From Parasphingopyxis sp. (GTDB lineage Bacteria > Pseudomonadota > Alphaproteobacteria > Sphingomonadales > Sphingomonadaceae), in assembly GCF_028279465.1 (NCBI RefSeq), contig NZ_JANQNS010000009.1, forward strand, positions 1-64,000: a DNA stretch of 64,000 nt, in the 5' to 3' direction. The notes below the pieces were generated by a model. The model was given only the letters and a program-made list of their open reading frames with translations. It ran no database searches and was not told where the DNA came from. A program made the translations under genes and the position numbers. Each line of letters starts with the position of its first letter. Position 1 is the first letter of the stretch. Below, piece by piece: positions 1 to 64,000 of this stretch.

Positions 1-342
<342 letters not shown>

Positions 343-472
343 CTTTCGAGAGTCCCGCCATCAACGACAATGCCGTGCATTAGCGCGGTGCATTGTCCGC
401 GATTTGTGGATGATCTTTAGTCACAGCCCATGACGGGCATCGATTTCTTCCCCTTTTTCACGCCGGCTCCAT

Positions 473-590
473 AGCTTGGTGGCTATGGCGTCAGTGACCC
501 ACCCGATCCCATCCCGAACTCGGCCGTGAAACCTGATTGCGCCGATGGTACTTCGTCTTAAGACGCGGAAGAGTAGGTCGCCGCCAGGCT
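473..590 (+). rRNA. 5S ribosomal RNA
   Basis: This 118-nt stretch has the 5S core CCCATCCCGAACTCGG at about 508-523. The terminal stem pairs AGCTTGG at the 5' end with CCAGGCT at the 3' end, including one G-U pair. It lies about 130 nt after the 23S tail and has the typical alphaproteobacterial sequence around GGTACTTCGTCTTAAGACGC. Confidence 0.95.
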
Positions 591-763
591 TTGCAGCCGG
601 CGTGGAAACGAACAGGGAAACCCATTTGCGATTGTCTTTTGAGGGCCTCAGGCGCCGGCGCGGATATCCATCCGCTTGGCTACCGCGCCAATAAGGCGCG
701 ACGGCCGTTCGGCCTTGCGGACCTGCGGTCCGGATCATAGCGATACTGGACCGGCACAGTTGG

Positions 764-840
<77 letters not shown>

Positions 841-862
841 ACCATACCGATCGATGATCGAT

Positions 863-890
863 AGCCCGGCCCTCATCCGCCGGGCTTTTT
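863..890 (+). terminator. Rho-independent terminator of the rRNA operon
   Basis: A perfect 8-bp stem, AGCCCGGC (863-870) with GCCGGGCT (879-886), is followed by a run of T. It lies 23 nt after the tRNA-fMet CCA end, where the rRNA operon should end. Confidence 0.88.
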
Positions 891-1004
891 CGCATTTGAC
901 GCCGATCAAATCGCCAAACCTTTCCAATGCTATGCCCCATGCTATTAAAATACGGGGCGGAGATCGACGCAAACGATCCGCGCGAACGGTATGGAGGATC
1001 CGGC

Positions 1005-2435
1005 ATGGGCGAAGATATCGGGAAAACCGTCTTCGGTGAATCTGACTATGATGCCTTTCGCGCGCGCCTGCGCGATGAGACGAAGACGCTCAAAAACTGG
1101 TTTGACGACCGGCGGTTTGACGAGGCGGATCGTTTCACGGTCGGGCTCGAGATCGAGGCCTGGCTGGTCGATGAGAATTGCCTGCCCGCCCCGCATGCCG
1201 ACGAGTTCATCGCTACGGCCAATGACGAGCGCGTCGTGCCCGAGCTGTCGAAATTCAACTTCGAACTGAATGCCGATCCGCAGTCCCTGCACGGCGATTG
1301 CCTGGGCGCCACCCATCGCGAAATCGATGCACTCTGGAGCCGCTGCAAGCGTGCCGGTGACACGCTCAATCTGAAGCCGCTGACCACCGGCATGCTGCCG
1401 ACGGTACGCGACGAGATGCTGCAGCCAGCCTGGATGGCGAGCGCCAACCGCTATGCGGCGCTGAACAATTCATTGCTCAGGGCGCGAGAATCTGAGCCGA
1501 TCCATATCTGCATCGAGGGCGAGGACAGGCTCGACTATCGCTGCGATCACATCATGCTCGAAGCGTCCTGTACGTCGCTCCAGGCGCATCTCAAGATCAA
1601 TCAGGATGATGCCGCCCGCTTCTACAATGCGTCGACCATAGCCTCCGCGCCGCTTGTCGCGGCGAGCGCCAATTCGCCCTTCCTCTATGGCAATTCGCTC
1701 TGGGCGGAGACGCGGATACCGGCCTTCGAACAATCGACCCGGGTGCATGGGTTTCGCGATCGCGAAGGGCGCGATGTGCTGCGGGTTACGTTGGGGACGG
1801 GCTATCTGCGCCACTCGCTGCTCGAACTCTTTCTCGAGAATCTGAGCTATCCGGTGTTGCTGCCGATGCTGCGCGATGACACCGGTGACCTGCCGCATGT
1901 CCGGCTGCAGAATGGCACGATCTGGCGCTGGAACCGGCCGATTATCGGGTTCGATGGCGATGGAAATCCGCATCTGCGCGTCGAGCAGCGGGTCATGCCG
2001 TCCGGCCCGACTGTGACAGATATGGTGGCCAATCTGGCGCTCTATTATGGCCTGGCTCTGGCGCTGGGGCGCGCAGATACGCCGCCGGAAATAGAAACGC
2101 CGTTCGAAGATGCGCGCACCAATTTCTATGCCTGTGCGCAAAACGGACTGGCGGCGCGCGTGCGTTGGGCAGGGCGCGACACCGATGTGCGCGCGCTGTT
2201 GCTTGACGAGTTGCTGCCCGCGGCCAAGGCAGCGCTCGCCGCGGAAGGGCTCGACCCGGCGAGTCTCGATCATTATTTCGACGATGTTCTGGTCGAACGC
2301 ATCGCATCCGGCCAAACCGGGGCGGAATGGCAGCGGCGCTACTACCGCGCCAATGGCCGTAACTTCCAGGCGCTGACCGAGCGCTATGTCGAAATGCAGG
2401 CGAGCGGAGAACCCGTGCATCAATGGCAGATATGA
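1005..2435 (+). CDS. GCS2-family glutamate-cysteine ligase-like protein
   Basis: This is a 476-residue member of the carboxylate-amine ligase (GCS2, COG2170-like) family, which joins glutamate or a similar carboxylate to an amine with ATP. The family signature near the N-terminus (about residues 44-56, TVGLEIEAWLVD) provides the acidic metal- and substrate-binding residues. I chose the ATG at 1005 because GGAGG lies at 993-997 with good spacing; an upstream in-frame ATG at 927 has no such site and would run close to the rRNA terminator. The stop overlaps the next gene at ATGA, so the two are translationally coupled. Whether cysteine is the true substrate cannot be told. Confidence 0.85.
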   Translation: MGEDIGKTVFGESDYDAFRARLRDETKTLKNWFDDRRFDEADRFTVGLEIEAWLVDENCLPAPHADEFIATANDERVVPELSKFNFELNADPQSLHGDCLGATHREIDALWSRCKRAGDTLNLKPLTTGMLPTVRDEMLQPAWMASANRYAALNNSLLRARESEPIHICIEGEDRLDYRCDHIMLEASCTSLQAHLKINQDDAARFYNASTIASAPLVAASANSPFLYGNSLWAETRIPAFEQSTRVHGFRDREGRDVLRVTLGTGYLRHSLLELFLENLSYPVLLPMLRDDTGDLPHVRLQNGTIWRWNRPIIGFDGDGNPHLRVEQRVMPSGPTVTDMVANLALYYGLALALGRADTPPEIETPFEDARTNFYACAQNGLAARVRWAGRDTDVRALLLDELLPAAKAALAAEGLDPASLDHYFDDVLVERIASGQTGAEWQRRYYRANGRNFQALTERYVEMQASGEPVHQWQI

Positions 2436-3442
2436 CGCGCGCGGCCGAGCCGCTGAAACTGGACCGGCTCGACCATTTTCCCGATAAACTGCTGGGCGCG
2501 GAGCCGTGCGACATCCTCGGCGTCTTCCCCAACCCCACACTTATTACCCTGGCCGGTGAAGCCGGCCCGCCGCTTTGGGTCACGACGCTTCTGCATGGCA
2601 ATGAGACAACGAGCTTCTACGTTCTGCGCGCGCTGGCGGCGAAATATCGCGATCGGCCGCCGCCGCGAAACCTGAGCGTTTTTGTCGGCAATGTGGAGGC
2701 GACGGCTGCCGGCGTCCGCTACCTGCCGGGGCAGCAGGATTTCAACCGGATCTGGGCGGACGGCCATAGTCCCTATCATCGCCTCGTCCATGACGTCGCC
2801 GAAATCGCGCGCGCCGAATGTCCGTTCGCCAGCATCGATATTCACAATAACAGCGGCACCAATCCGCATTATGGTTGCGTCAACGCCCTGCGGCCGGCCG
2901 ATCTCAACCTCGCCGCGATGTTCGCGCCGCTCGGCGTCTATTACCGGAACCCGGCCACGACCCAGTCGATCGCCTTTTCAAGCTTCTGTCCGGCGGTCAC
3001 TGTCGAATGCGGCCGCAGCGGGGACGAAGCCGGAATTGCGCGCGCGATCGATTTTGTCGAACGCACAATGCGTCTTGATCGCTTTCCCGATGCACCGCCA
3101 TCGGCCGATACGGTGCGCCTCTATCATACGCTCGGGTCGGTGCTGATCGATCCGGAATGCGATTTCGCCTTTGGCGGGGACACTATGCCGCTGAACCTGC
3201 GGTCCGATCTCGAACGCCTCAATTTCACCGATCTGCCGGCCGATACGCCATGGGCAAACGTGCACCATCCGGTCTCGCCGCTGCGGGTCGTTGACGAACA
3301 TGGCAATGATCTGACCGCGCAATTCTTTCGGCGGGACGGCGATACGATCCGCCTTCGCTGCCCGGCAACGCCGGCGATGGTAACGCAGGATCGCACTGTG
3401 ATCCGTCAGGACTGCCTCTGCTATCTGATGGAGCCGCTCTAA
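2432..3442 (+). CDS. M14-family aspartoacylase/succinylglutamate desuccinylase-like amidohydrolase
   Basis: This 336-residue zinc hydrolase of the AstE/aspartoacylase branch has the expected metal ligands: H55 and E58 in LHGNE, and H138 in DIHNN. E192 in TVECG is the likely catalytic acid. Such enzymes remove an acyl group from N-acyl amino acids. The ATG at 2432 overlaps the stop of the GCS2-like gene (ATGA); an alternative ATG at 2423 would give a longer overlap. A ligase and a hydrolase in one coupled unit suggest opposite or successive steps on an amide-linked metabolite, which is inference. Confidence 0.8.
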   Translation: MTRAAEPLKLDRLDHFPDKLLGAEPCDILGVFPNPTLITLAGEAGPPLWVTTLLHGNETTSFYVLRALAAKYRDRPPPRNLSVFVGNVEATAAGVRYLPGQQDFNRIWADGHSPYHRLVHDVAEIARAECPFASIDIHNNSGTNPHYGCVNALRPADLNLAAMFAPLGVYYRNPATTQSIAFSSFCPAVTVECGRSGDEAGIARAIDFVERTMRLDRFPDAPPSADTVRLYHTLGSVLIDPECDFAFGGDTMPLNLRSDLERLNFTDLPADTPWANVHHPVSPLRVVDEHGNDLTAQFFRRDGDTIRLRCPATPAMVTQDRTVIRQDCLCYLMEPL

Positions 3443-3547
3443 TGCGCGTTTAGCTTTGCGCCAGATCAAATTGTGTGGTGCATGGCGCTGTAGGATAATC
3501 GCCGAATCGAAAGGGCGCGAGCCCGAATACAGCAGGAGAGTTTATCG

Positions 3548-3787
3548 ATGTCGCACACCCCTCACGAACTGGCCGACGAATTTCCGGAGCATGTCGACAA
3601 GCTGCACGATCTGAAAATGTCGAACGCGCATTTTGCGCGGATCGCAGAGGAGTATCACAAGGTCAATCGCGAGATTCACCGGATCGAAACCGAAGTGGAG
3701 CCAGCGACTGACGAGCGCACGACCGAACTGCGCAAGCGCCGCCTCGAACTGAAGGACGAAGTCAACGCGATGCTGGTCGCTGCCTAG
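3548..3787 (+). CDS. YdcH family (DUF465) small helical protein
   Basis: This 79-residue, highly charged, helical protein starts [14 protein letters not shown] and contains the family pattern [20 protein letters not shown]. The role of the YdcH family is unknown. A ribosome binding site (GGAGAG) sits just before the ATG. It stands alone, with about 100 nt before it and 56 nt before the next gene, so it may have its own promoter. Confidence 0.88.
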
Positions 3788-3843
3788 AGCCGCTCGGCGG
3801 AAAATCCTTGCGTCCCGGGCGCGATCCCGCTGTTGATGGCGGG

Positions 3844-4794
3844 ATGACCGAAACCGGACACAAGATCCGCGTCGCCGCGCTATATCGCTTTACACCGCTC
3901 GAGGATCGCGACGTGATCCGCGCGGACTTGCTGTCCGTGTGCAACGCGCACGGCATAAAGGGCACGATCCTGCTCGCGCCGGAGGGGATCAATGGCACGA
4001 TTGCCGGTTCCAATTCCGGCATCGATGCTGTGCTCGATCATATCCGCGCGCTGCCCGGCTGCACCGATATCGAAGTCAAATTCTCCGCCGCCTCGGAAAT
4101 GCCCTTCTACCGGATGAAGGTCCGGTTGAAGCGCGAAATCGTGACGATGGGCGAACCCGATATCGACCCCGTCGGCAACGTCGGCGACTATGTCGCGCCG
4201 GCGGATTGGAATGCGCTGATCGCCGACCCGGATACGATCCTGATCGATACACGCAACGATTATGAGGTGGCGGTCGGCACGTTCGAGAATGCGATCGATC
4301 CGAAAACGCCGAGCTTTCGGGATTTCCCCGCCTGGTTTCGCGACAATCGGGAAGCTCTTCTGGCGGGGCGAGACAATCCGAAGATCGCGATGTTCTGCAC
4401 CGGCGGCATACGCTGCGAAAAGGCGACGGCGCTGCTCAAGGCCGAAGGGCTCGATGCCGTCTATCATCTGCAAGGCGGCATCCTCAAATATCTGGAGACC
4501 GTCGCACCCGAGGAAAGCCGCTGGAATGGCGAATGTTTCGTGTTCGACGAGCGCGTGAGCGTGACACACGGTCTCGAACGCGGGAGCCATACATTATGTC
4601 GCGCATGCCGCATGCCTGTGAGCGCTGCGGATCGGGCCTCTCCCTATTATGTCGAAGGGGTCAGTTGCCCGGCCTGTTATGCCAGCCGAACCGCCGAACA
4701 GCGGCGCGGCTATGCGGAGCGGCAGCGCCAGAGCGAGCTGGCGGCGGCGCGGGGCGTGCCCCATGTCGGCGCGGAGCTACCGGACCATGACTGA
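3844..4794 (+). CDS. trhO: tRNA uridine(34) hydroxylase, rhodanese-fold (TrhO/YceA)
   Basis: This 316-residue protein belongs to the TrhO family, which makes 5-hydroxyuridine at the wobble position of some tRNAs using oxygen. Visible are the N-terminal acylphosphatase-like part (residues 8-100, with the [12 protein letters not shown] signature), the rhodanese domain with active-site C185 in [10 protein letters not shown], and a C-terminal cysteine pair region (CRAC and CPAC). The ATG at 3844 starts at the conserved N-terminus; an upstream in-frame start at 3808 adds an unlikely Arg/Pro-rich leader. The stop overlaps the following GST gene by 8 nt. Confidence 0.92.
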
Positions 4795-5446
4795 CTGGCC
4801 CATTCTCTACAGCTTCCGTCGCTGCCCCTATGCGATGCGGGCGCGGATGGCGCTGCTCGTCTCCGGGCAGCGCTGCATGCTGCGCGAGGTGCTGTTGCGC
4901 GACAAGCCGGAAGCCATGATCGCCGCCTCGCCCAAGGGAACCGTGCCGGTGCTGGTGTTGGCAGACGGTGCAGTCATCGACGAGAGTCTCGACGTTATGC
5001 GCTGGGCGCTCGCGCAAAGCGATCCGGAAGGCTGGCTGGAGCCGGACGTTTCGGAATGCACGGGGCTGGTCGAGACGAATGATGGCCCATTCAAGCATCA
5101 TCTCGATCGCTATAAATATGCGACACGCTACGACAGCGACCCGGTCGAACATCGGGCTGCCGCGTCGGCCCTGTTGAACGCGCTTGAGGAGCGGCTACAG
5201 GCCAGGGCGCAGTTGCTTGGCGACGCCAGGTCTTTTGCCGATATCGCGCTGTTTCCCTTCATTCGCCAGTTCGCCGCGACCGACAGTACATGGTTCGATG
5301 CGCAGCCCTGGGCCGCGCTACGCAACTGGCTGGACGCGCATATCGGTTCTGCGCTGTTCAAATCCGCGATGGGGAAATTTCAGCCTTGGGCGCCGGGCGA
5401 TCCGGAAATAATCTGGCCGGCCGATGGCGCTCGGTCTGATCTGTAA
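4787..5446 (+). CDS. Glutathione S-transferase family protein
   Basis: This 219-residue protein has an N-terminal thioredoxin-like domain beginning [16 protein letters not shown], with C13 as the likely glutathione-contacting residue. The [10 protein letters not shown] cis-proline motif is near residues 46-55, and an all-helical C-terminal domain follows. This arrangement is close to the YfcF/omega-like or glutaredoxin-like GSTs. It begins inside the 3' end of trhO (8-nt overlap), so the two are likely co-transcribed. The substrate is unknown. Confidence 0.87.
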
Positions 5447-5472
5447 AGGCGACGCAGACCGTCGCGCGTGAA

Positions 5473-6147
5473 TCAATGCCGGATGGCGACATCCTTCGCT
5501 GCCGGTGCATCTGCAGCATGTTCGCAGCCTTGCTGGGCCGCCCAATAGGCGACCTGATCGAGCGGCATGATACGGTTGAATGAAATACCGGCATGATGAT
5601 CACTGACCCATCGCACGACACTGGCGCGGACGGGGAGGCCTTCGATTTCGACCACCGCGTCGACTCCAGCCTCGAGGAACATGCCGGCGGCGACTTTGAC
5701 GCCGCCCTGAGATATATCCAACACCTGCAGCCGCTCATGCGTATCGCCGATCGTAACCTTGGCCATACCGTCTATGCTGAGGCGCGGCGCGCGCGGCGCC
5801 ATGCGTCCGCTATGCGGCGCGAGCACTTCGTGCACGTCGATCGGTGTGTCGAATTCGATTCCGGCGCGGCCATCCTTGATCCAGCGCACGATCCCGCGCG
5901 CCTGGGCGCCAGCCTTGAACTCGATCTGGACGGGAGTGTCGATTGCGATGGGCGCGAAAACCTCGGTCATGACGCCGCGGCTCGAAATGTTCCGGATCAG
6001 GCACAATTCCTCCACCGTGTCCGTCATGATTTTGCCGGCCTGCAAGACGCTCATATAGCGCTGGCCGGAGCGCCGGTCAGGCGATAGCGGCGGCTGCTCG
6101 GACAGCGAAATCGTCGTGAACTCGGTCAAACCCGTATCGCCCAACAT
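5473..6147 (-). CDS. Tandem PilZ-domain protein
   Basis: This 224-residue soluble protein has two PilZ-like repeats. The first spans about residues 24-110 (RRSGQRY, then NISSRG and a DGRAGIEFD strand). The second spans about 115-205 (APRLSIDG, then DISQGGVKV and DHHAGISF). PilZ domains often bind cyclic di-GMP through an RxxxR and D/NxSxxG pair; here the second motifs are clear and the arginine motif of the second repeat is weak. AGGGGAAG precedes the ATG. It is convergent with the GST gene and stands alone on this strand. Confidence 0.82.
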   Translation of the reverse strand: MLGDTGLTEFTTISLSEQPPLSPDRRSGQRYMSVLQAGKIMTDTVEELCLIRNISSRGVMTEVFAPIAIDTPVQIEFKAGAQARGIVRWIKDGRAGIEFDTPIDVHEVLAPHSGRMAPRAPRLSIDGMAKVTIGDTHERLQVLDISQGGVKVAAGMFLEAGVDAVVEIEGLPVRASVVRWVSDHHAGISFNRIMPLDQVAYWAAQQGCEHAADAPAAKDVAIRH

Positions 6148-6402
6148 GATCTTCCCCTGATGACTATCTCCAAAACGCTAAACACACATATAGCAGAAAA
6201 GTTCCAACAAACAGGATTATTATTTGAAGAATATAAAGATTACTTGCCCAGGGGCGGATTTTATTGACCATCGATTTATACCTATAGTTAAGAAATCATA
6301 AACTAGACCAGTTACGGTGATCTCTCGCTTCATCCGCGCGGTCCATCAAGGCCATGGCGAATTGCGTTTCGCTTCGATATGCAAGCTCTGAAGGAGCCGC
6401 TC
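6148..6402. other. AT-rich divergent intergenic region
   Basis: These 255 nt separate the PilZ gene (minus) from the CaiB/BaiF gene (plus) and are clearly richer in A and T than the flanks, particularly 6170-6310. They probably hold both promoters. I see no convincing inverted repeat, and no -35/-10 pair with canonical spacing that I would commit to. Confidence 0.5.
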
Positions 6403-7584
6403 ATGACCGATCCCAAGCTGCTCGAAGGCATCCGCGTCGTCGATATGACGAGCGTGATTTTCGGGCCCTATGCGACGCAGACACTCGCCGATTGCGGTGC
6501 CGATGTGATCAAGGTGGAACCGCCGACCGGCGATCAGTTCCGGTCCGCCGGTAAGCCCGCCAATAATCGCGGTATGGGCGCGTGCCATATGACGCTCAAT
6601 CGCGGCAAGCGTTCGATCGCGCTCGACCTGAAGAATGACGACGACCGTGCCGTCATGCGGGAGCTGCTCTCTACCGCCGACGTGTTCATCCACAATGTCC
6701 GGGCGCATGCGATCGAAAAGCTGGGCTTCGGCTATGAGGCTGTTCGCGAATTCGCGCCCGATATCGCCTATGTCCACTGCACGGGGTTCGGCTCGGACGG
6801 GCCCTATGCGCCGCTCCAGGCCTATGACGATGTGATCCAGGCGGCGAGCGGGATGACGTCCATGTTGCCGCGCGCGGACAAAAATCCCGCGCCGCGCTTC
6901 GTGCCGGCGGCGATTGCCGACAAGGTGTCTGGCCTGCATGCCGCCTATGCGACGCTGACGGCCGTCATCCACAAGCTGCGCACGGGCGAGGGGCAGTTCG
7001 TCGAAGTGCCGATGTTCGAAAGCTTCACGCATTTTTCGTTAGAAGAGCATCTCTATGGCGCGACCTTCGATCCGCCCGTCGAGAGCATCGTCTATAAGCG
7101 CCAGGCTGAACCGACACGCCAGCCTTTCCCGACCGCCGACGGTCATGTCGCGATCGTGCCTTATACCGACGCGGATTGGGGTAAGCTGCTGACCGTGCTT
7201 GGCGATCCTGAATTCGTCGAGAAAGAACCCTATGACACGCCGCTCGGCAGGTTCCGCAATCAGCCGGATATTTTCACGCGCATCGCCGAGCTCACGCCGG
7301 CAAAGACCAGTGCGGAATGGACGCGGCTGCTCAACGAAGTGCGCATCCCGTGCATGCCGTGTCGCGATGTCGCCGATATTTTCGACGATCCCCATCTGAA
7401 AGCGACGGGCTTTTTCAAGCGCCGTGAACATCCGAGCGAAGGCGGCTATATCGAGATGCAGCCGCCGGTGCGCTTCGGCGCACGGCCGGACGCCGAACTC
7501 GGCTATGCCCCGCGGCTTGACGAGCATGGCGCGGAAATCCGCGAGGAGCTGGCGCAGCGCAGACCTGTCAGGCGCGCCTCATGA
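6403..7584 (+). CDS. CaiB/BaiF family CoA-transferase (class III)
   Basis: This 393-residue formyl-CoA-transferase-type enzyme moves CoA between carboxylic acids through an acyl-aspartyl intermediate. The catalytic aspartate is present at D142/D143 in AYDDVIQAASG. The N-terminal Rossmann part has the family pattern LADCGADVIKVEPP, and the C-terminal half has the FDDPHLKATGFF region. The ATG at 6403 is preceded by AAGGAG; an upstream ATG at 6379 lacks a site. The stop overlaps the next gene at ATGA. The acid it activates is not evident. Confidence 0.88.
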   Translation: MTDPKLLEGIRVVDMTSVIFGPYATQTLADCGADVIKVEPPTGDQFRSAGKPANNRGMGACHMTLNRGKRSIALDLKNDDDRAVMRELLSTADVFIHNVRAHAIEKLGFGYEAVREFAPDIAYVHCTGFGSDGPYAPLQAYDDVIQAASGMTSMLPRADKNPAPRFVPAAIADKVSGLHAAYATLTAVIHKLRTGEGQFVEVPMFESFTHFSLEEHLYGATFDPPVESIVYKRQAEPTRQPFPTADGHVAIVPYTDADWGKLLTVLGDPEFVEKEPYDTPLGRFRNQPDIFTRIAELTPAKTSAEWTRLLNEVRIPCMPCRDVADIFDDPHLKATGFFKRREHPSEGGYIEMQPPVRFGARPDAELGYAPRLDEHGAEIREELAQRRPVRRAS

Positions 7585-8207
7585 TCCGGCTCTACGATTA
7601 CTATCGATCGTCAGCGAGCTATCGCGTCCGCATCGCGCTCAATCTTAAGGGCCTCGACTATGAGCGCGTGGACATCAACCTGCTCGATGGCCGTCAGAAG
7701 AGCGACGAATATCGCGCCCGCAATCCGCAGGGCCTCGTGCCGCTCCTTGAGATCAACGGGGCGCAGCTCACCCAGTCGCTGAGCATCGTCAACTATCTGA
7801 ACGGCGTCTATCCCGATCCGCCGCTTGCGCCCGCTGATCCGATTGCCGCCGCGCATGTCCGCTCGATGGCGCAGGTCGTGGCGAGCGATATTCATCCGCT
7901 GAACAATCTGCGTGTACTGAATTACGTCACCGACGTTCTCGGTCATGACAAGGAGAGCAGGGCGCGATGGTATGCGCATTGGGTGCATGAAGGGTTTGAA
8001 GCGCTGGAACAGCTCGCGCTCCGCCATGGCGGCGAGTATCTGTCCGGCGATCTGCCCGGCCTCGCCGATCTCTGCCTCGTGCCGCAAATATATAACGCCC
8101 GGCGTTTTGAGATAGCGCTGGACGCTTATCCGACACTGGTCGCCTATGACGCCAAGGCGAATGCGCTCGATGCGTTTCAGGCTGCGCATCCCGACAAAAT
8201 CGGCTAG
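7581..8207 (+). CDS. maiA: Zeta-class glutathione S-transferase / maleylacetoacetate isomerase-like
   Basis: This 208-residue protein matches maleylacetoacetate isomerase across its length, including the NPQGLVPLLE and LSIVNYL motifs and the C-terminal KANALDAFQAAHPDK. MaiA converts maleylacetoacetate to fumarylacetoacetate in tyrosine and aromatic breakdown. The zeta-class SSCSxRVR motif reads SSASYRVR (residues 10-17), so serines are kept but the cysteine is alanine. It overlaps the CoA-transferase by 4 nt. No homogentisate dioxygenase or fumarylacetoacetase gene is nearby, so another isomerase substrate is possible. Confidence 0.82.
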   Translation: MIRLYDYYRSSASYRVRIALNLKGLDYERVDINLLDGRQKSDEYRARNPQGLVPLLEINGAQLTQSLSIVNYLNGVYPDPPLAPADPIAAAHVRSMAQVVASDIHPLNNLRVLNYVTDVLGHDKESRARWYAHWVHEGFEALEQLALRHGGEYLSGDLPGLADLCLVPQIYNARRFEIALDAYPTLVAYDAKANALDAFQAAHPDKIG

Positions 8208-8241
8208 GCCCGTCCGAACCGCCCGAGTTCGAGTGATCCTT

Positions 8242-10296
8242 ATGCGCAAATTCGCCGCTATTCTCCTTGCTACAGCCGCGTCGCCCGCCATCGCGCAGGG
8301 CGATCCGATCATCGTGACGGCCGCTGGTCTGGACGATCCGGTCGGCGAGGTCGCCTATAATGTCGTGACGATCGACGTGGAGGATTTGGCGCGCGAACCA
8401 AGCGGCCGGCTCGAAAATATCCTCGGCCAAATCGCCGGTTTTCAGCTTTTCCGGGCATCGGATTCGCGCTCAGCTAATCCGACCAGCCAGGGCGCGACAT
8501 TGCGCGGGCTCGGCGGCAATGCGTCGAGCCGCGCGCTGCTGATCCTCGATGGTGTGCCGCAAAGCGATCCGTTCGGCGGCTGGGTCAGCTGGCCGGCCTT
8601 CGACACAGACACGATCGGGCGCGTGCGCGTCTCGCGCGGCGGTGGGAGTGGCGTGTTCGGGCCCGGCGCGCTCGCCGGCACGATCGAGATGGAAAGCCTG
8701 TCGACCGAGAATTTCCAGCCCGCGCGCGCCAGCCTGTCCTATGGCAGCCGCGACGCGATGGAGATGAGCTTCGGCGTGATGCTGCCGCCGAGCGAAAATA
8801 CGCTGATCGACGTGTCCGGCTATTATGCGGAGGGCGACGGCTTCATCCCCATCGTTTCCGACCAACAGGGCTCGATCGACGAGCCAGCGGCTTATGAGCA
8901 ATATGGCGGTGCGCTTCGCTATGCCGCGCCGATCGGCAATACCGAAATCCAGGTCGCTGGCCGTTTCTTCCATGACGAGCGCAATCGCGGTTTTCCGTTC
9001 AGCGGTAACCGGACGCGCGGCATCGACGGTAGCGTGCGGCTTGTCGGCCGTGGCGCGTGGCAGTGGGAGGCGCTGTTCTACTATCAGGATCGCGGTTTCC
9101 GCAGCAGCTTCGCCCGCGTCGATGCGGCGCGCACGACGGCCGATCAGGTGCTCGACCAGTTCAGCGTCCCCTCCACCGGCTATGGTGGGCGGTTCGAAAT
9201 CCGGCCGGCATTGCCCGGCGATGCGGTCGAGCTGCGGCTGGGCGGTGACTATCGCGAAACTGAAGGACGGACGCGCGAGCGTTTCTTCTTCGTCGGTGGC
9301 GCGCCGACACGCGAACGCGAAGCGGGCGGCGTCACGCGCACGGTCGGCGGTTTCGCGGAGATTACGGCACGCGCTGCACCGGGACTGACACTTACCGGCA
9401 GCGGGCGTATCGATCGCTGGTGGATCGAGAACGGCTTCTTCCGTCAGGGCGATCTTGGCGGACCGCTGAACGATCAGACCCTGTTTGCGGATCGCGGCGA
9501 CTGGCGGGTAACAGGCCGTGCCGGCATCGCCTGGGAGCCCGATAATCCGATTACGATCCGCACGGCCGCCTATACCGGCTGGCGTCTGCCGACGCTGAAC
9601 GAACTCTTCCGGCCTTTCCGCGTCGGTAATGACGTGACGGGGGCGAACGCACTGCTGCGCCCCGAAAGCCTGGATGGTGTCGAGATTGGCGCGGACTATA
9701 CGCCGGCGTCCTTCCTGCGGCTCAGCGGCACGGTCTTCTACAACCGCCTCGAAGACGCGATCGCGAACGTCACGGTCGGGCAGGGCCCCGGCTTCTTCCC
9801 CGGCATCGGTTTTGTGCCGGGCGGCGGTCTGGCGCGGCAACGGCAGAATCTCGACGCCATCGAAGCGGCGGGTGTCGAGCTCGACGCACGCGCGCAGTTC
9901 GCCGAATGGAGCGTCGCGCTGTCTTATGCCTTCACTGATGCGTCGGTAGACGCGACAGGAGTGGCGGTTGCGCTCGATGGGTTGCGCCCGCCCCAGGTCG
10001 CCCGGCATAGCGCGGCCGCGACGCTCGCTTATATCCGCCCGATGGGCGGCGAGGCGGCGATTACGCTGCGCTATATCGGTAGCCGGTTCGAGGACGATCA
10101 GAACCTGCGGAGGCTCGACGATGCGCTGACGGTCGGTGCGCGGGCGCTGATCCCGCTCTACGGCCCGCTGAAGATCGAGGTGCGGGCCGAGAATATCTTC
10201 GATGCGCGCGTCGAAGCCGGGATTTCCGGAACGGGCCTGATCGAACGCGCCACGCCGCAAACCTTCTGGGCCGGGCTGCGCTTCGCCTTCTTCTAG
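8242..10296 (+). CDS. TonB-dependent outer-membrane receptor
   Basis: This 684-residue receptor has a signal peptide (MRKFAAILLATAASPAIAQ), a TonB-box-like stretch (DPIIVTA), a plug domain of about 110 residues with the LRGLGG and ILDGVPQ motifs, and a beta-barrel ending in FRFAFF-like aromatic residues (the last residue is Phe). The ATG at 8242 fits the signal peptide; longer in-frame starts add a basic leader. It is small for the family and resembles siderophore or vitamin-type receptors more than the two larger receptors in this window. It stands 34 nt after maiA. Confidence 0.9.
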   Translation: MRKFAAILLATAASPAIAQGDPIIVTAAGLDDPVGEVAYNVVTIDVEDLAREPSGRLENILGQIAGFQLFRASDSRSANPTSQGATLRGLGGNASSRALLILDGVPQSDPFGGWVSWPAFDTDTIGRVRVSRGGGSGVFGPGALAGTIEMESLSTENFQPARASLSYGSRDAMEMSFGVMLPPSENTLIDVSGYYAEGDGFIPIVSDQQGSIDEPAAYEQYGGALRYAAPIGNTEIQVAGRFFHDERNRGFPFSGNRTRGIDGSVRLVGRGAWQWEALFYYQDRGFRSSFARVDAARTTADQVLDQFSVPSTGYGGRFEIRPALPGDAVELRLGGDYRETEGRTRERFFFVGGAPTREREAGGVTRTVGGFAEITARAAPGLTLTGSGRIDRWWIENGFFRQGDLGGPLNDQTLFADRGDWRVTGRAGIAWEPDNPITIRTAAYTGWRLPTLNELFRPFRVGNDVTGANALLRPESLDGVEIGADYTPASFLRLSGTVFYNRLEDAIANVTVGQGPGFFPGIGFVPGGGLARQRQNLDAIEAAGVELDARAQFAEWSVALSYAFTDASVDATGVAVALDGLRPPQVARHSAAATLAYIRPMGGEAAITLRYIGSRFEDDQNLRRLDDALTVGARALIPLYGPLKIEVRAENIFDARVEAGISGTGLIERATPQTFWAGLRFAFF

Positions 10297-10303
10297 GTGC
10301 AGA

Positions 10304-10317
10304 GACCGTATACGGTC
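10304..10317. promoter_or_regulatory. Perfect 14-bp palindrome, candidate operator
   Basis: GACCGTATACGGTC is a perfect dyad lying 8 nt after the TonB receptor stop and about 83 nt before the acyl-CoA synthetase ATG. Its core GTATAC is shared with the GntR-type sites at 44421 and 46941, but its flanks differ. The position suits control of the acyl-CoA synthetase/P450 operon. Confidence 0.5.
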
Positions 10318-10399
10318 CGCCGAAAGACGCTACGGCCCCCTCGATTTCCGCTTTCCGTTCGCGTAACCCATTGGGAAAATAGAATCGGAGAGGCCCAAT

Positions 10400-11935
10400 A
10401 TGCACCCCTATATCCATGCCGAGTCCAATCCCGATAAGCTCGCGATCATCATGGGATCGACCGGCGAAACGGTCAGCTATGCCGAGCTCGACAAGAGATC
10501 GAACCAGATCGCGCATCTGTTCCGCAAACTCGGGCTCGGCCATGGCGATCCGGTCGCGGTTTGCATGGACAATCGCGCGCGCTTTTTCGACATCGCCTGG
10601 GCGGCCTTTCGCGCCGGTCATGTCTTCGTGCCGATCTCCTGCCGCCTGACGGCACCGGAGATTGCCTATATCCTCGAAGATAGCGGCGCGAAGGCGCTGT
10701 TCGCTTCCGATTATCTTGGCGATCATTTGAACGAACTGGCCGATTTCGGGCCGCCGCTCGAACGGTTCACGGTCGATGCGGCGCGCAAGGGATATGCCAA
10801 TCTCGATGAAGCGGTCGCCGATATGCCCGAAACGCCGGTCGACGATCAGCGGGCCGGGGTCGATATGCTCTATAGCTCAGGCACGACCGGACGGCCCAAG
10901 GGCATCAAGCTGCCGCTGCCCGAAGACCCGCGCATCGATCAGGGCAATCCGCTCATCATGCTGGCCGGCACCGCCTTCGGTTTCACGCCGGACAGCACAT
11001 ATCTGTCACCCGCACCGCTCTATCACGCTGCGCCGCTGCGCTGGTGTCTGACTGTCCACAAGATGGGCGGCACGGTGGTCGTGATGGAGAAATTCGACGC
11101 CGAACAGTCGCTGGCGCTGATCGAGCAATACAAGGCGGATGTCAGCCAATGGGTGCCGACCCATTTCGTCCGCATGCTCAAACTGACCGAGGAAACTCGG
11201 GCAAAGTACGATGTGTCGTCGCTCAAATGCGCGATCCACGCCGCCGCGCCCTGCCCGGTCCCGATCAAGGAGCAGATGATCGACTGGTGGGGGCCGGTGC
11301 TGAAGGAATATTATGCGGGCAGCGAGGGCAACGGCTTTACCTTTATCGATTCCGAGACCTGGCTGACGCACAAGGGGTCTGTCGGCACGGCGCTGATCGG
11401 TACGATCCGGATCTGCGATGAGAATGGCGACGAAGTCCCGGCCCGCACCGAAGGCACCGTTTATTTCGAAGGCGGGTCGTCGTTCAAATATCATAATGAC
11501 GCGGAAAAGACGGCCGAAGCCACGAACAAACATGGCTGGACGACGCTCGGCGATATCGGCTGGGTCGATGAGGAGGGCTTTCTCTATCTCACCGATCGCA
11601 AGAGCTTCATGATCATTTCGGGCGGCGTGAACATCTATCCGCAGGAAATCGAGAATCTGCTCGTGACGCATGACAGGATCGCCGACGCGGCTGTGATCGG
11701 CGCGCCCGACGAGGATATGGGCGAGCGCGTCGTCGCGATCGTCCAGCCGCTCGACATGGCCGATGCGACACCGGAATTCGGCGAGGAGCTGATCGGCTGG
11801 ATGCGGCATCATCTTTCGGGCGTGAAAGTGCCGCGCCAGGTCGATTTCCGTGAGGAATTGCCGCGACATCCGACAGGCAAGCTCTACAAGCGCCTGCTGC
11901 GCGACGAATATTGGGAAAAGGACGGGGCTACCTGA
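10400..11935 (+). CDS. Acyl-CoA synthetase (AMP-forming, ANL superfamily)
   Basis: This 511-residue enzyme activates a carboxylic acid as acyl-AMP and then acyl-CoA. Motifs in order are the ATP-binding loop YSSGTTGRPKG (158-168), the YYAGSEGNG adenine region, TTLGDIGWVDEEGFLYLTD (about 385-403), and the C-terminal PTGKLYKR with the catalytic lysine near residue 501. GGAGAGG precedes the ATG. It is the first gene of a run with a P450 and an EF-hand protein, 22 nt before the P450. Together they suggest activation and oxidation of a lipid or terpenoid acid. Confidence 0.92.
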   Translation: MHPYIHAESNPDKLAIIMGSTGETVSYAELDKRSNQIAHLFRKLGLGHGDPVAVCMDNRARFFDIAWAAFRAGHVFVPISCRLTAPEIAYILEDSGAKALFASDYLGDHLNELADFGPPLERFTVDAARKGYANLDEAVADMPETPVDDQRAGVDMLYSSGTTGRPKGIKLPLPEDPRIDQGNPLIMLAGTAFGFTPDSTYLSPAPLYHAAPLRWCLTVHKMGGTVVVMEKFDAEQSLALIEQYKADVSQWVPTHFVRMLKLTEETRAKYDVSSLKCAIHAAAPCPVPIKEQMIDWWGPVLKEYYAGSEGNGFTFIDSETWLTHKGSVGTALIGTIRICDENGDEVPARTEGTVYFEGGSSFKYHNDAEKTAEATNKHGWTTLGDIGWVDEEGFLYLTDRKSFMIISGGVNIYPQEIENLLVTHDRIADAAVIGAPDEDMGERVVAIVQPLDMADATPEFGEELIGWMRHHLSGVKVPRQVDFREELPRHPTGKLYKRLLRDEYWEKDGAT

Positions 11936-11957
11936 CAGTCTGGCTGAGGAGGAGAGG

Positions 11958-13265
11958 ATGGCAGGAACAGCCGAAGACGTACCGACGCTGTCGGAAGATA
12001 TGGCACGGCGGGTTATCGCGCCCGAGTCTTACGCCGAATGGGACGGTCTGCTCGATACGTTCGACTGGCTGCGCGACAATATGCCCGTCGGGCGCATCGT
12101 TGCCGCCGATGACAGCTTCGATCCTTTCTGGCTGGTCACGCGCTACGAAGATGTGATGCGGATCAGCAAGGACAATGCGACTTTCCTCAACAATCCGCGG
12201 CCGGTGGTCCTGTCGACCCGCGATGCGATCGAATTCTCGCTGAAGGTCACCGGCAGCAAGATGCTCGTCGATTCGCTGGTCGTCTTCGACGCGCCGATCC
12301 ACCCGAAATATCGCCGGCTGACCCAAGACTGGTTCATGCCGAAGAATCTCAGGAAGATCGAGGACGAGATACGCGCACTGGCCAAACGCACGGTCGACCG
12401 GCTCGTGGAGAGTGGCCCCGAGAGCGATTTCGTCGCGCTCGTCTCCGCGCCCTATCCGCTCCATGTCGTAATGCAGATTCTCGGCGTACCCGAGGAGGAC
12501 GAACCCAAGATGCTGTTCCTGACGCAACAAATGTTCGGCGGGCAGGACGAGGATCTGTCGGGCAGCGGGATGAAGGACATGACGCCTGAACAGATCACCC
12601 AGATCGTCGCTGGTGCGGTCAAGCAGTTCGAAGACTATTTCGCGAAGCTCGCCGCCGACCGCCGCGCCGATCCGACCGATGATGTCGCCAGCGTAATCGC
12701 CAATGCGACCGTGGATGGCGAGCCGCTCAACGACCGCGATATGGCCGGTTATTACATCATCGTCGCTTCGGCCGGACATGATACGACCTCGGCCTCGACC
12801 GCCGGGGCGATGCTGGCATTGGCGCAGGACGCGGAACAGTTCACGAAGGTGAAGGCGGACCGCAGCCTGCTGCCCGGCATTGTCGAGGAGGCGATCCGTT
12901 GGACATCGCCGGTTCAGCATTTCATGCGTACTGCCGCCGAGGACACCGAGGTCGGCGGGCAGACGATAAAGAAGGGCGACTGGCTGATGATCAACTATGT
13001 CGCCGCCAATCACGATCCCGCGCAATTCGATAACCCCCGCACGTTCGACGCCGCGCGGTCACCCAACCGCCATCTCGCCTTCGGGGCCGGCGCGCATCAG
13101 TGCTTGGGCCTTCATCTCGCGCGACTGGAGATGCGGATATTGTTTGATGAGCTGCTCGACCGGCTGGAAACAGTGGAACTGGCCGGCGAGCCCAAGCGCG
13201 CCAATTCGACCTTTGTCGGCGGGTTGAAGACGCTGCCGCTCAGATATCGGACGGCTGAGGAGTAG
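11958..13265 (+). CDS. Cytochrome P450
   Basis: This 435-residue soluble bacterial (class I type) P450 has the oxygen-binding I-helix AGHDTTS (272-278), the ExxR motif (E311-R314) and the haem loop FGAGAHQC with C382 as the haem ligand. The overall pattern is near the CYP108/CYP125-like group that acts on terpenes, steroids or alkyl chains; this is a tentative placement. GAGGAGGAG precedes the ATG at 11958. It would need a ferredoxin and a ferredoxin reductase; a reductase lies at 28462-29691 but no ferredoxin gene was seen. Its 3' end resembles the fragment at 16772-16846. Confidence 0.93.
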   Translation: MAGTAEDVPTLSEDMARRVIAPESYAEWDGLLDTFDWLRDNMPVGRIVAADDSFDPFWLVTRYEDVMRISKDNATFLNNPRPVVLSTRDAIEFSLKVTGSKMLVDSLVVFDAPIHPKYRRLTQDWFMPKNLRKIEDEIRALAKRTVDRLVESGPESDFVALVSAPYPLHVVMQILGVPEEDEPKMLFLTQQMFGGQDEDLSGSGMKDMTPEQITQIVAGAVKQFEDYFAKLAADRRADPTDDVASVIANATVDGEPLNDRDMAGYYIIVASAGHDTTSASTAGAMLALAQDAEQFTKVKADRSLLPGIVEEAIRWTSPVQHFMRTAAEDTEVGGQTIKKGDWLMINYVAANHDPAQFDNPRTFDAARSPNRHLAFGAGAHQCLGLHLARLEMRILFDELLDRLETVELAGEPKRANSTFVGGLKTLPLRYRTAEE

Positions 13266-13270
13266 TGACG

Positions 13271-13573
13271 ATGAAGGCGATGATCCTGATTGGCGCAACG
13301 ATGGCGGTTGCAATGCCTAGCAACGCGATGGCGCAAAGCGATGCCGAGCGCGAGGCGGCACAGGCCAATTTCCGCCAAGCCGATGCGAATGGCGACCGCC
13401 GTCTCAGCCGGTCTGAATTCCGTACCTTTATCGACGCCAATGCTGAAGACGGACTCGGCCGCGCCAGCGCCGTCCGTCGCCTCGGCGCCTATGATCGCGC
13501 TTTCGACCGGGCGGACCGCAACGGCAATGGTGTGGTAACGCCCGCCGAACTTTCCGTCGTGCAGAGCGATTGA
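13271..13573 (+). CDS. Small secreted EF-hand calcium-binding protein
   Basis: This 100-residue protein has a signal peptide (to about residue 22, ending NAMAQ) and two EF-hand loops. D38-N40-D42 through E49 is the first, and D82-N84-N86 through E93 is the second. It is predicted to be periplasmic. The ATG at 13271 fits the signal peptide; a GTG at 13265 overlaps the P450 stop and is an alternative. It may be co-transcribed with the P450, but its role there is unknown. Confidence 0.78.
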   Translation: MKAMILIGATMAVAMPSNAMAQSDAEREAAQANFRQADANGDRRLSRSEFRTFIDANAEDGLGRASAVRRLGAYDRAFDRADRNGNGVVTPAELSVVQSD

Positions 13574-13630
13574 GCCTGAGCGGTGCGGCCCGTTCGCGCT
13601 AAAATCGGCCCGGCGCGATCGGCGCAACTA

Positions 13631-14263
13631 TTATAGCTGCCGCTTCTCCAGTGCCGCCGCAAATTCCCGTCTGGCCGATGCTTTCAGGCAAGGCAGCAAG
13701 ATAGCCAAGTGATGCCGCACACCGCGTTGCTGATCGGCCCAGCTTGGTTGTTCCAGTCCTTCCAGTTCGCGCAAATGGTCTATCCAGTAGCGGCTGATGA
13801 TCCAGAGCGATCGGGCCAGCACTTCGATGTCTTCCGCACCCCTCCGTACGAATAGATCTTCGTCGTCAATCCGCCGAAGCAACCCGAGCAGCTCTTCATA
13901 GTCGGCGCCAAGTTCGGAATCGGGCCGCTGACCGATCGGGGCGCCGGCATATTGGATGCGATCGCGCATCAGGAACCGGTAGCGCCAGGTTAGCTCCATC
14001 CCGAACAGCAGATGCTCGACATAGTCGTCGGCGAGGGAGCCGGGTTTCAGTGCCGCGCGGCGGTCTTTCATCAACTGCAACGCATCATCTTCCAGCGCCA
14101 TCGCCAGATCGCGCTTTGTTGGGAAATGATAGGTCAGATTCCCTTGGGACATGCCCAGAGTAGCGGCGACCTCTGTGACCGACGTGGCGGCATAGCCTTT
14201 CGCGTTAAAGATCGTGCGGCTCGCATCCAATATCCGGGTTGCCGTGGCGGAGCGCTGTCTCAT
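13631..14263 (-). CDS. TetR/AcrR family transcriptional regulator
   Basis: This 210-residue regulator has an N-terminal helix-turn-helix (about residues 4-52, with the family pattern VAATLGMSQGNLTYHFPTKRDL) and an all-helical ligand-binding C-terminal domain. The ATG at 14263 is the likeliest start; a TTG at 14314 would lie within the inverted repeat at 14313-14356. It is divergent from the GMC/SDR operon, which it probably represses through that repeat. The ligand is unknown, though the neighbours suggest a lipid or alcohol. Confidence 0.88.
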   Translation of the reverse strand: MRQRSATATRILDASRTIFNAKGYAATSVTEVAATLGMSQGNLTYHFPTKRDLAMALEDDALQLMKDRRAALKPGSLADDYVEHLLFGMELTWRYRFLMRDRIQYAGAPIGQRPDSELGADYEELLGLLRRIDDEDLFVRRGAEDIEVLARSLWIISRYWIDHLRELEGLEQPSWADQQRGVRHHLAILLPCLKASARREFAAALEKRQL

Positions 14264-14312
14264 CGGTTCGATTTTCCACTTCTCTTGCCGGCTGGTTTCG
14301 TAACGGGGTTGC

Positions 14313-14356
14313 AATTTAGTACATAATACCTATTTCTAGGTTTTACTACCTAAATT
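14313..14356. promoter_or_regulatory. Long imperfect inverted repeat, likely TetR operator
   Basis: The left arm AATTTAGTACATAATACC mirrors the right arm GGTTTTACTACCTAAATT with a few mismatches and one gap. It lies in the 118-bp gap between the divergent tetR (start 14263) and GMC oxidoreductase (start 14382). The stretch is much richer in A and T than its surroundings. Placement between a TetR gene and its neighbour is the usual arrangement for autoregulation plus control of the divergent operon. Confidence 0.65.
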
Positions 14357-14381
14357 GATTCGTGTTGTGTGGGACAAGAGA

Positions 14382-15860
14382 ATGGCTGAACAAAAAGGGC
14401 GCCATATCGTCATAGTCGGGGGCGGAACCGCAGGATCGGTGCTGGCGGCGCGTCTCAGTGAGGACGACGGCCTCTGGGTCACGTTGCTCGAAGCCGGTCC
14501 GGACGAATCGGCCTATGATTCGTCTGTCTTCGATCCGGCACGCGCGCCCGATGCGTGGCTGGGTGTATGCCCCATCGCCCGGACACTCATGCATACGGAC
14601 AATAACGCGATCCCGATCTTGCAGGGGCGGATGCTCGGCGGCACGTCGGCGGTAAACGGCCTGGCCACTTTGCGCGGCTTGCCGGAGGATTATGACGGCT
14701 GGGCGGCATCGGGGCTGGAAGGATGGGGCTGGCAGGATGTTGTCGACACGTTCAAGGCGGCCGAAACAGACATGGATTTCGGCGCCGCCCCCCTTCATGG
14801 CGATTCCGGGCCGCTGACCGTCCGACGGTGGCGACGGGACGAAATGAGCCATGCGCAGCTCGCGTTCCTCGATGGCATGATCGAAGCCGGCAGCGATGCG
14901 GTGGCGGATATCAATGATCCGGGCCAGCTTCCGGGCATTGGCGTTTTTCCGGTTACGATCGATGCCGACGGCAATCGCCTGACCACGAGTCTCGCCTATC
15001 TACCGCCTGCCGTCCGGCAGCGCGAGAATCTAGTGATCCGCACGAACAGCCAGGTCACGGGCTTGCATATCGAGGGGCGGCGCGCGGCTGGCGTGATACT
15101 GGAGAATGGGGAGCAGATCGAAGCGGGCGAGGTCGTGATCGCGGCCGGCGCACTCTGGTCTCCGGTGTTGCTGATGCGATCGGGCGTCGGACCGGCCGCC
15201 CATCTGACCGATCACGGTATTGGCGTTGTCGCCGATCTCCCGGTTGGTGAAACGCAGCACGATCATCTCGGCCCGGGCGTTCCCTATCGCCATGAGGGGC
15301 CGCGCGGCGGCACGGCCGGCCCGGCGCAATCCCTGTATATCGGTGCCTCGAACGGGACGGATGTGGATTACCATCTTTTCCCGATCGCACCCGCGGCAAC
15401 CGACGGACCGACGGACTTTAACATGGCCGCCTTCCTGCTGCGCTCGTCGGGACAGGGCACAGTCAGGCTGGGAGAATCACCGGAGGCCGATCCGATCGTC
15501 ACCGCACCCCCCTTGCCCGACGACGGTATGGAACGCCTGCGTCATGCGTTCGATCGGCTCGCGGCATGGGAGCGATCTGACGCCTTTCGGGAATCCGGCT
15601 GCACCCCGCTCATTCCTTACGATCTGACCAAGCCCGACGCGGTCTCCGTTGCCATCGAACGCGGACTCATCAGCTACGGCCATATGACCGGCACTTGCCC
15701 GATGGGATCGGTGCTCGATGCCGATTGCCGCGTGCTGGGAATGGAGGGGCTGCGGGTCGTTGACGCCTCGGTCATGCCGACCATCCCGTCGGGCAACACC
15801 TATCTCGGATGCGTGATGATCGCCGAGCGCGTCGCCCGCAAGATGCGCGCCGGCAGCTAA
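14382..15860 (+). CDS. GMC family FAD-dependent oxidoreductase
   Basis: This 492-residue flavoprotein has the dinucleotide-binding motif VGGGTAGS (about 11-18) and the GMC signature around LGGTSAVNG. The C-terminal active-site block carries the histidine of YGHMTGTCPMG and the SGNTYLG asparagine. GMC enzymes oxidise alcohols or related groups. It is short for the choline-dehydrogenase branch (about 540 residues) because the middle substrate domain is trimmed. The ATG at 14382 leaves the inverted repeat outside the gene. It is followed 43 nt later by an SDR, probably in one operon under the divergent TetR. Confidence 0.87.
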   Translation: MAEQKGRHIVIVGGGTAGSVLAARLSEDDGLWVTLLEAGPDESAYDSSVFDPARAPDAWLGVCPIARTLMHTDNNAIPILQGRMLGGTSAVNGLATLRGLPEDYDGWAASGLEGWGWQDVVDTFKAAETDMDFGAAPLHGDSGPLTVRRWRRDEMSHAQLAFLDGMIEAGSDAVADINDPGQLPGIGVFPVTIDADGNRLTTSLAYLPPAVRQRENLVIRTNSQVTGLHIEGRRAAGVILENGEQIEAGEVVIAAGALWSPVLLMRSGVGPAAHLTDHGIGVVADLPVGETQHDHLGPGVPYRHEGPRGGTAGPAQSLYIGASNGTDVDYHLFPIAPAATDGPTDFNMAAFLLRSSGQGTVRLGESPEADPIVTAPPLPDDGMERLRHAFDRLAAWERSDAFRESGCTPLIPYDLTKPDAVSVAIERGLISYGHMTGTCPMGSVLDADCRVLGMEGLRVVDASVMPTIPSGNTYLGCVMIAERVARKMRAGS

Positions 15861-15903
15861 AGACGACGCCGAACGAAATCGAACACAAATAGCGAGGAAA
15901 GAC

Positions 15904-16698
15904 ATGGATCTTCAGATCAAAGGCAAGAAGGCGATCATGGCCGGCGGCAGCGCGGGCATGGGGCGGGCGACGGCGGAACGATTGGCGGAGGCCGGGACCG
16001 AACTCTACATTACCGCCCGCGGCGAAGAGCGGTTGGCAAAGGCAGCAAACGAAATATCCGAGAAATATGGGGCGAAGGTGACACCGGTTGTCGCCGATTC
16101 GTCGACGGACGAGGGGCGCGCGGCGCTCTTCGCGGCCTGTCCCGATCCCGACATCCTCTCGATCACGATCAAGCCGCCGGCGCCCAATGGCGATTTTCTG
16201 AAGGTCACGCCCGATATGTGGCGCTCTTCGATCGAAACCACATTGATCGGGCCGATCGAGATCATGCGGCACTATATTCCCGTGATGAAGGACAAGGGCT
16301 GGGGGCGGATCGTCAACATCGCCACTTTCTCCGCCAAGAACCCGATGATCTGGCGCCTCATGTCCGGGCCGGCGCGCTCCGCGCTGATCAACTACACGGC
16401 CAGCGTCTCACGCGAGATCGCGCAGCATGGGGTGATCATCAACAATCTCCTGCCGGGCATTTTCCAGACCGAAGGTTTCAAGGAAAGCATGGAGGACTAT
16501 GCGGCCGCGTTCGATCTCGAACCAAAGATCGAGGTCGTCCAGCCGCACTTTGCGTCGCACAACAAGATTCCGGCTGGATTCATGGGCGTGGCCGACGACC
16601 TCGCCCCAATGGCGGTTTTTCTGTGCAGCGACCTTGCGCGCTTCATCGTCGGGCAGAATATCGTGATCGACGGCGGCCAGCACTATTCGATATTCTGA
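15904..16698 (+). CDS. Atypical short-chain dehydrogenase/reductase lacking the catalytic Tyr-Lys pair
   Basis: This 264-residue SDR-fold protein keeps the cofactor loop GGSAGMG (about 14-20) but departs from the catalytic pattern. The YxxxK positions read S154 and R158, and the NNAG motif is replaced by IKPPAP near 90-95. S143 is present. Non-canonical SDR subgroups lacking the tetrad are known, so this need not mean decay; the reading frame and C-terminus are intact. It may be a reductase with another mechanism, or a non-enzymatic partner of the GMC oxidoreductase encoded 43 nt upstream. GAGGAAAG precedes the ATG. Confidence 0.85.
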   Translation: MDLQIKGKKAIMAGGSAGMGRATAERLAEAGTELYITARGEERLAKAANEISEKYGAKVTPVVADSSTDEGRAALFAACPDPDILSITIKPPAPNGDFLKVTPDMWRSSIETTLIGPIEIMRHYIPVMKDKGWGRIVNIATFSAKNPMIWRLMSGPARSALINYTASVSREIAQHGVIINNLLPGIFQTEGFKESMEDYAAAFDLEPKIEVVQPHFASHNKIPAGFMGVADDLAPMAVFLCSDLARFIVGQNIVIDGGQHYSIF

Positions 16699-16736
16699 CA
16701 ACGGATTGGGGCTCGGATTTGTGGTCGCCAAAAGAA

Positions 16737-16758
16737 AAGGCGGGCCGCTGCCCGCCTT
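16737..16758. terminator. Hairpin terminator, possibly bidirectional
   Basis: A perfect 9-bp stem, AAGGCGGGC (16737-16745) with GCCCGCCTT (16750-16758), has a 4-nt loop. Read on the minus strand it is followed by a T-rich tract (TTTTCTTTT), so it best serves the minus-strand gene at 16895-17776. On the plus strand it could weakly end the GMC/SDR operon. Confidence 0.7.
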
Positions 16759-16771
16759 CTCGTGAAACTGG

Positions 16772-16846
16772 CTGATCGACCGGCTGGAAACCGTCGAGCT
16801 GGCCGGTGGACCCAAGCGTGCCAACTCGACCTTTCTAGCCGGACTT
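16772..16846 (+). pseudogene. Remnant of the 3' end of a second cytochrome P450 gene
   Basis: In the frame starting at 16772 this DNA encodes LIDRLETVELAGGPKRAN followed by STFLAGL. That matches residues 399-423 of the P450 at 11958-13265 in 21 of 25 positions. The DNA agrees in about 60 of 75 bases by my hand alignment, and most differences are silent, so the parent copy had diverged as a working gene before it was lost. The match stops abruptly at the left near 16770 and fades at the right; no haem loop or other P450 part remains. The frame runs on to a TAA at 16913-16915 without further similarity. Confidence 0.8.
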
Positions 16847-16894
16847 GGAGAGGTCAAGCGACAAAGAGCGCCTACGCCAGTGGGCAAGCTAAAG

Positions 16895-17776
16895 CTATAC
16901 GGCGTCCGTATCTAACGAGAAAAATTGCGGCTCTTCTATGTGGTAGCGCATTGCATTGTATTTGAAACCACCATCCGGATATTTGAGGAAACGCATAAGC
17001 TTATATCTGAATTTGTGCTTCTGATATTTGAACTGCTGTATGGCGCTCACGCGCGGTTGTCCCCTTGCTTCCAAGTGATAGGAGACCAACCCATCTCCGA
17101 GAGGGTTAACGATTTCCATTAGAACACAGGCCCGAATTTCGCCGCTCTCTGCGAGTTCCTTCAAGCGCTTGAAGCCCCAAGAACGCTGAAGAGGCCGCAG
17201 AACAGGGTGGTCGTCTTTCTTCGGTTCTACCGAAGTCCGACGAACCGTACCTTCCATATCCACTACCCAGGAAAAAAATTGAAAGTGCTGATTCCATGCC
17301 TGATACGAGCGGCACCACTTCTTCGCTAAGGCGAGCAGATCGGCCTGATCGGCATTCAGATCGGCCTCTGAACCTTCGTATGGAAATGGTGACGGCTCAA
17401 CGCCTGCGTAAACGACATTCTCGCCGAACGCGCGCTTCTCCGCTTCGATAGCATATTTCACGTTCTGCCGATAACTGGGCCATATGAGTCCCTCGCACTC
17501 CTGAAGAGTATGCGCACCCGTTTTCGTGTCTCCCGCGAGATATGCTTCCAGAGACATTTCAATTAGTTCGGCGGCGATACCTGCCAAACGTTCATCTTTG
17601 AGCTTTCGTTCTGCAAAGTGAAATCCAGATCGAAGTTGATCGAAAGCGTCTTCTAGCTCTTTTTGCTGATCGGCTACGAATGCATCATCGCCGATCTCGC
17701 GAAACCGATCCGGGGCGCTCACCAGAACGTATGACCAATGGTCATGATATCTCCCAATCGTTTCGAATTCCCGCAA
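16895..17776 (-). CDS. Hypothetical protein, no family recognised
   Basis: This 293-residue soluble protein has no signal peptide or membrane segment. The N-terminal half is acidic and helical (about residues 28-80); the C-terminal part is basic and aromatic, with FKYQKHKFRYKLMRFLKYP near 250-268. I recognise no domain. The likely start is a TTG at 17776 with GGAG upstream (an ATG would be far internal). Base composition is lower in GC than the neighbours and codon use looks different. It sits between a P450 gene remnant and an SDR, which suggests arrival by transfer into a disrupted locus. Its 3' end overlaps the tail of the remnant frame. Confidence 0.72.
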   Translation of the reverse strand: MREFETIGRYHDHWSYVLVSAPDRFREIGDDAFVADQQKELEDAFDQLRSGFHFAERKLKDERLAGIAAELIEMSLEAYLAGDTKTGAHTLQECEGLIWPSYRQNVKYAIEAEKRAFGENVVYAGVEPSPFPYEGSEADLNADQADLLALAKKWCRSYQAWNQHFQFFSWVVDMEGTVRRTSVEPKKDDHPVLRPLQRSWGFKRLKELAESGEIRACVLMEIVNPLGDGLVSYHLEARGQPRVSAIQQFKYQKHKFRYKLMRFLKYPDGGFKYNAMRYHIEEPQFFSLDTDAV

Positions 17777-17817
17777 ACTGCGCTCCCAGACCTGAGGACT
17801 CCGTATTTTAGAACCTA

Positions 17818-18603
17818 CTACCGCGGCGCCATGCGAATGGCGCCGTCGAGGCGGACATCTTCGCCGTTGAAATACTCATTCTCGATCATCGTCAGCGCGA
17901 GATGCGCATATTCTTCCGGATTGCCCAGGCGCTTCGGGAAGGGCACCGAGGCGGCCAGCGCATCGCGGACCTTTTGCGGCGCGCCCATCAGCAGCGGCGT
18001 GTCGAAAATGCCGGGCAGGATCGTGTTGATCCGGATATTCTCGCTCATCAGGTCGCGCGCGATGGGGAGCGTCATGCCGACGACGCCCGCCTTGGACGCC
18101 GAATAGGCGACCTGGCCCATCTGCCCGTCTTCGGCCGCGACCGATGCCGTGTTGACGATGGTGCCGCGATCGCCGCCTTCGGTCAGCGGGTCGAGCGTCA
18201 TCATGCCGGCCGCCGATTTGGCGATGCAGCGGAAGGTGCCGACCAGGTTGATCTGGATCAGCCAGTTGAAGGCGTCGGCGGGGTAATGCTTGATCGACCC
18301 GTCTTCCTTGGAACGGCTGGCGGTCTTCATCGCCGCGCCCGTACCTGCGCAGTTCACGAGGATTCGTTCCTGGCCGATCGCCTCGCGCGCCTTGGCGAAA
18401 CCGGCATCGACGCTCTCGTCTTCCGTGACGTTGACTTGGCAGAAGACGCCGCCGATTTCGTCCGCGACGACATTGCCCTTTTCTTCCTGCAGGTCGAATA
18501 GCGCGACCTTCACACCTTTCGCGGCGAGCAGGCGCGCGGTGGCCGCGCCGAGGCCCGAAGCGCCGCCGGTGACGACGGCCGAGATGCTGTCATTGAGTTC
18601 CAT
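17818..18603 (-). CDS. SDR-family 3-hydroxyacyl-CoA dehydrogenase (HSD17B10-like)
   Basis: This 261-residue classical SDR has the NAD-binding loop TGGASGLG (12-19), the NCAG motif (84-87) and the catalytic S154, Y167 and K171. The length, the insert around residues 93-106 and the end of the protein resemble type 2 3-hydroxyacyl-CoA dehydrogenase, which oxidises 3-hydroxyacyl-CoA in beta-oxidation of branched or steroid-like chains. The ATG at 18603 has AGAGGA upstream. It follows the thiolase on the same strand, so the two would perform the last two steps of a beta-oxidation turn. Confidence 0.88.
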   Translation of the reverse strand: MELNDSISAVVTGGASGLGAATARLLAAKGVKVALFDLQEEKGNVVADEIGGVFCQVNVTEDESVDAGFAKAREAIGQERILVNCAGTGAAMKTASRSKEDGSIKHYPADAFNWLIQINLVGTFRCIAKSAAGMMTLDPLTEGGDRGTIVNTASVAAEDGQMGQVAYSASKAGVVGMTLPIARDLMSENIRINTILPGIFDTPLLMGAPQKVRDALAASVPFPKRLGNPEEYAHLALTMIENEYFNGEDVRLDGAIRMAPR

Positions 18604-18654
18604 GATAATCCTCTTGTTCTGGGAGCGCCCGAAAAGGCGCGACGTGAAAATACG

Positions 18655-18687
18655 AACGCCCACCTAGGATAGTCCCGGGCGGGCGTT
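18655..18687 (-). terminator. Hairpin between thiolase and SDR genes
   Basis: AACGCCCACC (18655-18664) pairs with GGCGGGCGTT (18678-18687) with one G-T pair and a 13-nt loop. On the minus strand it is followed by CGTATTTT. The short T tract and its position inside a likely operon suggest partial termination or mRNA processing rather than a full stop. Confidence 0.45.
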
Positions 18688-18704
18688 ATGGGAAATCGAA
18701 GCGT

Positions 18705-19877
18705 CTAGCTCATCCGTTCGATGATCGTGACATTGGCTTGGCCGCCACCTTCACACATCGTCTGCAGGCCATATTTGCCCTCGCGCTGTTCGAGCGCGTT
18801 CAAGAGCGTCGCCATCAGCTTCGTGCCCGATGCGCCGAGCGGGTGGCCGAGCGCGATCGCGCCGCCATGGACGTTGATCTTGTCGGCGTCCGCGCCCGTA
18901 TGCTTGAGCCAGGCGAGTGGGACCGGGGCGAAGGCTTCGTTGACCTCATAGACGTCGATATCGCCGATCGAGAGCCCGGCCTTTTCAAGCGCCTTGTCCG
19001 TCGCGAAGAGCGGCTCTTCGAGCATGATGACCGGATCGCCGGCGGTGACGGTGAGATTGTGGATACGCGCCCGCGGCGTCAGGCCATGATCTTTCAGCGC
19101 CTGCTCGCTGACGACCAGCACGGCCGACGCGCCGTCGCAGATCTGGCTCGACGAGGCCGCCGTGATGACGCCGCCTTCCTGGATGAGCTTGACGCCCTGA
19201 ATGCCTTCCAGCGTCGCATCGAACCGGATGCCTTCATCGACCGTGTGGGTTTCCGGACCCTCGGGCGTCTCGATTTCGAGCGGCACGATTTCGTTATCGA
19301 ACGCGCCGGCTTCGGTCGCGGCCTTGGCTTTCTCGTGCGAGGCAAGCGCATATGCGTCGAGCTGGTCCTTGGAGAGGTCATGCTTTTTCGCAACCATTTC
19401 GGCGCCCATGAACTGGCTGAACATGATCTTCGGATAGGCGTCTTCGAGGCGCGGGCTCTTATAATTGCCCATGCCTTCCTTCATGTATAGCGTCGCCGTT
19501 GAGCCCATCGGCACGCGCGTCATGCTCTCGATGCCGCTCGCGACCACCATATCCTGTGTCCCGCTCATCACGGCCTGGGCCGCGAACTGGATCGATTGCT
19601 GCGACGAGCCGCACTGCCGGTCGATCGAAACGGCAGGAATCGAATCGGGCAGCTTGGAGGCGAGTACCGCATTGCGGCCGACATCCATCGTCTGCTCGCC
19701 GCCCTGCATGACGCAGCCGGTGATGACGTCGTCGATCGCTGCCGTGTCGAAATCGTTGCGGTCGGCGATGGCGTCGAAAACCGCCGCGCCGAGATCGACC
19801 GGATGAACCCCGGCCAGCTTGCCGCCACGGCGTCCGCCGGCGGTTCGCACTGCATCAACAATATAGGCGGCTGCCAT
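18705..19877 (-). CDS. Thiolase (acetyl-CoA C-acyltransferase)
   Basis: This 390-residue thiolase has the nucleophile C89 in RQCGSSQQS, the GGAIALGHPLG histidine motif and the C-terminal CEGGGQA cysteine. It cleaves 3-ketoacyl-CoA with CoA, or runs the reverse condensation. The C-terminal motif and the length match the degradative FadA-like group. The ATG at 19877 has GAGGAG upstream. It is divergent from the acyl-CoA dehydrogenase across a 164-bp gap holding a strong palindrome (19941-19960), so the two directions are probably co-regulated. Confidence 0.92.
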   Translation of the reverse strand: MAAAYIVDAVRTAGGRRGGKLAGVHPVDLGAAVFDAIADRNDFDTAAIDDVITGCVMQGGEQTMDVGRNAVLASKLPDSIPAVSIDRQCGSSQQSIQFAAQAVMSGTQDMVVASGIESMTRVPMGSTATLYMKEGMGNYKSPRLEDAYPKIMFSQFMGAEMVAKKHDLSKDQLDAYALASHEKAKAATEAGAFDNEIVPLEIETPEGPETHTVDEGIRFDATLEGIQGVKLIQEGGVITAASSSQICDGASAVLVVSEQALKDHGLTPRARIHNLTVTAGDPVIMLEEPLFATDKALEKAGLSIGDIDVYEVNEAFAPVPLAWLKHTGADADKINVHGGAIALGHPLGASGTKLMATLLNALEQREGKYGLQTMCEGGGQANVTIIERMS

Positions 19878-19940
19878 CGTATAGTCTCCTCGTTGTCCGT
19901 GAGTCGCGGTATCCCGCATTCACCGGCCCTTGTGCATTAA

Positions 19941-19960
19941 GGTTGACGTTCGCGTCAACC
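19941..19960. promoter_or_regulatory. Palindromic operator GGTTGACG-N4-CGTCAACC
   Basis: GGTTGACGTTCGCGTCAACC has perfect 8-bp arms around TTCG. It lies centrally between the divergent thiolase (start 19877) and acyl-CoA dehydrogenase (start 20042). The half-sites and spacing resemble sites of MerR-type regulators of branched-chain amino acid or fatty acid catabolism (LiuR-like); that comparison is from memory. No such regulator gene is in this window. Confidence 0.6.
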
Positions 19961-20041
19961 TGCATATCACGGATCGCGATCTGTTTATTCGCTCGCGAAG
20001 GATTCTCGCGCGCATCGGCGCGGAGACGAAAGGATATTCCC

Positions 20042-21184
20042 ATGCTGCAGACTGCCAACCGCATTGCCTATGACGAAAATCATGAGCTCTTCCGCGATCA
20101 GGTGCGCAAATTCTTCGACAAGGAGCTGCATCCCAATCTCGACCGCTGGGAAGAGGAAGAGATTGTCGATCGCGGTTTCTGGAAGGCGTGCGGCGCAGCG
20201 GGACTGCTCTGTCCGACCATGCCGGAGGAATATGGCGGGCTCGGCACCGATTTCGGCTATAACGCCGTAATCGACGAGGAGCTTGCCTATGCCGGGTCGT
20301 CCGCAGGGATCACGCTCCAGTCCGATATCGTGGCCGATTACATCCTCTCATACGGCTCGGAAGAGCAGAAAAAGGAATGGCTGCCCAAGATGATATCGGG
20401 CGAAGCGATTACCGCGATCGCCATGACCGAACCGGGCACCGGGTCCGACCTCCAAAGCGTCAAGACGACCGCCAAGAAGGATGGCAATCATTATGTGATC
20501 AACGGTTCGAAGACGTACATCACCAACGGCCAGAATGCCGATCTCATCATCGTCGTCGCCAAGACCGATCCGACGCTCGGCGCGAAGGGCGTATCGCTGA
20601 TCCTCGTCGAATCCGATCGTGACGGCTTCGAGCGCGGCCGCAATCTCGACAAGATCGGCCAGCATTCGGCCGATACGTCCGAACTGTTCTTCAACGATGT
20701 CCGCGTGCCGATGACCAACTGCCTCGGCGAAGAAGGGATGGGCTTTGTCTATCTGATGAGCCAGCTCCCGCAGGAGCGGCTCGGCATCGCGATCAGCGGC
20801 CAAGCGGCCGCGCAGCGCGCCTTCGACGAAGCGGTGAAGTTCACCAAGGATCGCGCGGCCTTTGGCAAGACGATCTTCGATTTCCAGAACACGCAGTTCA
20901 CGCTGGCCGAGCTTGCCGCCGATCTCCAAGTCGGCTGGGCGCATCTCGACTGGGCGATCAAGCGCCATCTCGACGGAGACCTCACCGCGGAGGAAGGTGC
21001 GGCCGCCAAGCTCTGGCATACGGAGCTGCAATGGAAGGCGTGCGATGCCGCGCTCCAGCTGCATGGCGGCGCCGGCTATATGAACGAATATCCGATCGCG
21101 CGGCTCTGGCGCGACGCGCGCGTCCAGCGCATCTATGGCGGCACGTCAGAGATCATGAAGCTTGTGATCGGCAGGAGCGTGTAA
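20042..21184 (+). CDS. Acyl-CoA dehydrogenase (long-chain/isovaleryl type)
   Basis: This 380-residue flavoenzyme makes the 2,3-double bond in an acyl-CoA. Both family signatures are visible: AMTEPGTGSDLQSV (about 127-140) and QLHGGAGYMNEYPIARLWRDARVQRIYGGTSE near the end. The usual C-terminal catalytic glutamate is glycine (YGGT), while E246 in LPQERLGIA sits where long-chain and isovaleryl-CoA dehydrogenases keep theirs, so the enzyme should be active. AAAGGA precedes the ATG at 20042. Its stop overlaps the following GMC gene at TAATG. Confidence 0.92.
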   Translation: MLQTANRIAYDENHELFRDQVRKFFDKELHPNLDRWEEEEIVDRGFWKACGAAGLLCPTMPEEYGGLGTDFGYNAVIDEELAYAGSSAGITLQSDIVADYILSYGSEEQKKEWLPKMISGEAITAIAMTEPGTGSDLQSVKTTAKKDGNHYVINGSKTYITNGQNADLIIVVAKTDPTLGAKGVSLILVESDRDGFERGRNLDKIGQHSADTSELFFNDVRVPMTNCLGEEGMGFVYLMSQLPQERLGIAISGQAAAQRAFDEAVKFTKDRAAFGKTIFDFQNTQFTLAELAADLQVGWAHLDWAIKRHLDGDLTAEEGAAAKLWHTELQWKACDAALQLHGGAGYMNEYPIARLWRDARVQRIYGGTSEIMKLVIGRSV

Positions 21185-22809
21185 TGGCGATCGAGACCAC
21201 GGAATTCGATTATGTCATTATCGGCGCGGGCAGCGCCGGATGCGTGATGGCCAATCGCCTGTCCGCCGATCCCTCGGTCTCGGTGTGCCTCATCGAGGCA
21301 GGCAAGGAAGACAAAAGCCTGCTCGTGAAGATGCCGGCGGGTGTCGGTGCGCTGCTCAAAAAGCCCAATCCGCAAAACTGGTTCTTCTGGACCGAGCCGC
21401 AAAAGCATCTGGACAATCGCAAACTCTACTGGCCGCGCGGCAAGGGCTGGGGCGGGTCTTCGAGCATAAACGGCATGATCTATATCCGCGGCCATGCGCG
21501 CGATTACGACCAGTGGCGGCAGATGGGCCTGACCGGCTGGGGCTATGACGATGTCCTGCCCTATTTCAAGAAATCGGAAAGCTATGCCGAAGGCGACGAT
21601 GCTTATCATGGCCGGGACGGTCCGCTGGGCGTCACCAATAGCCGGATGACCGATCCGATCTACGGTCAGTTCGTCGGCGCCGGGGCCTCGGCGGGCTTTC
21701 CGCTGACCGACGATTTCAACGGCGAGCAGCAAGAGGGCATGGGGCCGTACCAGCGCACGATCGCCGATGGCGAACGGTTCAGCGCGGCGCGGGCCTATCT
21801 GCACCCGGTTGCCGGTAAGCGCGACAATCTCGCCATTCTCTCCACCGGTCTCGTCACGAAAATCCTCGTCGAGGACAAGCGCGCAACCGGCGTGGAGGCG
21901 GTCTCCGGCAAGGGCCGCGACAAGCGAGTCGTGAAAGCGCGGCGCGAGGTGATCGTCTGCGCGGGCGCGGTCCAGTCCCCGCAACTGCTGATGCTATCGG
22001 GCATCGGCGACCCGGCAGAGCTCAACAAACACGGCATCGACGTCGCCCACGCATCGCCGCAGGTCGGCAAGAATCTGCAGGACCATCTCGATGTCGTTGT
22101 CGCGCATGAGATGACGCAGAAAATGTCGGCCCATTCCAAACAGGCCGGCCTCAAAAAGATTGTCGTCGCGCTCGATTTCCTCGCCCGGCGCAAGGGCGCG
22201 GGCACCGATAACTTTCTGCAGGCCGGCGCTTTCCTCAAATCGCGCGAGGGTCTCGATCGGCCCGATATCCAGCTGCATCTCGTCAATGCGATCATGATCG
22301 AGCACGGATTTCAGGAGGTGAAGAAGGACGGATTCACTATCCATGCCTGCCAGCTCCGCCCCGAGAGCCGTGGCGAGATCGGTTTGAACTCACCCGATCC
22401 CCTCGCGCCGCCGCGGATCGACCCCAATTATCTCGACAGCGAGGAAGACAAGCGCGTGATGCGGGAGTCCGTGCGGATCATCCGCTCGATCTGCCGTCAG
22501 GCCGAACTGGATCCGTTGCGCGGCACAGAGATCGTGCCCGGCGATGCCGTGGAAAGCGACACGGAGATCGATGCCTATGTGCGGGAATCGGCTGAAACCA
22601 TCTATCATCCGGTCGGCACCGTTCGGATGGGCGTGGACGACGACTCGCCGCTCGATGGCAGCCTGAAAATGCGTGGAATGAAGGGCTTACGCGTGATCGA
22701 CGCGTCAGTGATGCCGACCTTGATTGGCGGCAATACCAATGCGCCGGTCATCATGATCGCCGAAAAAATCGCCGACGAAATGCGTCAAAGCCAGCATGCC
22801 GTAGCGTAA
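21184..22809 (+). CDS. GMC oxidoreductase, choline/alcohol dehydrogenase-like
   Basis: This 541-residue flavoprotein has the FAD motif VIIGAGSAGCVMANRLS (about 10-26), the GMC signature GKGWGGSSSINGMIYIRGH and a second signature with GAVQSPQLLMLSGIG. The C-terminal active-site histidine is in YHPVGTVRMG, and the last motif is VMPTLIGGNTNAP. This is the length and pattern of the BetA/AlkJ branch, which oxidises primary alcohols to aldehydes. It starts in the stop codon of the acyl-CoA dehydrogenase, so it is co-expressed. The substrate is probably an alcohol met in the same pathway; it is not necessarily choline. Confidence 0.9.
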   Translation: MAIETTEFDYVIIGAGSAGCVMANRLSADPSVSVCLIEAGKEDKSLLVKMPAGVGALLKKPNPQNWFFWTEPQKHLDNRKLYWPRGKGWGGSSSINGMIYIRGHARDYDQWRQMGLTGWGYDDVLPYFKKSESYAEGDDAYHGRDGPLGVTNSRMTDPIYGQFVGAGASAGFPLTDDFNGEQQEGMGPYQRTIADGERFSAARAYLHPVAGKRDNLAILSTGLVTKILVEDKRATGVEAVSGKGRDKRVVKARREVIVCAGAVQSPQLLMLSGIGDPAELNKHGIDVAHASPQVGKNLQDHLDVVVAHEMTQKMSAHSKQAGLKKIVVALDFLARRKGAGTDNFLQAGAFLKSREGLDRPDIQLHLVNAIMIEHGFQEVKKDGFTIHACQLRPESRGEIGLNSPDPLAPPRIDPNYLDSEEDKRVMRESVRIIRSICRQAELDPLRGTEIVPGDAVESDTEIDAYVRESAETIYHPVGTVRMGVDDDSPLDGSLKMRGMKGLRVIDASVMPTLIGGNTNAPVIMIAEKIADEMRQSQHAVA

Positions 22810-22880
22810 ATGCGGCGCTCCGTGCCGTACAATCGACTGTTGCAGCCTTGCACAATGGCGGAAATTAAGCGTTCCGCGCA

Positions 22881-22898
22881 CGTCAATTCCGGTTGACG
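22881..22898. promoter_or_regulatory. Inverted repeat CGTCAA-N6-TTGACG upstream of a TonB receptor
   Basis: CGTCAATTCCGGTTGACG lies about 200 nt before the TonB receptor start at 23102. It uses the same hexamer half-sites as the palindrome at 19941-19960 but in the opposite arrangement. It is a candidate for shared control of uptake and beta-oxidation. The rest of the 292-nt gap (22810-23101) shows nothing else clear. Confidence 0.45.
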
Positions 22899-23101
22899 CA
22901 GATTCCTGTGCGGCTTAGCCTCAAAGAAAAATAAAATGTCGGAGAGAGTATCGGCGGGGCGAATAATGATGCGGGGAACGGCGGTTTCTGCGCCGTAACC
23001 TCGACCTCCCCATCGGTGAAAATCTCTGACAATTGGAGAACTGGCGAAAGCCAACCGCAGACAAGCCGGACCACCGGCGCGCATTATGGGGAGAGAATGC
23101 T

Positions 23102-26017
23102 GTGAAAAAGACTCAGTTGTTGATTGCGACGGCGCTTGGTGCGGGCATGGTAAGCCCCGTAATGGCGCAAACCAGCTCAACCGGTGCCAATGCGCCGATT
23201 ATCGTTACGGCCCAGCGCCAGTCACAGTCGCTACAGGACGTGCCGATTGCGGTTTCGGCTTTCGATTCAGAAGCGCTTCAATCGCAGCAGATCGAGAATG
23301 CGAGCGATCTTCAGCTGACATTGCCAAACGTCTCCTTTACCAAGAGCAACTTCACGGCCTCGAGCTTTACGATCCGTGGCATCGGCGATCTTTGCGTGGG
23401 TAACTCTTGTGATGCCGCAACGGCGATCCATCTCAACTCTGCGCCGCTGTTCGGCACGCGTTTGTTTGAAGCCGAATATTTTGATGTCGAGCGGATCGAG
23501 GTTCTTCGCGGCCCGCAGGGCACGCTGTTCGGGCGCAATGCTACGTCGGGTGTGGTCAATGTCGTGACGGCTAGACCTGATCTCGGTGGCTTTGCCGCAT
23601 CGGGTCAGGTTGAATATGGCAACTATGACTCATTCGAAGTGCAGGGCATGGTCAATGTGCCGATTGCGGATTGGCTCGGCATTCGTGCAGCGGGCATTTA
23701 CGTCAATCGCGACGGCTATACGCGGAATTTGTTCGACAACAGCCGGATCGATGGACGCGATCTCTACGGTCTTCGCGGCTCAATCCGGATCGAGCCGGGT
23801 CCGGATACGATTATCGACCTGATCGGCTATTACTTCCGCGAGGATGACGACCGGCTGCGTATTCAGAAACAAACCTGTCAGCGCGATCCAACCGGCGTGC
23901 TCGGCTGTTTGAATGCGCGGCGGGAATTCGGACAAGTAAATTCCAATTCGAATTTCACCGGTGTTCTCACTTCGGCTGAGTTCTATGCGATTGCCGGAAT
24001 TCCTACGGCTTTTGCTCTTGGCAGCGTGTACGGGCCCGATGCCTATGCCAACTTCACCGAGCCTCAAGATCCGCGGGTGGTGAACACGCCGTTCACGCCT
24101 GAATATTTCACTGACGAGCTCCAACTGCAGGCGCATTTCGAGCATGATTTCGGCGACGTAAACCTGTCTCTCACCGGCACCTATTCGGAAGGGACGATCG
24201 AGTCGCGGCAGGATTATAACCTCGGCATCCAGGATCGCACGTTCTTTGCTCCCGCGCTCAATACCCTGGCCGCTGCTGCTCAAGGTTTGGTGCCCGGTCT
24301 TCCGGCTTCCTATTTCGCTCCGGTTGCGAACGCAATCATCCCTAACGGCCCGGACGGTCAGCTCTGCACGTCCGACACCGTCGAGAGCGGTCTGGGCTCC
24401 TTTGGCGGACAGAGTATCTGTGGTGATGTGCCGCTTCAGTTCGACCGGTCAAACGCGGATTCCCACGCCTGGACGTTCGAAGGAATTGTGACCTCCGATT
24501 TCGATGGCCCGGTCAATTTCCTGCTTGGTGCTATCTATGCGGAGCGCGATATTTCCAATGGCGATTATTATGTAAACGCATTCCCGATCGACTATCTCTC
24601 CGGTATTCTCGGTGCGTTCAACTCGTTCCCGAATGCTCTGCCGCCATCCTTTCTGGGCTCGCCTTACTTCCGCAGCAATACGCAGTCCAATAGGCTCGAA
24701 TCCTATGGCGTCTTCGGCGAGATCTATTGGGATATTACCGATGATCTGACGTTCACCGGTGGCCTGCGGTACAATATCGATGAAAAGGAAACGACACAAC
24801 GCACGACGCTTGCCGACTTCCTTGTCCCGCATGGAACAAGTACCGATATTTTCGATTCACCCTTTGCGGTTGCTTTTGATGCGGACCCGGGCCGGTCGGG
24901 GAACCAGATTATCCAGGAGCGTTCCGCAAGTTTCAATGAGATAACCGGACGCGCCGTTCTTGATTGGCAATATACGCCGGATAACTCCGTCTACATATCC
25001 TATTCGCGCGGTTATAAATCGGGCGGTATCAATCCGCCGCTTTCACCGCTGTTTCAGGTGCCCGAGACTTTCCAGCCGGAATCGATCGACGCATTCGAGA
25101 TCGGTTCGCGCAACGTCTTGTTCGACGGTGAGCTGACGCTTAACGCAACGGCCTTCTACTATAAATATAGCGGCTTGCAGCTCAGCCGCATCGTCGCGCG
25201 GACGTCAGTGAATGACAATATCGACGCGAATATCTGGGGCCTGGAGCTGGAAGCGGTCTGGAACCCGATCGAACCGTTGTTGATTAACTTCGGTGCCAGC
25301 TATCTTAACACCGAGGTTTCGGACGATCGGCTCTTCGTGAACCAGCGCGATCCCTCAGGCGGCGATCCCAACTCTGTCATCGTCAAAGATCTTCAGGCGG
25401 CGTTCAACTGTGCCGTGACGTCCGGAAGCCTGGCCAATACGGCCGGCTTTGTAACGGCGGTCAATGGAGGGCTCGGTCTACAGGGGCCGACGGCGTTCCC
25501 CGCCGATAGCGGTCTCGGTACCACGCTGGGCGCTTTCAGCATTTGTAATGTTCTGGCGGCCCAGTCAGCGAATCCAGCTCTTCAGGCGCTGTTCCCCGGC
25601 ATCCAAGTGTTTGCGGGTCAGGCGCCGGGCATCGATTCGGGTATCCCTGTCAGTATCAACGGCAACGAACTGCCCCAGGCTCCGGACTATAAGATATCGA
25701 TCGGGGCGCAGTATACGGCCGAATTCGACAACGGCATGTCGATCGTTCCGCGTGTCGATGCGGCGTATACCGGTGAGAGCTTCGGCAATATCTTCAACGG
25801 AGACATCAACCGGCTTCCCGGCTATTGGCAGGTCAATGCGCAGCTTCAATTCAATGGGGCCGATGATCGTTGGTTCGTCCGTGCCTTTGTGCAAAACTTG
25901 TTCAACGACGATCCGGTGACGGGCCTCTATCTGACTGACCAGTCATCCGGTTTGTTCACCAACATCTTCACGCTGGAACCGCGCCGCTACGGCATCGCCG
26001 CAGGCTTCAACTTCTAG
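23102..26017 (+). CDS. TonB-dependent receptor, large sphingomonad type
   Basis: This 971-residue outer-membrane receptor has a signal peptide (KKTQLLIATALGAGMVSPVMAQ), a TonB-box-like APIIVTAQRQ, a plug domain with the QDVPIAVSAFD and VLRGPQGTLFGRNATSGVVN motifs, and a barrel ending GIAAGFNF. I chose the GTG at 23102, with GGGGAGA at 23088-23094, because it begins exactly at the signal peptide; the nearby ATG at 23097 is out of frame. It follows the fatty-acid-like gene group and precedes a terminator, so it stands as a single unit. The likely cargo is a hydrophobic nutrient. Confidence 0.93.
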   Translation: MKKTQLLIATALGAGMVSPVMAQTSSTGANAPIIVTAQRQSQSLQDVPIAVSAFDSEALQSQQIENASDLQLTLPNVSFTKSNFTASSFTIRGIGDLCVGNSCDAATAIHLNSAPLFGTRLFEAEYFDVERIEVLRGPQGTLFGRNATSGVVNVVTARPDLGGFAASGQVEYGNYDSFEVQGMVNVPIADWLGIRAAGIYVNRDGYTRNLFDNSRIDGRDLYGLRGSIRIEPGPDTIIDLIGYYFREDDDRLRIQKQTCQRDPTGVLGCLNARREFGQVNSNSNFTGVLTSAEFYAIAGIPTAFALGSVYGPDAYANFTEPQDPRVVNTPFTPEYFTDELQLQAHFEHDFGDVNLSLTGTYSEGTIESRQDYNLGIQDRTFFAPALNTLAAAAQGLVPGLPASYFAPVANAIIPNGPDGQLCTSDTVESGLGSFGGQSICGDVPLQFDRSNADSHAWTFEGIVTSDFDGPVNFLLGAIYAERDISNGDYYVNAFPIDYLSGILGAFNSFPNALPPSFLGSPYFRSNTQSNRLESYGVFGEIYWDITDDLTFTGGLRYNIDEKETTQRTTLADFLVPHGTSTDIFDSPFAVAFDADPGRSGNQIIQERSASFNEITGRAVLDWQYTPDNSVYISYSRGYKSGGINPPLSPLFQVPETFQPESIDAFEIGSRNVLFDGELTLNATAFYYKYSGLQLSRIVARTSVNDNIDANIWGLELEAVWNPIEPLLINFGASYLNTEVSDDRLFVNQRDPSGGDPNSVIVKDLQAAFNCAVTSGSLANTAGFVTAVNGGLGLQGPTAFPADSGLGTTLGAFSICNVLAAQSANPALQALFPGIQVFAGQAPGIDSGIPVSINGNELPQAPDYKISIGAQYTAEFDNGMSIVPRVDAAYTGESFGNIFNGDINRLPGYWQVNAQLQFNGADDRWFVRAFVQNLFNDDPVTGLYLTDQSSGLFTNIFTLEPRRYGIAAGFNF

Positions 26018-26040
26018 ACGCGAAGAATCGCAAAGAAACG

Positions 26041-26071
26041 GGGCGCTGCGTTTGACGCGGCGCCCTTTTTC
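26041..26071 (+). terminator. Rho-independent terminator after TonB receptor
   Basis: GGGCGCTGCG (26041-26050) pairs with CGCGGCGCCC (26056-26065) with one wobble pair and a TTTGA loop, and is followed by TTTTT. It is 23 nt after the receptor stop codon. Confidence 0.88.
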
Positions 26072-26153
26072 GTGCGTGTAGGGACTTAAGCCAGTCCCAT
26101 TCTGATCATCCGCCGGCGGTTAGTCCGAAGCCGGCCCATTATGGAGAATTACC

Positions 26154-27326
26154 ATGTCCGAGACCCGCGAGTTCGATGTCATCATGTATGGCGCGACCGG
26201 CTATACGGGCCGTCTCGTCGCCGAATATCTGTCGCAAAATTATGCCGGGGACGTGCGCTGGGCGATGGCCGGGCGCAGCGCCGAAAAACTCGCCGCCGTG
26301 CGCGACGAAATCGGCGCGCCCGCCGATACGCCGCTCGTCGTGGCCGATGCGGACGATCCGCAGTCGATTGCCGATATGGTCGCCCGTGCCAAATGCGTCG
26401 CGACGACCGTCGGCCCCTATCAGCTATATGGCGAACCGCTGGTTGCCGCCTGCGCCGAGGCTGGCACCGACTATGTCGATCTGTGCGGCGAACCCGCCTG
26501 GATGCGCCAGATGATCGATACGTACGAAGCGAAGGCCAAGGAGAGCGGCGCGCGCATCGTCTTCTCCTGCGGCTTCGACTCCATTCCTTTCGATCTCGGC
26601 ATCTGGTTCGTCCAGCAGGCGGCGAAAGAGGAAGATGGTGTGCCGTCAAACCGCGTCCGGGGCCGGGTGCGGGGCATGCAGGGCACTTTTTCCGGCGGTA
26701 CGGCTGCCAGCCTGAAAGCAACGATGGCGGCCGCCGCCAAAGACCCGAAAGTCGTCCAATTGCTGCTCAACCCCTTCTCGCTAACCCCGGGCTTTACGGG
26801 CGCGGATCAGCCGCCCGGCAATGCGGTCGATTATGAGGCCGATATCGATAGCTGGGTCGCGCCGTTCATCATGGCCGCGATCAACACGCGCAACGTGCAC
26901 CGCAGCAATTTCCTGCTCGGCCATCCCTATGGCGAGGATTTCGTCTATGACGAGATGGTGCTGACCGGGCCGGGCGACGCCGGCGAAGCGGCGGCCAAGG
27001 CGGTCGCCAGCGACAATTCGCTGGCCAGCGAAGACGGCCCCAAGCCCGGCGAAGGCCCGAGCAAGGAAGAGCGCGAAGCCGGCTTTTACGACGTGCTTTT
27101 CATCGCCGAAGGCGGCGACGGCAAGACGGTGACGGCCGGCGTGACCGGCGACAAGGACCCGGGCTATGGCTCGACATCGAAGATGATCGCCGAAAGCGCG
27201 ATTTGCCTCGTCCGCGACGTGCCGGATGCGCCCGGCGGCATCTTCACGCCGGCCGCTATTATGGCGGAACCGCTGATCGAGCGGCTCGAAGCCAATGCCG
27301 GGCTGACCTTCAAGCGCGAAAGCTGA
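26154..27326 (+). CDS. Saccharopine dehydrogenase-like NAD(P)-binding oxidoreductase (trans-acting enoyl reductase type)
   Basis: This 390-residue protein begins with a Rossmann fold (DVIMYGATGYTGRLVAEYL, about 8-26) and carries the YVDLCGE and SCGFDSIPFDLG motifs typical of the SCCPDH / mycobacterial trans-enoyl reductase group. In mycobacteria such enzymes reduce double bonds in polyketide lipids; here the substrate is unknown. GGAG precedes the ATG. It stands alone on the plus strand and converges on the racemase gene with a 9-nt gap. Confidence 0.83.
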   Translation: MSETREFDVIMYGATGYTGRLVAEYLSQNYAGDVRWAMAGRSAEKLAAVRDEIGAPADTPLVVADADDPQSIADMVARAKCVATTVGPYQLYGEPLVAACAEAGTDYVDLCGEPAWMRQMIDTYEAKAKESGARIVFSCGFDSIPFDLGIWFVQQAAKEEDGVPSNRVRGRVRGMQGTFSGGTAASLKATMAAAAKDPKVVQLLLNPFSLTPGFTGADQPPGNAVDYEADIDSWVAPFIMAAINTRNVHRSNFLLGHPYGEDFVYDEMVLTGPGDAGEAAAKAVASDNSLASEDGPKPGEGPSKEEREAGFYDVLFIAEGGDGKTVTAGVTGDKDPGYGSTSKMIAESAICLVRDVPDAPGGIFTPAAIMAEPLIERLEANAGLTFKRES

Positions 27327-27335
27327 TCGGTTTTC

Positions 27336-28430
27336 TCAGGCCCAGCGGGCGAGCACGTCCTCGACCGGCACCGTTCCGCTGGCCGCGCCGATCTCCGCCG
27401 GAGTCTCGGAAAAGCGTGGCGCGGGCATGGGCTGCATGATGCCATTGCGCTCAGCAAAGGTTTCGCGTGCGACATTGTGCGGGTGGGACGGCGCCTCGGC
27501 GATCGACAGGACCGGCGCGACACAGGCGTCGCTGCCTTCGAAATGCACGGCCCATTCGTCGCGCGTGCGGCTCGCGAACTTCGCGGCGAAAGCTTCAGTC
27601 ATTTTCGGCCAGCCGGCCTTGTCACCCTGCGGAAATTCGTCCGGATCGAGTTCGAGTTTGGCGAGCAGTTCGGCGTAGAATTGCGGTTCGATTGCGCCGA
27701 CCGCCATGTAGCTGCCGTCGGATGTCTCGTAGCAGCGATACCAGGGCGTGCCGCCGTCGAGCAGATTGGCGTGGCGCTCGGCCGTCCACATGCCGCCGGC
27801 ATGGAAGGCGTAGAACATGCTCATCAGCACCGCTGCGCCGTCCGTCATCGCGGCATCGACGACCTGTCCCTTGCCGGTTTCGCGCGCCGAGAGAATGGCC
27901 GCGAGCACGCCCGTGACGAGGAACATGGTGCCGCCGCCATAATCGCCGATCAGGTTGAGCGGTGGCGGCGGCGGTGCGTCCTTTGGGCCGATTGATCCAA
28001 GCGCGCCCGTGATCGCAATATAGCCGATGTCATGGCCGGCGCTCTGGGCGAGCGGCCCATCCTGCCCCCAGCCGGTCATCCGGCCATAGACGAGTTTCGG
28101 ATTGCGCGCGTGACAGTCTGCGGGCCCCAAGCCCAGCCGCTCCATAACGCCCGGGCGCTGGCCTTCGAGTACGGCATCGGCATGGGCAGTTAACGCCATC
28201 GCCTGGTCGCGCTGGGCATTGTCCTTGAGGTTGAGTTCGGCCGTCTGCCGCCCGCGGTTTAGCACGACATTGCCCGGCATATTCGCCATCGCGCCGCTGC
28301 CCGGCCGGCCGATACGGACGATATCGGCACCCAGATCGGCGAGGATCATGCCGGCGAGCGGCACCGGGCCGATCGCGTCGAATTCAACGATTCTGCATCC
28401 GGCCAAAGGCCCGGTTTTGCTCGTGCTCAC
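27336..28430 (-). CDS. Alpha-methylacyl-CoA racemase-like (CaiB/BaiF family)
   Basis: This 364-residue protein has the AMACR pattern rather than the CoA-transferase pattern: H133-D134 in AGHDIGYIAITGALGSIG and D163 in IGDYGGG match the catalytic His/Asp pair of Mycobacterium MCR. Such racemases invert the 2-methyl centre of branched acyl-CoA so that beta-oxidation can go on, which fits the steroid- or isoprenoid-like setting. The start is a GTG at 28430 with AAAGGAG upstream. It follows a flavoprotein gene on the same strand with a 31-nt gap, probably one operon. Confidence 0.88.
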   Translation of the reverse strand: MSTSKTGPLAGCRIVEFDAIGPVPLAGMILADLGADIVRIGRPGSGAMANMPGNVVLNRGRQTAELNLKDNAQRDQAMALTAHADAVLEGQRPGVMERLGLGPADCHARNPKLVYGRMTGWGQDGPLAQSAGHDIGYIAITGALGSIGPKDAPPPPPLNLIGDYGGGTMFLVTGVLAAILSARETGKGQVVDAAMTDGAAVLMSMFYAFHAGGMWTAERHANLLDGGTPWYRCYETSDGSYMAVGAIEPQFYAELLAKLELDPDEFPQGDKAGWPKMTEAFAAKFASRTRDEWAVHFEGSDACVAPVLSIAEAPSHPHNVARETFAERNGIMQPMPAPRFSETPAEIGAASGTVPVEDVLARWA

Positions 28431-28461
28431 TGCGATGCTCCTTTTCGATATTGTGGTGACG

Positions 28462-29691
28462 TCAATCGGCCAGTTCTTTCAGCGGGATCGCCGGGTCGGC
28501 GAGCTGGGACGGATCGGGTGTGCAATGCCCGAGGATCAGCTTGCGGCCCTGCACATAATCCTTGGTCGCGTTGACGCAGTCGAGCGCGATCACGCGGCCG
28601 TCTTTTAGGTAGACGACCGAGAAGCTGCGCGCCGCGGGATTGCCCCTCAGCACAGTTGCGTCATGACCTGCCGACAGGCCGACAGTTTGCAGCTTCAGGT
28701 CATACTGATTCGACCAGAACCAGGGGATTGCGTCATATTCCACCGGCAGCCCCATGATTGTCTTGGCCGCGACGGTCGCCTGGTCGTTGGCGTTCTGCAC
28801 CGACTCCAGCCGGATCGTTTCGCCATCGGCAAAGCGGTTCGCATGGGCCGCGCAGTCGCCGATCGCGAAGATGTCGGGCAGGCTCGTCCGGCATTGTGCA
28901 TCGACGAGCACGCCATTGTCGCATCGCGCGCCGGCATTCACTAACGCTTCGACAGCCGGGACGATACCGATGCCGATAATCGCCAGATCGGCCGGCACGA
29001 CCGCGCCATCGGACAGTTCGACGCCTGTGATGTGGTCAGCTTCGCCAGTAACCGCGGTCACCATCGCCCCGGTGCGCAAGTCGACGCCATGGGCCCGATG
29101 ATCCGCCTCGAAAAATTCCGAGAGTTCCGCGCCCGCCACCCGGGCCAATACACGGTCGAGCGCCTCCAGCAGCACGACCTTTTTGCCGAGCTTGGTGAGC
29201 ACGGCGGCCGCTTCCAGCCCGATATAGCCACCACCTACAATGGCGACCCGTTTGACGCTATCGAGCTTCGCCATCATCGCATCGACATCCGCGCGCGATC
29301 GCACAGCATGGACGCCCTCCAGATCATGGCCGGGACAGGTCAGCATGCGCGGCGTTCCGCCCGCCGCCCATATGAGCGTGCCATATTCGAGCGTCTCGCC
29401 GTCCGCGAATGTCAGCGCATGCGCTTCCGGGTCGATCGCGTCGACATGGCGGCCCAGCATCATCGTGACGTCGCGTTCGGCCCAGAATTTCTCTGGCCGG
29501 ATCATGATCCGTTCGAAGGGCTTGTCGCCGGCGAAATATTCTTTGGACAGCGGCGGGCGCTCATAGGGGAATTCGGGTTCGTCGCCGATCAGCGCGATGC
29601 TGCCCTCGAATTTTTGCTGGCGCAGCATGATCGCGGCCTGCGCACCGCCATGCCCCGCCCCGACTATGGCGATATCGGCCCTGTTGCTCAT
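28462..29691 (-). CDS. Ferredoxin/putidaredoxin reductase-type FAD oxidoreductase
   Basis: This 409-residue flavoprotein has an FAD-binding [11 protein letters not shown] (about 10-20), the ERPPLSKEY motif, an NAD-binding [14 protein letters not shown] (about 150-163) and the second FAD motif [11 protein letters not shown] reductase C-terminal domain follows ([15 protein letters not shown]). This is the pattern of reductases that feed electrons from NADH through a [2Fe-2S] ferredoxin to P450s or Rieske oxygenases. The P450 at 11958 is a possible end user, but no ferredoxin gene was found between them. It is upstream of the racemase in the same orientation. Confidence 0.88.
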
Positions 29692-29824
29692 CGTTTCAGC
29701 CTAGCCGAGTCCGGTGCGGTTTCAACCGGGGAAATAGCTACCCGCAGCTGCTCGTCAGCCGAAAAGCAATCGACTTGCACGGCCCTTATGCTCCGATATG
29801 GTGGCCGGCACAGGAGATGATTGA

Positions 29825-30967
29825 ATGATGAATTCGCCGATCTGTTCGATGCTCAATATCGAATTTCCGTTGCTCGCCTTTTCCCATTGTCGGGACGTCG
29901 TGGCTGCCGTGTCGAAAGCAGGCGGTATGGGCGTGTTCGGCGCGGTGGGCCTTGGCCCCGACCGGCTGCGCGAGGAGCTCGATTGGATCGACACGCACGT
30001 CGACGGTAAGCCCTATGGCCTCGATCTGATCGTGCCGAACAAATATGAAGGTAAGGGCCGGAAAGTCGATCCGGGCAAGATCGCGGCGTCCATCCCCGAT
30101 ACGCATACCGAGTTCGTCAACGATATCCTCGCCGATCACGATATCGACAGCGAGGGCGTTGTCGAATCGCGCGGTATATCGAGCAATTTCGCGCGCAATC
30201 TCAGCGAGGATGGCGCAAGCACGAGCCTCGAGGTCGGTTTCGAATATCCGATCAAGCTCGTCGCCAATGCGCTCGGCGTGCCGCCCCAGGTGATGCTCGA
30301 TATGGGCAAACAGCATGGCGTGCCGGTGGCGGCGCTGGTTGGCGCGAAGGAACATGCCGTGGCGCAGGTGAATGCGGGCGTCGACATTCTGGTTGTCGCG
30401 GGCGGCGAGGCCGGCGGGCATTGCGGCGATGTGTCGACGATGGTGCTGATCCCCGAAGTGGCGCGGGCAGTCCGCGAGATGGGCGCAGATACGCCGATCC
30501 TTGCCGCCGGTGGTATCACGACCGGCGAGCAGATGGCGGCAGCCATGGCGATGGGCGCAGCCGGGGCCTGGTGCGGATCGGTCTGGCTGACGACGGCCGA
30601 AGCGGAAACCAATCCGGTGGTGAAAGAAAAGATGCTGGCGGCGAGTTCACGCGATACGGTGCGCTCGCGCTCGCGGACCGGCAAGCCGTCGCGCCAGCTG
30701 CGGTCGCCCTGGACCGACGCCTGGGAAGCCGAAGACGCGCCCAAGCCGCTGCCTATGCCGATGCAGTCGATGGTGTCCGAACCCGCGCTCAAGAAAATCG
30801 ACAAGCTCAGCCAGGGCGGCCATGAGGGCGCGAAAGACCTCGCGACCTATTGGGTCGGGCAGGGCGTCGGCCTGATGAACCAGCCGCTCACCTCCGGACA
30901 GGTCGTCCAGCAGTTCAAGGAAGAATTTGTGGAAGCCTATGAGCGGCTTTCCAACAGCCTCGGTTAG
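29825..30967 (+). CDS. Nitronate monooxygenase / 2-nitropropane dioxygenase-like flavoprotein
   Basis: This 380-residue FMN enzyme of the TIM-barrel NMO family has the flavin-binding stretches AGGMGVFGAVG, VVAGGEAGGHCGD and ILAAGGITTGEQMAAAMAMGAAGAWCGS. Family members oxidise nitronates or act as NADH:quinone reductases; many have no known substrate. AGGAGATG precedes the tandem ATG codons at 29825 and 29828. It is divergent from the flavoprotein gene, and its last 4 nt overlap the end of the convergent sulfatase gene. Confidence 0.85.
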   Translation: MMNSPICSMLNIEFPLLAFSHCRDVVAAVSKAGGMGVFGAVGLGPDRLREELDWIDTHVDGKPYGLDLIVPNKYEGKGRKVDPGKIAASIPDTHTEFVNDILADHDIDSEGVVESRGISSNFARNLSEDGASTSLEVGFEYPIKLVANALGVPPQVMLDMGKQHGVPVAALVGAKEHAVAQVNAGVDILVVAGGEAGGHCGDVSTMVLIPEVARAVREMGADTPILAAGGITTGEQMAAAMAMGAAGAWCGSVWLTTAEAETNPVVKEKMLAASSRDTVRSRSRTGKPSRQLRSPWTDAWEAEDAPKPLPMPMQSMVSEPALKKIDKLSQGGHEGAKDLATYWVGQGVGLMNQPLTSGQVVQQFKEEFVEAYERLSNSLG

Positions 30968-32616
30968 TTCGGCCAGTAGATCACTTCATCGCCCGTTTCG
31001 GCGCGCTCGGCCAATGTCCGGTCGACGGCAATCGGTCCTTCGATCGTATAGGGATAGAGCGCGTCGCGCCCGCCATCCCGATGCCGATCGAGCAGGGCGC
31101 GCATCCGCGCAACGCGTTCGGGGTGGCGGTCCGCGAGATTGGTCTGTTCGGTCGGATCGTCGGCGAGATTGTAGAGCCATATCCGGTCTGGCCGTTCGCT
31201 GACCTGCAGTTTCCAGTCGCCCTGCCGCACGACGCGATAATAGCCGCTTTGCCAGTAAAGCGCCTCGTTCGGTCGGCCCGGCAAGCCGTCAGCCGCCAGA
31301 AGATCGATGCCGTCAATCTCGACGCCCTCGGGTAACGCCGCGCCCGCCGCCGCGGCTAGTGTCGGCATCAGATCGATATGGGCGGCCGGCATCTGGCTGC
31401 GCGAACCGGCTGCGATCCGGTCCGGCCAGCGGATGAAGAGCGGCACGCGAATGCCGCCTTCGAAAAAGGTCAGTTTCCAGCCGCGATAGGGTGCGTTGAT
31501 ATCGGGCAGGCCGACATAGCCCGCGCCGCCATTGTCGCTCGAAAAGACAACAATCGTATTGTCGGCAAGACCTTGGGCTTCCAGCTCGTCCATGATCGCA
31601 CCAACGCTCCGGTCGAGCGCGCGGACCATCGCGGCATAGGTGCGCAGCCGATGCGGCTCGATATCGCCGACGGCTTCGTAATCCGCCCGCGTTGCCTGGA
31701 GCGGCGTGTGCACACCCCAATGCGCGAGATAGAGGAAGAAGGGGCGGTTGCGATTGTTCTGGATGACCCGAATCGCTTCCTCGGTCCACCAATCCGTCAG
31801 ATAGCCGCCGGGTTCGAACCATTCCGACCCGTTGAAAGACGCGGCGAACTGCATCCGCGCCCAGAGGAACTGGTCGATCGGATCGAAATCGAGCCGGGCG
31901 TTGACGACGTCCGGATGATCCTCGGGAAGAAACAGTCCGCTCGCCATTAGCAGGCTTTCGTCGAAGCCCTGGGCGTTGGGTTCGAATTCGGGGCCGCGTC
32001 CCAGATGCCATTTGCCGATATGCACGGTGTGATAGCCAGCATCTTCAAGTACCTCGGCGATTGTCACTTCGGATTGCGGCAGGCCCTGCTCGGCATAGGG
32101 CGGGGCGCTCTCCGCGCGGGTCTGATTCCATTCGATGGGTGGCAGACCGGACCGGTCAGTATCATCCAAAAGGCTGACCATCCGGCCCATTCCGTCCGGG
32201 GTCGGCGTAAACTCGAAGCCCGTGCGCGTCGGATAGCGGCCCGTCATCAGCATCGCGCGGCTCGGTGCGCAGCTTGCCGTGCCCGCATAGGCCTGTTCGA
32301 AGATCATGCCCTCGGCTGCTAGCCGATCGATATTGGGGGTGGGCACGCGCCCGCCCGCCACACCGCCGCCGAATGTCGAGATATCGTTGATGCCGAGATC
32401 GTCGGCGAGAATGAAGACGATATTGGGCGGGCGGTCTGCGGGCGGTGCTTCGGCCTCTTCGGGCCCGGCTTCCCAGGGGATCGGCCGGTTCTCCGCGACC
32501 TCAACCTTGCCAGTGTTGGCCACGATGAACAGCGCGATGGCTTGCCGGTTGTACCAGGTGATACCGCCGCCGATGACCGCAACCGCCACTATGCCGATCA
32601 GGATTTTCTTGATCAT
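30964..32616 (-). CDS. Membrane-anchored type I sulfatase (arylsulfatase family)
   Basis: This 550-residue protein has an N-terminal membrane segment (residues 4-19) and a sulfatase domain starting at PPNIVFILADDLG, with metal ligands D72 and D73. The formylglycine site is C116 in CAPSRAMLMTGR, so it needs a maturase; none is encoded in this window. The KWHLGRG and SSDNGG motifs are also present. The catalytic part should face the periplasm. The ATG at 32616 starts at the membrane segment; a longer start at 32646 is less likely. It is next to the RND efflux genes on the same strand but 52 nt away. The substrate is a sulfate ester of unknown kind. Confidence 0.9.
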   Translation of the reverse strand: MIKKILIGIVAVAVIGGGITWYNRQAIALFIVANTGKVEVAENRPIPWEAGPEEAEAPPADRPPNIVFILADDLGINDISTFGGGVAGGRVPTPNIDRLAAEGMIFEQAYAGTASCAPSRAMLMTGRYPTRTGFEFTPTPDGMGRMVSLLDDTDRSGLPPIEWNQTRAESAPPYAEQGLPQSEVTIAEVLEDAGYHTVHIGKWHLGRGPEFEPNAQGFDESLLMASGLFLPEDHPDVVNARLDFDPIDQFLWARMQFAASFNGSEWFEPGGYLTDWWTEEAIRVIQNNRNRPFFLYLAHWGVHTPLQATRADYEAVGDIEPHRLRTYAAMVRALDRSVGAIMDELEAQGLADNTIVVFSSDNGGAGYVGLPDINAPYRGWKLTFFEGGIRVPLFIRWPDRIAAGSRSQMPAAHIDLMPTLAAAAGAALPEGVEIDGIDLLAADGLPGRPNEALYWQSGYYRVVRQGDWKLQVSERPDRIWLYNLADDPTEQTNLADRHPERVARMRALLDRHRDGGRDALYPYTIEGPIAVDRTLAERAETGDEVIYWPN

Positions 32617-32668
32617 GCCGCCGTCCCCTGCGCTGCCGCCCAGCATGACATGGATCGCAGGCGCAAGA

Positions 32669-35600
32669 CTAGCCCGCTGCCGGTTGCGGCTCCGGATCGT
32701 CTCCCTTCGAAAAAGCCCGCTTGATCCGCGCGGTGGCGCGATGCTGCAGGATTGCGAGTGCGGGAATCAGCAGCATCAGCAGGATCGTGCCGAACAGGAT
32801 GCCGAAGCCGAGACTCGCCGACATCGGGATCAGGAACTGCGCCTGCAGGCTGGTCTCGAAGGTGATCGGCGCGACGCCCAGAAATGTGGTGACCGAGGTC
32901 AATACGATCGGTCGGAAACGGGACTTTGCCGCGCTGATGATCGCCGTCTTGATCTCATCGCCTTCCTCCAGCCGCTCGTTGATAAAGTCGATAAGGATCA
33001 GCGAGCCGTTCACGATCACGCCCGACAGGCCGATCAAGCCGAACATGCTCAATATGCCGACCGACAGTCCGAGGATCAGATGGCCGATCAGTGCTCCGAT
33101 GATGCCGAACGGGATGGCGGCGATGATGATCAGCGGCTGGACATAGGATTTGAAGGGGACCGCGAGCAGAATATAAATCAGCAGCAGCGCGACCAGAAAC
33201 GCCGCGCCGAGATCGCCGAAACTGTCTTCCTGCTCGGCCTGCTCGCCGCCGAAATCGAATAACAGCTGCGGATGATCGCGCTGCGCTTCGGGCAGCACCT
33301 CTTCGGTAAGCTGTCGGGTGATCTCCTGCCCCGTAACGACGGTCGTATCAACATTGGCGCTGACGGTGACGACGCGCCGCCCGTCCTGGCGGCGGATAAC
33401 GGACGGCGATTCCCCGAACGATACCTCGGCAATTTCGCTCAGCGCTACTTCGCCGCCGGGGACGCGAACACGGAAGCCCTCGACATCGACGATCGAGTTG
33501 CGCTCGGTTTCCGGCAGACGCACATAGACGCGGACATCCTCGCGGCCGCGCTGGACGCGCACGGCTTCGTCGCCAAAAAAGGCCGCGCGCACCTGCCCGG
33601 CGACATCCTGTAGCGTAACGCCGAGCGTCCGGGCAGCCGGTTTCAACCGCAGCTGGATTTCCTGCAGGCCTGCATCCTGATCGGTCTCGATATCGAAAAC
33701 GCCCTCGAAACGCCCGAGATCGCGCATCAAATCCTCGGATATCCGGGTCAGCGTGGCAGGATCGGGATGCGACAGTTCGACGCTCACGGGGGAACCGGCG
33801 GAAAACAGATCGGATGCGAATACAAGCGACCGCGCTTCCGGGATTGGGCCCACGGCATCGCGCCAGGCATCTTCGAAAACCGCGGCGGACACATCGCGCT
33901 CGTCACCGGGCAGCAGGGCGAACTGTACCGCGGCCCGATTCGCTCCGGTGGCGGTGTTGCCGCCTTCGGGTCCGCCGCCACCCGCTGTCTGTCCGATCGT
34001 CGTGTAGATTCCGCGCACCAGATCGGGCGCGTCATCGTCGCGGCCGCTTTCGATCTCGGCCAGGGCTTCACGGCCGCGTTCTTCGATGTACCGTGCGATC
34101 TCCTCCGTGCGCTCGACGGGCGTCCCAGCCGGCATTTCGAGAGTCGCCCGAACGATATCGCCTTCGACATTCGGGAAGAATTCGACCTTCAGTATCCCGG
34201 CAGGGACGAGCGACATGAACAGGATGACGAGCGCGATTGCGCCGGCGAGGATGATGCTCGGCGCGTTGACGGCGAAGTTCAGGGCCTTGTCGAGCGGGCC
34301 GTCGACGAAACGCTGGAACCGCTCGTCCACGCCTTTTTGCAGGCGGTCGAAGAACAGCATGACCCGCGACTTCGATTGATAACCGGGCGGCGGCAAATGG
34401 CTCAGGTGATTGGGGAGGACGAGCAGGCTCTCAACCAGCGACAGCGCCAGAACCGTGACGATCACGAGCGGGATGTCGAACAGCAATTTGCCGAACACAC
34501 CGCCAATGGCGAAGAGCGGGGAAAAGGCCGCAGCGGTCGTCAGCACGGCGAAGATCACGGGCATGGTTACGCGCCGCGCGCCGATGATCGAGGCGGAGAG
34601 GCCGCGCCGCCCGCGTTCGCGCTCGGCATAGATATTCTCGCCGACGACGATCGCATCGTCGACCACCAGACCGAGCGCCAGAATGAAGCCGAACAGCGAG
34701 AACATGTTGATGCTCGATCCGACCATATCGAGCACGGCGATTGCGCCGACAAAGGTGATGGCGATGCCGAAGGCGACCCATAGCGCCAGGCGGATATTGA
34801 GAAACAGTGTGAGAGCGGCGAGCACGAGCGCGAGGCCGATCGCGGCATTCTTGACGAGCAGGCTCAGCCGGTCCTCGAAAATTTCCGAATCGTCCTCCCA
34901 GATCGCATAGTTGATATTTTCCGGCAGGGTCGGCGCGAACTCTTCGGCGAGATAGGTCTCGACCTGTTCGGCGATATCCAGCACACGCTCGTCGCTCGTC
35001 CGGAATACTTCGACAAAGGCGACGGGCGTACCGTTGTAAAAGGCGCTGAGATCATTGTCCTCGAACGCATCGACAACGGTGGCGACATCGCCGAGCCGGA
35101 CGGTCGTGCCGTCCGCGCGACTGATCAGCACGATCTCCTCGAAATCCGACTGGCCGTAATTCTGGCCGATGGTGCGGATGCGCACCTCTTCGGACGCCGT
35201 ATCGATGGAGCCTGCCGGGCTATCGAGGCTGCTCGCGGCCACGGTGCGGGAGATGTCGGTCAGCGACAGGCCATAGGCGCGCAGCGTATCCTGCGACACT
35301 TCGATCGAGACCTCGTAGTCGCGCACGCTGCTGGTTTCGACATAGGAAACCTCGCTGAGCGCAGAGAGCTGGTCCTCGAGCTGATAGGCCTGCCGCTTGA
35401 GCGCGTTCTCGCTGACATCGCCGTAGAGCGCTATCTGGATGACGCTCTGGCGGGTAGTGAGTTCGCGAACGTCCGGTTCTTCGGCATCGGCCGGAAAGGT
35501 CTGAATCTGATCGACTTCGCTTTTGATATCGTCCAACGCACGGGCGACTTCGGTGCCGAGTTCCAGTTCGACCGATACGCTGCCCAGACCCTCTGACGCG

Positions 35601-35899
35601 GTCGAGCGGATTTCCTTAACGCCCTCGACGCTTTCGACAGCTTCCTCGATCTTCTGGACGACCGATTCTTCCACCTCTTCTGGCGTCGCACCCGGATAGA
35701 CGACGCTGACCTGCACGGTATCAAGGCTGCTTTCGGGGAAGACCTCCTGAACGATGGTGCCGTAGGAAAGCAGTCCGGCGATCAGCAGGAAGGCAGCGAG
35801 CAGATTGGCCGCCACGCCGTTGCGGGCCATATAGCCGACCGCGCCGCCGCCCTTCGTATAGTCGACATCGGTCGAACCGGGAGGTTCGAAACGGCTCAC
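32669..35899 (-). CDS. RND efflux pump inner-membrane transporter (AcrB/HAE family)
   Basis: This 1076-residue proton-driven pump has the first membrane helix near residue 30, large periplasmic loops after helices 1 and 7, and the helix-4 proton-relay pair in GLVVDDAIVVGENI. The C-terminal ends in a charged tail. It starts at a GTG overlapping the adaptor stop (GTGA), so the adaptor and pump are translationally coupled. The order outer-membrane factor, adaptor, pump on one strand gives a complete tripartite system. The cargo cannot be told from sequence. Confidence 0.94.
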   Translation of the reverse strand: MSRFEPPGSTDVDYTKGGGAVGYMARNGVAANLLAAFLLIAGLLSYGTIVQEVFPESSLDTVQVSVVYPGATPEEVEESVVQKIEEAVESVEGVKEIRSTASEGLGSVSVELELGTEVARALDDIKSEVDQIQTFPADAEEPDVRELTTRQSVIQIALYGDVSENALKRQAYQLEDQLSALSEVSYVETSSVRDYEVSIEVSQDTLRAYGLSLTDISRTVAASSLDSPAGSIDTASEEVRIRTIGQNYGQSDFEEIVLISRADGTTVRLGDVATVVDAFEDNDLSAFYNGTPVAFVEVFRTSDERVLDIAEQVETYLAEEFAPTLPENINYAIWEDDSEIFEDRLSLLVKNAAIGLALVLAALTLFLNIRLALWVAFGIAITFVGAIAVLDMVGSSINMFSLFGFILALGLVVDDAIVVGENIYAERERGRRGLSASIIGARRVTMPVIFAVLTTAAAFSPLFAIGGVFGKLLFDIPLVIVTVLALSLVESLLVLPNHLSHLPPPGYQSKSRVMLFFDRLQKGVDERFQRFVDGPLDKALNFAVNAPSIILAGAIALVILFMSLVPAGILKVEFFPNVEGDIVRATLEMPAGTPVERTEEIARYIEERGREALAEIESGRDDDAPDLVRGIYTTIGQTAGGGGPEGGNTATGANRAAVQFALLPGDERDVSAAVFEDAWRDAVGPIPEARSLVFASDLFSAGSPVSVELSHPDPATLTRISEDLMRDLGRFEGVFDIETDQDAGLQEIQLRLKPAARTLGVTLQDVAGQVRAAFFGDEAVRVQRGREDVRVYVRLPETERNSIVDVEGFRVRVPGGEVALSEIAEVSFGESPSVIRRQDGRRVVTVSANVDTTVVTGQEITRQLTEEVLPEAQRDHPQLLFDFGGEQAEQEDSFGDLGAAFLVALLLIYILLAVPFKSYVQPLIIIAAIPFGIIGALIGHLILGLSVGILSMFGLIGLSGVIVNGSLILIDFINERLEEGDEIKTAIISAAKSRFRPIVLTSVTTFLGVAPITFETSLQAQFLIPMSASLGFGILFGTILLMLLIPALAILQHRATARIKRAFSKGDDPEPQPAAG

Positions 35900-37251
35900 T
35901 GGCTATCGTCCGCCTCGTCTTGCGCCTCATCTTCGGCATCGTCGGCCGTGCGCACCCGCATGCCGTCCGTCGCCACGCCGATATCGCCGACAATCACCTG
36001 CGGATCGCGGCCGAGCGCTTCGGCGCGCACAAAGACTTCGGTATCGGTGCGTTGCAGCACCTCGACGGAGACGATCCGCAGCTGCCCGTCGCGCGCCAGC
36101 CAGACCTCGTTGCCGGGCCGCAGCGCGCCGATGGGGATCGCCGCATAGCGGGAGAGGGCGAGGCCATCGATCGCCACCTGTACGAAGCTGCCGACGAGCA
36201 AAGGCGGGCCCGTGGCCGCGCCGCTATCCTCAGCGCCCGCTTCGCCATCCGGCTGCTCCGCGGCAAGCCGGCCGCGCTGCATCGGATTGGGTACGCGCAG
36301 GAAGATATCGATCGTCCGCGTCTCCGGATTCAACACCGGATCGGCGCGGTCGACATAGGCCTGCCAGCGATAGCGGCGGCCGCCATATTCGGAATAGACG
36401 GATGCCTCGATCCGCTCGCCGCCGCTCTGCCATAGTCCGGGAATCAGTGCGGCCTCGCGCTGGGTCAGCGGAACGACGACGTCGAAGGTTCCGGACGCGA
36501 CGATCTCGGCCAGCGATTGTCCGGGCGAAACATAGCTGCCGCGCGCGGCATTTTCCGAGCGGACAAGGCCCGAAAATGGCGCCCGCACAACCGTGCGGCC
36601 GAGCGCCAGTTGCGCATCGCCAAGTTGGGCGCGGGCGCGCTGCAAGGCGGCTTGAGCGGCTTGGAGTTGTGGCAACCGTAGGGTCAGGCTGCTGGGCGCG
36701 TCGTCTTGCGGCGGTTCGGTGTTCGCGCTTTGCGTCGCTGCGGCTAGCCATTCGGGGGGCAATATCTGCGCGGCGAAGTCGTCGGCATCGACCCCGGCGA
36801 AGGGATCGGCGGCCCGGCGGGCTTCGCGATCCTGGAACCGTTCATATTCGCGCCGGGCGAGGGCAGCTTCTTCTTCCGCCTCCATCACCGCGACGCCTTG
36901 CTGCGCGACATCGGCCCGGGCGGTGGCGACCTGGTTGCGATAATCGGTCGGATCGATCCGGAACAGCACTTCTCCGCGCCGTACCGCCCGGCCCTCGATC
37001 AGGTTCGGACTGACATAGACGAGTTTGCCCGGGATTTCGGCGGCCAGCACCAGTTCTTCGCGGGCGCGCACCGTGCCAGCGCCTTCCACGGTCAGCCGCC
37101 CGCTACGGATTTCGGCAGGGACTGTCTGCACGAGCGGCGCGCGCTGATCGGGTGGGCGCTCGTCGGGCGAGGGGCGCACGAGGATCAGCAGCGCGGCGAT
37201 CAGAATCGCACCGCCGATGATCGCTAAAGCTATCAGCCGGTTGCGGGTCAC
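35896..37251 (-). CDS. RND efflux periplasmic adaptor (membrane fusion protein)
   Basis: This 451-residue HlyD/AcrA-type protein has an N-terminal anchor (residues 5-25), a split biotinyl-lipoyl-like domain (VRAREELVLAAEIPGKLVYVS and VVRAPFSGLVRSENAARGSYVSPGQ), a coiled-coil hairpin between them and a beta-barrel part. The hairpin has an unusual acidic/alanine insertion around residues 150-190. The C-terminus is a strongly acidic tail rich in Asp and Glu. The start is a GTG with GGAGG upstream. It is 33 nt after the outer-membrane factor. Confidence 0.92.
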   Translation of the reverse strand: MTRNRLIALAIIGGAILIAALLILVRPSPDERPPDQRAPLVQTVPAEIRSGRLTVEGAGTVRAREELVLAAEIPGKLVYVSPNLIEGRAVRRGEVLFRIDPTDYRNQVATARADVAQQGVAVMEAEEEAALARREYERFQDREARRAADPFAGVDADDFAAQILPPEWLAAATQSANTEPPQDDAPSSLTLRLPQLQAAQAALQRARAQLGDAQLALGRTVVRAPFSGLVRSENAARGSYVSPGQSLAEIVASGTFDVVVPLTQREAALIPGLWQSGGERIEASVYSEYGGRRYRWQAYVDRADPVLNPETRTIDIFLRVPNPMQRGRLAAEQPDGEAGAEDSGAATGPPLLVGSFVQVAIDGLALSRYAAIPIGALRPGNEVWLARDGQLRIVSVEVLQRTDTEVFVRAEALGRDPQVIVGDIGVATDGMRVRTADDAEDEAQDEADDSQ

Positions 37252-37284
37252 GTGCGGGCCTCCAATTTCTTAGGATCTGTCCGG

Positions 37285-38775
37285 CTAACCATCGGTATCT
37301 CGCTCTGTCCTGCGCTCGACCAGTGGGACCTCTGGCACGCTATCCTCCTCGGTCCAGCCGCCCCCGATGCCGCGATGTACGGCGAGCCGCGCCAGCGCGA
37401 CGTCCCGCCCGGCGGCCGAGAGTGACGAACGGACTTGATAGAGGTTACGCAGCGCGTCGAGATAATCGGTGAAGGCGGAGACGCCGCTTTGATATCGCTC
37501 CGCCTGCAGATTGGCCGAGGCATCGGCTTCCTGCAGCTGGGCGAAGAGCAGCTCGTAGCGCTGCCGTTGCTCCTCATAATCTTCGAGTGCCGCCGCGACT
37601 TCGCGATAGGCGTTGAGCACGGTTCGGGCATAGCTGGCGGTTTGCTGCGCATAACGCGCTTCGGCGACATCGATATTGGCGCGGATACGGCCGCCCTGGA
37701 ACAGGGGAGCAGTGAGGCTGGCGCCGAGGTTCAGCACCCAATTGTCGAGAATATCGAACGCACCCGAAACATCACCGCCCTGCGTACCGAGCGTGCCGGA
37801 CAGAGACAGCGAAGGGAACATCTCGGCCCGGCGCGCGCCCACCCGGAAGCGTGCGGCTTCGAAACGCTGGGCGGCGGCCGCGACATCGGGCCGCTGGACC
37901 AGCAAATCCGCGGGCAAGCCGGTCGGGATATCGGCGAATACGAGCTGGGGGGCGAGCGTATCGCCCATTTCCGCGCGCAGCGATCCGGCATGGCGGGCGA
38001 GCAGCACAGCCAAACGCCCCTCGGCATTGGCGAGCTGACTTTCGCGCTGCGGCAGCGCGGCCTGTGTGTTCCGATAGTCCTGGCGGATCTGGTAGAGTTC
38101 GAAGGAGGAGGCGAGGCCGCGATCATAGCGCCGCTGCGTGTTCTCCGTCCGATCGCGGAGGATATCGATCGTCGCGACCGACAGAGCGATCTGCGCGCGC
38201 AGGTCGACAATCTCGAAATAGGTCGAAATCGTATCGGCAAGCGCGCCGAGACGGGCCGTACGCAGATCGGCTTCGGCCGCGATCAGATCGGCGCGCGCGG
38301 CCCGCGCATCGTTGCGGGCCCGGCCCCAGAAATCGAGTTCATAGGCAAAGTTGAGCCCGGTCGTATAACTCTCATTCGTCAACCGCGTCGGGGCGGCGCC
38401 ACCGCCGATGGCGCCGAAATTCGTGCCGTCCAGCGGAGAGTCCGAATAGTTGGCGCCGGCAGACGCATTAAGGGTTGGCAGCCGGTCCGCGCCGGCGATC
38501 CGTGCCTGGGCCCTGGCTTCTTCGACCCGGGCGGCGGCTTCGGCGATATCGAGATTGGCGAGCAACGCTTCGTCGACAAGCCGATTAAGCGTCGGATCGT
38601 CAAAATCATGCCACCAGTTGAGCGATGCCGCTGCGGCGGACGCCGTGCCCTCGCCATAATCGGCGGGAAGCTCAGCGACCGGAGCCGGCAGGCGTTCGGG
38701 CGGCGAAAAGTCGGCACAACCGGCCAGCGATCCGGTGAGCGTCCCAAGAATGAAGATACGCGAACACGCTTTCAC
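37285..38775 (-). CDS. NodT/OprM-type outer-membrane efflux lipoprotein
   Basis: This 496-residue outer-membrane factor has a lipoprotein signal (about residues 1-20, lipobox LAGC) and two OEP repeats. The family motifs include NWWHDFDDPTLNRLVDEAL and LVQRPDVAAAAQRFEAA. It is predicted to form the TolC-like channel for the RND pump encoded downstream. The start is a GTG at 38775 that gives a proper lipoprotein signal. It is the first gene of the efflux operon and is divergent from a TetR gene. Confidence 0.92.
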   Translation of the reverse strand: MKACSRIFILGTLTGSLAGCADFSPPERLPAPVAELPADYGEGTASAAAASLNWWHDFDDPTLNRLVDEALLANLDIAEAAARVEEARAQARIAGADRLPTLNASAGANYSDSPLDGTNFGAIGGGAAPTRLTNESYTTGLNFAYELDFWGRARNDARAARADLIAAEADLRTARLGALADTISTYFEIVDLRAQIALSVATIDILRDRTENTQRRYDRGLASSFELYQIRQDYRNTQAALPQRESQLANAEGRLAVLLARHAGSLRAEMGDTLAPQLVFADIPTGLPADLLVQRPDVAAAAQRFEAARFRVGARRAEMFPSLSLSGTLGTQGGDVSGAFDILDNWVLNLGASLTAPLFQGGRIRANIDVAEARYAQQTASYARTVLNAYREVAAALEDYEEQRQRYELLFAQLQEADASANLQAERYQSGVSAFTDYLDALRNLYQVRSSLSAAGRDVALARLAVHRGIGGGWTEEDSVPEVPLVERRTERDTDG

Positions 38776-38850
38776 AGCCGGTTGCCTATGCCGCTATTGA
38801 AACTCAATGCCGCCCTGTGCCATATCCGATTTTGAACGGCAACGTTTAAA

Positions 38851-38862
38851 AACGCATGCGTT
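38851..38862. promoter_or_regulatory. 12-bp palindrome AACGCATGCGTT, candidate TetR operator
   Basis: The perfect palindrome lies between the divergent efflux operon (start 38775) and tetR, and overlaps the first possible ATG of tetR at 38856. TGAACG at 38833-38838 and CGTTCA at 38859-38864 add outer matching arms. The place fits control of the efflux operon and of tetR itself. Confidence 0.5.
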
Positions 38863-39539
38863 CACAAAACGGGGCCGCGTACAGGGGAAAATCGATCGGC
38901 GACATATCCAGCCCTGCGTCCGAAACAGCGATGCGGCCATCGTCGCTGCGCAAGATCGATGCCATCCTAAAGGCCGCGAAACAGGAGTTTTTCGCCCATG
39001 GCCTCGGCGACACCTCGATCGAGGCGATCGCGCGGCGGGCCGACGTCTCCAAGGTCACGATTTACAATCAGTTCGGCAGCAAGGACGCCTTGTTTTTCAA
39101 GGTGATCGACGCGGAATGTCAGCGGATGCGCGGGGTCATCATGGCAAAGCTGGCCGAGGATGCGTCGTTGCGTGAGACGCTGTGCGCGTTCGGCGAAGTG
39201 ATGTTGGCGATGATGACGAATCCCGAGACCGTGCGGTTCGAGCGGATTCTGGCAGCCGAGGCCGGCCGCGACCCCGAGATCGGGGAACGGTTCCTAGCGT
39301 CGGGCCCGCGTGTCATGCGCGGCACGCTGGCCGACATCCTTGCGGACGCGGCGAAACGCGGCGAGCTAGAGCTGGACGACCCCGATGTCGCTGCCGAGCA
39401 GCTCGGAGCGATGATCAAGGGCTTTCTCGCCGTCGAACTGCGTTTCGGCCAATCGCCGGATGTTTCGCCAGAGGCGCGGTCGGCGCGTATCGCGCGCGCC
39501 GTCGATACCTTTTTTCGCGCCTATGCGACGCGCGGCTAA
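38856..39539 (+). CDS. TetR/AcrR family regulator, likely of the RND efflux operon
   Basis: This regulator is 227 residues from the ATG at 38856, or 202 from the ATG at 38931. The helix-turn-helix has IEAIARRADVSKVTIYNQFGSKDALF, and the ligand-binding C-terminal domain has the AefR-like pattern GFLAVELRFG. Neither start has a good ribosome binding site. The second begins at the usual distance before the DNA-binding helix, and the first lies inside a palindrome, so 38931 may be the true start. It is divergent from the NodT/MFP/RND operon and is probably its repressor. Confidence 0.85.
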   Translation: MRSQNGAAYRGKSIGDISSPASETAMRPSSLRKIDAILKAAKQEFFAHGLGDTSIEAIARRADVSKVTIYNQFGSKDALFFKVIDAECQRMRGVIMAKLAEDASLRETLCAFGEVMLAMMTNPETVRFERILAAEAGRDPEIGERFLASGPRVMRGTLADILADAAKRGELELDDPDVAAEQLGAMIKGFLAVELRFGQSPDVSPEARSARIARAVDTFFRAYATRG

Positions 39540-39545
39540 CGCCGC

Positions 39546-41432
39546 TTATTCGGCGGCTTCGGCCATAACATGTTGATGCCAGACCGGCTGCTTGGGCGCC
39601 GGCAGGCCGGTCTCTTCCTCGCAGCGTTCGCGTAGTGTTTCGATGTCAGGGCCCGTATTGAACGGGCTGTCGCTCTCGCTCCGTGCCGCGCGCATCTCTT
39701 CGCGTAAGGTTTCCGTCGCGGCGGCATCGACCGCGCCCTTGTCGTCGGCGACCACGCCATAATCGCGCGCGCCCTCCGGCGTCACGAGGCCCTGGCGGAT
39801 TTCGAGGCCGACCAGTTCGGGATCGCGTCTCAGCGGATCGCCCCAGCCGCCGCCGCCCCAGGTGATGAAGTGCAAAAGGTCGCCTTCCCGGATTTCGATA
39901 TCGTCCTGCTTGTTGCCGACGACCTCGGTCGTGCCGTCGGCGCGTTCGATGACCTTGCGCGCCCGGCTGCCTGGTTCGCCGCCATTGACGCCCCAGGGAT
40001 AGGTGAACCAGCGATCGTCATGGATGGCGATGATGCCGGGTTCGAGGAAACGGTAGGTCATGTGAATGCCGTTGCCGCCGCGATTTTCGCCCGCGCCGCC
40101 GCTATCGGCCAGCGCCTCGTAACGCTCGATCCGCATCGGGAAATAGCGTTCGAGAAACTCGTTCGGAATGTTTGTAAAGCCCGGCCAGAGCGAATGGCCG
40201 TCGGGCCCATCGCCAAACGGTTTGCCCGGAATACCGCCGAAACCGATCTGGAACAGCTGGAACCACTCACCCTTCTTGTCGAAGCCCGAATACATGAGAT
40301 GCGGGCTTGAGGAGAAGCCGGCAGCGCAAAGGAATTCCGGCGCGCGCTGGCCGAGCAGGCCGCCGAGAATATCGAAGATCCGCCCCAGTGCGTGAGTCCG
40401 CCCGGCGAGCGCCGCCGGATATTTGGGTTTGAGCAGAGAACCTTCGGGGATGCGCACTTCGACGAGATCGTAAAAGCCGTCGTTGAACAGGATCTGCGGG
40501 TCGAAGACCATGATCATGTAGATGCCGAAGAACATCTTGAACATATTTTCGTTCAGGAGGAAATTGATCGAGCTCGGCGCCTGCGGATCGGTGCCCTCGA
40601 AATCGAGGATGACCTTATCGCCTTCCCGCCACATGGTGCAGCTGATCTTGTACGGCCCGTTGCCGACGCCATCGTCGCAGAGATAGTCGGTGAAACTCAC
40701 AGGCTCGACGCCGACCGACTGTTCGATCAGCGCCTTCATCGCGCGGTGATTGCGTTCGAGCAGCAGATCGGTCGCCGAGGCGAAGACATCCTCGCCGAAC
40801 CGCGCGCACATTTCGTCGACACGCCGCGCCGCGACCCGGCACGAGGCAATCAGCGCGTTGAGATCGGCCGCGCACCAATCGGGTTTGCGGCTCTGGTGCA
40901 GCACGAGCTTGACCAGATCCTCATTATATTCGCCCTTGCGGTAAATCTTCACCGGCGGGATGCGCACGCCTTCTTCGTACACGCTGCGGCTGTCGATCGG
41001 GATAGACCCGGCGACCTTGCCGCCGATATCGGACTGGTGTCCGAACATTGCCGTCCAAGCGACGAGACGGCCCTCGCGGAATACCGGGAGCAGCACCAGC
41101 CAGTCATTGTTGTGGCTAACCGCCCCCTCGCAGCTATAGGGATCGGAGAGGAAGATCATGTCGCCCTCCTCGATCTCGCCGTTAAAGCCTTTCAGAAAGC
41201 CGTCGATAAAACTGCCGAACTGTCCGACGATCATCTTGCCCGAGCGATCGGCGATCAGCGGGAAGGCGTCGCCCTGTTCGCGGATGCCGGGCGACATGGC
41301 GGTGCGCACGAGCGTCGCGTCCATCTCGATCCGCGCATTGCGCAACGCATTCTCGATAATATCGAGCGTAACAGGATCGACATCGGCCGTTTCGAAGGGC
41401 GCGGCGTTGGTTTCGAGTATCTGTGCGGGCAT
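39546..41432 (-). CDS. hyuB: Hydantoinase B/oxoprolinase-family subunit (HyuB)
   Basis: This 628-residue protein of the HyuB family carries EQGDAFPLIADRSGKMIVGQFGSF and the SDPYSCEGAVSHNNDW block with possible metal ligands, FGHQSDIGG, and the C-terminal GGGWGDPLRRD. With HyuA it forms ATP-dependent enzymes such as N-methylhydantoinase, caprolactamase, 5-oxoprolinase and acetone or acetophenone carboxylase. It starts in the stop codon of HyuA (TAATG). It is convergent with tetR (6 nt apart). The family alone does not fix the substrate; the neighbouring amidohydrolase and racemase-like genes favour a cyclic amide or hydantoin-like ring. Confidence 0.9.
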   Translation of the reverse strand: MPAQILETNAAPFETADVDPVTLDIIENALRNARIEMDATLVRTAMSPGIREQGDAFPLIADRSGKMIVGQFGSFIDGFLKGFNGEIEEGDMIFLSDPYSCEGAVSHNNDWLVLLPVFREGRLVAWTAMFGHQSDIGGKVAGSIPIDSRSVYEEGVRIPPVKIYRKGEYNEDLVKLVLHQSRKPDWCAADLNALIASCRVAARRVDEMCARFGEDVFASATDLLLERNHRAMKALIEQSVGVEPVSFTDYLCDDGVGNGPYKISCTMWREGDKVILDFEGTDPQAPSSINFLLNENMFKMFFGIYMIMVFDPQILFNDGFYDLVEVRIPEGSLLKPKYPAALAGRTHALGRIFDILGGLLGQRAPEFLCAAGFSSSPHLMYSGFDKKGEWFQLFQIGFGGIPGKPFGDGPDGHSLWPGFTNIPNEFLERYFPMRIERYEALADSGGAGENRGGNGIHMTYRFLEPGIIAIHDDRWFTYPWGVNGGEPGSRARKVIERADGTTEVVGNKQDDIEIREGDLLHFITWGGGGWGDPLRRDPELVGLEIRQGLVTPEGARDYGVVADDKGAVDAAATETLREEMRAARSESDSPFNTGPDIETLRERCEEETGLPAPKQPVWHQHVMAEAAE

Positions 41433-43486
41433 TAGTCGCGCTCCTCGGCCGGAGTGATCAGAAGATTACCATGGTCGTCGACCCGGGCTTCGTGATCGAG
41501 ATGAATCAGCGTGGTCGAATCCATTTCGATGACGATGGCGGGGCCCGGGATCACATCGCCGGCGTCGAGCTTGGCGCGGTCGTAAATGACTGCGGGCCGC
41601 ATCTCGCCATCCATGTAAAGCTCATGATCGCGCAGCTTGGCCTGAGACGGATCGCCATCGCCCTTGCCGATGGTTTCGGCCGTTACGTTCGCGGCCTTGC
41701 CGAGCGCGACGGCGCGAATGTTCACCAGCTCATGCGGCAGCGACAGGTTGAAGGTGAACAGCCGCTCATGCTCGGCATCGAACTCGCCGGTCAGCGCGGC
41801 GATAGAGAAGTCGGCTGCGTCGAGCGATAGCGGGATTTCGAAGGCCTGGCCCGAATAGCGCAGATCGACCTCGTAGCGCAGCTCGACATCGCCGGGATCG
41901 ACATCTTCGGCGACGAGTTCGTCTTTCACCTGCGCGCCGAGCTCGTCGAGCAGCGCCTTGAGTTCGGCATCGCTGGTATTCTTGGCAAGCGTATTGAAGC
42001 TGCGCTGCGTCTCCACGCGCTGCCGGGTCGTCGCATCGCCATAGGCACACAGCACACCGGGCGAGGGCGGAATGATGACCGGCCAGCTGTTCATGAGCTT
42101 GCCCATCGCATTGGCGTGAAGTGGCCCCGCGCCGCCAAAACCCATCAGCGCGAAGTCGCGCGGATCATAGCCTTGCTGAACCGAGACGAGCCGCAGCGCG
42201 CCGAACATGTTTTCGTTGACGATGTCGATTATACCTGCAGCCGCCTCCATCAGCCCGATACCGAGCGCATCGGCGATTGTCTGCACGGCGGCCTTGGCGC
42301 CTTCGCGATCCAGTTCGAAACTGCCGCCGAGCAGCGATTCCGGCAAATAGCCGAGCACGACATTCGCATCGGTCACGGTCGGCGCTTCGCCGCCCTTGCC
42401 ATAGGCGACCGGCCCCGGCACGGCGCCCGCGCTTTCCGGGCCGACGCGCAGTGCGCCGGTCAGTTCAGGCACGAAGGCGATGGAGCCGCCGCCCGCGCCC
42501 ACCGTTTTTACATCGATGGAAGAGGCCCGGACGTTGAGATCGCCGACCGAAGTTTCGCGCTGGAGACGGGCCTGACCGTTTTCGATCAGCGCGACATCCG
42601 TGGATGTGCCGCCCATGTCGAGCGTGAGAACATTTTCGATCCCGGCATTTTTGGCGACCCAGACCGCGCCGGCCACGCCGCCGGCCGGGCCGCTCATTAA
42701 GAGGTTCACCGGTGCCGCGCTGCTCTTCTCCGCCGACATCAGCCCGCCATCGGATCGCAACAGGCTGAGCTTCGCGTTCGAGCCCCAGGCATCGAGTTCG
42801 GTCTTCAGATTGCCGACATAGCGCGCGACGGTCGGCCGCACCGCGCTGTTCGCGACCGTCGTCAGCGCCCGCTCATATTCCTGCATCTCGGGCAGGATAT
42901 CGGCCGATACGGACACCGGCAGATCGGGAAAGACCTCGGCGCAGATTTCCGCGACGCGGCGCTCATGCGCGTCGTTCACATAGCTGTTCATGAGGCAGAT
43001 CGTCAGCGCTTCGATCTCTTCCTCGGCTTTCAGCGTTTCGAGCCGCTCACGCAGCGCCCCTTCATCGATCTGACGCACGACCGAACCGTCCGCGCCGATC
43101 CGTTCGGGCACTTCGATCGTACATTCGAGCGGCGCCATCGGCTGGGGCTTGGGCCATTGGATCCAGGCGGCAAGGCCGCCGGGGACGAGGCTGCGCGCGA
43201 TTTGCAGGATGTGCCGATAGCCCTCGGTGACGACGAGGCCGACCCGCGCGATCTTGCCTTCGAGGACCGCATTGGTGGCGACCGTCGTGCCGTGCAGGAA
43301 GAGCGAAAGCGATGCCGGATCGATGCCTTCGCGTTCGCAGAGCGTCTTCGCGCCGGTCACCACGGCTTCGGACGGATCGTGCGGGGTCGAGGGGAGCTTG
43401 TCGCGGACCGTATGGCCGCTGTCCTCGTCGATGATCAGCAGATCCGTGAAGGTGCCGCCGACATCGCAGCCCAGACGGTAACTCAT
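41432..43486 (-). CDS. hyuA: Hydantoinase A/oxoprolinase-family ATPase subunit (HyuA)
   Basis: This 684-residue protein has the actin-like ATPase fold of the HyuA family: DVGGTFTDLLIID at the start, HGTTVATNAVLEG (about 64-76), the MSGPAGGVAGA loop and TLDMGGTSTDVALI. The C-terminal domain ends VIEMDSTTLIHLDHEARVDDHGN. It provides ATP-driven activation for the HyuB partner. AGAGGGGA lies upstream of the ATG. The HMG-CoA lyase gene ends 24 nt upstream on the same strand, so lyase, HyuA and HyuB form one operon starting at the GntR-type site near 44421. Confidence 0.92.
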   Translation of the reverse strand: MSYRLGCDVGGTFTDLLIIDEDSGHTVRDKLPSTPHDPSEAVVTGAKTLCEREGIDPASLSLFLHGTTVATNAVLEGKIARVGLVVTEGYRHILQIARSLVPGGLAAWIQWPKPQPMAPLECTIEVPERIGADGSVVRQIDEGALRERLETLKAEEEIEALTICLMNSYVNDAHERRVAEICAEVFPDLPVSVSADILPEMQEYERALTTVANSAVRPTVARYVGNLKTELDAWGSNAKLSLLRSDGGLMSAEKSSAAPVNLLMSGPAGGVAGAVWVAKNAGIENVLTLDMGGTSTDVALIENGQARLQRETSVGDLNVRASSIDVKTVGAGGGSIAFVPELTGALRVGPESAGAVPGPVAYGKGGEAPTVTDANVVLGYLPESLLGGSFELDREGAKAAVQTIADALGIGLMEAAAGIIDIVNENMFGALRLVSVQQGYDPRDFALMGFGGAGPLHANAMGKLMNSWPVIIPPSPGVLCAYGDATTRQRVETQRSFNTLAKNTSDAELKALLDELGAQVKDELVAEDVDPGDVELRYEVDLRYSGQAFEIPLSLDAADFSIAALTGEFDAEHERLFTFNLSLPHELVNIRAVALGKAANVTAETIGKGDGDPSQAKLRDHELYMDGEMRPAVIYDRAKLDAGDVIPGPAIVIEMDSTTLIHLDHEARVDDHGNLLITPAEERD

Positions 43487-43510
43487 ATGACTGTATCCCC
43501 TCTTTGAATT

Positions 43511-44416
43511 TCAGGCGGCCCGCGCGACGAGCGACGGGAGTTCGCGGCCCATGACGGTCGCGAACCAGCGGTTGCAGGCGATGGCCCTGTCGAGATCGAC
43601 GCCGGTATCGAAGCCCGATTGCTCTAGCAGATAGACGACGTCTTCGGTCGCGATATTGCCGGTCGCGTTGGGCGCGAACGGACAGCCGCCCAGGCCGCCG
43701 AGCGAGGCGTCGATCGTTTCGATCCCGGCCTCGACCGCCGCCCAGGCATTGGCGATGCCGGTGTTGCGCGTGTCGTGCAGATGAGCGCGCAGCGGAATGG
43801 ACGCGGGTATCGCTTCGCGCACCGCGCCGGCGAGATCCGTCATCTGTTGCGGTACGCCGACGCCGATCGTGTCGGCGATTGCGATTTCCGCGGGTTCGGC
43901 TTCGGCCATCGCCTTTGCCATATCGACTACGCGGCTTTGCGGCACATCGCCTTCGAACGGGCAACCGAACGCCGCCGAGATCGTCACCTGCGCGATCATC
44001 CCTTCGGCCTTGGCGAAACGGATCATCTCCCGGTTCTCGGCGATACCTTCGGCGATCGTCTGGCCCTGATTCTTCTGCCCGAACGTGTCGCTGGCGACGA
44101 CGACGCAGCCCACTTCGTCGACGCCGCGTTTTCCGCCCTCGCGCGTCGCAAGCGTGCGCAGCACGCCGCGCTTGTTCAGGCACAGCCCGATATAGCTGGC
44201 GTCTGCATGGTCGGGCAGGCCGGCGATGACTTCCTCGGCATCGGCCATTTGCGGCACGCGTTTCGGATGGACGAAGCTCGCCACCTCGAAGCGGCGCAGG
44301 CCGGCTTCGTACATCTTCTCGATCAGCGCGATCTTGTCCGCCGTCGAGACGATCTCGGGCTCGTTCTGCAACCCGTCGCGCGGGCCGACTTCCACCAGGC
44401 GAACTTTTTTGGACAC
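43511..44416 (-). CDS. Hydroxymethylglutaryl-CoA lyase family protein
   Basis: This 301-residue TIM-barrel lyase has all expected catalytic features: VEVGPRDGLQNE near the N-terminus (metal and substrate Arg/Asp), RAHLHDTRNTG (metal histidines) and GGLGGCPFAPNATGN with the active-site cysteine. The family splits 3-hydroxy-3-methylglutaryl-CoA into acetyl-CoA and acetoacetate, or related 3-hydroxyacyl-CoA. The best start is a GTG at 44416. It has no ribosome binding site and lies 5 nt after the TTTGTATACAAA palindrome, so translation may be leaderless or begin at an upstream TTG. It is the first gene of the lyase-HyuA-HyuB operon. Confidence 0.88.
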   Translation of the reverse strand: MSKKVRLVEVGPRDGLQNEPEIVSTADKIALIEKMYEAGLRRFEVASFVHPKRVPQMADAEEVIAGLPDHADASYIGLCLNKRGVLRTLATREGGKRGVDEVGCVVVASDTFGQKNQGQTIAEGIAENREMIRFAKAEGMIAQVTISAAFGCPFEGDVPQSRVVDMAKAMAEAEPAEIAIADTIGVGVPQQMTDLAGAVREAIPASIPLRAHLHDTRNTGIANAWAAVEAGIETIDASLGGLGGCPFAPNATGNIATEDVVYLLEQSGFDTGVDLDRAIACNRWFATVMGRELPSLVARAA

Positions 44417-44420
44417 GTGT

Positions 44421-44432
44421 TTTGTATACAAA
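44421..44432. promoter_or_regulatory. GntR-type operator TTTGTATACAAA (site 1)
   Basis: A perfect 12-bp palindrome in the 65-bp gap between the divergent lyase operon (start 44416) and the CoA-transferase operon (start 44482). The inner TTGTATACAA and the following GGGT on the plus strand are repeated at 46941, next to the gntR gene. FCD-type GntR regulators commonly bind palindromes with a GTATAC-like core. Confidence 0.72.
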
Positions 44433-44481
44433 GCGGGTATCGGCTTGTATAGCCGCCAGATTGCTGAGGGAGATTTGGGGC

Positions 44482-45663
44482 ATGGCGAGCGGCGCACTGA
44501 ACGGGCTCAGACTGATCGAAATGGGCCAGTTGATCGCCGGTCCCTTTTGCGGGCAGCTGATGGCCGATCACGGCGCCGAAGTGATCAAGATCGAGCCGCC
44601 CAAGATCGGCGATGCGATGCGGGCGTGGGGGCAGGGCATCCCGCTCTGGTTTTCCGTTGTCGCGCGCAACAAGAAATCGATCACGCTCAATCTGCGCGAG
44701 CCGGAAGGGCAGGAAATCGTCAGGAAACTCGCGGCGAAGAGCGATTTCCTGCTGGAAAATTTCCGCCCCGGCACGCTGGAGAAATGGAATCTCGGCTGGG
44801 ACGAACTCCATGCGATCAACGAGGCGCTGATCATGATCCGCGTGTCTGGCTATGGCCAGACCGGGCCCTATTCTGCGCGCGCCGGTTATGGCGGCATCGG
44901 CGAGGCGATGGGCGGCATGCGTTACATTATCGGCGAGCCGGACCGGCCGCCCAGCCGGGCGGGCCTTTCCATCGGCGATTCGCTGGCCGCGACCTATGCG
45001 TGTCTCGGCGCGATGATGGCGCTCAATCACCGGCACAATACGGGCAAGGGGCAGGTCGTCGATTCGGCGATCTACGAAGCCGTACTGGCGATGATGGAAT
45101 CGACGGTGCCCGAATATACGGTGGCCAATCATATCCGCGAACGAACCGGATCGATCCTGCCCAAGGTCGCGCCGTCGAACGTTTATCCGACGAAGGATGG
45201 CAGCGTGCTGGTTGCCGGCAATCAGGACAGCGTCTGGAAACGCCTGGCGGCAATGATGGGCGTGCCGGAACTCGGCGACGATCCGCGCTATAACAGCCAT
45301 ATGGCGCGCGGCGAACGCCAGGCCGAGCTCGACGATATGATCGGCGGATGGACGAAAGAGCGAACCAGCGCCGAGGTGCTGGCGCTTTGCGAAGAGTATG
45401 GGGTGCCCGCCGGCAATATCTATCGCGCGCCAGAGATGCTGGACGATCCGCAATTCGCGGCGCGCGAGGCGCTGATCGCGGTCGATCATCCGAAACATGA
45501 GAATTTCGTCATGCAGAATGTCGCGCCCAAACTGTCCGAAACGCCGGGCAAGGTCGAATGGGTGGGACCTGCGCTCGGCGAGCATAACGAGCTCGTCTAT
45601 GGCGAGCTTTTGGGCATGGATTCGGCTACACGGGCGGGTCTCGAAGAGCGCGGAATCATCTGA
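44482..45663 (+). CDS. CaiB/BaiF CoA-transferase-like protein with Gly at the catalytic Asp position
   Basis: This 393-residue class III CoA-transferase family protein has FRPGTLEKWNLGWDEL and GYGQTGPYSARAGYGGIGEAMGG. The usual catalytic aspartate after the GY pair is G137, with E141 close by; subfamilies with GxIGEAxGG appear widespread to me, but I cannot state their chemistry. It may transfer CoA onto a dicarboxylate such as hydroxymethylglutarate, which would then feed the divergent lyase. The ATG at 44482 has GAGGGAG upstream. It is followed 3 nt later by the amidohydrolase gene. Confidence 0.87.
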   Translation: MASGALNGLRLIEMGQLIAGPFCGQLMADHGAEVIKIEPPKIGDAMRAWGQGIPLWFSVVARNKKSITLNLREPEGQEIVRKLAAKSDFLLENFRPGTLEKWNLGWDELHAINEALIMIRVSGYGQTGPYSARAGYGGIGEAMGGMRYIIGEPDRPPSRAGLSIGDSLAATYACLGAMMALNHRHNTGKGQVVDSAIYEAVLAMMESTVPEYTVANHIRERTGSILPKVAPSNVYPTKDGSVLVAGNQDSVWKRLAAMMGVPELGDDPRYNSHMARGERQAELDDMIGGWTKERTSAEVLALCEEYGVPAGNIYRAPEMLDDPQFAAREALIAVDHPKHENFVMQNVAPKLSETPGKVEWVGPALGEHNELVYGELLGMDSATRAGLEERGII

Positions 45664-45665
45664 CT

Positions 45666-46295
45666 ATGAGCGCGTTGGATGAGGATTATGCCAAGGCCGG
45701 ATTCAACAAGAGTCTGGGCTTTGGCAAACGGCCGGTGTTGCTCGTTATCGATTTCGTCATGGCCTATCTGGAGGCGGATTCGCCGCTCTATGCGAGTGTG
45801 GAAGCGGAACTCGCGGTCAATGAGCGGCTTGTCGCCGCGGCGCGCGATGCCGGTGTGCCGGTTATCTGGACGAACGTGGAGTACGAACCGGGCGGCGCGG
45901 ACGGTGGGCATTTCTACCGCAAGATCGCCGCGCTCACGGTTTTCGATCGTGGCAGCCCGTTCGGCGCTTTCCCGCCGAGCCTTCAGCCGCTGGCCGGGGA
46001 GCGGGTCGTCACCAAACAATATCCGAGCGCCTTTTTCGATACCGGCCTCGCGGAAACCTTACGCGGCATGGATGTCGATTGCTGCGTCATCACCGGGCTG
46101 TCGACCTCCGGCTGCGTCCGCGCCTCGGCGCTCGATGCGCTGCAACATGGTTTCATCCCGCTGGTCGTGCCCGAGGCGTGCGGCGACCGGGATCAGGCCG
46201 TCCACGACGCCAATATCTTCGATCTCAAGGCGAAATATGCCGATATGCTGAGCGTCGAGGAGGCGCTCGCCTATTTCTCGCGCGTCAGCGACTGA
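45666..46295 (+). CDS. Isochorismatase-fold amidohydrolase (N-carbamoylsarcosine/maleamate amidase-like)
   Basis: This 209-residue cysteine hydrolase has an intact D29-K117-C150 triad (VIDF, TKQYPSAFF, TSGC). The cis-peptide region and the STSGCVRASALDAL helix match N-carbamoylsarcosine amidohydrolase and maleamate amidohydrolase. It would release ammonia (and carbon dioxide from a carbamoyl group) from the product of ring opening by HyuA/HyuB. It is 3 nt after the CoA-transferase in one operon, and its 3' end overlaps the convergent gntR by 25 nt. Confidence 0.87.
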   Translation: MSALDEDYAKAGFNKSLGFGKRPVLLVIDFVMAYLEADSPLYASVEAELAVNERLVAAARDAGVPVIWTNVEYEPGGADGGHFYRKIAALTVFDRGSPFGAFPPSLQPLAGERVVTKQYPSAFFDTGLAETLRGMDVDCCVITGLSTSGCVRASALDALQHGFIPLVVPEACGDRDQAVHDANIFDLKAKYADMLSVEEALAYFSRVSD

Positions 46296-46912
46296 GCGGC
46301 CGCCTCGAACACATGGAAGGCGCGCCGGATATGGCTCGTCATGACAGAACGCGCCCATTCTGCATCGCCGCGTTCGATCGCGTCGACCAGCTCGCGATGT
46401 TCGGCGAGGCTGCGCTCGAACTGGCCGGCATCATAGTTGCGCGCCGTGCGATGGACGATCGGCTGGCTGACGAGCCGGGAGAGCATCGTTGCCAGCCGCT
46501 CCGAACCGGCCCCGGCCAGAACCTCGGCGTGAAAATCGGCATTATGATCGAGAAAAGCCTCCACATCGCGGGGGTCGCCCGCATCGTCGACGATCGCGCG
46601 GAGGCGCGCGGCCAGGGCAGGGCCGCCGATAGTCGCGGCGCGGGCCGCGACATGGCCTTCCAGCATGGCCCGCAGGGTGAATATCTCGTCGATATCCTCG
46701 ACCGACTGGTCGGCGACGAAGCTGCGCTGGCTGTCGCTGCGCGTGACGAAGAACTCGGCTTCGAGGCGTCGGAGTGCGTCGCGGATCGGCGTGCGCGATA
46801 CGCCGATACGCTCGGCCAATTCTTCTTCTTTCAGCTGCTCGCCGGCGGCCAGGACGCCGTCCAGGATCAGCGATCGGATGCCCATATAGGCTTTATCGGC
46901 TGCACTCGACAT
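46271..46912 (-). CDS. GntR family regulator with FCD domain
   Basis: This 213-residue regulator has an N-terminal winged helix (LKEEELAERIGVSRTPIRDALRRLEAE, about 27-53) and a C-terminal all-helical FCD domain with likely metal-binding histidines (DHNADFH and ERSLAEHRELVDAI, then SHIRRAF). FCD regulators sense organic acids. The ATG at 46912 gives the normal length; longer frames run through the operator. The TTGTATACAA site lies 29 nt upstream of its start and the same site lies at 44421, so it is predicted to control itself and both divergent units of the island. Confidence 0.9.
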   Translation of the reverse strand: MSSAADKAYMGIRSLILDGVLAAGEQLKEEELAERIGVSRTPIRDALRRLEAEFFVTRSDSQRSFVADQSVEDIDEIFTLRAMLEGHVAARAATIGGPALAARLRAIVDDAGDPRDVEAFLDHNADFHAEVLAGAGSERLATMLSRLVSQPIVHRTARNYDAGQFERSLAEHRELVDAIERGDAEWARSVMTSHIRRAFHVFEAAAQSLTREK

Positions 46913-46940
46913 CAATCGCCTGTTTCCCTTTCCGGAAAAA

Positions 46941-46950
46941 TTGTATACAA
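46941..46950. promoter_or_regulatory. GntR-type operator TTGTATACAA (site 2)
   Basis: A perfect 10-bp palindrome in the 100-bp gap between divergent gntR (start 46912) and the racemase-SnoaL-SnoaL-TonB receptor operon (start 47013). It matches site 1 at 44421-44432 in the core, and both are followed by A, two varying bases and GGGT on the plus strand. Confidence 0.72.
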
Positions 46951-47012
46951 AATGGGTCTGCCCGCCTAGACGATAAGCGAAATAGCGCAAAGCGGGACAC
47001 AAAGGGAGGCTT

Positions 47013-47747
47013 ATGCACCGGATCAAGGTCATCGTTCCGATACCGATGGACGAGGCGGGCGTGGCGAACCGCGCCGAGCAGCTGCCGCCGCCGCTCGTCC
47101 GCGATGGGTTCGAGCCGGTGTTCGAGGCCGTGAGCTGGGGCGCAGCGCTCGGCGACAGTTATCACGACATGCTGCTGATGGACTGGACGGTGTTCCAGGC
47201 CGGCATCAAGGCGGAAGAAGAGGGCTATGCCGGCGTGCTGATCGACACGGTCAGCGATTCCGGACTGCGCGCGCTCAGATCGCGCCTGTCGATCCCGGTC
47301 GCCGGGCCCGGCGAGAGCGCCTTTTACGCCGCCTGTATGATGGGCAAAAAGTTTTCCATTCTGACGATGTGGGACGAATGGTTCCCGCTCTACGAAAAGA
47401 CGATCACCGAATATGGCCTCGAAAAGCGTCTGGCCTCGATGCGCTCCATCGATACGCGCCCCGACGTCACCGAACTGCTGGCGGGCAAGGAAGAGGTGAT
47501 CTTCGGCAAGCTCGAAGAGGCCGCGACCCGCTGTATCGAGGAGGATCGCGCCGATGTGATCGTGCTCGGCTCGACGACGATGCACCAGTCGGCCGCGCAT
47601 CTCGATTCCGTGCTGCCAATCCCGGTGATCAACCCCGGCGTCGTCGCCTACAAGATGCTCGAAACGTTCGTCGAGCTTGGCCTGACGCATAGCAAGAAGG
47701 CTTTCCCCACGCCCGAAGTGCCCAAAGACGCGGAGATAACGGCATGA
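47013..47747 (+). CDS. Asp/Glu/hydantoin racemase-family protein lacking the usual cysteine pair
   Basis: This 244-residue protein has the family C-terminal signature INPGVVAYKMLETFVELGLTHSKKAF and the nucleotide-like loop VLGSTTMHQS. Racemases of this family use two cysteines; here those regions read DTVSDSG (78-84) and VLGSTTM (184-190) and the only cysteines, C108 and C174, are elsewhere. It may therefore be an isomerase, decarboxylase or lyase with another mechanism, or may bind ligand only. GGGAGG precedes the ATG. It overlaps the first SnoaL gene by 4 nt and heads a four-gene operon. Confidence 0.85.
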   Translation: MHRIKVIVPIPMDEAGVANRAEQLPPPLVRDGFEPVFEAVSWGAALGDSYHDMLLMDWTVFQAGIKAEEEGYAGVLIDTVSDSGLRALRSRLSIPVAGPGESAFYAACMMGKKFSILTMWDEWFPLYEKTITEYGLEKRLASMRSIDTRPDVTELLAGKEEVIFGKLEEAATRCIEEDRADVIVLGSTTMHQSAAHLDSVLPIPVINPGVVAYKMLETFVELGLTHSKKAFPTPEVPKDAEITA

Positions 47748-48133
47748 GCAATCCCTATCCCTATTATGTCGATATCGTCACGAAGCGCTATTTCGATGGC
47801 GTCGACAATAAGCGCATGGATCAGGTGCTCGACTGTTTCCATGAAGACGCCGTTCTCCACGAGATGACATCGGACACCAAGCATAACGGGATCGATGCGA
47901 TCCGGGCAATGTTCGAGGGGCTATTCTCGACGAACGGTCGCATCTGGCACGGCAATTTCGTCCATACGGCTGATCCCGAAACCAATTCCGTCTGTTCACA
48001 GTTCACCGTTGAGATCGAACCGAACGAGCTGGGCGAGGAACTGATCTACCAGAATTGCAACCGCTTCTATCTGAAGGGCGACAAGTTCCAGACCGTGTTC
48101 GTCTACATGAGCGGCGACAATCTGCTGAAATAG
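47744..48133 (+). CDS. SnoaL/NTF2-like protein (first of a tandem pair)
   Basis: This 129-residue protein has the cone-shaped alpha+beta fold typical of SnoaL, ketosteroid isomerase and scytalone dehydratase relatives: an N-terminal helix (VTKRYFDGVDNKRMDQVLDCFHEDAVLHE), then GIDAIRAMFEGLF and beta strands ending FQTVFVYMSGDN. Such proteins are small isomerases, cyclases, dehydratases or hydrolases. It starts within the racemase stop (ATGA) and is 13 nt before its paralogue; the two share the CFH and KFQ..FVYMSG patterns. The role is probably on the pathway intermediate. Confidence 0.82.
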   Translation: MSNPYPYYVDIVTKRYFDGVDNKRMDQVLDCFHEDAVLHEMTSDTKHNGIDAIRAMFEGLFSTNGRIWHGNFVHTADPETNSVCSQFTVEIEPNELGEELIYQNCNRFYLKGDKFQTVFVYMSGDNLLK

Positions 48134-48146
48134 GGGAGCGCAAGCG

Positions 48147-48545
48147 ATGCAATATCCGAGCACATTAAACCGCGACGAGCTGATCGAACTCGCGACGAAG
48201 ACCTATTTCGGCAATGTCGATGCGAAGAATATGGAAGCGACGCTCGACTGCTTTCACGATACAGCGCTCTTCACGATTCAGACCGACCATACGACCCATG
48301 AGGGCAAGGCCGGCATCCGCGAAATGTTCGAGACCTTCTTCGGCAGCTACGAAACCATCGTCCATCAGGATTTCAATTGCACGGTCGATGAGAAGAACGG
48401 CCGGATCGCGGCCTCGTTCGAGGCCGTCCTGACCGACGAAAATGGCGAGGTCACGCGGCTCTACAACACCAATTTCTGGCGCGTCCGGGGCGACAAGTTC
48501 CAGGAAGTGTACGTCTATATGAGCGGGGCCAACGTCCTCGTCTGA
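48147..48545 (+). CDS. SnoaL/NTF2-like protein (second of a tandem pair)
   Basis: This 132-residue paralogue of the preceding gene has the same layout: a helix with TKTYFGNVDAKNMEATLDCFHDTALF, then GKAGIREMFETFFGSY and strands ending KFQEVYVYMSGANVLV. The two have diverged a good deal between these motifs, so they may form a heteromer or act on different intermediates. A GGGGAGCG lies before its ATG. It is 34 nt before the TonB receptor. Confidence 0.82.
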   Translation: MQYPSTLNRDELIELATKTYFGNVDAKNMEATLDCFHDTALFTIQTDHTTHEGKAGIREMFETFFGSYETIVHQDFNCTVDEKNGRIAASFEAVLTDENGEVTRLYNTNFWRVRGDKFQEVYVYMSGANVLV

Positions 48546-48579
48546 CACGGCAAGAATAAGAAAGAACAGGGAGACTATC

Positions 48580-51111
48580 ATGTTCAATCGGATCGCACCG
48601 ACGCTGCTCGCAGCCACGGCGGGCATGGCCATCGCGACCTCCGCCCAGGCGCAGACCACGGGCGGCGGAGCAGGCGCAAGCAGCAGCACCGGCAATGCGC
48701 CGATCATCGTGACCGCGCGCCGCCAGGATGAAGCCTTGTCCGATGTCCCGGCGTCGATCACCGTGTTCACCGAAGACCAGCTCCAGACGCAGAATATCCG
48801 CCGCGCCGAGGACTTTATCGGCCTGACGCCGGGCGTGACGATCGTAACCAATACGGCGGAAGCCGGCGACAGCCAGATCAATATTCGCGGCATCAACGGG
48901 ACGCGGGACGCGGAAAGCTCCGTCGCGCTCGTCGTCGACGGTATCCTGCGCACCAATACGGCCGCGCTCAATCAGGACCAGGGCACGCTGCGACAGGTTG
49001 AAATCCTCAAAGGTCCGCAGGGCGCACTGTACGGCCGCAACGCCGCGGCCGGCGCCATCGTCATCACGACCGTCCGCCCGTCCGATGTGCTCGAGGGCAG
49101 CGTGCGGGGCAGCTATGGCAGCCAGGATACATGGGAGGCCAATGGCTATATCGCCGGGCCGCTGACTGACGGGCTCGGCTTCGTCCTGTCCGCTGACTAT
49201 CGGTCGACCGACGGATTTTTCGAGAACATCTTCCTCAATAACCGCAACGTCGTGGACGATCAGGAGGTGTGGAACGTCAATGGCCGTCTGATCGCCGAAC
49301 TTGGCCCGGATACGGAGCTCGATTTCAAGATCCGCTATGGCGAGCTGCGCGGGGCATCGATCAACTTCAACGCGGCCTTCCACCTGCCCAATTTCGCCGG
49401 CGCGAACCCGGCCTTTTTCGCCGATGTCGACGATCATGAGTATCGCTATTACAGCAATATCCGGCCCACCAACTCGCAGGATACGCTCGAAGCGTCGATC
49501 AAGCTCGAACATGATTTCGGCAATATGCAGCTCACGGCCTGGGCGCTCTATTCGAACATCGAAAACGCCCTGACCGCAGACGGCACGTCGGCCGACTTCG
49601 CGCGCTATATCTCAGCGGCGCTATCGCCCGTGCCGATCAGCGCGACATCGACAGCCGTCTCCGATGCCTGTTTTGCGAGCACGGCGGCGCTGACCGGCTT
49701 CCCGGTCAACCAGCCCGGCTTTATCGGCCAAGTACCGATCCCCTTCATCTTCGCGCCCGCAACCGGCTCGACCTTCGGCCCCTATTCGCCGACGACCTGT
49801 GACGGGACGCAATATCAGATCCGCGATCAGGAAGATTTCAGCGTCGAAGTCCGGCTTTCGTCGAGCGACGGTCCGGTCGATTGGCAGCTGGGTGCCTATT
49901 ATCTCCATATCGACCGGCAGGTCGGGGTGAGCCTTGGCGCCGATCTCGGCCAGGGCATTACCCGCCAGTTGTTCAACGCGCCCGGCAGCGCCAACCCGAC
50001 ATCGCAGCTCTTCCACGACGACTTCTCGACCGACGTGTTCGCCGCTTTCGGCTCGGTCGAAGCCGAAGTCACGAGTCGGCTGACTCTGGGCGCGGCGGTG
50101 CGCTACGATGTCGAGGAACGCAGCGTCGAAAATCTCGTGCCGAACGTGCTGGACCCGATCACGGGGGGGCCGATCAATCCGGGCCAGGCCTTCGGTCCGA
50201 TCCAGCCGCAGGATGCGAGCTTCGATCAGATCCAGCCGCGCCTCAGCCTTAACTATGCGCTGACCGACGAGATCAATTTCTACGCGACCTGGGGCATCGG
50301 CTTCAAATCGGGCGGGTTCAACAATCAGGGTTCCGCCGCCATTGTCGATCAGAATTTCAACCAGTTTCTCGGAACCAACATCCTGATCCAGGATCAATTC
50401 AACCGCGAGCGGTCGAGCGCGTTCGAAGTCGGTCTTCGTGGATCGTCGGGCCCGTGGACCTTCGATCTCGCCGGTTATTATACCGAGATCGACGATATGC
50501 AGTTCTTCGAATTCTTCGTCGGACCGTTCGGCCTGTTGCGCGTCGTCTCGAACATCGACGAAGTCGAAGTGCTCGGTCTCGAATTCAACACCAATGTCGA
50601 AATCGTGCCCGGCTGGGACGTCTTCGGTTCGTTCAACTGGACCGACTCCGAGATCAAGGCGAATAGCTCGCGGCCGAACACCGTAGGCAATGAATCGCCC
50701 TACACGCCCGACTATACGATCAATATCGGCAGTCAGGTCGTCGCGCCGATCCACCGCGATTTCGATCTGCTCGTGCGCGGCGATTACCGCATCGTCGGGC
50801 CGACCTGGTTCCATACTGTGCAGGATCAAGTGACGCCGACGCTCTTCTCGGGCCTGTTGCCGGGCTCGGCGCTGATGCTGCCGGCGTTCGTCGGCGATGC
50901 CGATTATAGTGCGGCGCAGCGCAACAGTTATTCGGTCTTCAACTTCCGTGCGGGTTTCCAAAGCGATCGCTGGAGCCTGATGTTCTTTGCCGAAAACCTG
51001 TTCGACGAGGAATATCCGGCCGAGGTAATTCCCGCGATCGAATTCGGCGGCTCGTTCATCTCGCCGGGACCGCGCCGCATCATCGGTGTTGAAGCTGGGT
51101 TTAATTTCTAG
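48580..51111 (+). CDS. TonB-dependent receptor of the GntR-controlled island
   Basis: This 843-residue outer-membrane receptor has a signal peptide (to AQAQ, about residue 25), a TonB-box-like APIIVTARRQ, a plug with SDVPASITVF and ILKGPQGALYGRNAAAGAIV, and a barrel ending GVEAGFNF. It is the last gene of the operon from 47013 and is followed by a strong terminator. Its place in the operon says that its cargo is the substrate of the island's enzymes. AGGGAG precedes the ATG. Confidence 0.93.
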   Translation: MFNRIAPTLLAATAGMAIATSAQAQTTGGGAGASSSTGNAPIIVTARRQDEALSDVPASITVFTEDQLQTQNIRRAEDFIGLTPGVTIVTNTAEAGDSQINIRGINGTRDAESSVALVVDGILRTNTAALNQDQGTLRQVEILKGPQGALYGRNAAAGAIVITTVRPSDVLEGSVRGSYGSQDTWEANGYIAGPLTDGLGFVLSADYRSTDGFFENIFLNNRNVVDDQEVWNVNGRLIAELGPDTELDFKIRYGELRGASINFNAAFHLPNFAGANPAFFADVDDHEYRYYSNIRPTNSQDTLEASIKLEHDFGNMQLTAWALYSNIENALTADGTSADFARYISAALSPVPISATSTAVSDACFASTAALTGFPVNQPGFIGQVPIPFIFAPATGSTFGPYSPTTCDGTQYQIRDQEDFSVEVRLSSSDGPVDWQLGAYYLHIDRQVGVSLGADLGQGITRQLFNAPGSANPTSQLFHDDFSTDVFAAFGSVEAEVTSRLTLGAAVRYDVEERSVENLVPNVLDPITGGPINPGQAFGPIQPQDASFDQIQPRLSLNYALTDEINFYATWGIGFKSGGFNNQGSAAIVDQNFNQFLGTNILIQDQFNRERSSAFEVGLRGSSGPWTFDLAGYYTEIDDMQFFEFFVGPFGLLRVVSNIDEVEVLGLEFNTNVEIVPGWDVFGSFNWTDSEIKANSSRPNTVGNESPYTPDYTINIGSQVVAPIHRDFDLLVRGDYRIVGPTWFHTVQDQVTPTLFSGLLPGSALMLPAFVGDADYSAAQRNSYSVFNFRAGFQSDRWSLMFFAENLFDEEYPAEVIPAIEFGGSFISPGPRRIIGVEAGFNF

Positions 51112-51139
51112 AAGAAAAAAAGCGGACGCCATAGATACA

Positions 51140-51172
51140 AAGGCGGGCGGCGCTATGCCGTCCGCCTTTTTT
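51140..51172. terminator. Rho-independent terminator between convergent genes
   Basis: GGCGGGCGGC (51142-51151) pairs with GCCGTCCGCC (51157-51166), with one wobble pair, and is followed by six T. It also has an A-run before the stem, so it can partly serve the convergent acyl-CoA dehydrogenase gene. Confidence 0.88.
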
Positions 51173-51186
51173 GCACCCGGCTGATC

Positions 51187-52338
51187 TCAATAGGACCTGG
51201 GCAAGCCCAGCACATGCTCGGCGAGATAGGAGAGGATAAGGTTCGTCGAGATTGGCGCGACCTGATAGAGGCGCGTCTCGCGATATTTGCGTTCGACATC
51301 ATATTCGGCCGCGAAGCCGAACCCGCCGAACGTCTGGATGCAGGCCTCGCCTGCCGCCCAGCTCGCATCGGCGGCGAGCATCTTCGCCATATTGGCGTCC
51401 GCCCCGGCATTGTCCCCGGCCTCATATTTGGCGAGCGCATCCTCTACCATCAGCGCTGCCGCGCGCATCTGCGCATAGGCCTTGGCGAGCGGGAACTGGA
51501 TGCCCTGATTCTGGCCGATCGGCCGGCCGAATACCTGCCGTTCCTTCGCATAGTCCGTCGCCTTGTCGAGGAAGAAGCGTGCATCGCCGATGCATTCGGC
51601 GGCGATCAGGATGCGCTCGGCATTCATGCCCGACAGGATGTAGCGAAAGCCCTGGCCCTCTTCGCCGATCAGGTTTGCCGCCGGCACGCGCATATCGTCG
51701 AAAAACACTTCCGTAGTCGAATGGTTCATCATCGTATCAATGGGCTTGATGGACAGGCCGTTACCGAGCGCTTCGCGCATATCGACAATGAACACGGACA
51801 GCCCGTCGGTGCGTTTTTCGACCGCGTCGCGCGGCGTCGTGCGGGCGAGCAGCAGCATGAGATCCGAATGTTCGGCGCGGCTCGTCCAGATCTTCTGGCC
51901 GTTGACGATGTAGCTGTCGCCGTCCTTCTTCGCGATGGTCTTGAGCGAAAGCGTATCGGTACCGCTCGTCGGCTCGGTCACGCCGAACGCCTGGAGGCGC
52001 AATTCGCCGCTCGCGATCTTCGGCAGATACTGTTCCTTCTGCGCGTCCGACCCGTGGCGCAGCAGCGTGCCCATGATATACATTTGCGCATGGCACGCGC
52101 CGCCATTGCAGCCGCGATATTGAATTTCCTCGAGAATCGCCGCTGCGGCCGATAGCGGCAATCCCGCCCCGCCATAGTCTTCGGGGATCAGCGCCGCGAG
52201 GTAGCCGGCTTCGGTCAGCGCATCGACGAACTCGCCCGGATAGGCGCGCGCCTTGTCCTTTTCCTGCCAGTAGCTGCCCGGAAACTGCGCGCAGAGTTTC
52301 GCGACTTCCTCACGGATCGCCGAAAAATCCTCCGCCAT
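51187..52338 (-). CDS. Acyl-CoA dehydrogenase family protein
   Basis: This 383-residue flavoenzyme has the FAD/substrate motif FGVTEPTSGTDTL (about 118-130) and the C-terminal QTFGGFGFAAEYDVERKYRETRLYQVAPISTN. The C-terminal catalytic glutamate found in many relatives is absent (APIS in place of YEGT), but E241 in MNAERILIA lies at the long-chain/isovaleryl position. The ATG overlaps the stop of the upstream GNAT gene (TGATG), so the two are coupled. The pathway is not evident from its few neighbours. Confidence 0.9.
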   Translation of the reverse strand: MAEDFSAIREEVAKLCAQFPGSYWQEKDKARAYPGEFVDALTEAGYLAALIPEDYGGAGLPLSAAAAILEEIQYRGCNGGACHAQMYIMGTLLRHGSDAQKEQYLPKIASGELRLQAFGVTEPTSGTDTLSLKTIAKKDGDSYIVNGQKIWTSRAEHSDLMLLLARTTPRDAVEKRTDGLSVFIVDMREALGNGLSIKPIDTMMNHSTTEVFFDDMRVPAANLIGEEGQGFRYILSGMNAERILIAAECIGDARFFLDKATDYAKERQVFGRPIGQNQGIQFPLAKAYAQMRAAALMVEDALAKYEAGDNAGADANMAKMLAADASWAAGEACIQTFGGFGFAAEYDVERKYRETRLYQVAPISTNLILSYLAEHVLGLPRSY

Positions 52339-52640
52339 CAGCCCTGCACCACGTCCTGCCAGTCCGCATGGCGTTGGGCGATCGCTTTGAAGAAGGGGCA
52401 GAGCGGGACGATCTTGAAGCCCTTCGCGCGCGCGTCCGCCACCACCCGTTGGGCGAGCGCCTTGCCGAGGCCCCGGTCGCGCAAACTGTCCGGCACGCCC
52501 GTATGATCGACAATGACCAATGTCTCCGATGCGCGCGAAAAGGTCAGCTCCGCCTCCTCGCCCACTCCGTCGATCTTCATGAAATAGCGGCCCTTCGATC
52601 CGCTATCGTCCAGCTGTATGTCGAGCTTGTCCTCGGCCAA
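52338..52640 (-). CDS. Small GNAT-fold N-acetyltransferase-like protein (COG2388 type)
   Basis: This 100-residue protein matches the minimal NATD1/YjdJ-like GNAT group throughout: GRYFMKIDGVGEEAELTFSR, then LVIVDHTGVPDSLRDRGLGKALAQRVVADARAKGFKIVPLCPF. The RDRGLGKAL stretch is the acetyl-CoA pyrophosphate loop. The function of this group is unknown. It is upstream of and coupled to the acyl-CoA dehydrogenase and divergent from the GFO/IDH/MOCA gene. Confidence 0.85.
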   Translation of the reverse strand: MAEDKLDIQLDDSGSKGRYFMKIDGVGEEAELTFSRASETLVIVDHTGVPDSLRDRGLGKALAQRVVADARAKGFKIVPLCPFFKAIAQRHADWQDVVQG

Positions 52641-52786
52641 TGCAGGGCTCCCAGTCTGTAATTGAGGTCAGTTGACAGTTGCGCCTCTCGCCGTTCGCTG
52701 CAAGCCCGCCGCGCGAAGTTTTCGAACGCGGTGGCCCCGTACAGTCCGATCTTGTGTTTTTTCCTGCCCCGACACACAAGCGCGGC

Positions 52787-53860
52787 GTGGCGGCGGAACG
52801 AACCTATGCGATCATCGGATGTGGGATGATGGGCTGCGAGCATATGCAGAATCTCGCGCTCGTACCCGGGGCCGATCTCGTTGCGATTGCCGATCCGGAG
52901 CCCTGGTCACGCGATAATGCGGGTCAGCTGGCCGACACGCTCGGGCAAAGCATTACATGCTATGCCGACGTTTCCGCGATGTTGGCGGCGGAAGAGCCCG
53001 ACGCCGTGATTATCGCCTCGCCCAATCACACCCATTTCGCCGTTGTGCAGCAGGTGATGGACCATGGCTCGGCGATCCTGCTCGAAAAGCCGATGTGTAC
53101 GACCGTTGCCGATGCCGAAGCGCTGGCGGCGCTGCAGCGCGACTATAATCCGCTGTTCTGGGTCGGCCTCGAATATCGCTACATGCCGCCGGTGACGCGC
53201 TTTATCGAGCGCGTGAAGACGGGCGAAACCGGGCCGGTAAAGATGCTTTCGATCCGCGAGCACCGCTTTCCGTTTCTGCCCAAGATCGGCGACTGGAACC
53301 GCTTCAATCGTAACACGGGCGGCACTTTGGTCGAGAAATGCTGCCATTTTTTCGATCTGATGCGGCATATCCTGGGCGATGAACCGGTGCGCGTGTTTGC
53401 CAGCGGCGCGCAGGATGTGAACCATCTCGACGAGCGCTATGACGGCGAAACGCCGGATATCCTCGACAACGCCTATGTGATCGTCGATTTCGCTGGCGGC
53501 GCGCGCGCGATACTCGATCTGTGCATGTTCGCCGAAGGCTCCGAGCAGCAGGAGGATATCTATGCGCTTGGCCCGGCCGGCAAGCTGGAGGTGAAAATCC
53601 CGGCTGCCGAAGTGACCTGGTCGCCGCGCGATCGCAGCGGGCCGGTTGTGGAAGCCGTGGCAACGCCGCCCGATGCGCTGGCGGCCGGCTATCATCATGG
53701 CGCGACCTATTTTCAGCTGCGCGATTTCCACGCGGCGCTATGCGCGGGCAGCCCGGCGACGGTCACGGCGCTGGACGGGCTACGTTCGGTGCAGATGGGC
53801 GCGGCCGCGCAGGAATCCATCGCCACCGGCCAGCCTGTAGCCCTCAATTTCGGAGACTGA
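52787..53860 (+). CDS. GFO/IDH/MOCA family oxidoreductase
   Basis: This 357-residue protein has an N-terminal NAD(P)-binding fold (YAIIGCGMMGCEHM) and the signature LLEKPMCTTVADA with the family EKP motif. In the C-terminal domain, NTGGTLVEKCCHFFDLMRHI places a likely catalytic His/Asp region. Such enzymes oxidise or reduce sugars and polyols. The GTG at 52787 starts close to the nucleotide-binding fold; a TTG at 52679 would add a 36-residue leader and also is possible. It is followed 4 nt later by an aldo/keto reductase, probably in one operon. Confidence 0.87.
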   Translation: MAAERTYAIIGCGMMGCEHMQNLALVPGADLVAIADPEPWSRDNAGQLADTLGQSITCYADVSAMLAAEEPDAVIIASPNHTHFAVVQQVMDHGSAILLEKPMCTTVADAEALAALQRDYNPLFWVGLEYRYMPPVTRFIERVKTGETGPVKMLSIREHRFPFLPKIGDWNRFNRNTGGTLVEKCCHFFDLMRHILGDEPVRVFASGAQDVNHLDERYDGETPDILDNAYVIVDFAGGARAILDLCMFAEGSEQQEDIYALGPAGKLEVKIPAAEVTWSPRDRSGPVVEAVATPPDALAAGYHHGATYFQLRDFHAALCAGSPATVTALDGLRSVQMGAAAQESIATGQPVALNFGD

Positions 53861-53864
53861 ACCC

Positions 53865-54824
53865 ATGCCGCTCGACACCATGCCGCAGATCGGCTTCGGC
53901 CTCTGGAAAGTCCCGCCGGGGGATTGCGAGGAGACCGTGCTCGAAGCGATCCGGGCCGGGTATCGCCATTTCGATTGCGCGGCGGATTATGGCAACGAAG
54001 CAGCGGTCGGGAAGGGTTTAGCCAGCGCCATCGATCAGGGTCTGGTGGCGCGCGACGAGCTCTGGATCACCTCGAAACTCTGGAACACTTTTCACGCGCC
54101 CGAGCATGTCGAACTGGCCTGCCGCAAATCGCTCGCCGATCTCGGGCTCGACTATCTGGACCTCTATCTGATCCATTTCCCGATCGCACTCGAATATGTT
54201 CCGATCGAGACGCGCTATCCGCCCGAATGGATTCACGACCCGGACGCCGAAAACCCGGTCATGCGCCGCGCTGTCGTGCCGCTGCACGAAACCTGGGGCG
54301 CGATGGAGCAGCTCGTCGACAGGGGCCTCGTGCGGAATATCGGCGTCTGCAACTACAACAGCGCACTGATTCATGACCTGATGAGTTATGCCCGGATTGC
54401 GCCGAGCGTGCTGCAGATCGAGGCGCATCCCTATCTGACGCAAGAGAAGCTCGTCCGGCTCGCTGGCGACTATGGCATCCATGTCACCGCCTTTTCGCCA
54501 CTCGGCGCGCTCTCCTATGTCGAACTCGACATGGCCGGCGCGAGTGACTCCGTACTCGAGGAACCGGTCGTCCGCGCGGCGGCCGAGGCGCATGGCAAAA
54601 CGCCCGCGCAGATCGTGCTGCGCTGGGGTATCCAACGGGGCACGTCGATCATTCCGAAGACGCGCAAGCCGGAGCGGATGCGTGAAAATCTCGCTATAAC
54701 GGATTTCGCGTTGAGCGACGACGAGATGACGGCGATTTCGGCACTCAACGCCAATCGCCGGTTCAACGATCCCGGTGTGTTTACGGAAGCCGCGTTCAAC
54801 AGCTTCCACCCGATCTACGATTAG
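53865..54824 (+). CDS. Aldo/keto reductase
   Basis: This 319-residue AKR TIM barrel has the full catalytic tetrad D37, Y42, K71 and H104 (FDCAADYGNE, TSKLWN, LIHFP). The GVCNYNS and IIPKTRKPERMREN motifs belong to the cofactor site. The length and inserts resemble xylose-reductase-type enzymes. GGAG precedes the ATG. It lies between the GFO/IDH/MOCA oxidoreductase and a TauD-like dioxygenase, which suggests a short sugar-alcohol or keto-acid route. Confidence 0.9.
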   Translation: MPLDTMPQIGFGLWKVPPGDCEETVLEAIRAGYRHFDCAADYGNEAAVGKGLASAIDQGLVARDELWITSKLWNTFHAPEHVELACRKSLADLGLDYLDLYLIHFPIALEYVPIETRYPPEWIHDPDAENPVMRRAVVPLHETWGAMEQLVDRGLVRNIGVCNYNSALIHDLMSYARIAPSVLQIEAHPYLTQEKLVRLAGDYGIHVTAFSPLGALSYVELDMAGASDSVLEEPVVRAAAEAHGKTPAQIVLRWGIQRGTSIIPKTRKPERMRENLAITDFALSDDEMTAISALNANRRFNDPGVFTEAAFNSFHPIYD

Positions 54825-54826
54825 CT

Positions 54827-55753
54827 ATGGTGGTGGCCATGACCGACAGCGCGTTTCCATCCATCGTTAAGGGCTCCGGCGATCTCGCCGCCCATATCGC
54901 GGCCGACAAGATCGCGATCGATGCGCAACTGGCCGAGAGCGGCGCAGTTCTGTTTCGCGGATTCGATGTGCCGGATGCGCAGGCCTTCGATGCGGCGGTT
55001 GTCGCCTATGGCGAGCCGAACTTCCCCTATGCGGAATCGCTCTCCAACGCCGTGCGCGTCAATGTGACCGACCGCGTATTCACTGCGAACGAAGCGCCGC
55101 CGGACACGAGCATCTACCTACATCACGAGATGGCGCAGACGCCCGTCTATCCGAGCAAGCTCTTCTTCTATTGCGAGATTGCGCCGGGCGGCGGCGGTGC
55201 GACGCCGCTCTGTCGCTCGGACATCCTGCTAGACGAACTGGCAGCGGCCGATCCCGATCTCGTTGACGACTTCGCCGCGAAAGGCGTGCGCTACACCAAT
55301 GTGATGCCGGGCGACGATGACGCCGGATCGGGGCAGGGGCGCAGCTGGCGCAGCACGTTGAGCGCTCAGGATCGCGATGCGGCCGAGGCGCGGCTGCGGG
55401 CGCTCGGCTATGACTGGGAGTGGCGGGATGACGAGAGTTTGCGCGCGACCACGCCGGTGCTCGACGCCGTGCGGACGCTGCCCGATGGCCGGCGGACCTT
55501 TTTTAACCAGCTGATCGCGGCCTTTCGGGGTTGGTCGGACAGCCGCAACGACCCGTCCAAGGCGATTACCTTCGGCGACGGCACGCCGATCACGACCGCA
55601 CAGATGGCCGATGCGATCGCTTTGTCCGACGCACTGACCTACGATCTCGATTGGCAGGCCGGCGATGTCGCGCTGGTCGATAATTTCCTCGTGATGCACG
55701 GTCGCCGCCCTTTCGAAGGCAAGCGCCGGGTGCTGGCGTCGCTCATACAATAG
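54827..55753 (+). CDS. TauD/TfdA-family Fe(II)/2-oxoglutarate dioxygenase
   Basis: This 308-residue oxygenase has the iron ligands H99 and E101 (LHHEM) and the distal H291 (MHGRRPF), with R300/R301 for 2-oxoglutarate binding. It is closest in pattern to the SyrP/CAS-like branch that hydroxylates amino acids or small amines, with a Glu in place of the usual Asp ligand. Starts at 54827, 54833 and 54839 are all possible with no clear ribosome binding site. It begins 2 nt after the aldo/keto reductase stop, so it is the last gene of a three-gene operon. Confidence 0.85.
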   Translation: MVVAMTDSAFPSIVKGSGDLAAHIAADKIAIDAQLAESGAVLFRGFDVPDAQAFDAAVVAYGEPNFPYAESLSNAVRVNVTDRVFTANEAPPDTSIYLHHEMAQTPVYPSKLFFYCEIAPGGGGATPLCRSDILLDELAAADPDLVDDFAAKGVRYTNVMPGDDDAGSGQGRSWRSTLSAQDRDAAEARLRALGYDWEWRDDESLRATTPVLDAVRTLPDGRRTFFNQLIAAFRGWSDSRNDPSKAITFGDGTPITTAQMADAIALSDALTYDLDWQAGDVALVDNFLVMHGRRPFEGKRRVLASLIQ

Positions 55754-55759
55754 GGCTCG

Positions 55760-57466
55760 TCAAATAGGCCGCGCGCGCCGCGCCGCCCAGGCCCACATCG
55801 CGACATTGCCCAGTGTCAGCATTCCGAGCAGCATCGGTAGCAGTGTTGTCGCGCTGGCACCCGCGGCGAAGCCGATCGGCGAGAAGATCAGATACAGCGC
55901 GACGACGCAGGAGAAGAGTGTAATCGCCAGCGGTTTCGCAAAGCGCCACGGCGTCATATCGACCTGGCTGTTCGGTGTGAACGACCAGGCCTTGGCGCGC
56001 GGCCGCCAGACGCCGCAGGCCAGCATGATGACGACTTCTATGACGAACAGGATCGCATATTGATGCAGGAAATGCAGTGTGATCGTCTCGTCGAAAACAA
56101 AACGCAGCAGGCCATAGGCGACCACATGGAAGACGATCACGAGCTTGGCGCCAAGCGCGGGGACGCGCCGCGTAAACAGGCCGACGATCACGATGACGAC
56201 GGTCGGGATATTGTAGAAGCCGGTGAACATGCGGATTACCTGCCACAGCCCTTCTTCGGCGAAATAGAGGAGCGGCGCGACGGCGAAGGAGAAGAACGCG
56301 ATGACGATGCTGGCGATCTTCGCGATGCGGACGAGTTCGCCATCGCTTGCTTTCCCGCCGCGCGCCGGGGCGTAGACATCGAGCGAGAACAGCGTTGCCG
56401 CGCTGTTGAGCAGCGAATTGAATGAACTGAACACCGCGCCGAGCAGCACGGCGAGGAAAAAGCCGCTCAAATAGACGGGCAGTACGTCGCGGATTAGCCG
56501 GGGATAAGCCTGGTCAATGGAGCCGAGGCCGGGCCCGTAGAGATGGAAGGCGATGACTCCCGGGATCATCATCATGAATGGGACGAGCACTTTGAAAAAG
56601 CCGGAGAAGAGTACGCCCTTCTGCCCCTCGGCGAGCGACCGGGCGCCGAGCGTCCGCTGGATGACATACTGATTGGTGCACCAGTAGAAGAGGTTGGCGA
56701 AGATCATCCCGGTGAAGATCGTGCCGAACGGGGTCGGGTCCTCTGGCCCGCCGATCGCGTCGAGCTTTTCCGGATGATCGGTTAGCAGCCGGTTGAGCCC
56801 CTCGCCGAAATCGCCGCCGCCCAGCGCGACCAGGCCGAGCACCGGCACGAGTATACCGACGATCAGCAGCCCGATTCCGTTGATCGTATCGGACACCGCG
56901 ACAGCCCGCAGCCCGCCGAACACGGCATAGATCGATCCGGTAATGCCGATCACGATCACCATCGCGACAAGCGCCGGGAAATAGTCGAGGCCGGTTAGCC
57001 GCGGCACGTCGAACAGCTGCAGCACCGCGACAGAACCCGAATAGAGGATCGAGGGGATCGTCACGAGGCCATAGCCGAGCATGAACAGGATGACCGACAT
57101 GCGGCGGACCGTCGGATCGAACCGGTCGTTCAGGAATTCCGGCAGCGTCGTGAAGGCGCCGGCCAGATAGCGCGGCAGGAAGATCAGCGCCATCGCGATG
57201 GTCGCGACAGCCGCCGTCACCTCCCAGGCCATGCTCGACAGATTGAAGCCATAGGCCGAGCCGTTAAGGCCGATCAGCTGCTCGGCCGAAAGATTGGTCA
57301 GCAACAGCGAACCGGCGATGAAGGTCGCGCCGAGCCCACGTCCCGCGAGGAAATAGCCGTCCTTGGTATCGGCCGTGCCACGCGTCTTCAGCCAGCTGAT
57401 CCAGCCGACGAGCGCCATGAAGAACAGGCAGCTCAACAGCGTGAAAAGGATCGAGGCGTGCGACAC
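55760..57466 (-). CDS. Sodium:solute symporter (SSS family)
   Basis: This 568-residue transporter has about 14 predicted membrane segments and the SSS/SGLT signatures GSAYGFNLSSMAWEV and GGLRAVAVSDTINGIGLL. The pattern is that of the SGLT-like branch for sugars or related solutes. A GTG at 57466 starts right before the first membrane helix; longer frames to 57520 or 57550 run through an 18-bp tandem repeat. It is divergent from the cyanophycin genes and could bring in amino acids or sugar, but no link is proved. Confidence 0.88.
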   Translation of the reverse strand: MSHASILFTLLSCLFFMALVGWISWLKTRGTADTKDGYFLAGRGLGATFIAGSLLLTNLSAEQLIGLNGSAYGFNLSSMAWEVTAAVATIAMALIFLPRYLAGAFTTLPEFLNDRFDPTVRRMSVILFMLGYGLVTIPSILYSGSVAVLQLFDVPRLTGLDYFPALVAMVIVIGITGSIYAVFGGLRAVAVSDTINGIGLLIVGILVPVLGLVALGGGDFGEGLNRLLTDHPEKLDAIGGPEDPTPFGTIFTGMIFANLFYWCTNQYVIQRTLGARSLAEGQKGVLFSGFFKVLVPFMMMIPGVIAFHLYGPGLGSIDQAYPRLIRDVLPVYLSGFFLAVLLGAVFSSFNSLLNSAATLFSLDVYAPARGGKASDGELVRIAKIASIVIAFFSFAVAPLLYFAEEGLWQVIRMFTGFYNIPTVVIVIVGLFTRRVPALGAKLVIVFHVVAYGLLRFVFDETITLHFLHQYAILFVIEVVIMLACGVWRPRAKAWSFTPNSQVDMTPWRFAKPLAITLFSCVVALYLIFSPIGFAAGASATTLLPMLLGMLTLGNVAMWAWAARRARPI

Positions 57467-57470
57467 GATG

Positions 57471-57506
57471 GTTTCCGAACAGAATGGGGTTTCCAAACAG
57501 AATGGC
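57471..57506. repeat. Two tandem 18-bp repeats upstream of the symporter gene
   Basis: GTTTCCGAACAGAATGGG (57471-57488) is followed directly by GTTTCCAAACAGAATGGC (57489-57506), with two differing bases. They sit just upstream of the symporter GTG at 57466. They could be operator copies or a short coding duplication if translation starts farther up. Confidence 0.7.
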
Positions 57507-57698
57507 CGCAAACGGCCCATCCCCGCCGGGCGCAAGGATGTGAAGCCCATGCTGTCGCGAAAATCCGGCGATGCCGCAAGGTCACAGTCATTCGTGCGGA
57601 CGTCGTTATGCAGCCGCTGCGCGCAGCCAATTGTTGACTCTGCGGCCTTTGCGATGCTGAGCAGCGCCGCAACAGGATTTCGCAGTTAGGAAGTTTGC

Positions 57699-58529
57699 AT
57701 GTGTCCAGCGCCCGTCAGCGACGGAGATCGTCGCGGCTATATCATTCCCATCGGCGGCGGCGAAGATAGAGGGCTCGAACCCGCGGTATTGAGCCGCTTT
57801 GTCGAGATCGCCGGCGGCGACAAGGCCGATATCGTGATCCTACCGACCGCATCGACGCTGGAAAGCACCGGCCCGCTTTACGAGGAACTCTTCGACGGGC
57901 TAGGCGCGGCGTCCGTCCGCTCGATGCCGATCGCCACGCGCGAGGATTGCAACGATCCGGCGCATGTGGAGAGTTGCGAACAAGCCACCGGCATCTTCAT
58001 CACCGGCGGCAACCAATTACGGCTGTCTACCATTCTCGGCGGCACCGATGTCGCGCAAACTTTGCGCCGGGTGAATGCGCAAGGCGTGCCGATCGCCGGG
58101 ACCTCGGCGGGCGCGTCGATCATGTCGGAACATATGATCGCGGGCGGCGAGGCGGATGCCGGACCGGCGGAAGGTGGCGCGGTTCTGGCCCCGGGTCTGG
58201 GGCTCACCAACGCCGGCGTGATCGACCAGCATTTTTCCGAACGCTATCGCTTGGGCCGGCTGCTCTCTGCGATCGCGCTCAATCCGTTTCTCCTCGGCAT
58301 CGGTATCGATGAGGATACCGGCGCCTTTATCGATCCCGATGGCGTCGCGGAGATTGTGGGCAGCGGCACGGTAACGATTGTTGACGGCGCGGACTTGAAA
58401 TATTCATCGGCCCATGCGGCCAATCGCAAAGAGGGGCTGGGCATGCTGGGGCTCAAACTGGATATCCTGCATGAGGGCTGCCGCTATGACCTGAACGCCC
58501 GCAAGGCCTTTGCACCGGGCGAAGGATAG
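57699..58529 (+). CDS. cphB: Cyanophycinase
   Basis: This 276-residue S51-family serine exopeptidase splits cyanophycin (multi-L-arginyl-poly-aspartate) into beta-Asp-Arg dipeptides. The nucleophile is S136 in GTSAGAS, and the GIFITGGNQLRLS and GLGLTNAGVIDQHFSERYRLGRL motifs are typical. It is cytoplasmic. It lies 55 nt before the cyanophycin synthetase and, with the isoaspartyl peptidase at the window end, gives full breakdown to free amino acids. The start at 57699 fits the family length. Confidence 0.93.
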   Translation: MCPAPVSDGDRRGYIIPIGGGEDRGLEPAVLSRFVEIAGGDKADIVILPTASTLESTGPLYEELFDGLGAASVRSMPIATREDCNDPAHVESCEQATGIFITGGNQLRLSTILGGTDVAQTLRRVNAQGVPIAGTSAGASIMSEHMIAGGEADAGPAEGGAVLAPGLGLTNAGVIDQHFSERYRLGRLLSAIALNPFLLGIGIDEDTGAFIDPDGVAEIVGSGTVTIVDGADLKYSSAHAANRKEGLGMLGLKLDILHEGCRYDLNARKAFAPGEG

Positions 58530-58584
58530 GGCAATCATGCGTATCGGCGCGTAGAAGCCAGACAGGTTAGCAAGGGGACGGACC

Positions 58585-61389
58585 ATCAAGATACTGAGCA
58601 CCAACCTCTATGTCGGCCCCAACCAATATGCGAGTTTTCGCGTCATCCGGCATGTCGTGGATATTGGCATCCTTGAGGAATGGCCGTCGGCGCGGCTCGG
58701 AAAAGACTTCATCGATGGCCTGATCGCGGCGCTGCCCGGGATTGAGGAGCATGGCTGCTCTTATCGCACGCCCGGCGGTTTCGTTCGCCGTATGCGCGAG
58801 GATGAGGGCACCTGGATCGCGCATATCGCCGAGCATGTCGCGCTCGAGCTGCAATGCGTGGCCGGCAACGAAGTGAGTTTCGGCCGGACGCGGTCAGCCG
58901 GCGAGGTTGGCCATTATAATCTGGTCTATGCCTATATTCACCGCGATGTCGGGCTGGCCGCTGGGAAGTTGGCGATCAAGCTGCTCATTCATCTGATGCC
59001 CGAAGAGGTGCAGCAGCAGCTCGATTACGAACTTGATCCCGATTTCGATTGGGACGAGGAGCTGCGAAGTTTCATCAAACACGCGCAGCGTCATGCCTTC
59101 GGGCCGAGTACCGCATCGCTCGTCGCGGCGGCCGAAGAACGCGACGTGCCCTGGCTCCGGCTTAACAAGCACAGCCTTGTCCAGTTCGGCCATGGCAAGC
59201 ATCAGCAGCGTATTCAGGCGACGATCACCAGCGAGACCAAACATATCGCGGTGGAGATCAGTTGCGACAAGGAAGACACGCACCATCTGCTCAACGATCT
59301 CGGCCTGCCCGTGCCCAAGCAATATATGGTCTATGGCCCTCGCGAGGCGGTGCGCGCCGCGCGCAAGATCGGCTATCCGGTCGTGGTGAAACCGCTCAAC
59401 GCCAATCATGGCCGCGGCGTCTCGATCAATCTCGACAACAAGACGGACGTTGCCGCGGCCTTCGATGTCGCGCAGGAGGCGGGCACGAGCGCCGCGGTGC
59501 TCGTCGAAAGCTATATCACGGGTTTCGATCATCGCATGCTGGTGGTCGGCGACGAACTGGTCGCGGTCGCCAAGCGCGTGCCCGGCCATGTCGTCGGCGA
59601 CGGCAAGTCGACGATCGAAGCGCTGATCGAGAAGGTGAACGAGGACCCACGGCGCGGCGTCGGCCATGAGAAGGTGCTGACCAAGCTTGAGCTCGATCAT
59701 CAGGCGATGCGGCTCATGAAAAATGCCGGCCATACGGCTGAAACCGTCCTCCCGGAAGGCGAGACCTTCTATCTGCGCGACACGGCCAATTTGTCGACGG
59801 GCGGCACGGCGATCGACCTGACCGATGTCGTCCATCCCGACAATCGCGACATGGCGATCCGTGCCGTCGGCGCGGTCGGCCTCGATGTCGGCGGCGTCGA
59901 TTTCCTGACCGACGATATTTCCAAATCCTACAAGGCTATCGGCGGCGCGATCGTGGAGGTGAATGCCGCGCCCGGCTTCCGCATGCATGTCGCGCCGAGC
60001 GAGGGCGAATCGCGCGATGTGGCAGGCAAGGTGCTCGACATGCTCTTCCCGCCGGATCGGCCGCGCCAGATCCCGATCGCCGCGATCACCGGGACCAACG
60101 GCAAGACGACGACCGCGCGCATGCTCGCCCATATCATGAAGAATTGCGGCCATACCGTTGGCCTCACGACAAGCGATGGCGTCTATGTCGATGGCAAGCA
60201 GATCATGAAGGGGGACACCACCGGGCCGCAATCCGCGCAGATGGTGCTCCGTAACCCGACGGTCGATTTCGCGGTGCTTGAGACCGCGCGGGGTGGCATT
60301 GTGCGCAGCGGGCTTGGCTTCCAGAATTGCAATGTCGGGGCATGCCTCAACGTCTCATCGGATCATCTCGGCCTGGGCGGGATCGACACGATCGAGCAGC
60401 TAGCGCGGATCAAGCGGATCGTGCCAGAATCGGCGACGGACACGGTCGTGCTCAACGCCGATGACAAGAACTGCCTGCTCATGGCCGATTATTGCGACGC
60501 CGAGCATATTCTCTACGTCACGATGAACCGCGAACATGCGCTCGTGAAACAGCATATCGATGCGCATGGCAAAGCCGTGGTGCTTGAAAAAGGCATGAAT
60601 GGCGACATGATCGCCATCTACGACAATTGCACGCACCTTCCGGTCATCTGGACCCATCTGATCCCGGCGACGGTCGAGGGCAAGGCGATGCACAATGTCG
60701 AGAACGCCATGTTCGCGATTGCCATGGCCTATAGCTTCGGTGTCGATGTCGAGCAGATCGAGCTGGCGATGAAGAGCTTTAATACCACCTTCTCGCAAGC
60801 GCCGGGGCGGATGAACGTCTTCGAAAAGCTGCCGTTCCGCGTGGTTCTCGACTATGCCCATAACGCCGCGGCGTTCGAGGAGATCACCGGCCTGGTCGAC
60901 AAGCTCGACACGCATCACAGAAAAACCATCGTCGTCTCTTGCCCCGGTGACCGGCGCGACGAAGACGTTACCGAAGCCTGCGAGATACTGGCCGGTCATT
61001 ATGACCGCTATATCCTGAAGGCCGACGATAACCGGCGCGGGCGGGGCGAAACCGAGATTCCGGACATGATGAGGGCGCAACTCCTCGGTCACGGCGTGGC
61101 CGAGGATGCGATTACGATCATTCCGGACGAGCAGGAGGCCGTCGCACATGGTCTCGAAACGTCCGAGGAGGGTGACCTGCTGCTTGTCATCGGCGACAAT
61201 GTCACGCGCTCCTGGAAGCAGATCGTCCGCTTTGGCAAGGATAAGGAGCCGGTCTTCGAAGCCAGACAACCGGAAAAGTCGAAAAAGACGGCGGCTGCTC
61301 TGGAAGAGCTGATCGATTTCGATGATCTGCTTGTCAGCGACGATCGGGGCGTCCGGCTGGCGCGCAACGAAGACGAGGATGGCGACTGA
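58585..61389 (+). CDS. cphA: Cyanophycin synthetase, apparent ATC start codon
   Basis: This enzyme (934 residues from 58585) adds aspartate and arginine in turn to make cyanophycin. It has an N-domain, an ATP-grasp domain (about 190-480, with YPVVVKPLNANHGRGVSI) and a Mur-ligase-like domain with the ATP loop TGTNGKTTT near 502-510 and the RGGIVRSGLGF motif. The first ordinary start codon is GTG at 58657, but the frame is open upstream and encodes IKILSTNLYVGPNQYASFR, which matches the conserved start of CphA. There the expected ATG is ATC at 58585, with AAGGGGA at 58572-58578 at the right distance. No ATG, GTG or TTG occurs between the upstream stop (58552) and 58657. Confidence 0.9.
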   Translation: MKILSTNLYVGPNQYASFRVIRHVVDIGILEEWPSARLGKDFIDGLIAALPGIEEHGCSYRTPGGFVRRMREDEGTWIAHIAEHVALELQCVAGNEVSFGRTRSAGEVGHYNLVYAYIHRDVGLAAGKLAIKLLIHLMPEEVQQQLDYELDPDFDWDEELRSFIKHAQRHAFGPSTASLVAAAEERDVPWLRLNKHSLVQFGHGKHQQRIQATITSETKHIAVEISCDKEDTHHLLNDLGLPVPKQYMVYGPREAVRAARKIGYPVVVKPLNANHGRGVSINLDNKTDVAAAFDVAQEAGTSAAVLVESYITGFDHRMLVVGDELVAVAKRVPGHVVGDGKSTIEALIEKVNEDPRRGVGHEKVLTKLELDHQAMRLMKNAGHTAETVLPEGETFYLRDTANLSTGGTAIDLTDVVHPDNRDMAIRAVGAVGLDVGGVDFLTDDISKSYKAIGGAIVEVNAAPGFRMHVAPSEGESRDVAGKVLDMLFPPDRPRQIPIAAITGTNGKTTTARMLAHIMKNCGHTVGLTTSDGVYVDGKQIMKGDTTGPQSAQMVLRNPTVDFAVLETARGGIVRSGLGFQNCNVGACLNVSSDHLGLGGIDTIEQLARIKRIVPESATDTVVLNADDKNCLLMADYCDAEHILYVTMNREHALVKQHIDAHGKAVVLEKGMNGDMIAIYDNCTHLPVIWTHLIPATVEGKAMHNVENAMFAIAMAYSFGVDVEQIELAMKSFNTTFSQAPGRMNVFEKLPFRVVLDYAHNAAAFEEITGLVDKLDTHHRKTIVVSCPGDRRDEDVTEACEILAGHYDRYILKADDNRRGRGETEIPDMMRAQLLGHGVAEDAITIIPDEQEAVAHGLETSEEGDLLLVIGDNVTRSWKQIVRFGKDKEPVFEARQPEKSKKTAAALEELIDFDDLLVSDDRGVRLARNEDEDGD

Positions 61390-63151
61390 GGTGGCGGAGA
61401 ATACGCGCGCCGACATCGAGACGATCGAAACCTATCTTGAGATACCGATACCGGAGTCGGACCGGCTGATCCTCGAGGAAAGCCGGCGGATTACCGGGCC
61501 GGGCATGATTTGGGACCGGCGCGGGGCGCTGCTCGATATTCTCGTCGAGGGGTTTGACAAGGCGGCGGTGGTCGCCGCCTGGGAATCCGATATGCAGCGC
61601 GTGCTCGATGCGCTGGGCTGGACGGGCAGCCGGCGCATCTCGCGGATCTTCGAAAATGGCGTGACGCTGATGATCTCTGCCCCGGCGGACCTGCTCTACA
61701 GCGCCGTGTTCGCGATCGAGACGGCCTGGCATTTCACGGCGAACGCATTGCTCGGCGAGGCGCCGGACGATTTCGAGAGCATGATTGCCGATCTCGAAAC
61801 GGTCATCGCGATGGAGCGCAACCCCCCGCTGATCGCCCTGGAGCGCGCAGCAACGGAGTGCGGCATCGATTTTCTAAGCGACGACGATCATGTTTCGCTC
61901 GGCCATGGCACGGGGTCTGTCGTCTGGGGTGTGGGTGAACTGCCCGATCCCGACGCAGTCGACTGGGGTTCGTTGCACAATCTGCCGGTCGCGTTGATTA
62001 CGGGCACCAACGGCAAGTCGACGAGCGTGCGGCTGAGCGCGGCAATCGGCGAGGCGGCGGGCCTCGTCGCGGGGTCGACCTCCACCGACTATGTGAAGCT
62101 TGGCGACGATATCCTCGATTATGGCGATTATTCCGGGCCGGGCGGCGCGCGTATGCTGCTGCGCGACAAGCGGCTGGAAATCGCGTTTTTGGAAACTGCA
62201 CGTGGCGGCATTTTGCGTCGGGGTCTGCCGCTCTTTCAGGCGCGCACGGCGCTCGTGACCAACATCGCCAACGACCATCTCGGCCAATATGGCGTGAATA
62301 CGGTCGAAGCGCTGGCCCAGGCCAAGTTCGCCGTCGCGCGTGCCGTTTCGAAGGACGGTGTGCTCGTGCTGAATGCCGACGACCCGCTCGTGGTCGAGAA
62401 TGGCGAGAAGTTCGACAAGACCAAATGCTGGTTTGCGCTCTCGCCGGATAATCTGAAGATCGTGGCGGCGTGGGAGAAGGGCGCGCCCTGCTGCTGGTAT
62501 GAGGCGGAGGCCATCCGCTATTTCGACGGCACCGATATCGCCTTGCGGATAGCTGTCGCCGATATCCCGATCACCATGGATGGCGCGGCGGCGTTCAACG
62601 TGCAGAATGCAATGGGCGCGATGGGCCTCGCCAAGGCGATGGGCATCGACAATGCCGCAATCGAGAAGGGCCTGACCACATTCACGGCCTCGCCGGACGA
62701 TAATCCCGGCCGGTGCAATGAATTCGACGTGAAAGACGCGCGGCTATTCGTCGATTTCGCGCATAATCCGCATGCGATTGGGGCCATGTCGAGCCTGCTC
62801 GATAATCTCTCGGCCAACCGCAAATATCTGATGATCTGCCAGGCCGGCGATCGGTCCGATGCCGAAATCGGCGAATTGACGCGCGGTGCGATCGGCTTCG
62901 GGCCCGATCAGGCCGTGATCGTGGAACTGTCGGACTATCTGCGTGGTCGCGAGCCCGGCGAGGTTCCGGCGCTGATCGAAGCGGCTTGCGTCGACTCGGG
63001 CATCGGGAAAGACCGGATCGTCCATGTCGGGTCCTCGGCCGAAGGCGCGCGATATATTCTTGATGCGATCGGGGAGGGCGATGTCGGGCTGCTGCTGGCG
63101 CTGGCGGATCGCGACGAGGTGTTCGAACTGATCCGCGCGGCCCAACACTAG
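61379..63151 (+). CDS. Stand-alone Mur-ligase-family paralogue of cyanophycin synthetase
   Basis: This 590-residue protein has a Mur-ligase ATP loop TGTNGKST (about 206-213), the ETARGGILRRGL motif shared with CphA and a C-terminal ligase domain with DFAHNPHAIGAM. There is no ATP-grasp domain. The first 190 residues are of unknown fold but carry PGMIWDRRGALLDI, which faintly recalls the CphA N-terminal part. It overlaps the end of cphA by 11 nt, so the two are made together. It may extend a peptide in the same pathway, prime the polymer or make a related product. An alternative GTG start is at 61391. Confidence 0.85.
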   Translation: MATEVAENTRADIETIETYLEIPIPESDRLILEESRRITGPGMIWDRRGALLDILVEGFDKAAVVAAWESDMQRVLDALGWTGSRRISRIFENGVTLMISAPADLLYSAVFAIETAWHFTANALLGEAPDDFESMIADLETVIAMERNPPLIALERAATECGIDFLSDDDHVSLGHGTGSVVWGVGELPDPDAVDWGSLHNLPVALITGTNGKSTSVRLSAAIGEAAGLVAGSTSTDYVKLGDDILDYGDYSGPGGARMLLRDKRLEIAFLETARGGILRRGLPLFQARTALVTNIANDHLGQYGVNTVEALAQAKFAVARAVSKDGVLVLNADDPLVVENGEKFDKTKCWFALSPDNLKIVAAWEKGAPCCWYEAEAIRYFDGTDIALRIAVADIPITMDGAAAFNVQNAMGAMGLAKAMGIDNAAIEKGLTTFTASPDDNPGRCNEFDVKDARLFVDFAHNPHAIGAMSSLLDNLSANRKYLMICQAGDRSDAEIGELTRGAIGFGPDQAVIVELSDYLRGREPGEVPALIEAACVDSGIGKDRIVHVGSSAEGARYILDAIGEGDVGLLLALADRDEVFELIRAAQH

Positions 63152-63152
63152 G

Positions 63153-64000
63153 CTAGCGGCAGGGTTCGAAAACCGCCGTCATCATCTGCATGTCATCCGA
63201 TACCGCTGCTCGCTTCATACCGTCCGAGTTATAGAGCATGGCAATCTCGCCGCTGCGCAACACCGCGATCGCGCCGCCATCGCCGCCCAGGCTTTCGACA
63301 TCATCCAGCATCGCCCAGAGCGCTTGTTCCAACGTATCGCCGGCAAGCTTGAACCGGTTCGCCGCAGTTAGCGCGCCGCCCGCGCGAATAAAATGCTCGC
63401 CGGTGCCGGTGCAGGAGATGGCGACGTCCTGATCGGCCCATGTCCCGACGCCGATAATCGGCGTGTCGCCCACGCGCCCTGCAGGTTTTCCGAAAACTCC
63501 GCCCGTCGATGTCGCGGAGGCCAGATTGCCATGTATGTCCAACGCGACCGCGCCAACCGTGCCATGGACCATATCGCGCACGCTGACATCCTCTTCGCTC
63601 ACACCGACCGGGAGGACGTAATAGTCACCCGCTTCATCGATTGTTTCAAAGCCCTCTTGTGTCGCAAAGGCGTTCGCGCCCGCCCCGGCCAGCATGACGC
63701 TGGCCGACCGTTCCATGACCCCACGCGCCACTTCGACCGGGCTGACGACATCGCGGATCGCGGCGACCGCACCGGCATTGCGTGTCGCGCCGTCCATGAT
63801 GCTGGCATCCAGCTCGACCGCACCCGATGTGTTGCGCGCCGAGCCCTTGCCGGCGACATAGAGCCCCGAAACCTCCATCTCACGGACCATGGATTCGACG
63901 ACATCGAGGCCGGTCCGGCCGCCCCGCAACATCGCCTCCCCTTGGGCAGTCAGCTCGGCCAGATGCGCTTCGACTGGCGCATAATCCGCACCGAGCTTAG
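63153..64000 (-). CDS. iaaA: Isoaspartyl peptidase/L-asparaginase (Ntn hydrolase), 5' end outside the window
   Basis: The visible 3' part codes for a plant-type asparaginase that is cut by self-cleavage before the threonine of HGTVGAVALD. The N-terminal segment GKGSARNTSGAVELDASIMDG and the TSTGGVFGKPAGRVGDTPIIG region are typical. The frame is open to base 64000, beyond the ATG at 63932, with coding-like GLDVVESMVREME and upstream residues, so the start is outside the window. The enzyme splits beta-aspartyl dipeptides such as beta-Asp-Arg, the last step in cyanophycin use. It converges on the Mur-ligase-like gene with a 1-nt gap. Confidence 0.9.
   Translation of the reverse strand, partial: KLGADYAPVEAHLAELTAQGEAMLRGGRTGLDVVESMVREMEVSGLYVAGKGSARNTSGAVELDASIMDGATRNAGAVAAIRDVVSPVEVARGVMERSASVMLAGAGANAFATQEGFETIDEAGDYYVLPVGVSEEDVSVRDMVHGTVGAVALDIHGNLASATSTGGVFGKPAGRVGDTPIIGVGTWADQDVAISCTGTGEHFIRAGGALTAANRFKLAGDTLEQALWAMLDDVESLGGDGGAIAVLRSGEIAMLYNSDGMKRAAVSDDMQMMTAVFEPCR

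Follow-up and report, generated by a model that had tools for sequence, protein, structure and literature searches.

We analyzed a 64,000-nucleotide stretch of Parasphingopyxis sp. DNA (hereafter the window), in which the initial annotation had described nine enzyme, binding, and transport genes in three transcription units and a GntR/FCD regulator gene. Gene calls and Pfam searches of the stretch from HyuB to the TonB receptor confirmed all ten genes, with agreement of both coordinates and domains; the cluster comprises the regulator and nine structural genes, the latter arranged in three units. The start codons of the lyase (GTG, 44416) and of the GntR gene (ATG, 46912) were chosen in this analysis.

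39546..41432, minus strand: HyuB, predicted ATP-dependent ring-opening amidohydrolase subunit B (Pfam Hydantoinase_B, 489 bits)
41432..43486, minus strand: HyuA, predicted ATP-dependent ring-opening amidohydrolase subunit A (Pfam Hydantoinase_A)
43511..44416, minus strand: HMG-CoA-lyase-family enzyme (HMGL-like; NCBIfam PRK05692, 303 bits)
44422..44431, no strand: palindrome TTGTATACAA, exact copy, in the HMGL/CaiB divergent promoter; proposed GntR operator
44482..45663, plus strand: family III (CaiB-type) CoA-transferase, proposed dicarboxylate CoA-transferase (CoA_transf_3)
45666..46295, plus strand: isochorismatase-family amidase, proposed half-amide hydrolase (D29, K117, C150, R175)
46271..46912, minus strand: GntR/FCD transcriptional regulator (GntR and FCD domains)
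46941..46950, no strand: palindrome TTGTATACAA, exact copy, in the GntR/racemase-like divergent promoter; proposed operator
47013..47747, plus strand: Asp/Glu/hydantoin-racemase-fold protein without both catalytic cysteines (T79, S187)
47744..48133, plus strand: SnoaL/NTF2-like protein 1 (SnoaL_2)
48147..48545, plus strand: SnoaL/NTF2-like protein 2 (SnoaL_2)
48580..51111, plus strand: TonB-dependent outer-membrane receptor (Plug and TonB_dep_Rec_b-barrel)

A racemase-like gene of at least 71% identity is present in 27 of 298 genomes of the family, the window genome counted. All ten genes occur together in 40 of the 44 named GntR loci of at least 19 kb in the best-scoring set, and every one of these 44 loci contains a TonB receptor relative of at least 40% identity. 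This synteny beyond the strain, which had been suggested as a check, indicates that the ten-gene set is co-inherited across sphingomonads and that an altered version is carried by pseudomonads and relatives. Cultured carriers include Blastomonas natatoria DSM 3183 and Erythrobacter sanguineus DSM 11032, and environmental Pseudomonas also carry the genes. The set of 80 named loci comprises the top-scoring hits of a single scan with a single query protein and therefore over-represents close relatives. These loci overlap in species with the loci that carry G handles, and counts from the two sets were kept separate; only the survey of recurrent neighbor families pooled both (106 loci). Neighbor genes were called by a custom script that missed some genes or gave them the wrong strand, and therefore the main gammaproteobacterial loci and that of genome G299 were re-checked by tblastn and ten proteins by Pfam. 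Some neighbor-gene labels come from reading of the sequence.

Both exact copies of TTGTATACAA in the window fall in the divergent promoters of the cluster, one in each and one of them beside the GntR gene, as had been noted before, and no further exact copy was found in the 3,306,170 bases searched of the 3.3-Mb genome. A control pattern with the letters of TTGTATACAA backwards likewise has two genome copies, so the copy number is unremarkable in itself; what is informative is the placement of both TTGTATACAA copies in these two promoters. From the window composition, 0.18 to 0.55 exact copies are expected, and 2 of 100 window shuffles attained two copies with one mismatch allowed. Among the best-scoring named loci, 51 of the 58 that have GntR carry the palindrome (0-1 mismatch) at most 250 bases upstream of the racemase-like gene, compared to 1 of the 21 that lack GntR; one of the 80 loci was too short to score. 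Of the 53 GntR loci among these 80 that have an HMGL of at least 50% identity, 47 carry the palindrome (0-1 mismatch) at most 350 bases upstream of that gene. Thus, in the related genomes compared, the palindrome and the GntR gene go together, as expected of a GntR/FCD regulon, in which the site should occur where the regulator does and be missing where it is not. The GntR protein is predicted to bind both sites, presumably as a repressor.

The HyuA and HyuB domains lie on adjacent genes and are nearer to hydrolases than to carboxylases in NCBIfam and PDB comparisons. The best PDB match of both proteins is N-methylhydantoinase (HyuA, 472 bits; HyuB, 239 bits), compared to 131 bits for acetophenone carboxylase and 50 bits for acetone carboxylase with HyuB, and the best NCBIfam model of HyuA is caprolactamase alpha (522 bits, under the cut-off of 1000). 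These matches support the assignment of HyuAB as an ATP-dependent ring-opening enzyme and not a carboxylase. Of the two activities proposed in the initial annotation, ring opening is retained and carboxylation is set aside on these hydrolase-side scores; the substrate class proposed there, a cyclic amide, imide, or hydantoin-like compound, is likewise supported. Acetone and acetophenone carboxylases have one or more further subunits besides the HyuA and HyuB types. That HyuAB is a biotin-independent carboxylase of this type, whose product would be CoA-activated and cleaved, is consistent with the shared superfamily and the weaker carboxylase matches, but we consider it highly improbable, as the hydrolase scores are far higher, the amidase would lack a role, the HyuB-HyuA-HMGL unit contains no additional gene, and no carboxylase subunit was recognized by eye among the recurrent families listed for the 106 loci.

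The amidase matches N-carbamoylsarcosine amidohydrolase (138 bits), 3ot4/3uao (125 bits), and 4l07 (106 bits), where we take 3uao and 4l07 to be maleamate amidases. It contains D29, K117, and C150, presumably the Asp-Lys-Cys catalytic triad of the N-carbamoylsarcosine/maleamate amidase group, and the conserved Arg (R175, in GDR). The best NCBIfam model of the CaiB-type enzyme is succinate-glutarate CoA-transferase (288 bits, under the cut-off of 750), a family whose human enzyme also uses HMG.

The protein previously described as an unusual member of the racemase family retains the racemase fold (AlphaFold model pLDDT 92.4; allantoin racemase is the closest structure, with TM 0.87) and has lost both cysteines. 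In the alignment with the Klebsiella enzyme, T79 and S187 occupy the positions of its two cysteines, which we take to be the catalytic residues. In 35 sequences the first position is Thr or Ser and the second is Ser, in a clade of racemase-like proteins of 46-52% identity both positions are Ser, and both cysteines are also substituted in a separate set of 26 sequences. In an alignment of SnoaL 1 and SnoaL 2 proteins (34 sequences), D25, H51, H73, D81, N107, and N109 are invariant. SnoaL 2, the copy retained in Pseudomonas/Rhodanobacter-type clusters, is modeled as a generic NTF2 cone (pLDDT 96.5); the fold search returned 728 matches at E ≤0.001, which were generic in all 50 matches listed.

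These results bear on a hydantoin or N-methylhydantoin-type pathway, in which racemase, HyuAB, and N-carbamoyl amidase would act in turn and CaiB and HMGL would dispose of the amino-acid skeleton. The best PDB matches of HyuA, HyuB, the amidase, and the racemase-like protein (hydantoin/allantoin racemase) all favor this pathway, but it seems unlikely given the substitution of both racemase cysteines in the 35- and 26-sequence sets. Moreover, no aminotransferase or amino-acid oxidase was recognized by eye among the recurrent families listed for the 106 loci, and the LeuCD and alkylmalate-type lyase genes of relatives, described next, would be left unexplained. An N-methylhydantoin pathway would also have no CoA-dependent lyase step, and here CaiB, HMGL, the SnoaL pair, and the cysteine-less racemase-fold protein are co-conserved.

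Clusters of the Pseudomonas/Rhodanobacter type add LeuC and LeuD (tblastn). Of the 17 non-sphingomonad genomes in which both genes were sought, 11 have LeuC at a distance of about 3 kb from HyuA, and two additional genomes show this arrangement as well. Several of all these genomes are Pseudomonas, and the occurrences are therefore not independent. CaiB and HMGL of the Pseudomonas/Rhodanobacter-type clusters share only 30-31% and 38-42% identity with the window proteins, which suggests separate recruitment of the same enzyme types. Pseudomonas composti (P. composti) also has a PrpR-like regulator (453 bits; cut-off 499), with relatives in six other Pseudomonas/Rhodanobacter-type loci, and two added flavoproteins whose third-best NCBIfam model, below cut-off, is bilirubin reductase. 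Uptake proteins of the MMPL/DUF1302/DUF1329 type were found by Pfam in relatives' loci. In the alphaproteobacterium G299, a dimethylmalate/methylisocitrate-lyase-type gene, whose best PDB matches are Ccp mutase, petal death protein, and 2,3-dimethylmalate lyase, lies between HyuB and LeuC, together with LeuCD and an amidase, and tblastn matched neither CaiB nor HMGL within the 20-kb cluster stretch. A clean swap of CaiB/HMGL for this alkylmalate-type lyase was demoted to a pointer, because an HMGL-family gene, 39% identical to that of P. composti, is present elsewhere in the genome and the lyase need not be a replacement. A second HyuAB locus in Eilatimonas has an isochorismatase-family protein, CaiB, a CitE-type lyase, and a mesaconyl-CoA-hydratase-like protein, and a Porticoccaceae genome combines HyuAB, an isochorismatase-family protein, CaiB, and a CitE-type lyase with MmgE/PrpD.

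LeuCD is absent from the window cluster and from the sphingomonad clusters. G000:C10 carries a second LeuCD set, and a second module in the window genome includes LeuCD, HMGL, CaiB, and two PuuE-like proteins. LeuC and LeuD a few kb past the receptor in Porphyrobacter/Erythrobacter loci were set aside as a housekeeping pair, since this is the only close LeuC in the genome of locus L108 and since the same LeuC-LeuD-oxidoreductase order (L190) occurs on another contig of the window genome. Pseudomonas, Rhodanobacter, and Alloalcanivorax have LeuCD and one SnoaL, whereas Luminiphilus and Halioglobus have two SnoaL and no LeuCD adjoining HyuAB, a contrast that raised the idea that SnoaL 1 replaces LeuCD. 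Strict replacement was rejected, because G299 carries both SnoaL 1 and LeuC, and SnoaL 1 is not a simple substitute.

The window lyase exceeds the NCBIfam HMG-CoA lyase subfamily cut-off (PRK05692: 303 compared to 246 bits), and the RD, HxH, and GGCP motifs, presumably the functional motifs of HMG-CoA lyases, are retained in 17 of 17 lyases aligned. The FV.PK motif has His after FV in 6 of the 8 aligned lyases from alphaproteobacterial clusters (the exceptions being Asn in L078 and FINSR in L085) and Ser in 6 of 6 gammaproteobacterial ones, which retain the common FVSPK/R motif. The initial annotation had the carbon skeleton end as an HMG-like acid that leaves through acetyl-CoA and acetoacetate. 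In this reading the ring would yield 3-hydroxy-3-methylglutarate or a close homologue, which CaiB activates and a true HMG-CoA lyase cleaves, consistent with the subfamily score and with the CaiB family and its HMG-using human member. In the relatives, however, the HyuAB-amidase core is accompanied by LeuC/LeuD and, in one case, by a dimethylmalate/methylisocitrate-lyase-type gene, families that act on substituted maleates and malates, and thus a citramalate-like acid is likelier than HMG. Together with the His substitution, this gene content suggests a lyase substrate other than HMG-CoA, and we regard the HMG route as having a low probability and its acetoacetate end point as probably wrong. 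Instead, we propose that the window lyase is a retro-Claisen lyase for a substituted malyl-CoA; the subfamily score is a counterpoint to the citramalate-like acid. Of the earlier interpretation, one conserved, GntR-linked catabolic system with HyuAB ring opening of the proposed substrate class is supported, and the HMG-like end point is not supported.

An anaerobic indole-acetate (iaa) pathway has HyuAB-like and CaiB-type enzymes, and a more distant racemase-like relative (L043) lies among Rieske oxygenases and intradiol dioxygenase, muconate-cycloisomerase-family, and formamidase-family proteins. Both are in keeping with an oxindole/indole-acetate-type pathway, in which HyuAB would open a benzo-fused lactam, CaiB would activate an aryl-malate, and HMGL would release acetyl-CoA and an aryl-2-oxoacid. 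We judge it quite improbable, as no oxygenase or aromatic pathway gene was recognized by eye among the recurrent families listed for the 106 loci, and the amidase and LeuCD would be superfluous. The passages seen of PMC9613470 name only the iaa locus, and the iad locus was rejected as a match, since the words racemase and lyase are absent from the main text of that paper.

The interpretation that we favor, tentatively and as quite possible rather than probable, is that the genes form a catabolic regulon under GntR control. Its substrate would be an N-heterocycle that is processed as a five-membered cyclic imide, or a lactam that is converted to such an imide. The ten-gene set probably opens an N-containing ring and cuts the remaining carbon chain into two metabolic building blocks. 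The putative route runs from the cyclic imide through a half-amide and a substituted maleate to a substituted malate, whose CoA ester would give 2-oxoacid plus acyl-CoA. The TonB receptor would take up the compound, and its ring would be prepared or opened by the racemase-fold protein without cysteines and the SnoaL-like pair. HyuAB would convert the imide to the half-amide at the cost of ATP, and the amidase would remove ammonia to give the substituted maleate. A hydro-lyase would add water to form a substituted malate with a tertiary alcohol; in Pseudomonas/Rhodanobacter-type clusters this enzyme would be LeuCD, and the window organism would probably rely on a LeuCD encoded outside the cluster or on a SnoaL protein. 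The CaiB-type enzyme would form the CoA ester, which the HMG-lyase-type enzyme would cleave. Several observations count against the imide pathway: by single best PDB match, HyuAB and the amidase both come out closest to enzymes of hydantoin pathways, the SnoaL fold search is unspecific, the HMGL-family gene elsewhere in G299 slightly lowered our confidence, LeuCD could serve some other step and is missing from sphingomonad clusters, and one genome (G310) with racemase-like and SnoaL genes gave no HyuA match. The lyase score above its cut-off and the FVSPK/R motif of gammaproteobacterial lyases count against it as well.

The boldest substrate candidates, which are rather unlikely to be correct, are mono- and dipyrrolic breakdown products of chlorophyll, bacteriochlorophyll, or heme, namely 3-methyl-4-alkyl-maleimides (methyl-ethyl-maleimide, methyl-vinyl-maleimide, and hematinic acid) or oxidized pyrrolinones that give them. 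After release of the maleimide by the SnoaL and racemase-fold proteins, HyuAB and the amidase would form a dialkylmaleate, and hydration, CoA transfer, and retro-Claisen cleavage would yield pyruvate and butyryl-, crotonyl-, or glutaryl-CoA. None of the pointers to such substrates is decisive. The window organism carries photosynthetic reaction-centre genes, which occur in 15 of 27 cluster carriers compared to 4.9 expected (298 family genomes), an association confounded by lineage and downgraded to a pointer because carriers are clumped by genus; moreover, Pseudomonas-type carriers are not known to be phototrophs. The P. composti flavoproteins with their bilirubin reductase model are a further pointer, and uptake of the TonB or MMPL/DUF1302/DUF1329 type suits bulky hydrophobic compounds. 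The passages seen of PMC7318184 report alkylmaleimides from leaves and, as cited there, from lake sediments, and give 10^12 kg per year as the scale on which chlorophyll is synthesized and degraded. If a tetrapyrrole-derived maleimide were the substrate, the regulon would identify the organisms that recycle the final fragments of chlorophyll and heme.

The widely kept, regulated pathway would lead in bacteria from cyclic imides (or lactams) into central metabolism through cleavage of a substituted malate, and it includes a natural racemase-fold protein without catalytic cysteines. The literature searched contained no description of such a gene system, in line with the initial annotation, whose author knew of no described pathway with this exact set. 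N-methylhydantoin (creatinine) degradation, which ends at an amino acid, likewise uses a HyuAB-type hydrolase that depends on ATP and then an isochorismatase-family amidase, and it gives the best sequence matches; in contrast, the cluster adds CaiB and HMGL, lacks a two-cysteine racemase, and in relatives adds LeuCD or an alkylmalate-type lyase. Caprolactamase CapAB, which converts a six-carbon lactam to an amino acid, is of the HyuA/HyuB family and gives the best NCBIfam models, below cut-off, whereas an amidase and a lyase follow in the cluster. The maleamate branch of nicotinate/nicotine degradation (NicF/Ami, NicE/Iso) also pairs a 3uao/4l07-type isochorismatase-family hydrolase with a racemase-superfamily protein, but that of the cluster is without cysteines, and HyuAB, CaiB, and HMGL are added. 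Nicotinate fermentation ends through dimethylmaleate (DmdAB and dimethylmalate lyase) and resembles the LeuCD-type hydro-lyase and alkylmalate-type lyase of G299; its maleate derives from methylene-glutarate, whereas that of the cluster would derive from an amide, and most cluster members have the CoA route. Finally, in the parts seen of PMC9304392, the Aspergillus nidulans route (HxnM, then HxnN) differs in its enzyme families, six-membered ring, and 2-hydroxyglutarate end, and follows the same logic from cyclic imide to half-amide to acid.

All ten genes of the GntR-controlled catabolic system proposed in the initial annotation were found where it had placed them, at 39546-51111 of the window. 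They are arranged as follows, together with two copies of a ten-base palindrome, TTGTATACAA:

Leftward: HyuB, HyuA, and an HMG-CoA-lyase-type gene (HMGL)
44422-44431: palindrome copy 1, 50 bases upstream of where the CoA-transferase begins and 5 upstream of the lyase (lyase start chosen by us)
Rightward: family III CoA-transferase (CaiB) and isochorismatase-family amidase
Leftward: GntR/FCD gene
46941-46950: palindrome copy 2, 28 bases before the GntR start (chosen by us) and 62 before the racemase-like start
Rightward: Asp/Glu-racemase-family gene, two SnoaL-like genes (SnoaL 1 and SnoaL 2), and TonB-dependent receptor

Upstream of the set, 35896-39539 is laid out like an efflux operon, with genes for a membrane-fusion (HlyD) protein and an outer-membrane efflux protein, from which a TetR-family gene diverges.

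The gene set is real and conserved. In 27 of 298 genomes from the window organism's family, its own among them, the racemase-like protein is present at 71% identity or more. Synteny extends outside this strain: of the named loci (the best-scoring 80 from one single-protein scan), 44 span 19 kb or more and have a GntR orthologue (≥40% identity), and 40 of these 44 contain all ten genes at the identity thresholds set for each gene in the script. Three of the incomplete loci lack one gene each (HMGL in L107, SnoaL 1 in L125, and the amidase in L127), and L090 is incomplete since the stretch ends, its remaining genes being found just beyond. Gene order is more rearranged than gene content, and any other gene family is present in at most 15 of the 106 loci surveyed.

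The 3,306,170 bases of genome scanned contain the palindrome only at its two sites in the window, compared to 0.18 to 0.55 copies expected from composition. This count is ordinary, because the same pattern read backwards also gives two copies; the unusual feature is that both palindromes lie inside the two divergent promoters of the gene set. Allowing 0 or 1 mismatch, most relatives that keep the regulator also keep the palindrome. It was found ≤250 bases upstream of the racemase-like gene in 51 of 58 named loci with GntR (40 exact) and ≤350 bases upstream of HMGL in 47 of 53 (32 exact). By contrast, it precedes the racemase-like gene, with one mismatch, in 1 of 21 loci that lack GntR and have enough upstream sequence (one locus was too short), a comparison into which relatedness is mixed, since loci without GntR are mostly from other lineages. 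Seven GntR loci lack the palindrome upstream of the racemase-like gene. In three of these (L077, L080, and L092), the receptor sits between GntR and the racemase-like gene, and an exact motif adjoins GntR; at HMGL, L095 and L139 carry a copy with one mismatch, L081 has no scored HMGL, and L072 lacks the palindrome upstream of HMGL as well. Most exact sites (77 in 1.07 Mb) have T or A on both flanks. That the motif follows the regulator is well supported by these comparisons, and the palindromes are putative operators. Both comparative checks named in the initial annotation, synteny in other genomes and the palindrome in relatives with the genes, came out in its favour.

Both ring-opening subunits match N-methylhydantoinase best among PDB entries (HyuA, 472 bits; HyuB, 239 bits), ahead of acetophenone carboxylase (275 and 131 bits) and acetone carboxylase (228 and 50 bits). 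For the amidase, alignment scores are 138 bits with N-carbamoylsarcosine amidohydrolase, 125 bits with 3ot4/3uao, and 106 bits with 4l07, the last two of which we take to be maleamate amidases; D29, K117, C150, and R175 are all in place. The window lyase keeps the HMG-CoA-lyase motifs. Its FV.PK motif residue is His, as in 6 of the 8 aligned cluster proteins from alphaproteobacteria, compared to Ser in all 6 gamma proteins and Pro in a second module of the window genome.

The racemase-fold protein (model pLDDT 92.4; TM 0.87 to allantoin racemase) has Thr79 and Ser187 at the positions of the two cysteines of the Klebsiella enzyme; in a more distant clade, both residues are Ser. Because the cysteines are replaced, the protein is not, judged from its sequence and model, a standard two-base racemase; a lower-ranked fold match is OpaE, an "atypical" fungal family member. 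Racemase-like proteins that are 46-50% identical (L040, L043, and L044) form a sister clade of this cysteine-less type, with Ser in both positions. Their neighbours are Rieske oxygenases, an intradiol dioxygenase, muconate-cycloisomerase-family and formamidase-family proteins, and a SnoaL_4 protein; the families were tested in L043 and assigned by eye in the other loci. The SnoaL proteins are modelled as NTF2-cone folds. For nicotinate breakdown in Rhodococcus and Arthrobacter, an excerpt of PMC9304392 describes a "polyketide cyclase" that opens a trihydroxypyridine between C and N. Since SnoaL is a polyketide-cyclase fold, it is reasonable to guess that these proteins open a ring or deaminate.

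In the route that we infer, substrate uptake would come first, after which the racemase-fold and SnoaL proteins would prepare the ring. HyuAB and ATP would convert the imide to a half-amide, from which the amidase would release ammonia and a substituted maleate; a hydro-lyase would then give a substituted malate, CaiB its CoA ester, and HMGL a 2-oxoacid and an acyl-CoA. The window cluster contains no hydro-lyase gene. The chemical end point proposed initially was an HMG-like acid leaving as acetyl-CoA and acetoacetate; LeuCD and a dimethylmalate/methylisocitrate-lyase-type enzyme in relatives led us to replace it with a substituted malate. The chemistry as revised is plausible in outline.

The genes predict a cyclic imide or lactam as substrate, probably substituted and, because uptake is of the TonB or MMPL type, probably bulky or hydrophobic. 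The boldest candidate is the maleimide fraction from chlorophyll and heme breakdown, whose occurrence is described in part of PMC7318184. In the open-licence PMC literature, we found neither a report of bacteria using these maleimides nor one of a system with this gene set. With two photosynthetic reaction-centre genes (contig C8, 104371-106034), the window organism is probably an aerobic anoxygenic phototroph. Reaction-centre genes are present in 15 of 27 carriers of the racemase-like protein (4.9 expected), and 8 of 12 carrier genera include a genome with reaction-centre genes, not always the carrier itself (3.4 expected), both figures being weakened by relatedness.

The second module lies on contig C10 of the window genome (about 36.8-45.8 kb; L189, 6782-15843) and contains CaiB, HMGL, LeuD, LeuC, an alpha/beta-hydrolase-like gene (assigned by eye), and two PuuE-like proteins. 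The one searched matches PuuE allantoinase best, and PuuE-type enzymes are akin to cyclic imide hydrolases (PMC9304392, in part). This module directly adjoins the window-type cluster in three other genomes (G153, G243, and G278), of which G278 has one more isochorismatase-family protein. Among the 298 family genomes, 54 have a PuuE-type match (E below 1e-80) and 27 the racemase-like protein; 38 have the former alone and 11 the latter alone, and both occur in 16 compared to 4.9 expected, a figure inflated by relatedness.

Clusters of the Pseudomonas/Rhodanobacter type (gamma clusters) combine the racemase-like protein, SnoaL 2, CaiB, HMGL, a YCF48/MMPL/DUF1302/DUF1329 set, HyuA, HyuB, and the amidase with LeuC and LeuD. 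They were found in Pseudomonas composti (L137, L167), Rhodanobacter thiooxydans (L142, L168), Dokdonella (L135, L175), Alloalcanivorax marinus (L171), and two further genomes (L180; L182, L183), followed by a PrpR-like activator where the stretch extends far enough (453 bits in P. composti, against a PrpR cut-off of 499). LeuC and LeuD of P. composti score above their model cut-offs. Of 17 non-sphingomonad genomes in which both LeuC and HyuA were searched for, 11 have the two genes ~3 kb apart. The P. composti cluster also holds two large flavoproteins (L137, 11303-15618; best models mycofactocin OYE 2 and BaiCD, then bilirubin reductase, all below cut-off), as does Halopseudomonas (L136, L178); relatives of these occur in 11 of the 106 loci of the neighbour survey. 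CaiB and HMGL of the gamma clusters share only 30-31% and 38-42% identity with those of the window, and from this low identity enzymes of the same types seem to have been recruited independently. Luminiphilus and Halioglobus have a CaiB with 42% identity to the one in the window and an HMGL with 51-54% identity to the P. composti protein.

Other relatives carry different lyases. In an alphaproteobacterium (G299), HyuA-HyuB is followed by an isocitrate-lyase/PEP-mutase-family lyase, LeuC, LeuD, and the amidase; neither this 20-kb stretch nor the racemase-like locus has a CaiB or HMGL match, and an HMGL-family gene (39% to that of P. composti) is on another contig. Best PDB matches of the lyase are carboxyvinyl-carboxyphosphonate mutase, petal death protein, 2,3-dimethylmalate lyase, oxaloacetate acetylhydrolase, and methylisocitrate lyase, the last being also its best NCBIfam model, below cut-off. 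HyuAB, an isochorismatase-family protein, CaiB, and a CitE-type lyase occur with a mesaconyl-CoA-hydratase-like protein in Eilatimonas milleporae (L187, 3326-17740) and with an MmgE/PrpD protein in a Porticoccaceae genome (L188, 5177-14879), so that each of these two loci has a different hydro-lyase in addition. Common to the window's cluster and those of its relatives is a predicted series in which an amide ring is opened, the amide is removed, and, with hydration, a substituted malate is cleaved.
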